A stretch of DNA of 42,196 bases from Gammaproteobacteria bacterium. Lineage in GTDB: Bacteria > Pseudomonadota > Gammaproteobacteria > Steroidobacterales > PWYM01. The notes beneath the pieces were generated by a model, which had not been told where the DNA came from, did not search any database, and saw only the letters and a program-made list of their open reading frames with translations. Below, piece by piece: positions 1 through 42,196 of the stretch. Position 1 is the stretch's first letter; each line of letters begins with the position of its first letter. A program made the translations under genes and the position numbers. The stretch covers positions 1 to 42,196 of the forward strand of contig JAFIFN010000016.1 in assembly GCA_020832005.1 (NCBI GenBank), in the 5' to 3' direction.

Positions 1-2
1 AA

Positions 3-1907
3 GTTCTGAAGGGGCCACAAAGCGCGCTCTATGGACGAGACACATTTGCTGGAGCCATCAACTACGTTACTCGCTCTCCGGAACTAGGTCGCTTCAGCGG
101 GCATGTTCAAGGCGATCTCGGTACAAACGAGCGCTATGGCCTGAAAGGCAGTATGAATGTGCCAATGGGCGAAGCTGCCGCACTTCGCCTTTTCGGGGGC
201 TACAGCTCCTTTGACGGCACCATCAAGAATATCCGCGGCGGCGACAATCTTGGTGGGTATGACAAGCGATTAACAGTCGGTGGCTCTGTCTATTTTGAAC
301 CTACGGACACCTTGAGACTGCAGGTATTTTTCGCCCGCAACGAGGTTAGAGAAGACCAGCCACCACTGCGACAGGTCCCTTTCTCTGCGAATGCTTCTGG
401 TTCCGAATATCAGGTTCCAAATGCAGCAGGTGGATTCGATACCATCTTTTCCTCGCCAACCGGGCGTGCCCCCGTTTTTGATGACATCGATCTGGATCCC
501 AGGGGTACGGGGAATGATGGATACCTGAATCTTGGCTATATCAATGTTGAAACGGATTTGCCGTTTGCTACACTTTCAGGCAACTACTCGTTTTCGCGAT
601 CCAGCTACAGCAACTTTATCGACAACAGTGGCGATGCGTCAGCCGCCACCCGGCCTATAACCCCAGGCAACCGTTTTTCGGCAGCATTCTTTACCAATCA
701 GTCGGGAGACGTTTCGGATCAAAGAGCTGTAGAACTCAGGCTCACATCTCGTGAAGGCAGTGATATTTACTGGCTGGTCGGCGGGTCGTATTATGATTTC
801 GCAACTGGCGATATCACCTCCAGTATCGCCTCGCTCGTAGACGATCCGTCAACGACTGAAATAATCACCCTAATACCACGTAGTCTGGAGACGGAGTCAT
901 TCGCCGCTTATGCTGCTGTGACTGTTCCTGTTCGCGACCGTCTGAACATCGGCGGTGAAATTCGGTACACCGATGAGAGTCAGTTACAGACCGGGAGAAG
1001 GGAAATCTTCTTCCTGCCCCTTCCAACCCTTACCACCAGCGACACCATTGATCTCGATTACTGGACTGGCCGCGTTTCTGTAGATTATGAGGTGGCTGAC
1101 GATGTCTTGGTATATGCCTATGCGGCAAGAGGCCTGAAGACCGGCGGGATAAATACAGGCTTTGAAGAGACCAGTCCACTGTACCAGTTCGGACCAGAAA
1201 CGAACTGGACATATGAGTTGGGCGTGAAATCGCAATTCTGGGACCGGCGAGCTATCTTGAACGCTGCGGTCTTCTATATTGACTGGAGGGATGTGCAGGT
1301 TCGTGCACCAGGCAGCATCACCACATCCAGCGCCGTTATCAATGGCGCTGGGGCAACCAGCAAAGGCGTAGAAATTGACGGCGCTTTACAAGTGACCGAC
1401 AACTTCACCGTTCGGGCTGCCGCATCTTACACAGATCCAACACATGACAACGGTTTCCTCGACGGGTCTCTGGATGGCATTTGCCCGCAGACGCCGCCAG
1501 CAGCACCAATCGTGACGGTGTCGCTCTGTTCTAACGATGTGAGCGGCAAGCAATTGCCGAGAACTTCCAAGTTTCAGTTTTTTGGAAGCGCGACACACGA
1601 ATTCCCGAATATGATTGGCGACTTTACGATGTTTGCACGCGCAGATTACAGTCATCGCGGAGCGCAATATATCTCAAGCCTCAATGCGGCGCAGATCGGA
1701 GCAATTGATCTTGTGAGCGCGCGGTTTGGCCTAAGGAATGATCGAATGAGTATCGCTGTGTGGGCCGACAACCTTCTCGATAAAGATTATAATGCGAGGG
1801 TTCTGCCGCTCGGTGCAACCGGTTCACCTGTTCCAGGAATCCGAAGACTGAATGTCTTCAAGGGCAATGGTCGTACCTTCGGTTTGACGTTGGCCACCAA
1901 TTTCTGA
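3..1907 (+). CDS. TonB-dependent outer-membrane receptor (TonB1), N-terminus outside the window
   Basis: The open frame continues to the left edge, so the true start lies outside the window; 634 residues are visible. It begins inside the plug domain at VLKGPQSALYGRDTFAGAIN, the standard late-plug motif of TonB-dependent receptors, followed by a long beta-barrel with alternating aromatic strands and a C-terminal phenylalanine (GLTLATNF). The second receptor at 4556-6877 has the same motif at residue 141 and 633 residues from there to its end, so about 140 residues (signal peptide, TonB box, early plug) are missing here. The two are clear paralogs through the whole barrel (LRLFGGYSSFDGTIKNIRGG against VRLFGGTSKFDGTINNVRGD). 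Its role would be energised uptake of a bulky substrate across the outer membrane; the substrate is unknown. A 10-bp hairpin follows the stop codon. Confidence 0.93.
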   Translation, partial: VLKGPQSALYGRDTFAGAINYVTRSPELGRFSGHVQGDLGTNERYGLKGSMNVPMGEAAALRLFGGYSSFDGTIKNIRGGDNLGGYDKRLTVGGSVYFEPTDTLRLQVFFARNEVREDQPPLRQVPFSANASGSEYQVPNAAGGFDTIFSSPTGRAPVFDDIDLDPRGTGNDGYLNLGYINVETDLPFATLSGNYSFSRSSYSNFIDNSGDASAATRPITPGNRFSAAFFTNQSGDVSDQRAVELRLTSREGSDIYWLVGGSYYDFATGDITSSIASLVDDPSTTEIITLIPRSLETESFAAYAAVTVPVRDRLNIGGEIRYTDESQLQTGRREIFFLPLPTLTTSDTIDLDYWTGRVSVDYEVADDVLVYAYAARGLKTGGINTGFEETSPLYQFGPETNWTYELGVKSQFWDRRAILNAAVFYIDWRDVQVRAPGSITTSSAVINGAGATSKGVEIDGALQVTDNFTVRAAASYTDPTHDNGFLDGSLDGICPQTPPAAPIVTVSLCSNDVSGKQLPRTSKFQFFGSATHEFPNMIGDFTMFARADYSHRGAQYISSLNAAQIGAIDLVSARFGLRNDRMSIAVWADNLLDKDYNARVLPLGATGSPVPGIRRLNVFKGNGRTFGLTLATNF

Positions 1908-1922
1908 TGCTTTAGCGCATTG

Positions 1923-1949
1923 CCGCAGCCTTGGCGCTTAAGGCTGCGG
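1923..1949 (+). terminator. Hairpin after TonB1 (terminator-like, no U-tract)
   Basis: CCGCAGCCTT at 1923-1932 pairs perfectly with AAGGCTGCGG at 1940-1949 around a 7-nt loop, starting 15 nt after the receptor stop codon. There is no T-run downstream, so it is either a Rho-assisted 3' end, an RNA-stability hairpin, or a partial attenuator between the receptor and the DUF1838 genes. Confidence 0.5.
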
Positions 1950-1981
1950 GCGTGCCACTGATTGATTGCATGGAGAAGGCT

Positions 1982-2056
1982 ATGGTGTCACCGCAAATTT
2001 CCCCTGAACGCGTTGTTCCGGGCAGATCGGGGAATCTACATGCTCCAGGGCGTTGA
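1982..2056 (+). other. Possible 24-codon leader ORF overlapping the DUF1838-1 start
   Basis: An ATG at 1982 is preceded by GGAGAAGG at 1972-1979, a better ribosome site than any other nearby. The frame encodes 24 residues (MVSPQISPERVVPGR...) and stops at 2054-2056, 17 nt inside the next gene if that gene starts at 2040. This could be a leader peptide that couples translation into DUF1838-1, or the original N-terminus of that gene separated by an old frameshift. I see no similarity to known leader peptides. Confidence 0.3.
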
Positions 2057-2834
2057 GCTGGCGAGGCGAGGCGCACGGACGGTCGCCGAGCTCGACGAGC
2101 CGCTGCGGAATTTCTATGCGGACCTGAAAATTATTGGGTCGCTGGACGGCGCGCCCGTCTACATCACCATGTTCTCGCGAGTGGATTGCCAGATTCCAGG
2201 GCGCGAAGCAATCGCGCTCTATGCAACCGCTGCCCTAACCGTATTCAGGCTCGACCATCCTGCACCCGATCAGCTCCGCGGCTCGGGCGAGCATGCTTAC
2301 CGAGTCAATGTGATCCACACGGGATTTGTGCTTGACCCCCAAAGCTTCGAGCCCATTGAGGGTTTGGAGCAACCAATCACCGGCGAGTGGCTTGAGGCCT
2401 CCGGCACCCTGTACGAGGATCAGTACATCGTGACGCCGTTCGGCGGGTATAGTGCGGTGCGGCCGGATTACTTCGCCGACGACGAGTTGCCGAGTGCTCG
2501 TGCGCGTCCGTACTTTGTGCTGGGGGACGAAGTCATTTTTCCGAAGGCAGCGACCTTTCGTGACGAAGGACCGCACCAGCCGCGCGGAAGCACGTTGCTC
2601 TGGCGTGCACCGTTGGCTGAAGTCCTGGACTCGAGACGTGTTGCTGCCAACGCCGTCTACGACTATCACTCCTCCAGTTTCGCTTGGGAGCGCGCCTGGC
2701 TCGGATTCCGTACAGGTGATCCGGCGCGCTTGAACTTTCACGCCATGGGTCGCAAGGTCATGCGGCGGGAAGATGGTGCACCGATGGTGATGCGCCTGGT
2801 GCGAGAGTTTTTCCCTGATCGTCTGGAAGTGTAG
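2040..2834 (+). CDS. DUF1838 family protein 1, without an export signal
   Basis: A 264-residue protein of the DUF1838 family, whose function is unknown. Family features: LRNFYADLKIIGSLDGAPVYITMFSRV near residues 22-47 aligns with the NNLVGRRTYIPMLTR segment of the copy at 24258-25259. A GPHQPR motif lies at about 177-182, followed by a tryptophan, and the C-terminus FFPDRLEV matches the KYPDRL ending of other copies. The start was placed at the ATG at 2040 because GGGGA precedes it by 6 nt and family similarity begins just after it; a TTG at 1962 is possible but has no ribosome site. Unlike the other four copies it has no twin-arginine signal. Only 2 nt separate it from DUF1838-2, so the pair is almost certainly co-translated. 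Confidence 0.85.
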   Translation: MLQGVELARRGARTVAELDEPLRNFYADLKIIGSLDGAPVYITMFSRVDCQIPGREAIALYATAALTVFRLDHPAPDQLRGSGEHAYRVNVIHTGFVLDPQSFEPIEGLEQPITGEWLEASGTLYEDQYIVTPFGGYSAVRPDYFADDELPSARARPYFVLGDEVIFPKAATFRDEGPHQPRGSTLLWRAPLAEVLDSRRVAANAVYDYHSSSFAWERAWLGFRTGDPARLNFHAMGRKVMRREDGAPMVMRLVREFFPDRLEV

Positions 2835-2836
2835 TC

Positions 2837-3604
2837 ATGGATCGTCGCAGTTTTCTCATGGCGCTCGGAGCGACCACTTGCGCTGCTGGCGTGCCGCTTC
2901 AGCCCACCTCGGCGGGGACGCGCCAGCTGGGCGTTGACGCTCTTCTACAGATCATCGGTTCTTTGGCCGGTCGGCCGACGTGGATTCAGACGCTGGCGCA
3001 GGTACTGGAATTCCGGCCCGCAGTGGCGCCGCGCGTAGTATTCGCAGAGGCTGCCGCGACCCGTATCGAGATCGAGTCCGCTGGTCAGCGTAGCGATCGC
3101 GCATTCCGCGTTACCGCGACCGGAGTAGGTCGCGTGCTTGATCCGCAGACCATGCGTCCGTTGGAACACTTCATGCAGGAGCAAAGCGGGCGCGCGGTGA
3201 GCGTGCCCGTTGAGCGCTGGAAAGCCAGTATGCTGCTTTCGGATACGGCGTTGCAGCTGGAAGGCGGCAACTGGCAGCCGCGCCGAGCACCAGCCGTCGC
3301 GCCTGCCGGCAATGAATGGTACGTGTTTCAGCAGCTACCGTTACCCCAGTTCGAGCGCGCGTCGACTGCGTCCGGTGCTGCCGCTTCGCTGCCCCCTCTC
3401 GAATCGGTTGGCTGGAGAGTCGATCCCGCAGCGTTGCGTGACGTTCGGGTCCCCGCCGGCTACCATCATGTGAGCGTGCGTCACGCCGCCACCCGTCCGT
3501 GGCTCGACGCTGACGCCTCGACCTGGCTTCTCGCCAATGCTAGTGGTCACAAGGTGTTTGAGCGCGCGCGCCTTGCGCCGGTTCTCGCCGAGCTGATTGA
3601 CTGA
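2837..3604 (+). CDS. Divergent DUF1838-like protein 2 with Tat-type signal
   Basis: A 255-residue protein starting MDRRSFLMALGATTC, a twin-arginine-type signal (RR followed by xFL and a small-residue hydrophobic stretch), so likely exported folded. After the signal, LLQIIGSLAGRPTWIQTLAQV aligns with the N-terminal DUF1838 core of its neighbour, and GVGRVLDPQTMRPLE matches the neighbour's GFVLDPQSFEPIE. It is the most diverged of the five copies: the (H/A)QP(R/S) motif is gone, replaced by an alanine/serine-rich stretch, and the C-terminal KYPDRL ending is absent. GGAAG sits at 2825-2829. It may be a non-catalytic partner that carries signal-less DUF1838-1 through the Tat system (inference), or simply a decaying paralog. 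Confidence 0.75.
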   Translation: MDRRSFLMALGATTCAAGVPLQPTSAGTRQLGVDALLQIIGSLAGRPTWIQTLAQVLEFRPAVAPRVVFAEAAATRIEIESAGQRSDRAFRVTATGVGRVLDPQTMRPLEHFMQEQSGRAVSVPVERWKASMLLSDTALQLEGGNWQPRRAPAVAPAGNEWYVFQQLPLPQFERASTASGAAASLPPLESVGWRVDPAALRDVRVPAGYHHVSVRHAATRPWLDADASTWLLANASGHKVFERARLAPVLAELID

Positions 3605-3611
3605 GGTGCAG

Positions 3612-4037
3612 ATGAAGAAGTCAGCAACTTTCTGCGTTCCAGCCGCGCTCTTGTTCGTGATCTCACTGACAACCGCCTGTGTGACACCGACCCCCGCACC
3701 TCTGGCTGACCAGGATGAGGCCGCGTCCCGCAGCACTGATAATGGAGTGGTTCACGAACCTACCGAGTCCGAGATGCGCGCCGCGATGCAGGAGTACCTC
3801 GAGGCCCGCACCCCGGATACAGCTGACCGGCCTCGTTACCTGAACGCCACCCGTATCCACCGCTTCGAGAAGCGCGGGTGCAGGCCAGCCGACCACGGAG
3901 TGCTGTGCGGCTATCTGCTTGAGATCGGCACGACCTATCGCGCAGCCCGGATTTCCACGCACTTGTTCGAGTTCGTAGACGGAATTTGGGTATCGCGCGG
4001 CCCCGTCCGCCCGCAGACTGGGGATCAGGCGCGCTGA
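3612..4037 (+). CDS. Small putative lipoprotein of unknown function
   Basis: A 141-residue protein. MKKSATFCVPAALLFVISLTTAC is a lipoprotein signal with the lipidated cysteine after TTA, followed by a proline-rich linker. The start at 3612 was chosen over an upstream TTG because GAGGTG lies just before it and the signal then begins with MKK. It is only 7 nt downstream of DUF1838-2, so it completes the three-gene unit. The mature part has two cysteines (RGCRPADHGVLCGYLLEI) that could form a disulfide, and a WVSRGPVRP ending. I do not recognise the family. Its place suggests a periplasmic or outer-membrane accessory to the DUF1838 pair. Confidence 0.75.
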   Translation: MKKSATFCVPAALLFVISLTTACVTPTPAPLADQDEAASRSTDNGVVHEPTESEMRAAMQEYLEARTPDTADRPRYLNATRIHRFEKRGCRPADHGVLCGYLLEIGTTYRAARISTHLFEFVDGIWVSRGPVRPQTGDQAR

Positions 4038-4555
4038 GCGCAGGAGTCTAGATTCTAGATCCTAGCTCCGGCCAGGATACGCCTTGAGCAATGTTTCGTG
4101 GATCATGCGCGAAACGCGCTCCAATGAGCCTACCTAGCGGCCCTGCTGTTCACCCGCAGCTCCGAGTCGTCGTCGGCATCCGAGCAAAACGTCAGATCCC
4201 CCTAATCAGGCCCAGCCACAATTAGAGGTTTCGAGTTGATGGTCATGGCGGTGGGAAAGCCCAATCGAATGTCTCGTCGTGATCTGTCAGCGAAAGCCAA
4301 AGGATAATCCGCTCTATTGCGGGAAAACGTACTTCCGGCCTGGGGCTAGTTTGCCGGAAAACTCACATTACGAATGGTCCGATTTGCTCAGGGCGCATCA
4401 CTGCAACTCGCCGGCTCGATCTCAAGAGGCATGTATATCTATCTGGACCTTTAACTTCTGAACGCGTCACTGGGACGGCATACGACCACGAAGCCCAGTC
4501 CATGTTCATTCATTGACTGGGCTTCGTGAACTAGGCACGGGCATAGGTACGAGAC
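4038..4555. other. Gene-free stretch between convergent units
   Basis: No convincing gene in 518 nt. All frames are short and match nothing I recognise. The start holds the repetitive TCTAGATTCTAGATCCTAG. The segment around 4240-4310 can encode MSRRDLSAKAKG followed by a stop, which may be chance or decayed coding DNA. The clearest structure is the perfect hairpin at 4487-4528, listed separately. Confidence 0.5.
4487..4528 (-). terminator. Perfect 14-bp stem hairpin downstream of TonB2
   Basis: CACGAAGCCCAGTC at 4487-4500 pairs with GACTGGGCTTCGTG at 4515-4528 around a 14-nt loop. It lies 28 nt past the stop codon of the minus-strand TonB receptor and about 450 nt past the last plus-strand gene, so it most likely marks the receptor's 3' end. 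There is no U-tract on either strand, so a Rho-independent terminator is not proven. Confidence 0.5.
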
Positions 4556-6877
4556 TCAAAAGCTGTGTACTACGCGGACCCCCCAAGTCCTCCCGTTCGC
4601 GCGCACAAGCGCAGTAGAGGAAACCCCGCAGTTAAGGCACACAGAGTTAGCTGCCGTGTCTGTTTGTCGGGTGGCCCGCGCAAGAGACTCTTCCCCAAAT
4701 GCGTTATCCATCCAGAAGGCGATCTCCGTCGAGTCATTCCGGAGTCCTGCACGGAAATTTACAAGATTGACACTCTCGGATTTGGCGAGATTCAGGCTCT
4801 CTGGGTATCGTCCCGCTTCATAGGAGTAAGAAGCACGCAGGAAGCCGTCGAAACTGCCTACCAATGATGGGAACGTATAGACGCCCGTGCCAAAAAACTG
4901 AACGTCCGAAGTGTTTGCAATCTGATTGCCTCCAACGGCCGCACTGCAGGTCGACACCGGCGTGAGCGGGGAAGAATTGACACCACAGCGGGCCTCGACC
5001 GCAGCATCGACAAAATCACTATTGTATCTCGCATCGATATAGGTGGCCGCGAGGCGCAGGGTAAAGTTATCTGTCACGAACCAGCTGCCGTCGAGCTCTA
5101 TGCCCTTTGACTTGGCGCCGGAGCCGTTAGCGGTAACCGATCCCGCCGCCAGGCTCGCGGGCGCCGTTGACTGTAAGTCCGTCCAGTCAATGTAGTCCAC
5201 GGCTGCGTTGAGGACCCCTCTTCCTCCTAGGACGTCGGTCTTTACCCCGAGCTCATAAGTCCAGTTCTTTTCAGGGTCGAAGGTAAAGAAGGGGTTGCCT
5301 TCGGGCACAGCATTTATCCCGCCCGACTTGATTCCCTGCGCTGCGTATGCGTACACCATCGTGTTGTCGGCCACGAGGTAGTCCACGCCGATACGGCCGC
5401 TCCAGTAATCGAAATCCGTTTCAGTCGATGTCAATGGACGGCTGAGGACGGGCAGGAAGAAGATCTCCGCGCGATCCGTCAGTGCCTGATCCTCCCGGGT
5501 GTAGCGCAGCTCCGCGGTCAAGTTCAGCTGGTTAGTCAAGGGGTAATTCACCGAGCCGTAAAAGGCATCGACTCTCTGCAGAAGCCGCTTTTCGACGTTG
5601 GTAATGCGCGCGAGTGTGTCTGGGTCTGCCAACAGGGGCGTTGTCGTTCCAAGTACATTGCCGCTGGTGCTATCGAAGTACGAGTAGCCGAGCATCCACT
5701 GGAAGGGCGCCTCGGTACTGGATGTGAGGCGGAGATCAACGGTGTCCTGCTTTCCGAGATCGCCAGTCGAATCTGTCAGGAACTGTGCAGTATAGATTCC
5801 AAAGAAAGGACGGTTTACTGCATCTGGGTCGCCGATATTGTCAAAGAAGGAGCTGTATTCTGATTCAGATCGGGAAACATTCAATGTGAGCGTGGCGAGG
5901 TTCAGATCGACATCTAGGTTGCCGTAGGCGAGCCAGTACTTCCCCTTGTTGCCACGCGCACGAGGATCGAGCGATACCTCTCTTGGCGCGGACAGCCTTC
6001 CCGTGAGAATCGTGAACACGCTTCTGGTGCCACCCATGCCGTCGGGCACAAGATACTCCGACCCGCCATCGTTCAGCTCGAAGCTGAGGAGCCGCAGCGC
6101 CGGCGTGTCATCTTCAACCTCGTTTCTTGTGTAGAATACTTTGAGACGCACGCGCTCGTATTCGAGCAGGCCTGAAAATCCCAGGGTCGTGCGGTCATTC
6201 CAACCGCCTATATTGTCGTCGCCGCGGACGTTGTTGATTGTGCCGTCAAATTTACTGGTGCCGCCAAACAGACGCACCGCTGCGTGGTCGCCGATAGGCA
6301 GGTTGACGCTCCCTCGCGCGCCTCTGCGATCATTGCTGCCAAGTTCAAGGTCGATGGTTGCGTCAAACTCGCCCAGCTGCGCGCCATTGCTGACATAGTT
6401 GATCGCGCCGGCGAAAGTGTTGCGCCCGAACAACGCGCTCTGCGGGCCCTTTAGCACCTCAATGCGCGCCAAGTCCATATTGTTGAATTCGATCGAGGAG
6501 CGATTGTTGAGAAAAATGCCGTCAATGAATACGCCGACATTGGACTGGATGCCTCTCTGATCTGTCTGCGCTAGCCCGCGCATCACCACCTCGGAGATAC
6601 CACCGAGCTGCCTGAACTGCATGCCGGGCGTCAACTCAGCGATGCCCTCAAGAGCGAACGCATTGAATTCCCTGAGGGCCTGTTCCGTAAACGCGTTGAT
6701 CGAGATGGGCACTTTCTGCATGTCCTCCTCGCGTTTACGGGCCGTGACAATGATTTCCTCCATGCGGGTTGCCTGCTGCGCCATCGCATATGAGGGGATC
6801 TGGCCAATGGCCAAAGAGAAAGATAGTGCTGCAAGGCCGGTGGTAAGACTGCACCGTGGCTGCGGTAATACGCTCAT
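4556..6877 (-). CDS. TonB-dependent outer-membrane receptor (TonB2)
   Basis: A complete 773-residue receptor. Residues 1-33 form a Sec signal ending in a SYAMA-type site. EEIIVTARKREEDMQKVPISI (about 40-60) is a TonB box followed by the start of the plug; VFIDGIFLNN (116-125) and VLKGPQSALFGRNTFAGAIN (141-160) are plug motifs. The rest is a 22-strand-type barrel ending WGVRVVHSF with terminal phenylalanine. The ATG at 6877 has a GAGGGGG-type ribosome site. It is a paralog of TonB1 over its full visible length. It stands alone on the minus strand with a 581-nt upstream region that contains an operator-like dyad at 6990-7004. This type is common in degraders taking up aromatics, terpenoids or siderophores; the substrate cannot be read from sequence. 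Confidence 0.95.
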   Translation of the reverse strand: MSVLPQPRCSLTTGLAALSFSLAIGQIPSYAMAQQATRMEEIIVTARKREEDMQKVPISINAFTEQALREFNAFALEGIAELTPGMQFRQLGGISEVVMRGLAQTDQRGIQSNVGVFIDGIFLNNRSSIEFNNMDLARIEVLKGPQSALFGRNTFAGAINYVSNGAQLGEFDATIDLELGSNDRRGARGSVNLPIGDHAAVRLFGGTSKFDGTINNVRGDDNIGGWNDRTTLGFSGLLEYERVRLKVFYTRNEVEDDTPALRLLSFELNDGGSEYLVPDGMGGTRSVFTILTGRLSAPREVSLDPRARGNKGKYWLAYGNLDVDLNLATLTLNVSRSESEYSSFFDNIGDPDAVNRPFFGIYTAQFLTDSTGDLGKQDTVDLRLTSSTEAPFQWMLGYSYFDSTSGNVLGTTTPLLADPDTLARITNVEKRLLQRVDAFYGSVNYPLTNQLNLTAELRYTREDQALTDRAEIFFLPVLSRPLTSTETDFDYWSGRIGVDYLVADNTMVYAYAAQGIKSGGINAVPEGNPFFTFDPEKNWTYELGVKTDVLGGRGVLNAAVDYIDWTDLQSTAPASLAAGSVTANGSGAKSKGIELDGSWFVTDNFTLRLAATYIDARYNSDFVDAAVEARCGVNSSPLTPVSTCSAAVGGNQIANTSDVQFFGTGVYTFPSLVGSFDGFLRASYSYEAGRYPESLNLAKSESVNLVNFRAGLRNDSTEIAFWMDNAFGEESLARATRQTDTAANSVCLNCGVSSTALVRANGRTWGVRVVHSF

Positions 6878-6989
6878 TCGAAGTCCCCCTCTCTGTTTAG
6901 TTATTGCCGTGACCTGCGGTACAGTCTAGCGACACCCGGAACGCCCTTTCTTTTGATCCGAATATAGGCGAGAAACAAAAACGAGAATA

Positions 6990-7004
6990 ATGCGTATTAC
7001 GCAT
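6990..7004 (-). promoter_or_regulatory. Operator-like dyad of LysR T-N11-A form
   Basis: ATGCGTA, a single T, then TACGCAT makes a perfect 7+7 inverted repeat. T at 6991 and A at 7003 are separated by 11 nt within the dyad, the classical LysR-family recognition form. It lies 113-127 nt upstream of the TonB2 start. The LysR gene at 13420-14385 is the only regulator in the island and so the obvious candidate, but this is inference. Confidence 0.5.
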
Positions 7005-7266
7005 GCGCCCATGCCTTGGGGTGATAGATGAAGGTTTAAACCGGCGTACATGACTGCTGGTTACCAGCCTTGGCAGCGCACTACCAGGGGAGCAATGTAA
7101 GTTGCGAAGGAGGTGGGCTGTCGCCTGAGTGTCCAAATTGGCACTTTGGGATCAATGCGAAAGCTGTGCTGGCGTCGAGGCCTGGTATGCATTTCTCTGA
7201 TAGAAATAAAGAATCAATCGATTGGCACTTCAACCCCAGCTAATCTAATGTCCGACCGTGTATCTC

Positions 7267-7293
7267 AGCTGGGTTCTGTACAGAAACCCGGCT
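7267..7293 (+). promoter_or_regulatory. Long imperfect inverted repeat upstream of the flavin monooxygenase
   Basis: AGCTGGGTTCTGT faces ACAGAAACCCGGCT around the core CTGTACAG. All positions pair apart from one bulged A and one G-T wobble. It lies 166 nt before the GTG start at 7459. It could be an operator for a dimeric regulator or an RNA hairpin in the leader. Confidence 0.4.
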
Positions 7294-7458
7294 ACCGATT
7301 GCCTGCGAGTGCGCTCGGCGCTGCGCAAACCATCGGAATCTGTAGTCCAAGGTATCTCCCAACGTGATGCGGTTCATTTTCTTGTCCAGTGGCGGCTATC
7401 AAGAGATCGAAATCCGCTCGCATCATCGAAATAAATAAATCGCCCCAAGGACACTAGC

Positions 7459-8688
7459 GTGCAACGACACCGCGAAAGTCAAACTTTGCCCATAGTCATT
7501 GCGGGCGCCGGGCCCGTGGGCTGTTGTGCCGCGCTGTATCTCGCCCAACAGGGCTTCTCGGTAACACTCCTGGAGGCCGAGCCTGAGCTCCCGATGGACC
7601 TTCGGGCATCGACGTTCCATCCTCCGACGCTGGACCTGCTGGACCGGGTTGGCTTGACTGAGAGGCTGATACCGCAGGGGCTTGTGGTCAGGGAATACCA
7701 GTTTCGGGAGCGCTCGACAGGCACGAGTGCGCGTTTCAATCTCTCGCACCTGCGCGGGGAGACAGACTATCCATACCGTTTGCAGTGTGAACAGTACAAG
7801 ATGACACGGGAGGTGGTGAAGCTGCTCGGGAGTCATGCCAACGTTCGCTTCATGAGTCGCACTAAAGTGATTGGCTTCAGGGAGCTCAATGACGGCGTAC
7901 GCGTCCTGACATTTGACGGCAAGCAGGAGACTGTTCTAAACGCCAGTTTTCTGATTGGGTGTGACGGCGCCAACAGCCGCATCCGGCAAGCCTCAGCCAC
8001 ACCGTTTCCGGGTCTGACCTATCCAGAATTATTTCTAGTGGTTTCCACAGATTTTCCATTTGAGGATCATTTTCATGGGCTCAGTTGGGTCAACTACGTC
8101 TCCGACCCGGAGGAGTGGTGTGTCATGCTCAAGACGCCGGAGGTGTGGCGGGTACAGTTCCCGACCCCCGTCTCGGCGACCCCCGAACACCTGCTCTCGG
8201 ATGAGTATATCCAAGGTCGGTTGAAGCGGCTGTGTCCGCACGGCTCGCCTTACTCCATCCGTCATCGAACCCTTTATCGGGTCCATCAGCGAGTCGCAGA
8301 CTCCTACCGCCCGGGACGTCGCGTAGTTCTGGCGGGCGACTCGGCACATGTGAACAATCCGCTGGGCGGCATGGGCATGAACGGTGGGATCCACGATGCG
8401 TTCAATTTGTGCGAGAAGCTGGTGGACGTGCGCAACGATCAGATAGAACTTGATGTGGCGCTGGATCTCTATGACGCACAGCGACGCCAGATTTGCATCG
8501 ACGTCATACAACGCCAAACCATCCGAAACAAGCAGCTGTTGGAGGGGAGTAACAAGGCTGTGCAGCTGGAGCGCCAACGCGTATTGATGGATGCCGCATC
8601 TGATCCTGCGAGACAAAAGGCCCATCTGATGGAATCTTCAATGATCAACTGTCTACGCCATTCCTATGCCATCGGACTACCTTCCTAG
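7459..8688 (+). CDS. FAD-dependent monooxygenase (phenol/resorcinol hydroxylase type, FAD_binding_3)
   Basis: A 409-residue group A flavoprotein monooxygenase, which would hydroxylate an aromatic or related ring using NAD(P)H and O2 in the cytoplasm. GAGPVG (residues 16-21) is the FAD dinucleotide motif, CDGANSRIR (about 168-176) the DG motif, and GDSAHVNNPLGGMGMN (from residue 293) the second FAD motif. It is shorter than PheA/TfdB hydroxylases because it lacks their C-terminal thioredoxin-like domain. The start is a GTG with AAGGA 7 nt upstream; no in-frame ATG precedes the FAD motif. The NmrA-type gene follows 15 nt later with its own ribosome site, so the two are probably co-transcribed. 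Substrate unknown. Confidence 0.9.
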   Translation: MQRHRESQTLPIVIAGAGPVGCCAALYLAQQGFSVTLLEAEPELPMDLRASTFHPPTLDLLDRVGLTERLIPQGLVVREYQFRERSTGTSARFNLSHLRGETDYPYRLQCEQYKMTREVVKLLGSHANVRFMSRTKVIGFRELNDGVRVLTFDGKQETVLNASFLIGCDGANSRIRQASATPFPGLTYPELFLVVSTDFPFEDHFHGLSWVNYVSDPEEWCVMLKTPEVWRVQFPTPVSATPEHLLSDEYIQGRLKRLCPHGSPYSIRHRTLYRVHQRVADSYRPGRRVVLAGDSAHVNNPLGGMGMNGGIHDAFNLCEKLVDVRNDQIELDVALDLYDAQRRQICIDVIQRQTIRNKQLLEGSNKAVQLERQRVLMDAASDPARQKAHLMESSMINCLRHSYAIGLPS

Positions 8689-8703
8689 ACACCGGAGAAC
8701 TTG

Positions 8704-9594
8704 ATGTCACAGTCTACCCTGTTGCTGACCGGCGCCAACGGCCGAACCGGACGAGCCGTTTTGAAAAGTCTGTCTTCGTGCGGTATCGCCGTACGTGCGT
8801 TTGTTCGCCAATCCTCCCAGGCAGGCGACTTAAAAGGGCTGGGAGCACGCGAAATCAGCATTGGCGACTTTCTGGATGCCGAGTCCGTAAAAGCCGCGGT
8901 AGAAGGCGTATCAAAGGTCATGCACATCGGCCCACCGATGCATCCGGACGAAGTGGAAATCACCCGTAGCTTCATAGAGGCAGCGAAGCGGAATCAAGTT
9001 GAACACTTCGTCTATTACTCAGTGATGCACCCGCTGCGCAGGGAGGTGCGCCACCATCGCCTGAAACTGGAGGCAGAAGAAGCCTTGATCGAGTCCGGGC
9101 TGCCCTTCACGATTGTTCAGCCAGCCCGCTACATGCAGCACCTGGAGCCGATCTGGCGGAGCGTAGTCGAAGAGGGCGTTCATGCGATGCCCTTTTCTAT
9201 TGAACAGAAGTTCAATGTGGTGGATCTTGCCGACTTGGCGGACGCCTGCGCAGTCGTGGCTTCGTCAGACAGGCATCTTTACGCGACCTATGAGCTCGCG
9301 GGTCCGCAGGCATTAAGCCAAGAGGACATGGCGCGACTCATCGCTCAAGTCCTGGGGAAGCCTGTCACGGCCAAGCAGGTATCCTGGGAGGCGATGGCCG
9401 AGAAGGCGTCCCGCGCCGGGGCCACACAAGACCGTATCTCCCAGATGTTGGTGATGAACAGGCACTACGATAGTCATGGATTTCGCGGCAACTCGAACGT
9501 GCTCGAGTATCTTCTGGGACGTCCCGCGACGCGCTTCAATGCATATGTTTCAGCTCTGCACGCCAGAGATCTCGAAAGCGCGAGCAGCTCATAA
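8704..9594 (+). CDS. NmrA-family NAD(P)-binding protein
   Basis: A 296-residue Rossmann-fold protein of the atypical short-chain dehydrogenase (NmrA/HSCARG) group. TGANGRTGRAV at the N-terminus (GxxGxxG) binds the dinucleotide; VEHFVYYSVMHP and the following LEAEEALIESGLPFTIVQPARYMQ are characteristic of the family. It lacks a clean YxxxK catalytic pair, so it may be an NAD(P)H-quinone reductase, a reductase acting on the product of the upstream monooxygenase, or a redox sensor. The ATG at 8704 is preceded by GGAG at 8694-8697; a TTG one codon earlier is also possible. It follows the monooxygenase by 15 nt, and a weak hairpin follows its stop. Confidence 0.88.
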   Translation: MSQSTLLLTGANGRTGRAVLKSLSSCGIAVRAFVRQSSQAGDLKGLGAREISIGDFLDAESVKAAVEGVSKVMHIGPPMHPDEVEITRSFIEAAKRNQVEHFVYYSVMHPLRREVRHHRLKLEAEEALIESGLPFTIVQPARYMQHLEPIWRSVVEEGVHAMPFSIEQKFNVVDLADLADACAVVASSDRHLYATYELAGPQALSQEDMARLIAQVLGKPVTAKQVSWEAMAEKASRAGATQDRISQMLVMNRHYDSHGFRGNSNVLEYLLGRPATRFNAYVSALHARDLESASSS

Positions 9595-9616
9595 GGCCAT
9601 TGGGCGCCCGTTCCAT

Positions 9617-9634
9617 GCCTGGTATGGGCCCAGG
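9617..9634. terminator. Short hairpin between convergent genes
   Basis: GCCTGG (9617-9622) pairs with CCAGGC (9629-9634) around a 6-nt loop, followed by GTTTACT. It lies between the ends of the NmrA gene (+) and the minus-strand monooxygenase, where a two-way terminator is expected. The stem is short and the U-tract weak. Confidence 0.35.
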
Positions 9635-9718
9635 CGTTTACTCGCGCCCACTGAGTGAACCGGTGCGTCCGTAATCGGTCAGGTTGCGAATACCTTAGGT
9701 CGTTCCGACGGAAGCCCG

Positions 9719-10924
9719 TCAGATCGGGACGTTCGCTGGATCGTAGTGGAAGAGACCGAGGGCGTCCTCATTGCGTGCCGGAACCCGCCGCAAGCCCTCC
9801 GGGTCCATCTGCGTCAACCGCTCGCCGCCGAGCAGCGCCTCTCGATGGATCATCGTCACGCGCTCCAGGCGCGCGGCCTGATAGCGGCGCAGTGCCGCAG
9901 GAGCATCGTTCGGGGCCGCCGCGAAACAGCGACCGATCACCACAGCATCTTCAATCGCCATCGCCGCACCCTGACCGAACCAGGGCATCATGGGATGCGC
10001 GGCGTCCCCAAGCACGGCAACGCGCTCGGTGACCCAACGCTGAAGAGGTTCGCGTGCGAAGAGCCCCCACTTGTGGCACGAGTGTGCCGCACCGATGAGC
10101 GCGCGCACCTCCATGTGCCAGTCGGCGAAATGCGCATCCAGTTCCGCTATCTCGGCGGGCTGCGACCAGCTTTCCGCCTCCCAGTTTCCAGTGCGTACGA
10201 AGGCGACGAAGTTCTGAAGCTTGCCCCCCCGTACGGGATAGCGCACGAAAATTCGGCCGGGTCCCACGAAGACGCGCGACCCTGACTCGAGCGGCAGGTC
10301 CCCAAGGCTTGTGGTAGGCACAAGCCCGCGCCAGGCGACGAACCCGGAGAAGTCGGGGACGGCGGCGCCGAACACCTGCTCACGGACGGTGGACTTCAGG
10401 CCGTCTGCGCCGATAAGCGCAACACATCTCTCGCGCTCGCCGCCGGCGAAGTGGAGCAGCACCTCGCCGGAGCTTTCTTCGATGCCCGTGCAGGTGCGCC
10501 CAAGGCAAAGAGTGTCGGGATCGGCGGCCTGCACAGCCTGCACCAGGATTGCATGCAGGTCCGCGCGATGCAGCTGCAGATAGGGTGCTCCATACTGCTC
10601 GCGCACACCAGTGCGATCAATCTCGATAAGTATCTCGCCGCTGTGCCCCTCGCAAGTGAGCTGCTGCAGGGGCTGGTCCGCTTGCGCTTCCACGGCCTGC
10701 GCGACGCCCACATGACGCAGGCCCTTGAAGGCATTGGGCGTAACGGAAATACCAGCTCCGACATCGCCGAGGAACGGTGCCTGTTCGAATATGCGGACTT
10801 GCAGTCCCGCGCGCTGCAGCGCCAGTGCCGCTGTCAGGCCGCCTATGCCCGCGCCTAGGACTGCGATGTAGCTTTCCGGTAGTGCACGATCGCTCAGAGC
10901 GGTTTCTCGCACGCGGTGAACCAC
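9719..10924 (-). CDS. FAD-dependent monooxygenase (salicylate / 3-hydroxybenzoate hydroxylase type)
   Basis: A 401-residue flavoprotein of the NahG/UbiH-like group, distinct from the one at 7459. LGAGIGGLTAAL at about residues 23-34 is the FAD-binding motif, GADGLKSTVR the DG motif, and GDAAHPMMPWFGQGAAMAIEDA from residue 306 the second FAD motif with the PxxxQG signature of salicylate-type hydroxylases. It would hydroxylate, or decarboxylate and hydroxylate, an aromatic acid. The open frame starts at a GTG at 10924 inside the end of MT1 (31-nt overlap); I see no good ribosome site, so translation may depend on the upstream gene and the exact start is uncertain. It is the last gene of the LysR-MT2-small A-MT1 unit. 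Confidence 0.9.
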   Translation of the reverse strand: MVHRVRETALSDRALPESYIAVLGAGIGGLTAALALQRAGLQVRIFEQAPFLGDVGAGISVTPNAFKGLRHVGVAQAVEAQADQPLQQLTCEGHSGEILIEIDRTGVREQYGAPYLQLHRADLHAILVQAVQAADPDTLCLGRTCTGIEESSGEVLLHFAGGERERCVALIGADGLKSTVREQVFGAAVPDFSGFVAWRGLVPTTSLGDLPLESGSRVFVGPGRIFVRYPVRGGKLQNFVAFVRTGNWEAESWSQPAEIAELDAHFADWHMEVRALIGAAHSCHKWGLFAREPLQRWVTERVAVLGDAAHPMMPWFGQGAAMAIEDAVVIGRCFAAAPNDAPAALRRYQAARLERVTMIHREALLGGERLTQMDPEGLRRVPARNEDALGLFHYDPANVPI

Positions 10925-11958
10925 AGGAATGTAGGTGTCTGCTCCCTGGCAAGCAATGTAAGGCCCTGAGACTCGAGTAGCCTCGGAAAGTCGGATGCGA
11001 CGAAGGCCGGAGCATAGGGCTCACAATTCCAGCGCGCATCGAACTGCATCCAGATGCGGTTTCCAGCGGGAAACTCTGTGCCGTTCGGCGCATCGACAAT
11101 GCTGAACGTTCCGCCGGGACGAAGCACGCGGGTGATCTCCGCCACGATGGGCGCGAACAGATGTTCCGGCACTTCGTGAAACAGGATATAGGCGAGCACT
11201 ACATCGAAATGTCCTGAAGGGAACGGCAGCGACTCGGCGAGGCCCTGGTGGAAATGTACGTCTATGTCGAGATCCGTGGCGCGCTTGTGTGCGTAGCGCA
11301 CCAGCGGCAAGGCGACGTCGAGCCCGTGGACCTCGGCTTGCGGGAACCGCTGCTTAAGTGCTGTCGTGCATTGTCCAATGGAGCAGCCCACGTCGAGCAC
11401 TCGTGCGACGCGCCCGTCTGCCGGGGGGCGCACGAAGCTCACGACCTGTTGATGCAGTTCGTCCTGGTCGTTTTCCCCCTGGTAGAAAACCTTGGTGCCG
11501 TGATGGAAAAGTCGGCCCGCAAGCGGCTCACGCAAGTAGCCACCGGGCTGCAGGTGGATGTCGAGCGCGGCGTAGTCAGGCACCTGAAAGGTGGGATCGT
11601 AGTGCAGGCGCCCAGGGCGGCGGCGCTCGGCTGCGTTGAGTTCGCTTTCATGGCGAGCGGCTTCCGCGTACAGCGATTCGCGCACACGCCGCCACGAGGC
11701 ATGCTGCTGGCTACGCATGATGCGCTTCCACATGGCCACCAGCGGATCCGCATCCGCGACCCGCACCAGCTGCTCAATCGGCGCGCGGCTGCCACGGCCT
11801 TCTAGCCCGGCGTCATCCGCCACTTGTTCGGCGCGTGCTGCCACATGAGGGAAAAACTCGCGGATGGCGAGATTGCGCACGCCTTCGTAGAAGTCCAGGT
11901 AGCTTTCGTCTGCCAGCGTGGGAGTGCGCGGCAGCACGCCGTCCATTCCACGGTCCAT
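10894..11958 (-). CDS. Class I SAM-dependent methyltransferase with long N-terminal domain (MT1)
   Basis: A 354-residue protein. Residues about 186-300 form a Rossmann methyltransferase: VLDVGCSIGQ (187-196) is SAM motif I, VHGLDVALPLVRYA motif II, HFDVVLAYILFHEVP motif IV-like, and RVLRPGGTFSIVD motif VI. The first 185 residues match nothing I can name; they are rich in charged helices and may be a substrate-binding or dimerisation domain. It has the same length and layout as MT2 (12258-13322) and shares PQAE(V/I)xGxD and YILxHE(V/L)P with it. AGGAGG lies 8 nt before the ATG. It would methylate an O, N or C atom on an intermediate. It could also be a demethylating or non-methyltransferase variant, which sequence alone cannot decide. 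Confidence 0.88.
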   Translation of the reverse strand: MDRGMDGVLPRTPTLADESYLDFYEGVRNLAIREFFPHVAARAEQVADDAGLEGRGSRAPIEQLVRVADADPLVAMWKRIMRSQQHASWRRVRESLYAEAARHESELNAAERRRPGRLHYDPTFQVPDYAALDIHLQPGGYLREPLAGRLFHHGTKVFYQGENDQDELHQQVVSFVRPPADGRVARVLDVGCSIGQCTTALKQRFPQAEVHGLDVALPLVRYAHKRATDLDIDVHFHQGLAESLPFPSGHFDVVLAYILFHEVPEHLFAPIVAEITRVLRPGGTFSIVDAPNGTEFPAGNRIWMQFDARWNCEPYAPAFVASDFPRLLESQGLTLLAREQTPTFLWFTACEKPL

Positions 11959-11970
11959 AATGAAGTCCTC

Positions 11971-12261
11971 CTAGAGCTTCCCAAGCGCGTCGTACAGACG
12001 TTTTACCAGGCGGTCCCGTTCGGCGAGCCTCGCGGCTCGCTGCTCGGGCGTGTCGCGATGATGCTCGATCATCTCGGCGGTCACGATACCGCGCTCTTCC
12101 AGCACCGTCTCGAGCACGCGCCGTCGATCGCGTTCGATCCATAGCTCGGCTCCGAGTTCGAGCACCACGTCGACCAGGCGGTCGAGGATGGGATTCGGCA
12201 GGAAGCTCGGCTCAGGCTCCGAGGCACTCGGCATAATTTTTCCGTCGGAGGTTGCGCTCAT
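11971..12261 (-). CDS. Small protein A of an unrecognised family
   Basis: A 96-residue, highly charged, probably all-helical protein with no signal peptide. Its core LGAELWIERDRRRVLETVL is shared with the small protein at 19914-20243 (LGRELWVLTDRMRMLEALL). The two align without gaps over 68 residues, with about 19 identities concentrated in GxELWxxxDRxRxLExxL. Its ATG overlaps the stop of MT2 as ATGA, so the two are translationally coupled, and MT1 follows 12 nt after its stop. I do not recognise the family. The tight coupling to methyltransferases suggests a small partner or chaperone-like subunit (inference). Confidence 0.8.
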   Translation of the reverse strand: MSATSDGKIMPSASEPEPSFLPNPILDRLVDVVLELGAELWIERDRRRVLETVLEERGIVTAEMIEHHRDTPEQRAARLAERDRLVKRLYDALGKL

Positions 12262-13322
12262 GCGACCGTTTCAGGCTTGCGCCCGATCACCACGTAGGGG
12301 TAACTGAGCGGCGGCTCACCCCAGGCACGAACGTCTTGGAAGCCGGCAGCACGCGCGACGGCTGCGAGGTCGAGACTCGCCGACTCCCGCCACCATGGCT
12401 CCCCGCCGTGCCGCGCCCCATGGTCGGCCCACCAGCGCCTGACTGCGTCGAGATCCGCGTAGCGGCTGACGTCGCTCATGAGTACGTCGCCACCGGGCCG
12501 CAGGACGCGGAAGGCCTCTTGGAACACCGCCTCTATTGCCTGCGCTGGAAGCTCATGCAGCAGGATGTACGAAGTGACGAGGTCGAAGCTCGCGTCTGCG
12601 AAGCCGGTGTCGTGGGCGCAGCGCTGAAACAGGCGCCACGGCAAGCCGCGGGCGTTGGCGGTGCGCAGCGCGTGCTCGAGCATGCGCAGCGAGAGATCGA
12701 CGCCGAAAATCTCGGCCTGAGGAAAGGTCTCAGCGAGCGCAAGCGTGTACTGGCCGCTTGATGTGCCAACCTCGAGGATTCTTGAATAGTCGCGCTTCGG
12801 AGCCAAGGCGGCGACATATCGCCGTTGCTTGAAGATACCCCCAGGATACAAGCGGTCGACAAGTGCCTTGTGGATGAGTTGGCCATGCACGTAACCCATG
12901 TAAGGATGGCCATCCCAGCCCCCGTGCATGCGGTGGATCCATACATCCTGCCAATAGGCGGGTGCTCGCCAGTCCTCAGGCGCTGGCTCAAGCGTGGCTG
13001 GGCCCGTGTCCAAGGCGTGCAGCCTCGGTGTGACGCGAGGAGCGATTTCCTCAAATGCTTCGATGGCGATGCGGCCGTGCTCGTTCAGGTACCACTCCAT
13101 GCCGAACTCGCGCGTCGTATACAGACTCGTTGGCTCAAGCCGTGCCCGCAACTCCCGGTCGATCGCATCCAAATCTTCCGGGAGAGCCTCGTCGTCCACC
13201 TGCGCGCGCAGCGATGCGTCGATATCCCGCGTCGCTTTGCCCAACCAGCGGCCCACGGAGGCCACGAATTCGAGCGATGCGCGCCCGCGCTGTGCCAGGG
13301 GCTCGTCCAGTCTTGCCATCAT
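12258..13322 (-). CDS. Class I SAM-dependent methyltransferase with long N-terminal domain (MT2)
   Basis: A 354-residue protein with the same layout as MT1: about 180 residues of unassigned N-terminal sequence, then a Rossmann methyltransferase. ILEVGTSSGQ (182-191) is motif I, EIFGVDLSLRMLEHA motif II, SFDLVTSYILLHELP motif IV-like, RVLRPGGDVLMSDV motif VI. The N-terminal part contains a tryptophan/histidine-rich patch (DVWIHRMHGGWDGHPYMGY, about 126-144) that may line a substrate pocket. The start is one of two adjacent ATG codons at 13322/13319; neither has a strong ribosome site. It lies 97 nt after the LysR gene and overlaps small protein A by 4 nt. MT1 and MT2 look like an old duplication with strong divergence. 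Confidence 0.87.
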   Translation of the reverse strand: MMARLDEPLAQRGRASLEFVASVGRWLGKATRDIDASLRAQVDDEALPEDLDAIDRELRARLEPTSLYTTREFGMEWYLNEHGRIAIEAFEEIAPRVTPRLHALDTGPATLEPAPEDWRAPAYWQDVWIHRMHGGWDGHPYMGYVHGQLIHKALVDRLYPGGIFKQRRYVAALAPKRDYSRILEVGTSSGQYTLALAETFPQAEIFGVDLSLRMLEHALRTANARGLPWRLFQRCAHDTGFADASFDLVTSYILLHELPAQAIEAVFQEAFRVLRPGGDVLMSDVSRYADLDAVRRWWADHGARHGGEPWWRESASLDLAAVARAAGFQDVRAWGEPPLSYPYVVIGRKPETVA

Positions 13323-13419
13323 TCAGAAACCAGCCTGTTTTGCAACCATACTCATGGTGCAACACAGTGACGGCCTGTTCCAATCGATTAAGCTAATCCC
13401 GGCATAAGCTCAGTGCATG

Positions 13420-14385
13420 TCACGGTGAGGCGGTCTCACTGTGCTGTTGCAGTCTTTTAGAAACTGGACGCGGGTAGTGGGCCTTTGGGCGCGCACTGTT
13501 CGCACAGATGCCACGGATCTGCTGCATGAACAGCTCGGCGACCATAGGAGAGGGCACTCCCTTCCGATACAACAGCCCAGCCTTGCGATGCACGGGTAAT
13601 CCCGGCGCATGGATGGTGGCAAGCTCCCCCCGCTTGAGGTCTTCGGCGATCCAGCTCGCGCCCAGCATAGTCACGAACTCGCCTCGCCGCACCAGCGAGC
13701 GTAGCAGCTCCAGGGAGTTTGTGAGGACGACGTTTGTGGGGGCGGGCAGGCCGCCCGTGGCAAAGTAGCCATCCATAAAGGCGCTCATGTGCCGCTGGTC
13801 GACGAGTGCCCAGCGCGCGTCGTACAGATCCTTAAGAGAGACCTCGGTGGACTGAACGAGCGGATGATCCGGGGCCGCCACCGCATGTGAGTGGATGTCG
13901 AGCAAGGCCTCGAAGGCGATACCCTCCACGGATGCCTGTGGTGCAACGGAAAAGGCCAAATCCATGCACCCATCCCGGAGCATGTCCGCCATCTCTTCGA
14001 ATGGGCCGACAGTAACTTTTACCGTGACGTCGGGGTGGGCCACGACCAGAGAGGCGATGGCCTCGTCCAGGATACAGTTCGCGAACAGAGCGCCGACGCC
14101 AACGTGGAGTCTCCCGGACGCGCCGGACAGCAATGCCTGCAGGTCACCCTCCGCGGTCTTCAAGCTATTCAGAATTGGTTTGGCATGGCGCATGAGCAAC
14201 AGACCAGCCTCGGTCGGTGTAACCCCTCGGGACGATCGGTGCAGCAAAGGCGTGCCGACTTGCTCCTCGAGAATATGAATGCTGCGAGTGAGCGCTGGCT
14301 GGGTAATATGCAACTCTACGGCTGCGCGGGAAACATTTCCGCATTCGACAACCCCGACGAAATGCCTTAACTGACGCAGCTCCAT
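13420..14385 (-). CDS. LysR-family transcriptional regulator
   Basis: A 321-residue LysR-type regulator. MELRQLRHFVGVVECGNVSRAAVELHITQPALTRSIHILEEQVG is the winged helix-turn-helix (residues 1-45), and LHVGVGALFANCILDEAIASL begins the periplasmic-binding-like effector domain. GGAGGG lies 6 nt before the ATG. It is read divergently from DUF1838-3, with a 284-nt shared region holding a 9-bp direct repeat, and forms the head of the minus-strand methyltransferase/monooxygenase unit. The arrangement predicts control of one or both units in response to a pathway metabolite. It is the only regulator gene in the left 25 kb. Confidence 0.93.
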   Translation of the reverse strand: MELRQLRHFVGVVECGNVSRAAVELHITQPALTRSIHILEEQVGTPLLHRSSRGVTPTEAGLLLMRHAKPILNSLKTAEGDLQALLSGASGRLHVGVGALFANCILDEAIASLVVAHPDVTVKVTVGPFEEMADMLRDGCMDLAFSVAPQASVEGIAFEALLDIHSHAVAAPDHPLVQSTEVSLKDLYDARWALVDQRHMSAFMDGYFATGGLPAPTNVVLTNSLELLRSLVRRGEFVTMLGASWIAEDLKRGELATIHAPGLPVHRKAGLLYRKGVPSPMVAELFMQQIRGICANSARPKAHYPRPVSKRLQQHSETASP

Positions 14386-14669
14386 CGTAACCCTCCGGCC
14401 GCCGAAGCAAAGACCCGGCAGCGCGACCCGTGGCTTAAATTGCGTGCCCTTCGAGCATACACGCGTTGCTTAGGGATTTCCCAGTCCGGCTTTCTCGCCT
14501 ATACCGCGTTGCTATGGTTTCGTGGTTCAAGCTCGCCGCTTATCCGGATCCGGGGCCTGTCGCGCAACGTGGCTGCCATGCCGCCGGTGCATGGCTGGAG
14601 CATCCGATTTGATTGGCGGGGCGCGCGGCAGGCAGTAGAGTCGGGAGGTCAGTGACGACGGAGACGGCT
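14386..14669. promoter_or_regulatory. Divergent control region between LysR and DUF1838-3
   Basis: CGCGTTGCT occurs twice as a direct repeat, at 14462-14470 and 14505-14513, start-to-start spacing 43 nt (about four helical turns), with similar flanks (TAGG and ATGG). The palindrome CCGGATCCGG lies at 14544-14553. No convincing ORF is present. The spacing fits two regulator-bound sites on one DNA face, a usual feature of LysR-controlled divergent promoters. Confidence 0.45.
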
Positions 14670-15602
14670 ATGCACGACGAACACGCTTCAATTGACCGGA
14701 GGATGGTGCTCGCGGGGCTGGGTGGCCTCCTGGCGGGCGGGACGCTCGGTTCGCCCTCCCTGCTCGCGAGCGATCAGAGCGGCTCGCTACCGGGCTATCT
14801 GCCTGAGGAGGCGTGGAAGGGTGAGCCTGCCGTGATGTCGGGCAGAGCCCCGTTTGATCTCTCCGATCCGATGCAGAACTGGTTCGCGCTGATGAAGAGC
14901 ACGAACAACCTGGTCGGCGCGCGCACTTACGTGCCGATGTTCATGCGCGTGTTCTTCGGGCCTCAGGGCAAGGCCCCGTTCCCCCTGTATACCTCCTTCG
15001 GCATGTGGACGTGGCAGCTCCAGCGCCCAGAACCTGGGCAATTCAAGGACTTGCAGCGCGACGACGTCATCCAGCGCGCGCTCTACACCGGGGTCATCTG
15101 CGATCCCTGGACATTCGAGCCCGTAGACCGTCTCTACATCCCATACACCGACACTACGGTCGAAACGCGCGATTCGTTGTTTGGCGAATCATGGCTACTA
15201 CGCTCCGGTGGCCGCGGCTACGAGGGCATCGACCGTCCAGGCTTCCGTTCGGTTGACGAGGAGCGCCAGCGGCGCGGCACCCCGTACGTGCGTTTCGGCG
15301 AAGATGTGGCGTTTAATATCGCCGGTTTGCTGCAGACAGAGGGCCCCGCGCAGCCCCGGATGGACGGTTCCTTCTGGACGGTTCGCGAAGATGAGCTCAT
15401 GAGCCCCGAGCACGATCTCGTTGAGGCTACCTACTCTTTCGCCGGCGTCTCGCGTGCGCGAGAGCGGCCTTGGCTCGGCCTCGATCCCGACGATGACTCG
15501 CAGCTGCTGATGAATACCCAGGGCCGCAAGGTGCACTCGGTGGAGCGCATTCCGCGGGTGATCCAAGAGACTTTGCTGAAGAAATACCCCGACCGAATCT
15601 AA
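14670..15602 (+). CDS. DUF1838 family protein 3 with Tat-type signal
   Basis: A 310-residue DUF1838 protein. DRRMVLAGLGGLLAGG (about 9-24) is a Tat-type signal. FDLSDPMQNWFALMKSTNNLVGARTYVPMFMR (62-93) is the family's N-terminal core. GPAQPR lies at 225-230 with a tryptophan shortly after (here A replaces the H seen in other copies), and the protein ends KKYPDRI. The ATG at 14670 has GGAG at 14660-14663; the frame is open further upstream but the Tat signal and ribosome site fix the start. It heads a plus-strand unit with two hydrolases, DUF1838-4 and the propeller protein. It would act in the periplasm; its chemistry is not known. It is most like the copy at 24258-25259. Confidence 0.9.
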   Translation: MHDEHASIDRRMVLAGLGGLLAGGTLGSPSLLASDQSGSLPGYLPEEAWKGEPAVMSGRAPFDLSDPMQNWFALMKSTNNLVGARTYVPMFMRVFFGPQGKAPFPLYTSFGMWTWQLQRPEPGQFKDLQRDDVIQRALYTGVICDPWTFEPVDRLYIPYTDTTVETRDSLFGESWLLRSGGRGYEGIDRPGFRSVDEERQRRGTPYVRFGEDVAFNIAGLLQTEGPAQPRMDGSFWTVREDELMSPEHDLVEATYSFAGVSRARERPWLGLDPDDDSQLLMNTQGRKVHSVERIPRVIQETLLKKYPDRI

Positions 15603-15681
15603 GCTCGGGTACTCAACCGTCCCTTGCACTGGTGGCCCAGGGTAGTCGCCGGCATAGACAAGAAAACTGGAGGAGCGGCGT

Positions 15682-16629
15682 ATGAGGGTTCGCCGGATAT
15701 CCAGCCTGGCCGTACTGGCGCTGCTGGCGGGCGCTTGGGCTCAGGCAGCCACGCTGGAGGGCATGGTGCCTCGACACTTGCCCGGAACTATCAGTCACTT
15801 CGTAGCCGTTGGCGAAGCCAGGCTGCACGTGCGCGAGGCCGGCATGGGGCCCCCAGTGCTCTTTCTGCATCCATTGCTTAACGACTCGCGCATCTGGGCC
15901 GGTCAGCTGCGTGGTGCCTGTGCCGGACGACGCTGTATCGCCGTCGATCTCAGCGGCCATGGATGGTCGAGCCTGCTACCGGGCGAGGACCTTTCGCTGG
16001 ACGCCTATGCCGACGAGGTGATCGGGCTGCTTGACGCACTCGGCATCGACGAACCGGTTGACGTCGTCGGCTTCTCAGGCACCGGTATTGTCGCAGCCCT
16101 GGTGCAGCAGCGGGCTCCGGGCCGTTTCAGGTCCATGACGTTGCTCAGCGTCCGGTTCATCGATGACGACACTATAGGAGAGGCCGCGATGGCCGCCGGG
16201 CGCCAGTATCGTAGTGACAACGCGCGCCTGCTTATTGCGGAGGGGCGCGATGCACTCTTCAGGCGCTTCGCCGCCTACATTGTGGCACCGGACGCGTCGC
16301 TCGCCGTACGCGCGCGCTACCGAAGCATGCTGGAGCAGACCGCCTACGAGACGATTGTCGCTTTCATGCTGGCCCGCGATGTGAGCGCATCGCCCGACCT
16401 GCTCGACAACCTGCACTTGCCGGTGCTGATTCCAGTGGCGGAAGCCGACCCCATCATCACGAATGAACGCGCTCAGGAGCAATTGCGTCGGCTGCCCCAA
16501 GGCCGGATGGCAATGGTTGAGGCCAGTGGGCGATTGCTGCCTCTGGAAGCGCCCGATGCGCTGAATGAGGTGCTGCGTGATTTCTGGGTGGAGCTGGACG
16601 GCGCCGGAACGCAAACGAGGCTGCCATGA
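15682..16629 (+). CDS. Exported alpha/beta-hydrolase-fold protein lacking the usual catalytic histidine
   Basis: A 315-residue protein with a Sec signal (ends about residue 22, WAQA). The fold is an alpha/beta hydrolase: the nucleophile elbow is GFSGTG with Ser132, and the acid is in EADPII (Asp256). Where the catalytic histidine belongs (canonical GxGH before LP-x-E), this protein has SGRLLPLE with Arg284. The oxyanion strand HG is also changed, to HP (LFLHPLLND). The codon for Arg284 is CGA, which needs two changes to become histidine, so a simple read error is unlikely. GGAGGAG precedes the ATG. Its stop overlaps the next hydrolase's start as ATGA. It may be a binding partner of that hydrolase or an enzyme with altered chemistry. 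Confidence 0.87.
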   Translation: MRVRRISSLAVLALLAGAWAQAATLEGMVPRHLPGTISHFVAVGEARLHVREAGMGPPVLFLHPLLNDSRIWAGQLRGACAGRRCIAVDLSGHGWSSLLPGEDLSLDAYADEVIGLLDALGIDEPVDVVGFSGTGIVAALVQQRAPGRFRSMTLLSVRFIDDDTIGEAAMAAGRQYRSDNARLLIAEGRDALFRRFAAYIVAPDASLAVRARYRSMLEQTAYETIVAFMLARDVSASPDLLDNLHLPVLIPVAEADPIITNERAQEQLRRLPQGRMAMVEASGRLLPLEAPDALNEVLRDFWVELDGAGTQTRLP

Positions 16630-17570
16630 AGCTGCCGACTTTCATGCGCGCTTTGCGAATGAGCTGGCTTGCGCTCCTCACGCTGGCGGGTGCAGCCGCG
16701 CACGCCGTCGAGCCCGTGACTTCAACTTTCCGTGGAGGTGGCGAAGTACCGCTCGTGCTGACCAGCTGGGGCAACCAGGACGGCCCCGGAGTGCTGCTGG
16801 TGCATGGATTTCTCGGCAGCGCACTTCTGTGGAGGCAGCAGCACGACAGCACAATGGCGCAAACCCACGCCATGGCTGCTTTCGACCTGCGCGGCCACGG
16901 GGCCTCCGGCAAACCTTGGAACCGCGAGGCCTACGTCGATACGCGCGTGTGGGCGCAAGACGTCGATGCGGCAATTCGCGAGAGTGGGCTTGAGCGTCCC
17001 GTGATCGTAGCGTGGTCGTACGGCGGCTACTTCCTGATGAACTACCTGCGACACTATGGCACCTCGGCAGTGAGCGGCATCGTGCTTGTCGGCTCCGACG
17101 GCGGCCTCGTGCGCCGTGAGCCAACGGCGGCCGCTGTCGACGAGGAGACAGCGCAGCAACGACGGGCGGCCTCCTCATCCCCGGACCTGCAGGTCATCAC
17201 CCGCTGGAACGCCGCCTACGTTGCCGATGTGCTGGCACGAGATGGTCCGCTGCCGCCGGCCGAGATGGAACTGCTGCGCCTCACGCTCGGACTTGTGCCC
17301 CATTATGTGCGACCGTTCCTGCGCGAGCACCGCACCGACAACACCGACCTGCTCGAACAGATAGACGTGCCAGTGTTGTTCATCCATGGAGAGAAAGACC
17401 TTTCGGTCCCGCTGGCTACGGTGCGCGAGGCTGCCGGGAGATTACAAAACGCACGACTGGGTGTTTACGAGGGCGTGTACGGACACCTGCCTTTCTGGTA
17501 CTGGCCCAAGCGCTTCGAGGAGGATCTCGAGCGCTTCATTGCTGAGGTTCATCATGACCGGGAGCCCTGA
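16626..17570 (+). CDS. Exported alpha/beta hydrolase with intact catalytic triad
   Basis: A 314-residue hydrolase with a Sec signal (LALLTLAGAAAHA, cleavage near residue 27). All triad elements are present: nucleophile elbow AWSYGG (Ser131), acid in HGEKDLSVP (Asp258), and histidine in GVYGHLPF (His287), plus the oxyanion HGF at 60-62. It starts in a 4-nt ATGA overlap with the preceding hydrolase and overlaps the start of DUF1838-4 by 17 nt, so this whole stretch is translationally coupled. It would cleave an ester, lactone or C-C bond in the periplasm. The substrate cannot be read from sequence. The intact/degenerate pairing with its neighbour is notable. Confidence 0.9.
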   Translation: MKLPTFMRALRMSWLALLTLAGAAAHAVEPVTSTFRGGGEVPLVLTSWGNQDGPGVLLVHGFLGSALLWRQQHDSTMAQTHAMAAFDLRGHGASGKPWNREAYVDTRVWAQDVDAAIRESGLERPVIVAWSYGGYFLMNYLRHYGTSAVSGIVLVGSDGGLVRREPTAAAVDEETAQQRRAASSSPDLQVITRWNAAYVADVLARDGPLPPAEMELLRLTLGLVPHYVRPFLREHRTDNTDLLEQIDVPVLFIHGEKDLSVPLATVREAAGRLQNARLGVYEGVYGHLPFWYWPKRFEEDLERFIAEVHHDREP

Positions 17571-18453
17571 CCCGATACAGACACCGCCAGTTAATCGCCG
17601 CGAGCTGCTCGCAGCGGCAGGGGGGCTGGGCCTTGTGGCCTTCGCAGGACGCCTGGCTACGGCTGGCGATCGAGCAGGCGAATACGTGCCGCCTGGGCTC
17701 GAGCGGGATCTTCCGCCGGAAGCAGGGCGTTTGCCGCGTGCGAGCTTCTTGACCAGTGGGCCCTTTGATCTGTCTGACCCTCGCGAGTATGCGCTCGCGC
17801 GGACGAAGGCGATGATCAACCTCGTTGGCCGCACCGCGTGGCTGGCGGTACTTACACGCCATACCCTCTGTCCGCCCGGCCGGCCCGCCGTGCCGCTCGC
17901 CAATGAGCTAGAGCTGTTCACGATGTGGCACGAGCGCACTCCCGAAGGCGATGTGCAGCGCAATATTTTCACGCGCGTGCCGCTCGATCCACGCACCAAC
18001 CGTCCGACCTATGAGTTGGAGAACCCCCTTACAGGGAACATCTTGCGCCTGCCGGATACCCTCTTCGCCCTGACCTTGCCCGTGCGGCTCGGCGGCGACC
18101 TGCACATTCGTGACACCACCGAGGCGGCCCAACCTTGGTTTCACTTTGGAGCCTACCTCGACCTCGTCTCGCTCGCGGTGCGCGGCGGCGACGGCCCCCA
18201 CCAACCCTCCCTTGATTCTTCTGTCTGGCGTGTGCGCCATGACGAGCTGATGGATCCTGAGCGCCCTCTGGTGGATGCACATTACTCGCAGTCTGCGCTA
18301 GTGCGTGCGAGCCTGGTCCAGTGGACTGGCTACGAACCGGATGACCCTACCCAAATGCTGATCTCCAAGTCCGGCCTGAAGGTTAACGCGCGCGAGGCTC
18401 TGCCCGAAGCCGTGCACTCATGGATATTGGATAAATACCCGGAGCGGGCGTGA
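17554..18453 (+). CDS. DUF1838 family protein 4 with Tat-type signal
   Basis: A 299-residue DUF1838 protein starting MTGSPDPIQTPPVNRRELLAAAGGLGL, a Tat-type signal with RR at 15-16. FDLSDPREYALARTKAMINLVGRTAWLAVLTR (71-102) is the N-terminal core; GPHQPS lies at 214-219 followed by a tryptophan; the end is DKYPERA. The start at 17554 was preferred to an upstream frame opening because it places GAGG at 17544-17547 and gives a clean Tat signal. It overlaps the preceding hydrolase by 17 nt. The core NNLVG of other copies is INLVG here. Confidence 0.9.
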   Translation: MTGSPDPIQTPPVNRRELLAAAGGLGLVAFAGRLATAGDRAGEYVPPGLERDLPPEAGRLPRASFLTSGPFDLSDPREYALARTKAMINLVGRTAWLAVLTRHTLCPPGRPAVPLANELELFTMWHERTPEGDVQRNIFTRVPLDPRTNRPTYELENPLTGNILRLPDTLFALTLPVRLGGDLHIRDTTEAAQPWFHFGAYLDLVSLAVRGGDGPHQPSLDSSVWRVRHDELMDPERPLVDAHYSQSALVRASLVQWTGYEPDDPTQMLISKSGLKVNAREALPEAVHSWILDKYPERA

Positions 18454-18551
18454 TGCATCAGCCGTGCGCATGACGGTTTCACGTGAACTGATTGGAAATC
18501 GACGGCACGCTTCTCAATTCTGGGTGCGCCAATAGGGAAAACTACTGACAC

Positions 18552-18589
18552 TGCGGCGAAGGCGCTGGCTTCGAAAAGCAGTCGCCGCA
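18552..18589 (+). promoter_or_regulatory. Extended hairpin abutting the ribosome site of the propeller gene
   Basis: TGCGGCGA (18552-18559) pairs with TCGCCGCA (18582-18589), and the loop can pair further (CTGGCTT with AAAGCAG, one bulge). The structure ends directly against GGAGGA at 18590-18595, the ribosome site of the next gene. It could insulate or tune translation of that gene, or act as a partial terminator after DUF1838-4. Confidence 0.45.
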
Positions 18590-18604
18590 GGAGGAACCGC
18601 CCGC

Positions 18605-19747
18605 ATGCAGCGAAGGCGCTTTTTGACCACAGCCGGTATGCTCGCCGCTTACACCCTTTCGGGCCGTCATGTCGCGGCTGCTGAGCCGCAAGCAGCCGGT
18701 CCGGCAGGGCTGCTTCTGGGCGAGGGACCGCAAGGTCACGGCGACGAACTCACTAACGGCGGCGCGATCGTTCGCTGGAACGCCGCCCGACAGGCGTGGT
18801 TCATGTGGTATTACGGCCGCGATCGAAGTTTCCCGGCTGGTTACGCGCCTGCACTCGGCACCGGCAGCGTCCTGCTCGCGACCTCGCCGAACGGGTTCGC
18901 ATGGGAGCGACACGCAGGGCCGCTGCCGGGCGGGGCCATCATGGTGCCTGGCAGCGCGCCGGATGCCTTCGATTCCGCGCACATCGGCACCAGCGACGTG
19001 CTGTTACATGAGGGTCTGTGGTACCTGTTCTACTTCGGCGGGGATCACTCCACGGTCGAGGACCCACCCAGGGGCTACGAGGCGCCCGGCTACCTGATGC
19101 GGCCTGGACTCGCGGTGAGTCGCGATGGCCTCAACTGGGAGCGACGCCCCGGTGCGGGCAGTGGAGGCGCGCTCCTTGATCCAGGATCGGACGAAGTATA
19201 TGCAGCATTTCCGAGCGCACTTCACGATGGCCAGCAATTTATTCTGCAGTACTCTACGCTGCGTAAGGATGTCTTCTACTGGCGTACGAGGCATGCCGTT
19301 TCCGAGGATGGCGTGAAATGGGAGCCTCTCGGCGAACTTAAGTGGGAGCAGGAGCCGGCAGGCTTCGAAACGGGCGGCAGCAATACCCGATGCGTAATCG
19401 CCAACCCGCGGGGCGACGAGCCACGTTGGCTGATGTTTTACACAGCCCTGGATGCGCGGTTCCCACTGTATACCCGAACCATCGGTGTGGCGGGCTCTGA
19501 CGACGGCCTTCGCTGGCGGCGGCTGTTAGATGAACCGATCTTCTCGATAGGCTCTCGTGACAGCTGGGACGGCGGCGGCGTGTCCTTTCCGCAGGTGGTG
19601 GCGCGCGACGGTCAGCTGTGGATGTATTACTACGGCTTCGCTGATCGTGGGAACACTGTGGGGCCCCAGCGCGGCATCGGACTGGCAGTAAGCCCGGACG
19701 GCGATCTTCGTGGTTTCCGGCGCTACCGTCCTACTCTCCTCTTATGA
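18605..19747 (+). CDS. Tat-exported five-bladed beta-propeller protein, glycosidase-like (GH43/GH32 type)
   Basis: A 380-residue protein. MQRRRFLTTAGMLAAYTL is a Tat-type signal. The rest is built of repeating blades: an aromatic strand (AWFMWYYGRD, LWYLFYFGGDHS, WLMFYTALD, LWMYYYGFAD) followed by a turn of the form ATSPNGFAWER, AVSRDGLNWER, AVSEDGVKWEP, AGSDDGLRWRR and AVSPDG. This is the pattern of five-bladed glycoside-hydrolase propellers. Several acidic residues could be catalytic, but I cannot assign a triad, so a sugar-binding or non-glycosidase role is possible. GGAGGA lies 8 nt before the ATG, right after the hairpin at 18552-18589. It is exported to the same compartment as the DUF1838 proteins. 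Confidence 0.82.
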   Translation: MQRRRFLTTAGMLAAYTLSGRHVAAAEPQAAGPAGLLLGEGPQGHGDELTNGGAIVRWNAARQAWFMWYYGRDRSFPAGYAPALGTGSVLLATSPNGFAWERHAGPLPGGAIMVPGSAPDAFDSAHIGTSDVLLHEGLWYLFYFGGDHSTVEDPPRGYEAPGYLMRPGLAVSRDGLNWERRPGAGSGGALLDPGSDEVYAAFPSALHDGQQFILQYSTLRKDVFYWRTRHAVSEDGVKWEPLGELKWEQEPAGFETGGSNTRCVIANPRGDEPRWLMFYTALDARFPLYTRTIGVAGSDDGLRWRRLLDEPIFSIGSRDSWDGGGVSFPQVVARDGQLWMYYYGFADRGNTVGPQRGIGLAVSPDGDLRGFRRYRPTLLL

Positions 19748-19782
19748 GAGAACCGCTCGTGAGACAAGCTAAAGGAGTCATA

Positions 19783-19917
19783 ATGTCCCCTGATCGCAAT
19801 CCGCTACGACCCGTCACCGATGAAGCCCGGTCTCAATGTGCCCCCGATGCTGCGCTGAGCCTGCATCGGATGTTTGCTCCGAAGTGCGTCGCTAAGCTGC
19901 TCCCGGTGGGCTGGTGA
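19783..19917 (+). pseudogene. N-terminal stump of a phytanoyl-CoA dioxygenase-family gene (44 codons)
   Basis: A 44-codon frame with a strong ribosome site (AAAGGAG at 19771-19777, 5 nt before the ATG). The sequence NPLRPVTDEARSQCAPDAAL and the following LHRMFAPKCVAKLLPV align without gaps with residues 8-44 of the intact PhyH protein at 23021-23965 (SPIRPIDRQDVEDYKRDGVV then CLRNVLSKDWIDLLEPV). PxRP, the aspartate, the leucine before the R/H and the final PV coincide. The catalytic half is gone, so this is most likely a remnant left by a deletion, with its translation start preserved. Its stop overlaps the next GTG start (GTGA). It could still be translated and couple small protein B. A functional short peptide cannot be excluded. 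Confidence 0.6.
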
Positions 19918-20243
19918 GCGCGCCAACCGAGGGGCGGCCCGATCCGCAGAACCCGCCGCGCGGACCGGCGCCCAAGCGTACGGTGCTGGCGCCCGGGCAG
20001 CTCGACGACGTGGCGTCGGCCATCATGCTCCTCGGCCGGGAGTTGTGGGTGCTCACCGATCGCATGCGCATGCTCGAAGCCCTTCTCGATCAGCACGACA
20101 TACCTGTGCGCGAACAGTTGGAGCGCTCGGTCCCCGATGGAGACTTGGCGGTAGAGCTCAGTCGCGACGCAGAGGCCTTCGCAGCACGTCTGCTGAATAC
20201 CCTGGCAGGACGCGGCGCGTCGGAAACGGAGACATCGTCCTAG
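19914..20243 (+). CDS. Small protein B, paralog of small protein A
   Basis: A 109-residue protein with a GTG start that overlaps the stop of the PhyH stump by 4 nt. After a proline-rich N-terminus (PDPQNPPRGPAPKR), LDDVASAIMLLGRELWVLTDRMRMLEALLDQHDI aligns without gaps with small protein A (LDRLVDVVLELGAELWIERDRRRVLETVLEERGI). The shared core is GxELWxxxDRxRxLExxL; the remainder is charged and probably helical. Coupling to the stump suggests it once followed a full PhyH gene, just as copy A follows a methyltransferase. Its stop overlaps the convergent transporter stop in the bases CTAG (20240-20243). Function unknown. Confidence 0.75.
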   Translation: MSAPTEGRPDPQNPPRGPAPKRTVLAPGQLDDVASAIMLLGRELWVLTDRMRMLEALLDQHDIPVREQLERSVPDGDLAVELSRDAEAFAARLLNTLAGRGASETETSS

Positions 20244-21649
20244 TCTGATAGGCGTGGATGCGCTTTGTGTAGAGCAGAGTCCTGATTATGCACGTCCGGT
20301 TCGGCAATTGTCTTGGTCCGCGCAAGCATTGACTCGTCCAAGCGGTACCTTGACAGGGTCAGCAGGCTGAGAGCTGCCGCCGCTGCAGGTATAAACGCCA
20401 TTCCGACCAGAATACCGAACAGCACCTGTGGTTCCTGGACGGCATCGGGTGGCAGGTTGCGGTTGAAGCCCACGAACGCGAGAACCCAGCCCACGATCAG
20501 CGGCCCAAAAGCGCCGGAAAACTTCTCCACGAAACTGTAGCAAGCGGCATAAATGCCTTCCCGACGCATACCGGTACGTCTGAAATCGAAATCGATGGTG
20601 TCAGTCAGCATGGACATGGCAAGCAGGATATTTCCGCCCATGCAGATGCCCACCAGGATGCCACGAGCATAAAAGAGAGTAATGTGGTCTGTTGGTTGGG
20701 CCAATGCCCAACTAAGCGAATAGATGATAAGCACACTTGTCGAGAAGGCGTAGGCGGCGCGTTTCCCAAAACGCTTCGACAGCCGTACGAACACGGGCAT
20801 CATCAATATTGTGACGATTGTATTTATCAGGCCGAATACAGCGAGATGTGCAAGCGGTATCTGCAGATAAGCCGTGATGTAAAACAACGTTGTGGCCGCA
20901 GCGCTCGCAATACCGATCAGCTGAAGGGCCTTGGTGGAGATCAGCCACAGGAACGGCTTGTTGTCGAACAGAAGACCTATCTGAGCTTTCACGCTGTGTG
21001 CTGTGCGCGTCGTAAACGTGAATCGTGCCTCGCGGGTGCCGAAATAGCAGCCCACCATTGAAGCGAAAATGATTGCCGAGAACAGCAGTGCGACGATCCG
21101 ATAGGCTTCGCGCCCCTCACCGAAAACCTGGAGAAGAATCGGTGCAATGGCGCCTGCAATACTTGAGCCGATAGAGACGAACACAACTCGATAGGAGTGC
21201 AGCGAGGAGCGCTCGTGATAACCGTCAGTCATCTCCGCCGGCATCGCCATATAAGGCACGTTGAAGATGGTGTAGCCGAGGGTATAGAGCAGCAGGGCGG
21301 CAAGTGCGTAGGCGGCGGAGGCCGCCTGGGTTGAAAACTCCGGGATCGTGAACAGCATGCCGAACGCCAGTGCCGAGATAAATGCTCCTACTACCAGGAA
21401 CGGCCGCCGCCGCCCGCGGCGAAAGGTGGAGCGGTCACTGATGACGCCCATGATCGGATCTGTGGCGACATCAAAGAGCTTCGACGCGAAGACGATAGTG
21501 CCAGCCAGGCCCGGATCGAGTCCGACTACATTTATCAGGTAGAACAGGATCAGAATCGAGATGCTGTTCATCAGCACGGCGACGCCCAGCGCACCTGAGC
21601 CCCACATCAATTTGAGGCGTGTCGGCAGCTTTTCCAGGCGTTCTATCAT
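20240..21649 (-). CDS. GPH-family cation symporter (MFS_2)
   Basis: A 469-residue, 12-helix inner-membrane carrier of the glycoside-pentoside-hexuronide:cation family. Diagnostic features are the N-terminal FDVATDPIMGVISDRSTFRRGRRRPFLVVG stretch (D-x-x-x-D-P-x-x-G and RxGRRRP) and YTIFNVPYMAMPAEMTDGYHERSSLHSYR, both typical of the MelB/XylP group. It would import a glycoside, sugar acid or related organic compound with Na+ or H+. It is the last gene of the DUF1838-5, PhyH, serine hydrolase unit, 94 nt after the hydrolase. The ribosome site is weak (AAGG 9 nt upstream). Its stop shares 4 nt with the convergent small protein B. It is visibly less GC-rich than the housekeeping genes to the right. 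Confidence 0.92.
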   Translation of the reverse strand: MIERLEKLPTRLKLMWGSGALGVAVLMNSISILILFYLINVVGLDPGLAGTIVFASKLFDVATDPIMGVISDRSTFRRGRRRPFLVVGAFISALAFGMLFTIPEFSTQAASAAYALAALLLYTLGYTIFNVPYMAMPAEMTDGYHERSSLHSYRVVFVSIGSSIAGAIAPILLQVFGEGREAYRIVALLFSAIIFASMVGCYFGTREARFTFTTRTAHSVKAQIGLLFDNKPFLWLISTKALQLIGIASAAATTLFYITAYLQIPLAHLAVFGLINTIVTILMMPVFVRLSKRFGKRAAYAFSTSVLIIYSLSWALAQPTDHITLFYARGILVGICMGGNILLAMSMLTDTIDFDFRRTGMRREGIYAACYSFVEKFSGAFGPLIVGWVLAFVGFNRNLPPDAVQEPQVLFGILVGMAFIPAAAAALSLLTLSRYRLDESMLARTKTIAEPDVHNQDSALHKAHPRLSD

Positions 21650-21743
21650 GCGCGTTTGGCCTTGTTATGGCTGCAGTTACAGGGGTGCACAGCGTCGTCG
21701 ATCCAGTGGCCGTGCTTGCGATCCAGGAAGTGCTGGGTATGTG

Positions 21744-23012
21744 TCAATCTTCGGACCGGTTCGCGTCACGGATGAGGAGGTTAGGAAGGAAACTGTTATC
21801 CCAGGGCTTATCAGCCGGTGTGTCGCCTCCCGTTCGAAGAATCACCATGTTCTCTGACGGGATCATGTAGACGACCTGATTCGCATTTCCATCAAATAGG
21901 AACAGGTCCTTGTCCAAATAGGGCTCGCTATGGAAAGTCCTGCCAACTTCCATTGAGGGGTGCAAGGATCCCCGCCACTCAACATACTCGCCGGCCACCC
22001 AGACCCCCATGCCATGATGCGGATTCTCCATTGTCGGTGTTCGCATCTCGGCTACGTAGCCTTCGGGTAACAGGCGCACACCCTCCCAGACACCATCATT
22101 TATGAGCAGAATCCCGATACTCAGCCAGGACCGCGCTGGCAACATGAGGCAACAGCCGGAATGGGCCGTGCCACCTTCCCGGTTCACCCACACCTTGCCG
22201 CCTTGCGCTCCCAAGGGTTGTAGAAGCATTTCGCCAATATAGCGCGCGTATCGCACACCGGAGGCTCGCTCAATCAAGGGCGCGATCAGTTGCGAGTTGG
22301 CGTTCGAATACTCGTACCGAGTGCCGGCCGGATGAGTGACCGGATACTCATGGATGATTATTTCATCATGTCTCGGATGCAGGTAGGCACGGAGCAGTAT
22401 GCTATCAGCATCGCGCGCCAGGGCCTGAGGTAGGAGTCCGCTTCGCATATCGAGAAGATGGCGAATAAGAATCTGCGACCTCTGCGCATCGTCACGCCAC
22501 TCCGTGATGAAGTCAGCGACGGGTTGATCGACAGAAGCGATATGTCCTTCGATGAGCGCGCGGCCAACAAGAATTGCGGTAACCGGTTTAGCGAGAGACC
22601 CTGACACGATCAACGTGTCCTGCTCGAAGCCATCAAAGTAGGCTTCGTGCTCGATCTTGCCGTTGCGCCAAACGATGAACGCAGAGCTATTCCGTTCTTG
22701 GGCGTACGCAGCCGCCCGGGATAGTGCGCCGCTAGACAGCGTACCGGGCTGCGCCATGCTGAAAGCAGTGGGTACTGAGGCTCCCGGAACAGTTTCGACC
22801 GGGTCGTATTGCGTCAGCCCACCACCCCTGGAGGTGCCCTGTTGCATCGCTTCGAAGCGGAGTCTGTAAAGCGCTTCCTCTTCAGCAGAGCCCGCCCGCT
22901 GCTTGTCCACACCGTTTGAAGATGTTTCAATCGGCGAACCACATGCAGCCAACGCCACGCCGAGCGAGATATAGATAAGAAAGGGAAGTAAGGGCTGTCG
23001 GATAACTGTCAT
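21744..23012 (-). CDS. Lipoprotein serine hydrolase, beta-lactamase / NylB-like fold
   Basis: A 422-residue protein. Residues 1-24 form a lipoprotein signal with lipobox ALAAC (Cys24). SLAK at 139-142 is the SxxK nucleophile motif, and YSN at 235-237 within the class-C-like YEYSNANSQLIAPLIERASG is the second active-site motif; GGTAHSGCC around 280 is in the usual place for the third. This is the class C/DD-peptidase/6-aminohexanoate-dimer hydrolase group, which includes esterases and amidases, so an ester or amide hydrolysis in the periplasm fits better here than antibiotic resistance. It starts 8 nt after the PhyH stop, with AGGAA overlapping that stop codon. It sits between PhyH and the GPH carrier. 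Confidence 0.9.
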   Translation of the reverse strand: MTVIRQPLLPFLIYISLGVALAACGSPIETSSNGVDKQRAGSAEEEALYRLRFEAMQQGTSRGGGLTQYDPVETVPGASVPTAFSMAQPGTLSSGALSRAAAYAQERNSSAFIVWRNGKIEHEAYFDGFEQDTLIVSGSLAKPVTAILVGRALIEGHIASVDQPVADFITEWRDDAQRSQILIRHLLDMRSGLLPQALARDADSILLRAYLHPRHDEIIIHEYPVTHPAGTRYEYSNANSQLIAPLIERASGVRYARYIGEMLLQPLGAQGGKVWVNREGGTAHSGCCLMLPARSWLSIGILLINDGVWEGVRLLPEGYVAEMRTPTMENPHHGMGVWVAGEYVEWRGSLHPSMEVGRTFHSEPYLDKDLFLFDGNANQVVYMIPSENMVILRTGGDTPADKPWDNSFLPNLLIRDANRSED

Positions 23013-23020
23013 GATGTTCC

Positions 23021-23965
23021 TTAACTGCCTCCCTCCTGGCGTTGCTTGTTACGCAACTCCTCGAATACTTTGTACTCGTTTACGTCTCCCATCGCTTGCT
23101 TGGACCATTCGGTTGCAAAGCTCCGTGGGAAACGCTCATCGCTGTCGCGTTCGCCGGTCGCAGACCAGAGCAGGGGAAAATGAGAACCTGCGGGCCTCTC
23201 GTTCTCGATCATCTCGTCGAAACTTACCCCCGCGAGATTTACGCAGTCGGGCCGTGGGCTCCAGCGTATATCGTCCCCGAAGACGCGCACGGAAAGCGCG
23301 ATTCGCCAATCGTCTGTCGGATTTCCGCCAGACCAATGGAGCACCCAAGGGTGAACAATCAAAAGATCGCCCGGGTCCATATCCCAAGCCAGAAACTTGA
23401 GGCCTGGCTCTCCTCTTCGCTTTTCGATATCAGGATGCGCGACCCTGTCCTCGGGCTTTCGCATCTTGCGGGCGTTCGGCGAAAATAGCCAGTAGGGTAC
23501 GTCCTCGATCTGACTTCCGGCGAGGACCTCAAGACAATTCGCCTTGACGATCGGTGTGAGTGGAATCCAGATCGACGGCACCATCTTGCCCTTCACGGGC
23601 CAACCCATGCGGTCACAGTGCCATTGCGTGTACTCCGTCGACTGGGGAGACTTCACAAAGAATTCATCGAAGAAAAACCGAATCTCGGACGACTCCATGA
23701 CCCGGCCTGCAGCCTCAGCGATGGCCGATTCAAAAATGAATCTTCGGAACTCCGAAACCCTTCGCGCCATATACCGACCAGGCATGGTAGGCAACAGGCC
23801 CACGTCCTTCTTATCGATGGCAATCTCGCGCGCGACGGGCTCCAGTAGATCGATCCAGTCCTTGCTCAAAACGTTTCGTAGACACACTACGCCATCACGC
23901 TTGTAATCTTCTACATCCTGCCGGTCGATCGGCCTGATGGGACTTCGATTGAGGTGCATGCTCAC
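23021..23965 (-). CDS. Phytanoyl-CoA dioxygenase (PhyH) family Fe(II)/2-oxoglutarate oxygenase
   Basis: A 314-residue cytoplasmic enzyme. The iron triad is visible: WHCD supplies His116 and Asp118, and LHWSGGN supplies His210; Arg221 in DDWRIALSVRVFGDD fits the 2-oxoglutarate-binding position. The N-terminus RPIDRQDVEDYKRDGVVCLRN is typical of the family. The start is a GTG at 23965 with AAGGA 5 nt upstream; an ATG two codons later is the alternative. It would hydroxylate an unactivated carbon on a pathway intermediate. It follows DUF1838-5 by 292 nt, a gap that contains an inverted repeat, so it may have its own promoter. A stump of a second family member lies at 19783-19917. Confidence 0.92.
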   Translation of the reverse strand: MSMHLNRSPIRPIDRQDVEDYKRDGVVCLRNVLSKDWIDLLEPVAREIAIDKKDVGLLPTMPGRYMARRVSEFRRFIFESAIAEAAGRVMESSEIRFFFDEFFVKSPQSTEYTQWHCDRMGWPVKGKMVPSIWIPLTPIVKANCLEVLAGSQIEDVPYWLFSPNARKMRKPEDRVAHPDIEKRRGEPGLKFLAWDMDPGDLLIVHPWVLHWSGGNPTDDWRIALSVRVFGDDIRWSPRPDCVNLAGVSFDEMIENERPAGSHFPLLWSATGERDSDERFPRSFATEWSKQAMGDVNEYKVFEELRNKQRQEGGS

Positions 23966-23977
23966 TGGATCCTTGTA

Positions 23978-24071
23978 TTGTCTGTATGCGGGTCTTCGGC
24001 CAGGGACGCGCTATTGCTGGTGCCTGTAGGTCTCGTCCATTTTCGACAACACTAGCAGTCCATACAGGCAA
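23978..24071 (-). promoter_or_regulatory. Long-range inverted repeat upstream of PhyH
   Basis: TTGTCTGTATG at 23978-23988 is matched in inverted orientation by CATACAGGCAA at 24061-24071 (10 of 11 positions pair). The 72-nt spacer is AT-rich, and the palindrome ATGGCGCCAT follows at 24088-24097. The region has no ORF and precedes the GTG of PhyH, so it may hold a promoter with two half-sites. No -35/-10 pair is convincing. Confidence 0.35.
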
Positions 24072-24257
24072 TGATCGAATAGAAAATATGGCGCCATCCA
24101 TAAGAGAATTCGATAGCGTGGGCTTGAGTCGCGACGAGTACCGGCGAGGGGGCAGTGATAACCAATGGCATCTTGATGCGTGGCTGATAACAATCAGGCT
24201 TGCGCCCCGGACCCCTCGCGAAATCCGGCAGACATAGTCCGGGCGCCGTCGCTTTCT

Positions 24258-25259
24258 TCAGAGCCGATCCGGATACTTCTCCGCAAGTACACGCTTATGG
24301 AAATCCGGGAGATCCTCCGGGCTGTGCACCTTCTTCCCCGTGGCGAGACTGCACAGGCTGTCTGTGTCCGCGAACGTATAACCCGCCCAAGGTTTCTCAA
24401 AGGCCTTGTTGATTCCGAGGAAGTTGTAGTTGGTCTGTATCAGACTCACATCGGGGTCCATGACATCACGTGAAGCGCAGCGCCAAGTGTTCTCCGTGAA
24501 TCGGGGCTGGTGCCTTCCAGGCTCACGGTAAACGCCCCCAAGGAAAAGGACCAGGTCATCACCCCATTTCTTGATCAGGCTGGGCCTTGGCTTGTTCGGG
24601 TCATCATCAGCAAACTGGAGTTCCTCGATAAAACGCGATCCGCCCAAGGGGAAAGACAGGAAGTTCTCGACGAAGATGTAGTCTTCCAGTTCCATCAGCT
24701 TCCCGTTGAAAGGGTTTTTAAGCGTCTTGACCGGCTCCATGGTGTTTGGATCCAGGTGGATCGCGGTATACATGGATCGCATGAGTGCCGTGCCCTCCGG
24801 AAGGCCAGGAAACTCCTCGGGATCGGGCACCTGCAGCTGCCAAGTGAACATCGATGCTATGCCCAAGAGCAACCCGCCCGGCAAATTCTCGCGAGCCACT
24901 AGCTGCCGCGTAAGCATGGGGATGTACGTGCGCCGGCCGACGAGGTTGTTGGTCATCTTGAGCTTTGCGAGGTGATTCTCGTGCGGATCCTCCAAATCGA
25001 AGTTTCCCGTCTTTGCCGCCTTCCACGGGATTCCATCCATTTCGTTGTTGACAAATTCGCGCTGACGCTCGTAAGCAGTGAATACTTCACTGTCGCCTTC
25101 TCTGCTTTTGTCTTCATCGGCATTTGCGGAGCCGCCTTTGGCGCCGACCACCGCAAGTGCGCCAAGTGAGCCCCCTATGGCGGTGAGCATCATGCGCCGC
25201 GTGGGGTCGAGTGCGTCTCCGCTCGGTGGTGGGGGCTGCAGCTCTTTCGATTTGCTCAT
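24258..25259 (-). CDS. DUF1838 family protein 5 with Tat-type signal
   Basis: A 333-residue DUF1838 protein, the fullest copy in the window. A 20-residue polar N-terminus is followed by TRRMMLTAIGGSLGALAVVGA, a Tat-type signal. FDLEDPHENHLAKLKMTNNLVGRRTYIPMLTR is the N-terminal core (87-118), GRHQPR lies at 248-253 followed by NTWR, and the protein ends AEKYPDRL. GAGGAG lies 6 nt before the ATG. It heads the minus-strand unit with PhyH, the lipoprotein hydrolase and the GPH carrier, and marks the right end of the accessory island. DUF1838 proteins have no established activity that I know of; the conserved HQP-type motif, tryptophans and arginines look like an active or binding site. Confidence 0.92.
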   Translation of the reverse strand: MSKSKELQPPPPSGDALDPTRRMMLTAIGGSLGALAVVGAKGGSANADEDKSREGDSEVFTAYERQREFVNNEMDGIPWKAAKTGNFDLEDPHENHLAKLKMTNNLVGRRTYIPMLTRQLVARENLPGGLLLGIASMFTWQLQVPDPEEFPGLPEGTALMRSMYTAIHLDPNTMEPVKTLKNPFNGKLMELEDYIFVENFLSFPLGGSRFIEELQFADDDPNKPRPSLIKKWGDDLVLFLGGVYREPGRHQPRFTENTWRCASRDVMDPDVSLIQTNYNFLGINKAFEKPWAGYTFADTDSLCSLATGKKVHSPEDLPDFHKRVLAEKYPDRL

Positions 25260-25358
25260 TGGGGCTCCTCGGCGGCTCGGTTTGTTTTCACTGGTAAGTG
25301 GTTCGCTCGCTCGGCTAGTGAGCGCACGAAAGCACTGAGGTCAGTACAAAATCTGTCG

Positions 25359-25379
25359 GCAGCGATGTGTCGCTGTCCG
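25359..25379 (-). promoter_or_regulatory. Hairpin or operator dyad upstream of DUF1838-5
   Basis: CAGCGA (25361-25366) pairs with TCGCTG (25371-25376) around TGTG, extended by GG/CC with one bulge. It lies about 100 nt before the DUF1838-5 start, in a 224-nt gap that also separates the accessory island from the housekeeping region. No tRNA or integrase is visible in this gap. Confidence 0.35.
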
Positions 25380-25483
25380 AATTCTTGTTTAGTATTGTTC
25401 ATGCGACAGCTTGCCGCTCATGCTTTTCCCTCATCCAAGCATAAGCAGCCGGCATGGGGCAGCCGCATTACCGCAGGTCACAC

Positions 25484-26671
25484 CTAGTCAATCCGAGTAC
25501 GCAGCCCGTAGCGCGACAGCATCATGGCGCCCATCAGCGACAGGATGGCACTTCCGAACACCACCGTGACCATTGGCCAGGGCGTGTCGTTCTGCAGCAT
25601 GCCCACGACCTGGATGATCACCGCGCCGGCCGCCTGCTGCAGGAATCCGACCATGCTCGAGGCCGTCCCGGTGGCCTCTGGCACCGCCGAGATCGCCCCG
25701 GTCTGGGTGCTGGGCACGGCAATACCATTGGCGATGGTGATCAGGGCCATAGGAATGAAGAAAGCCGCCGGCACCCACAGTCCACTGGCTGTGAAAATCA
25801 CCGGCAAGGTGGCGAATACCACCGCAAGCCCCGCGCCGAGCAGGATCAGCCGGTTGATACCCAGTCGCGCTGCCAGGCGTGCCGAGATGTAGCTGCCAAG
25901 AATGTAGCCACTGGCCGGCAACAGGAAATACAGCCCGTATTCCGTCGCCGGGCGCCCGAGCACATCGACCATGAAATACGGTGCGCCCGCCATGAAGCCG
26001 TAGAACATGCCGATGATCAGCATGCCCTGGATGGCATAGGGGTAGAAGCTGCGACGTGTCAGCACGATGCGGAATTTCTCGATCCAGCTGCTCCGACGGC
26101 GGGCTTCCGAAACTGGCGGATCCGGCAGATAGCGCAGCGTGAAATACAGCACCACGCCACCGGCGAGCAGCAGCACCAGGAAGATGCCGCGCCAGCCCGT
26201 CGTATCGACCAGCGCACCGCCGATGATGGGCGCAAGCATGGGCGGCACGACCATGGCCATGGTCGTCCACGACAGTGCCGCGGCCATGCCTTCGGGGCCG
26301 AACAGGTCCGAGAGCAGGGCGCGGGTAATCACCAGTCCCGCGGCAGCGCCTACGGCCTGGATGGCGCGCCCGGCCACCAGCCAGGACAGGGAGGGCGCCA
26401 GCAGGCACATCAGCGTGCCGATGCAGAAGATCCCCATGGCCACGGTGAGCACCGGACGGCGGCCAAAGCGGTCAGACAGCGGGCCGTAAATCAGCAGCGA
26501 CGGCCCGAGGGCGAACACGAAGACGCTGAAGGCCAGCTGTGCCTGGCTGACGCTGACGCCGAAATGCTGCTGGATGGTCGGCAGCGCCGGCACCATGATC
26601 TGCATGCTCAGCGGCCCAAGCGCTGCGATCACGGCCAGCAGCAGGAACAGGCGGCGATTAGCCCCCGGCAT
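25484..26671 (-). CDS. Bcr/CflA-type MFS multidrug exporter
   Basis: A 395-residue, 12-helix major-facilitator protein. LGPLSMQIMVPALPTIQQHFGVSVSQAQL and LIYGPLSDRFGRRPVL (the MFS loop 2-3 motif) are typical of the Bcr/CflA subfamily; GRAIQAVGAAAGLVITRAL is its motif C-like region. It would export small toxic compounds by proton antiport. No good ribosome site precedes the ATG; it lies 38 nt after the gabD stop and is probably read with it. It is the first gene in the GC-rich housekeeping half. It could protect against aromatic intermediates made by the neighbouring island, but nothing in the sequence shows this. Confidence 0.92.
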   Translation of the reverse strand: MPGANRRLFLLLAVIAALGPLSMQIMVPALPTIQQHFGVSVSQAQLAFSVFVFALGPSLLIYGPLSDRFGRRPVLTVAMGIFCIGTLMCLLAPSLSWLVAGRAIQAVGAAAGLVITRALLSDLFGPEGMAAALSWTTMAMVVPPMLAPIIGGALVDTTGWRGIFLVLLLAGGVVLYFTLRYLPDPPVSEARRRSSWIEKFRIVLTRRSFYPYAIQGMLIIGMFYGFMAGAPYFMVDVLGRPATEYGLYFLLPASGYILGSYISARLAARLGINRLILLGAGLAVVFATLPVIFTASGLWVPAAFFIPMALITIANGIAVPSTQTGAISAVPEATGTASSMVGFLQQAAGAVIIQVVGMLQNDTPWPMVTVVFGSAILSLMGAMMLSRYGLRTRID

Positions 26672-26709
26672 CGGTGTGCTGCGACGGGGCCGCCGGCGCC
26701 ACGGGTGTG

Positions 26710-28167
26710 TCAGGCATGCAAGCCGCCGACCGCAAGATACTTCATCTCGACATATTCCTCGATGCCATGTCGACTGCCTTCGCGGCCGATACCCGATTCC
26801 TTCACGCCACCGAACGGTGCGACCTCGGTCGAGATGATGCCGGTGTTCAAACCGACGATGCCGTATTCGAGCGCCTCGGCGACACGCCAGGAGCGACGCA
26901 GGTCGCGCGTATAGAAATACGCAGCCAGGCCGTACTGCGTGTCGTTGGCAAGTGCGATGGCCTCCTCGTCGGTATGGAAGCGGAACAGCGGGGCTACGGG
27001 CCCGAACACCTCCTCGTGGGCGATCTTCATCGAGGCGGTGACATCGCTGAGCACGGTGGGCTGGAAGAACGTTCCGCCCAGCGCGTGGCGCTTGCCACCG
27101 GCGATGATGCGTGCGCCTTTGGTGGTGGCGTCTTCGATATGTTCCTCGACCTTGGCCAGCGCCTTGTCATCGATCAGCGGACCCTGGTGCGTGTCACCCA
27201 GCAGCCCGTCGCCGACGATCAGCTTGCCGACTGCCTCGGTGAGCCGCTTGGCGAACGCATCGAAAATGCCATCCTGGACCAGGATGCGGTTGGCGCACAC
27301 ACAGGTCTGCCCGGTGTTGCGGAACTTGCTGGCGATCGCGCCTTCGACAGCGGCATCGAGATCGGCGTCGTCGAAGACGATGAACGGTGCGTTGCCGCCC
27401 AGCTCCATCGAAACTTTCTTCACCGTCTCGGCACACTGGGCAATCAGCAGCTTGCCCACAGGCGTGGAGCCGGTAAACGACAGCTTGCGCACGATGGGGT
27501 TGGCGGTCATCTCGCCGCCCAGCGTGCGGGCCTTGCCGGTGACGACATTGAACACGCCCGGAGGCAGGCCCGCGCGCTCGCCGAGTTCGGCCAGCGCCAG
27601 CGCCGAGTAGGGCGTCTGCTCAGCCGGCTTGCTGACCACCGTACAGCCGGCCGCCAGCGCGGGCCCGACCTTGCGCGTGATCATGGCTGCGGGGAAATTC
27701 CACGGCGTGATGGTGGCGACCACGCCCACCGGCTGCCTGAGTACCAGCAGGCGGGTGTCGGCGCGATGGCCGGGGATGGTCTCGCCATACAGGCGCCGGC
27801 CTTCCTCGGCGAACCACTCGAGGAAACTGGCCGCGTAGACGATCTCGCCCTCGGCTTCCGCCAGTGGCTTGCCCTGCTCGGCGGTCATGAGCTTTGCCAG
27901 GTCCGCCTTGTTCTCGAGCAGCAGTTCATGCCAGCGGCGCAGGATCGTGCCGCGGTCCTTGGCCGTGCGCGCCCGCCACTCGGGCAAGGCGGCCTCGGCC
28001 GCCTCGATGGCCTCGCGCGTCTCGGCGACCCCCAGTGACGGCACGCTGCCCAGTACCTTCCCGGTGGCCGGGTTGGTCACGTCCTTGGTCGCCCCGTCCC
28101 TGGCATCGATCCACCGGCCGGCCACATAGGCCTGCTGCCGGAACAGCCGGTCGTCACTCAACTTCAT
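26710..28167 (-). CDS. gabD: NAD(P)-dependent succinate-semialdehyde dehydrogenase type
   Basis: A 485-residue aldehyde dehydrogenase, the usual GabD length. TPWNFPAAMITRKVGPALAAGC, KPAEQTPYSALALAEL, FTGSTPVGK, catalytic glutamate in SMELGGNAPFIVFDDAD and catalytic cysteine in NTGQTCVCANR are all present; PFGGVKESGIGREGSRHGIEEY is the GabD-type C-terminus. It oxidises succinate semialdehyde to succinate, the last step of GABA degradation. The ATG at 28167 was preferred to an ATG 11 codons earlier because GGGGAG precedes it. It lies 62 nt after the AGCS transporter gene. Related semialdehyde substrates are possible. Confidence 0.93.
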   Translation of the reverse strand: MKLSDDRLFRQQAYVAGRWIDARDGATKDVTNPATGKVLGSVPSLGVAETREAIEAAEAALPEWRARTAKDRGTILRRWHELLLENKADLAKLMTAEQGKPLAEAEGEIVYAASFLEWFAEEGRRLYGETIPGHRADTRLLVLRQPVGVVATITPWNFPAAMITRKVGPALAAGCTVVSKPAEQTPYSALALAELGERAGLPPGVFNVVTGKARTLGGEMTANPIVRKLSFTGSTPVGKLLIAQCAETVKKVSMELGGNAPFIVFDDADLDAAVEGAIASKFRNTGQTCVCANRILVQDGIFDAFAKRLTEAVGKLIVGDGLLGDTHQGPLIDDKALAKVEEHIEDATTKGARIIAGGKRHALGGTFFQPTVLSDVTASMKIAHEEVFGPVAPLFRFHTDEEAIALANDTQYGLAAYFYTRDLRRSWRVAEALEYGIVGLNTGIISTEVAPFGGVKESGIGREGSRHGIEEYVEMKYLAVGGLHA

Positions 28168-28229
28168 GGCCTGCTCCCCTCGTGCGAAATGACCCGACAT
28201 TGTAGCCGCTGTGGACGGCTACAGGCGGC

Positions 28230-29957
28230 TCAGCGCACGTCGCGACCGCTGATCAGATCCTCGATCGACGGGGCGGGGTGGCCCGGGCCAAGCTTGCCGC
28301 TCTTCAGGCGCCGGATGTAATCGTGGTAGGCGCGCATCGCCTGGTGGCCGAGCAGCAGCATGATCGGGATGTTGGCGATCAGCATCACGCCGGTGCCCAC
28401 CCCCGTGAGGTTGTCGAGCTGCGCATCGGTTTCGATGAAGCCCAGCGTGGCCACGATGATCAGTAAGCAATACACAAGCTTGTAGGGCAGCACCGAGCGT
28501 TTGCCGAGCAGGTAGATCATGCCCTGCTCACCGTAGTAGGCCCAGGAGATCATGGTCGATATCGCGAACAGCCACGCGGCGATGGTGACCAGCCACTTGC
28601 CCAGTCCGTCCTGCACGGTGTCGAAGGCCTTGGCGGTGAGCGTGGCACCGACATAAGTGAAGTGGATGCCGCCGTCGACCAGGGTCGGCTGTACCGTCGT
28701 GTTCACGGTGTTCCACTCGATGACGACGGTCTCGTCATTGGCGACCACGCGGCCGTCGATACGATGCAGGTTGTTGCCCGACTGCACGTTCTCATGCGCC
28801 TCGATGATCATGAACACGCTCTGGCCATGCGTCCACTCACCGGCGGCTCGCGGCAGCTGCGGCACCTCGGTCGTCTCGAAGCTCCATGCGCTCTCATCGA
28901 TCTGCACTGCCGCCGGCGGCTGCGTGTAGGTGACTTCCGCAGGGCGGTTCCAGATGCCGGTGGAGAGAATCACCAGCGCGGTGAACGTACACACCACGAG
29001 GGTGTCGATGAATGGCTCGAGCCCCGCGACCACGCCTTCGCGGGCCGGCTCGTCGGTTTTCACCGCCGAGTGGGCGATGGGGGCCGAGCCCTGGCCGGCC
29101 TCGTTGGAGAAGAGCGCACGCTTCATGCCAAACAGGAAGGCATAGGCGGCAGTGCCGCCGATGAAGGCGCCGGCGGCTTCCGTCGGTGCAAACGCCGACT
29201 TGAAGATCAGCACCATCAGCCCGGGCAGTTCCTGGGCATTGACGATCAACACATAGCTGCCGGCCAGCAGGTAGATCGCGCACATGAATGGCACGAGGCG
29301 GCCGGCCACGGCACCAATGCGCTTGATGCCACCGATGATGACGCTGCCCACGACCACGGCGAGGATGATGCCGCAGGCCACACTGGGGATGCCGAAATAG
29401 GTCTGCGTGATCTGGCCGACGTTCCAGGCCTGGAACATGTTGCCGCCGGTGGTCGCCGAGATCAGCAGCGTGACGCAGAACACGCCGCCGACGATGCTGC
29501 CGAACATGCCCCATCGCGGTCCGTGCCGGCGCAGGCCCTTGCTGACCACCCACATCGGCCCGCCATGCGGGTCATCGGGATCATCGGTATTGCGATACAG
29601 CATCGAGAGCGTGACTTCGGTGAGCTTGACCGACATGCCGAGCATGCCGACCACCCACATCCAGAACACCGCGCCCGGTCCGCCAAGTGCTATGGCCAGC
29701 GCCACGCCGCCGATGTTGCCCAGGCCCACGGTGGCCGACAGTGCCGCCGATAGCGCCTGGAAGTGATTGATCGCGCCCGGGTCGTTGGGGTCGTCATAGC
29801 GCCCGCGTATGACCGCCCAGCCATGGGTGAGCGCGCGGAACTGCGAAAAGCGGCTCCAGATCGTGAACAGGATGCCGGTGGCGAGCACCACGAACAGCAC
29901 GCTGTCATGCCAGAGGATGTCGTTGAGTACACCCAGGAAATTGTCGAACCCCGTCAT
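28230..29957 (-). CDS. AGCS-family sodium:alanine/glycine symporter with a large soluble insertion
   Basis: A 575-residue Na+-coupled amino-acid carrier. GLGNIGGVALAIALGGPGAVFWMWVVGMLGMSVKLTEVTLS, the SNEAGQGSAPIAHSA motif, and SWAYYGEQGMIYLLG are hallmarks of the AGCS family. Most family members are about 450-480 residues; the extra length is a hydrophilic, beta-rich segment of about 110 residues (from about TYTQPPAAVQIDESAW to GATLTAKAFDTV, roughly residues 345-455) inserted between membrane segments. It starts in a 4-nt ATGA overlap with the thiolase gene. The insertion probably faces the periplasm (inference). Confidence 0.92.
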   Translation of the reverse strand: MTGFDNFLGVLNDILWHDSVLFVVLATGILFTIWSRFSQFRALTHGWAVIRGRYDDPNDPGAINHFQALSAALSATVGLGNIGGVALAIALGGPGAVFWMWVVGMLGMSVKLTEVTLSMLYRNTDDPDDPHGGPMWVVSKGLRRHGPRWGMFGSIVGGVFCVTLLISATTGGNMFQAWNVGQITQTYFGIPSVACGIILAVVVGSVIIGGIKRIGAVAGRLVPFMCAIYLLAGSYVLIVNAQELPGLMVLIFKSAFAPTEAAGAFIGGTAAYAFLFGMKRALFSNEAGQGSAPIAHSAVKTDEPAREGVVAGLEPFIDTLVVCTFTALVILSTGIWNRPAEVTYTQPPAAVQIDESAWSFETTEVPQLPRAAGEWTHGQSVFMIIEAHENVQSGNNLHRIDGRVVANDETVVIEWNTVNTTVQPTLVDGGIHFTYVGATLTAKAFDTVQDGLGKWLVTIAAWLFAISTMISWAYYGEQGMIYLLGKRSVLPYKLVYCLLIIVATLGFIETDAQLDNLTGVGTGVMLIANIPIMLLLGHQAMRAYHDYIRRLKSGKLGPGHPAPSIEDLISGRDVR

Positions 29958-31243
29958 CTGCGCGGTGCCTCCAGAATTGCCGTGACCCCCATGCCCCCGG
30001 CCGTGCAGATCGAGATCAGCCCCCGGCCACCGCCGTTGTCGGCGAGTATCTTGGCGAGGCTTGCGACAATGCGCCCGCCGGTGGCGGCGAACGGATGGCC
30101 GATGGCCACGCTGCCGCCCTTGACGTTCAGCCGACTGCGGTCGATGGCACCCAGCGGTGTGTCGCGACCGAGCTTCTCACGGCAGAAGTCTGCCGATTCC
30201 CACGCAGCCATCGTAGCCAGTGCCTGCGCGGCGAAGGCCTCATGGATTTCGTAGAAGTCGAAGTCCTGCAGGCCAAGTCCGGCATCTTTGAGCATCTCCG
30301 AGACGGCATAGGCCGGCGCCATCAGCAGCGTCTCTTTCTCGACGAAGTCGATGGCTGCGACCTTGGCGTGGGTGAGCCAGGCCAGCGGCTCGAGCCCGTT
30401 GGCCTGCGCCCAGTCTTCCGAGGCCAGCAGCACGCAGGCCGCACCGTCGGTCAATGGCGAGGAATTGCCTGCAGTGAGCGTGCCCCGCGCGCTGCGATCA
30501 AACGCAGGCTTGAGCTTGGCCAGGCGCTCCAGCGAGGTGTCGCGCCGGATGTTGTTGTCTTCTGTGACGCCCTGGAAGGGCACGACGAGGTCGGCATAGA
30601 AGCCTTCGTCCCAGGCGGCGGTGGCCCGCTGATGGCTGGCCAGGGCCAGTGCGTCCTGGGCCTCGCGGGTGATGCCCCACTGCTTGGCCGTCACCTCGGT
30701 ACTCTGGCCCATCGAGAGGCGGGTGCGCGGTTCGCCCGTATCCGGAAACGCGGGCTTCAGGTGGCCGGGCCGCAGGCCCAGCCAGGGTTTGAGGCGGGCG
30801 CCGAGACTGCGGCCGCGATAGCTGGCCATCGCGATGCGCCGGAAGGCATCGCCGAACACGACGGGCGGGTCGCTGGTGGTGTCGGTGCCGCCGCCGATGC
30901 CGCACTCGATCTGGCCCAGTGCGATCTTGTTGGCCACCAGGATCGCACCCTCCAGGCCGGTGCCGCAGGCGCGCTGCAGGTCTACCGCCGGGGTTTCGGG
31001 CGCAAGCCCCGAGTCCAGCACCGATTCGCGCGCCAGATTGAAATCCCGCGAGTGCTTGAGCACTGCCCCCAGGGCGACATCGCCCAACTGCTTCCCGACC
31101 AGCTGGTACTTGTCGACCAGCCCGCGCAGCGCTGCGGTCATGAGCTCCTGGTTGGAGCAGCGCGCATAACCGGTATGCGAACGGCAGAACGGAATGCGCG
31201 AGCCACCGATGATGGCCACACGGCGGGCTTTCCCATCGTTCAT
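29954..31243 (-). CDS. Acetyl-CoA C-acyltransferase (thiolase), FadI/FadA-like
   Basis: A 429-residue thiolase. The acyl-accepting cysteine is Cys93 in LQRACGTGLEG; EIHEAFAAQ and VKGGSVAIGHPFAATGGR carry the catalytic histidine region, and SICTAGGMGVTAI near the C-terminus carries the second cysteine. It performs the last step of beta-oxidation or acetoacetyl-CoA formation. The ATG at 31243 was preferred to an upstream start because GGGGA precedes it and the family's N-terminus (RRVAIIGGSRIPF) then follows directly. It is divergent from MarC and is followed by the AGCS carrier in a 4-nt overlap. No hydratase or dehydrogenase subunit is adjacent. Confidence 0.92.
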   Translation of the reverse strand: MNDGKARRVAIIGGSRIPFCRSHTGYARCSNQELMTAALRGLVDKYQLVGKQLGDVALGAVLKHSRDFNLARESVLDSGLAPETPAVDLQRACGTGLEGAILVANKIALGQIECGIGGGTDTTSDPPVVFGDAFRRIAMASYRGRSLGARLKPWLGLRPGHLKPAFPDTGEPRTRLSMGQSTEVTAKQWGITREAQDALALASHQRATAAWDEGFYADLVVPFQGVTEDNNIRRDTSLERLAKLKPAFDRSARGTLTAGNSSPLTDGAACVLLASEDWAQANGLEPLAWLTHAKVAAIDFVEKETLLMAPAYAVSEMLKDAGLGLQDFDFYEIHEAFAAQALATMAAWESADFCREKLGRDTPLGAIDRSRLNVKGGSVAIGHPFAATGGRIVASLAKILADNGGGRGLISICTAGGMGVTAILEAPRR

Positions 31244-31454
31244 ATCGATCCCCTGCAATCCCCGGGCGTCGTCCGGCGCCAACTTACACCAACCGCGGGT
31301 CGAATGCTGCCCTCGCTGGTGCAGCGAACCGCCACTGGTGAGCGGATTTAGCGGCTGGACGGTGACTTGCTAGACTGGACGTCGCAGGTTTTTGCGCAGG
31401 TCCAGTCGGGCCGGGCGCATCATTGCAGCATAGCCGCAGGGCAGCATTATCGTC

Positions 31455-32168
31455 ATGGCCCCGATCATCGAGTACTTCGTCATCGCCATCGTCGGCATGT
31501 TTGTCATCGTCAATCCCCTGACGACGGCATTCGTGTTCGCATCGCTGACCACCGATGCGACAGAAACCGAGCGCCAGCAGATCGCGTGGCGGGCCGTGCT
31601 GACCTCGACGATCATGCTGCTGTCGTTCGCGCTGCTGGGCTCGGTGATTTTCCAGCTTTTCGGCATCACGCTGGCGGCGTTCAGGATTGCCGGTGGCCTG
31701 ATCCTGTTCGGCATCGCCATGGGCATGCTGAAGAAAAGCGAGGCGCCGGACCACGACAAGCGCGACGTTGAGCCCGCCGGAAAAATCGCCGAGGACATCT
31801 CGATCGTACCGCTGGCGATTCCGTTCATCAGTGGTCCGGGGGCGATCGCCACGGCCATGATCCTGACGAGCGAGGCGCCCGATCCGTGGTACGCCACCGT
31901 GGTTTTCCTCGCGGTGTTGCTGACGACCGGCACGTGTTATTTCACGATGATCTATTCCAGGCACGTCATCCGCTGGCTCGGTGAAAGCGGCCGGCGGGTA
32001 CTGACGAAGATTTTCGGGCTGATCCTGGCCGTGATCGCCGTGCAGTTCGTCATTAATGGCACGGTCGACGCGATTGATGACTTCCTCGCCGATCGACAGA
32101 TCCTCGTCACTGAACCGGTGGGCGCAACTGCCACGCACCCCCTTCATGCGGGTGCGGCTCTGGTTTGA
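31455..32168 (+). CDS. MarC-family integral membrane protein
   Basis: A 237-residue membrane protein with about six hydrophobic segments. The N-terminus VGMFVIVNPLTTAFVFASLT and the central SIVPLAIPFISGPGAIATAMIL are characteristic of the MarC family. No transport substrate is established for the family; the old link with antibiotic resistance is not supported in general. The ribosome site is weak. The 172-nt gap to the divergent thiolase should contain both promoters. The C-terminal 25 residues are soluble and not conserved-looking. Confidence 0.93.
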   Translation: MAPIIEYFVIAIVGMFVIVNPLTTAFVFASLTTDATETERQQIAWRAVLTSTIMLLSFALLGSVIFQLFGITLAAFRIAGGLILFGIAMGMLKKSEAPDHDKRDVEPAGKIAEDISIVPLAIPFISGPGAIATAMILTSEAPDPWYATVVFLAVLLTTGTCYFTMIYSRHVIRWLGESGRRVLTKIFGLILAVIAVQFVINGTVDAIDDFLADRQILVTEPVGATATHPLHAGAALV

Positions 32169-32267
32169 CGGTACGCCGCCTGATGGCGGGTGACGCTCCC
32201 GGCCAGTTTGCGCGACAATACGCTGCCCACGCCCGCCCTCGGCGCTGCCAAATCCGTGAGCTCCCCC

Positions 32268-33662
32268 ATGTCGTCCGAGTCCCTGCCCACGCGCCTGTTC
32301 ACCGAGGTTGGTCGCCTCGTGCGCCTGGCCGCGCCGCTGATCGTGAACAACCTGGCGATGGCCGGCATGGGCTTTGCCGATACGGTCATGGCCGGGCGGC
32401 TGGGGGCGGCGGATCTCGCCGCCGTCGCCGTGGGCCACAGCGTCTGGATGGTGACGGTGCTGCTGGCAATGGGCGTGCTGATGGCGCTATCGCCGATCAT
32501 CGCCCATGCCTGGGGCGCGCGACGGCCGCGCGAGGTCGGGCAGCACTGGCGCCAGGCGGTGTGGCTGTCGCTGCTGCTCTCGCTGGTGGTGCTCGCACTC
32601 GTGCGCGTGGCCTCGCCGTTGCTGCCCTGGATCGGCGTGGACCCGACGATTATTCCGCTGACGCTGGATTACCTGTACATGCTCGCCTGGGGCGCGCCGG
32701 CGATCTGCCTGTACATGAGCCTGCGCTTCATGAGCGAAGGCGTCGGGCACACCTGGCCGATCATGGTGGTGGCACTGCTCGGACTGGTGGTCAACGTGTT
32801 CGGTAACTGGGTGTTCATGTACGGCAATCTCGGTGCGCCTGCCATGGGTGCTGTGGGTTGTGCGCTGTCCAGTGCGCTGACCATGGGCATGATGCTTGCG
32901 GTGATGGTGTTGCTGGTCACGCTCACGCCTCGCTACCGCGCGTATCGGTTGTTCGAGCGCCTCGATCCGCCCCGGCCGCGGGAAATCGGTGCGATGCTGG
33001 CGCTGGGTGTGCCAATTGCGGCCAGCGTAGTCGCCGAGGCCGGGCTGTTTACTGTCACGGCCCTGATGATGGGCGTGCTGGGTGCTGCCACCGTGGCGGG
33101 TCACCAGATCGCGATGAATTACGCCTCCACGATGTTCATGGTTCCGCTGGCGCTGAGTTCGGCGATCACCGTGCGCGTGGGCCAGGCGCTGGGCGCGGGC
33201 CAGTTCTCCGCAGCACGTTTCCGGGCCAAGACGGGGCTGGTGATGTGCGTGTCGTTCATGACCTGCTCGGCGGCGGCGATGCTGGTGTTTCGAAGCCAGA
33301 TCGTCGGGCTGTACACCACGGATGCCGCGGTGGCCCAGGTGGCCATATCGCTGCTGCTGATGGCCGCGCTGTTCCAGATCGCCGACGGCCTGCAGGTGGG
33401 GGCGGCCGGTGCGCTGCGCGGCTACCGCGACACGCGCGTGCCGATGGCGCTGTGTCTGGTGGCCTACTGGCTGATCGGCTTCCCGCTGGCCTGGACGCTT
33501 GGGCTGAAGCTCGGTCTGGGCGAGCAGTTCGTCTGGGCGGGCCTGCTGGCGGGTCTGTCGGTTGCCGCCGTGCTGCTTGGTTGGCGCCTGAAGCGGACCT
33601 GGCACCGGCCCATCGCTGCACGGCCCCAGCCGGTCGAGCCGGCGCCGCTCACGCCGGTCTAG
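32268..33662 (+). CDS. MATE-family multidrug efflux transporter (NorM type)
   Basis: A 464-residue, 12-helix MATE transporter. RLAAPLIVNNLAMAGMGFADTVMAGRLGAADLAAVAVG is the typical first two helices; AGHQIAMNYASTMFMVPLALSSAITVRVGQALGAG marks the second half repeat. It exports cationic drugs or metabolites against Na+ or H+. The frame is open upstream to a GTG at 32190; I chose the ATG at 32268 because family similarity begins soon after, though there is no strong ribosome site and a GTG at 32256 is equally possible. It is convergent with the DUF924 gene, 19 nt apart. Confidence 0.93.
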   Translation: MSSESLPTRLFTEVGRLVRLAAPLIVNNLAMAGMGFADTVMAGRLGAADLAAVAVGHSVWMVTVLLAMGVLMALSPIIAHAWGARRPREVGQHWRQAVWLSLLLSLVVLALVRVASPLLPWIGVDPTIIPLTLDYLYMLAWGAPAICLYMSLRFMSEGVGHTWPIMVVALLGLVVNVFGNWVFMYGNLGAPAMGAVGCALSSALTMGMMLAVMVLLVTLTPRYRAYRLFERLDPPRPREIGAMLALGVPIAASVVAEAGLFTVTALMMGVLGAATVAGHQIAMNYASTMFMVPLALSSAITVRVGQALGAGQFSAARFRAKTGLVMCVSFMTCSAAAMLVFRSQIVGLYTTDAAVAQVAISLLLMAALFQIADGLQVGAAGALRGYRDTRVPMALCLVAYWLIGFPLAWTLGLKLGLGEQFVWAGLLAGLSVAAVLLGWRLKRTWHRPIAARPQPVEPAPLTPV

Positions 33663-33681
33663 TCACTGCCGCGCGGGCCGA

Positions 33682-34317
33682 TTATTGCCCGAAGCTTGGC
33701 GCATCGTCGTCGTCGAGAAAGGCGCTTTCGTCCGCGGTGTTGGCGCGGCCAAGCACGGCATTGCGATGCGGAAACCGGCCGAAACGCTCGATGATGTCGT
33801 GGTGCAGTTCCGCGAACTCGGCCATGGTCTGGAACGTCTCGCGCCGGGTGTCGTCCACCAGTTCGGCCAGGCCGTTGTAGGCCTTCACCGCCAGCGCCTG
33901 CACCTTGATATTCTCGGCATGTTGTAGCGGCATATAGAAGAATGCGCGCTCAAGCGGAGTCAGGTGTCGATCCAGCCCCAGGCGGATGCCATCCAGCGTC
34001 AGCGCCAGCGCCTTGCCGTCGTGGCCGAAGGCCGCGGCGCTGCCACGGTGGATGTTACGGGGAAACTGGTCGAGGAGCAGGATCACCGCCAGGCGCCCAC
34101 GCGGGCTCTTGATCCAGTCGCGGCGCTGCCCGCTGGCGGCGCGCTCGACTTCTTCGCTGAAGGCTTCGCGGATTTCGGAGTCGAAGACCTCATCGGAGCC
34201 GAACCACTGCTTCATGCGGCTGTCCAGGCCCGGTGAGTCCGTCTCCCGCCCGCGAAACCAGAATTCGAGGATTCTGCGTGCGTCCTCGGGAAGTTCAGCC
34301 GCGACCTGCTCGTCCAA
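33682..34317 (-). CDS. DUF924 family protein
   Basis: A 211-residue soluble protein of the DUF924 family (function unknown). ILEFWFRG near the N-terminus, RGRLAVILLLDQFPRNIHRGSAAAFGHD, ERAFFYMPLQHAE and RFGRFPHRNAVLGR are the family's conserved blocks. I placed the start at a TTG at 34317 because GGAGG precedes it by 6 nt and this gives the usual family length; the frame is open 38 codons further but with no ribosome site. The C-terminal acidic tail (FLDDDDAPSFGQ) is common in this family. Confidence 0.88.
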   Translation of the reverse strand: MDEQVAAELPEDARRILEFWFRGRETDSPGLDSRMKQWFGSDEVFDSEIREAFSEEVERAASGQRRDWIKSPRGRLAVILLLDQFPRNIHRGSAAAFGHDGKALALTLDGIRLGLDRHLTPLERAFFYMPLQHAENIKVQALAVKAYNGLAELVDDTRRETFQTMAEFAELHHDIIERFGRFPHRNAVLGRANTADESAFLDDDDAPSFGQ

Positions 34318-34478
34318 TGCCCGCCTCCGGTTTTTCCGCAGCCTACCGGGGATCCGGGGTGCGCGAAAGGGCTGCGCGTGCACGACAGGGGCTGCGGCGC
34401 TTACCATGGCGTTCCATGCGGCAGCCGGCATCGGTCAGCGCGGCGCGCCGTTCAGCACCATTGCACTCGAGGTTTCCG

Positions 34479-34961
34479 ATGCACTCCAGCTCGTCGTTGC
34501 CTGCTTCCCTGCGCGCCCTCGCCGTGATGATGGCCATGCTGGCGCTGTCGAGCTGCGCATTGCTGCGCCCGGATCTCTCGCCGCCCCAAGCCACGCTGGT
34601 GGCCGTGGAGCTTACCGAACTGGGGGTCAGAAGCCAGCGCTTCCGGCTGGTGTTCGATCTGGATAACCCCAACAACGTCGCGCTGCCGGTAAGCGAACTG
34701 GGCTACCGGGTGGTACTGGCGGGCAATGAATTCGCGCAGGGGCGCAGCGAGGGGGCCTTCCGGGTGCCCGCCCGTGGTCGTGAGCGGGTGCGACTGAGTG
34801 TGAGCACCGACCTGCTGCGCTCGCTGGACCAGCTGCAGGGGCTGATCGGCGCCGGCAGCCGCGAGGTGGACTATGAGTTCGAGGGCCGTGTGTTCCTGGA
34901 TATGCCGATGCGGCCATCCCTGCGCTTCGCCGACAGCGGCAGTATCGCGCTGGATTTCTAG
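34479..34961 (+). CDS. LEA14/WHy-domain lipoprotein
   Basis: A 160-residue protein. The lipoprotein signal ends at the lipobox LSSC; the mature protein is a single LEA type-2 (WHy) domain: FRLVFDLDNPNNVALPVSELGYRVVLAGNEFAQG is its diagnostic NPN-containing strand pair. Such lipoproteins are linked to envelope stress or desiccation tolerance. GAGG lies 6 nt before the ATG. It is divergent from DUF924 and followed at once by a GC-rich hairpin. Confidence 0.88.
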   Translation: MHSSSSLPASLRALAVMMAMLALSSCALLRPDLSPPQATLVAVELTELGVRSQRFRLVFDLDNPNNVALPVSELGYRVVLAGNEFAQGRSEGAFRVPARGRERVRLSVSTDLLRSLDQLQGLIGAGSREVDYEFEGRVFLDMPMRPSLRFADSGSIALDF

Positions 34962-34962
34962 G

Positions 34963-34984
34963 AAACCGCCCGCAGGGCGGATTT
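34963..34984 (+). terminator. Terminator-like hairpin after the LEA14-like gene
   Basis: CCGCCC (34966-34971) pairs with GGGCGG (34975-34980) around GCA, and flanking AAA/ATTT can extend the stem. It starts 2 nt after the stop codon and ends in a short T stretch, the form of a compact intrinsic terminator. Confidence 0.6.
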
Positions 34985-34998
34985 CCGGGCGCCGGCCA

Positions 34999-35048
34999 CC
35001 TTGTATTCCCGTCTGCCGATTGACGCTGTATACAAGGCTGATTTAAGT
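34999..35048 (+). promoter_or_regulatory. Candidate gltB promoter overlapped by an inverted repeat
   Basis: TTGACG (35020-35025) and TTTAAG (35042-35047), 16 nt apart, resemble a sigma-70 promoter (5/6 and 4/6 matches). CCTTGTAT (34999-35006) and ATACAAGG (35030-35037) form a perfect 8-bp inverted repeat enclosing the -35 box. The start codon of gltB is 157 nt downstream. Regulation of glutamate synthase by nitrogen status would fit, but the binding protein is unknown. Confidence 0.4.
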
Positions 35049-35204
35049 TTGTCGGTCGCGGACGGTGTGTCTGGCGCGCATCCACCGGCGCGGACTTCCC
35101 CCAATCGCCCCAACGACGGGCGCCGGCGCTGCGGGTTCTCCCAAGATCCTGTGCTTCGTAATTCTCCAGACCATGCGAAATGGATATTTCGCTTGAGGGC
35201 GGCC

Positions 35205-41115
<5,911 letters not shown>

Positions 41116-41147
41116 GCCAATGCAGGCCGCTGCCTCAGGACAAGGCC

Positions 41148-42196
41148 ATGAACCTCATCGAGACAATCGCCGCAGATTCGCAAGCTATCGTCGCGCTGCG
41201 CCGTGACATCCACGCCCACCCGGAGCTGTGCTTCGAGGAAGTCCGCACCGCCGACGTGATTGCCCGGACGCTGACGGACTGGGGCATCGAAGTGCACCGC
41301 GGCCTGGGCAAGACCGGGGTCGTGGGCATCATCCGCCAGGGCAGCAGCCAGCGCGCGCTCGGGCTGCGTGCGGATATCGACGCGCTGCCGATGACCGAGC
41401 ACAACACCTTCGCGCACGCCAGCCGGTACCCGGGCAAGATGCACGCCTGCGGCCATGACGGGCACACCGCGATGCTGCTGGCCGCCGCGCGGCACCTGGC
41501 AGAAACGCGGCATTTCGATGGCACGGTATACCTGATCTTTCAGCCCGCCGAGGAAGGCGGCGGCGGTGCCCGCGAGATGATCCGCGACGGCCTGTTCGAG
41601 CAGTTTCCAATGGAAGCGGTGTTCGGCATGCACAACTGGCCCGGCATGAAGGCAGGCCAGTTTGCCGCCTCGACCGGTCCGGTCATGGCCTCCACCAGCG
41701 AGTTTCGTGTCACTGTGCACGGCAAGGGCAGCCATGCGGCGATGCCGCACAACGGTATCGATCCGGTGCCTGTTGCCTGCCAGCTGGTGCAGGCGTTCCA
41801 GACCATCATCTCGCGCAACAAGAAGCCGGTGGATGCCGCGGTGATTTCCGTCACGCGGATCAATGCCGGCGAGGCACTCAATGTCGTGCCCGATTCCGCC
41901 GTGCTGCAAGGCACGGTGCGTACCTTCGGCATGGAGGTGCTCGACATGATCGAGCAGCGCATGCGCGAGCTGTCGGAACAGCTGTGTGCGGCCTTCGAAG
42001 CCCGGTGCGAGTTCGTCTTCGAGCGCAATTACCCGGCGACCATCAATCACGCGAATGAGACGGCGTTTGCCCGCGAGGTGATTAGCGGCATCGTCGGCGC
42101 GGACAATGTGCTCGACCAGGAGCCGACCATGGGTGCCGAGGATTTTGCCTACATGCTGCAGGACAAGCCTGGCTGCTATGTGTTCATCGGCAACGG
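41148..42196 (+). CDS. M20D amidohydrolase (hippurate / N-acyl-amino-acid hydrolase type), C-terminus outside the window
   Basis: The frame is open from an ATG at 41148 to the right edge, 349 full codons. LRRDIHAHPELCFEE, ALGLRADIDALPM, and the metal motif MHACGHDGHTAMLL identify the M20D dipeptidase-like family; QPAEEGGGGAREMI, FGMHNWPG and HGKGSHAAMPHNGIDPV are its later conserved blocks, and PTMGAEDFAYMLQDKPGCYVFIG is near the C-terminus, so only about 40 residues are missing. It hydrolyses an N-acyl amino acid or hippurate-like amide with two metal ions. AGGACAAGG lies upstream of the ATG. It starts 33 nt after gltD and may be read with it. Confidence 0.94.
   Translation, partial: MNLIETIAADSQAIVALRRDIHAHPELCFEEVRTADVIARTLTDWGIEVHRGLGKTGVVGIIRQGSSQRALGLRADIDALPMTEHNTFAHASRYPGKMHACGHDGHTAMLLAAARHLAETRHFDGTVYLIFQPAEEGGGGAREMIRDGLFEQFPMEAVFGMHNWPGMKAGQFAASTGPVMASTSEFRVTVHGKGSHAAMPHNGIDPVPVACQLVQAFQTIISRNKKPVDAAVISVTRINAGEALNVVPDSAVLQGTVRTFGMEVLDMIEQRMRELSEQLCAAFEARCEFVFERNYPATINHANETAFAREVISGIVGADNVLDQEPTMGAEDFAYMLQDKPGCYVFIGN

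Follow-up and report, generated by a model that had tools for sequence, protein, structure and literature searches.

Oxygenases of the PhyH family (Pfam PF05721) are phytanoyl-CoA dioxygenase-like enzymes that depend on Fe(II) and 2-oxoglutarate. In the window analysed here, a stretch of 42,196 nucleotides from a gammaproteobacterial draft genome of 278 contigs, we examined a 44-codon open reading frame (hereafter the stump) that is invisible to annotation. The 42 N-terminal residues of the stump align gap-free, start to start, with the intact PhyH members of this bacterial order. It differs from them in that about 14% of the length is left, with only approximately 20 initial residues of the domain region and no catalytic motif, and in that near-invariant residues have been lost.

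A second comparison is offered by the remnants that deletions leave in bacterial operons. As in these, the stump is truncated, conserved residues appear to have been lost by point mutation and the downstream gene, encoding the small protein B2, is intact; the stump differs in that its start signal, its frame and the 4-nt overlap with B2 are all retained. The geometry of the locus also recalls gene pairs coupled by termination and reinitiation. Strict coupling was seen for 13 of 14 overlapping gene pairs in reporter tests (PMC6728339), and no more than the final 15 nt of the upstream gene were needed for reinitiation in E. coli (PMC10666635). The stump and B2 likewise overlap by 4 nt (GTGA) and carry the stronger ribosome site on the upstream frame; however, the upstream frame is in this case a dead fragment and not a working gene, and coupling is putative.

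Frame, signals and junctions of the stump

The features of the locus are collected in Table 1. The stump translates as MSPDRNPLRPVTDEARSQCAPDAALSLHRMFAPKCVAKLLPVGW, followed by its stop codon.

Table 1. Features of the stump locus and comparison genes, in positions of the window
Feature	Position	Strand	Remarks
Stump, truncated and decayed PhyH-family N-terminus	19783..19917	+	44 codons, stop within coordinates
Shine-Dalgarno sequence AAAGGAG of the stump	19771..19777	+	5 nt ahead of the ATG; from the sequence
GTGA junction, stump TGA stop / B2 GTG start	19914..19917	+	4-nt overlap; from the sequence and ORF list
In-frame upstream extension of the stump	19744..19782	+	13 codons; ATG at 19744
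Propeller-like protein, upstream neighbour	18605..19747	+	weak similarity to beta-1,2-mannobiose phosphorylase model
Small protein B2, intact gene behind the stump	19914..20243	+	109 aa; no Pfam/NCBIfam family at cut-off
Other small B gene of the window	about 11971-12261	-	follows MTase2; resembles PhyH-partnered small B genes
Intact PhyH-family oxygenase, comparison gene	23021..23965	-	Pfam PhyH, E=5.5e-19

The preliminary description had assigned the stump a near-ideal ribosome site and a stop overlapping the next GTG, and both statements hold: the AAAGGAG motif pairs with the anti-Shine-Dalgarno sequence at -8.2 kcal/mol, which places it in approximately the top 5% of random window positions, and the shared 4 nt lead directly into the B2 gene. 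In addition, an upstream ATG (19744-19747) overlaps the stop of the propeller gene by 4 nt (ATGA) and lengthens the stump frame to 57 codons. The 57-codon frame thereby bridges the propeller gene and B2 with a 4-nt overlap at each end.

The region is GC-rich, and the length of the stump carries no meaning because 118 open reading frames of at least 40 aa occur in 13 kb. By itself this length is unremarkable, and what lies above chance is the similarity to PhyH. The GC3 of the stump (0.62) is at the low end among the genes of the window.

PhyH ancestry and decay of the stump

A Pfam scan of the stump returned no match even at E=10, and the curated Pfam score was not reached, as is expected since only about 20 residues of the PhyH domain region remain. 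The stump is too short for general models, and we therefore built N-terminal HMMs from the first ~55 residues of intact PhyH proteins, using 7 copies from the genome that contains the window and further relatives from 196 genomes of the order. The stump scored 16.9 bits against an HMM of 22 sequences and 16.1 bits against one of 15 close sequences. Shuffling the stump 20,000 times never gave such a score, the maximum being 9.5 bits. The alignment spans residues 1 to 41 and places start codon on start codon. In a panel of N-terminal HMMs, PhyH families gave 14.3 and 16.2 bits and a more distant PhyH subfamily 7.7 bits, as against -2.4 to 2.1 bits for 15 other gene families of the window, with one lacking a score.

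Pairwise comparisons, all of them gap-free, were in line with these scores. The best single match was the PhyH of a genus-mate (G004), with 14 of 41 residues identical, followed by a second-subfamily PhyH of G131 (13/36) and a PhyH paralogue on C195 (12/42); for each of the three, none of 5,000 shuffles scored as high. Moreover, in an unguided search with the stump over 97 genomes, several of the weak matches were PhyH N-termini in register (G000 C195, G004 C67, G039 C2, G085 C27 and G067 C9). The gap-free alignment with the window's intact PhyH, on which the preliminary description had relied, is real (10/42 identical, with 3 of 5,000 shuffles scoring as high), with the correction that the comparison gene lies on the minus strand.

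The same description had read the stump as a PhyH N-terminus and had named a profile search devoid of PhyH similarity as the outcome that would speak against this; the HMM scores, their specificity within the family panel and the pairwise matches bear the reading out. On the evidence of these alignments, the stump belongs to the PhyH family by descent, its N-terminus being homologous to those of intact members, and it is not a recent copy of the window's intact PhyH. The 42 aligned residues are too few for placing it among the PhyH subfamilies.

Intact PhyH proteins comprise about 300-315 codons, compared with 44 in the stump. The PhyH body, with its HxD...H iron site and its 2-oxoglutarate site, is absent, the frame ending at residue 44. 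No remnant of this body was found when every frame of 19600-20400 was searched, in agreement with the earlier claim that the catalytic part is missing. Besides being cut, the stump has diverged at positions that are otherwise conserved. It retains 4 of 12 near-invariant columns, defined as those identical in at least 14 of 15 intact PhyH proteins, whereas each intact PhyH, scored against the others, retains 11-12 of 12-13. The lost residues are I, Y, R, G, V, V, R and W, among them most of the Y-x-R-D-G-V-V core. At all eight positions, the stump codon is a single nucleotide away from a codon for the consensus residue (random mean 3.06, p = 1e-4). Such a pattern is expected from point mutation in what was once a PhyH gene and speaks against an assembly error; by this measure, the stump has decayed by point mutation in addition to its truncation. 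With both the truncation and the loss of residues common to all intact homologues, the stump qualifies from its sequence as a pseudogene, or gene remnant. With relatives for comparison, a 44-codon frame that annotation does not see can thus be traced to a specific lost enzyme, and it documents an enzyme loss in a cluster where one intact PhyH gene remains.

Small protein B2 and its family

About 17 copies of the small B family, to which B2 belongs, are present in the source genome. No Pfam or NCBIfam model covers the family at cut-off, and it is apparently undescribed, judging from these model searches. Of the 99 distinct members in the fetched loci, 72 directly follow a SAM-dependent methyltransferase gene and 8 directly follow a PhyH gene; the other 19, B2 among them, have something else in front. 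A 4-nt overlap is the commonest junction with the upstream methyltransferase gene (49 of the 72 pairs) and occurs in only 1 of the 8 PhyH-partnered cases. These last cases come from eight relatives, seven genomes of family f12 plus G005, in which the small B gene follows an intact PhyH gene on the same strand. Small B looks like a dedicated small partner protein, and the family may be a more useful lead than the stump itself.

In a tree of the family, B2 joins (support 98/88) the small B genes located behind MTase2 in five relatives, a placement that is uncertain given 80 columns and the long branch of B2. Where inspected, these MTase2-partnered relatives have a 4-nt overlap like that of B2. 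The 8 PhyH-partnered small B genes sit in another clade.

We also compared the two small B loci of the window, 11971-13322 (-) and 19783-20243 (+), with L180, L182, L187 and L188. Relative to the f12 genomes, the partners of the two small B genes are exchanged: MTase2 stands ahead of the gene at about 11971-12261, and B2 has the PhyH remnant in front of it. This arrangement suggests recombination between paralogous junctions.

Origin of the remnant and its possible present role

Taken together, we consider it highly probable that the stump is what is left of a PhyH oxygenase gene. We infer that this gene once stood behind the propeller gene, and that a deletion or rearrangement took everything past approximately codon 42, joining the PhyH start to the B2 start. 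The leftover codons would then have drifted, losing residues common to all intact relatives, while the start signal, the open frame and the 4-nt overlap of the stop with the B2 start survived. A lost PhyH gene ahead of a small B gene is plausible because eight relatives have an intact PhyH gene in that position. Two observations count against this account, namely that no relative with the original order was seen and that the clade of B2 is methyltransferase-partnered. With regard to the former, the preliminary description had proposed looking in related genomes for an intact PhyH gene between the propeller gene and small protein B, and a search over 38 propeller loci and 396 genomes of the order, with neighbourhoods inspected, returned none. 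The closest arrangements, both in other genomes of the order, were a PhyH gene (6607-8649) directly ahead of the propeller gene (8671-9816) in L262 and a methyltransferase-small B-propeller run in L263 (7570-10104).

With regard to the latter, a variant of the remnant account, to which we give somewhat less than an even chance, holds that B2 once followed a methyltransferase gene, and that the deletion or rearrangement reached from about PhyH codon 42 right to the end of that gene, so that the stop and the 4-nt overlap would be the methyltransferase's own. It draws on the grouping of B2 with MTase2-following genes and on their overlap, on the separate clade and rare 4-nt overlap of the PhyH-partnered small B genes, and on the exchanged MTase2 and PhyH partners in the window. 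Against it stand the uncertain placement of B2 and the reach of the PhyH-like alignment, which extends to within two codons of the stop and leaves almost no methyltransferase sequence. The preliminary description had proposed an internal deletion. The part of it that stands is that the PhyH start was kept and the body is gone; a clean excision within a PhyH-B2 pair is not borne out, because of the methyltransferase-partnered clade of B2, and a fusion is about as likely. An earlier pathway with two PhyH-type hydroxylations, also raised there, is only a possibility.

The usual order of small B genes also brings up a methyltransferase N-terminus that resembles PhyH by chance, and methyltransferase N-termini likewise carry a 'P...DE...Q' pattern. 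However, the stump scored -1.0 bits against a methyltransferase N-terminal HMM, with 4,165 of 20,000 shuffles doing as well, and the panel gave -1.6 bits for MTase1 and 2.1 bits for MTase2. For the sequence of the stump this origin is ruled out on HMM scores, and we regard it as extremely unlikely; only the final one to three codons ahead of the stop might still be of methyltransferase origin. The collapse of an intact gene during assembly might be considered for a draft genome, but such an artefact would leave an undecayed N-terminus, and the loss of 8 of 12 near-invariant residues makes it very unlikely. The open frame and good ribosome site would also suit a short functional peptide whose amino-acid sequence is under selection. 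No free-standing, conserved homologue of the 44 residues, which the preliminary description had put forward as evidence against a remnant, was found in 97 genomes of the order, residues conserved in all PhyH proteins were lost one mutation at a time, and GC3 is low compared with the window's genes. We judge this reading improbable, a function at the level of sequence being unlikely because the residues that were most conserved are gone.

Returning to the remnant of a PhyH gene, its most likely role, if it has any, would be that of a translated leader, from which terminating ribosomes go on to start B2. We infer its translation and its coupling to B2 from the good ribosome site, the open frame and the GTGA junction, together with the reporter-test precedents; the short stop/start overlap expected of a coupled leader is present. 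B2 has a possible ribosome site of its own which, although weaker (pairing energy -6.2 compared to -8.2 for the stump), counts against B2 being fed from the stump. It is possible, if rather doubtful, that the dead enzyme fragment is kept as a translational relay, its start site and 44 codons staying open only to deliver ribosomes to B2 through the 4-nt overlap. In that event, B2, a small partner protein, would now work without its enzyme or with another one.

As a separate observation on the surrounding cluster, several related DUF1838-like proteins are encoded in it (14613-15602, 17386-18453, 1962-2834 (+) and 24258-25259 (-)), where TonB receptors, FAD monooxygenases, methyltransferases and MFS transporters are encoded too. 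In the f12 genomes, a recurring block unites LysR, NmrA, TonB, DUF1838-like, hydrolase and propeller genes.
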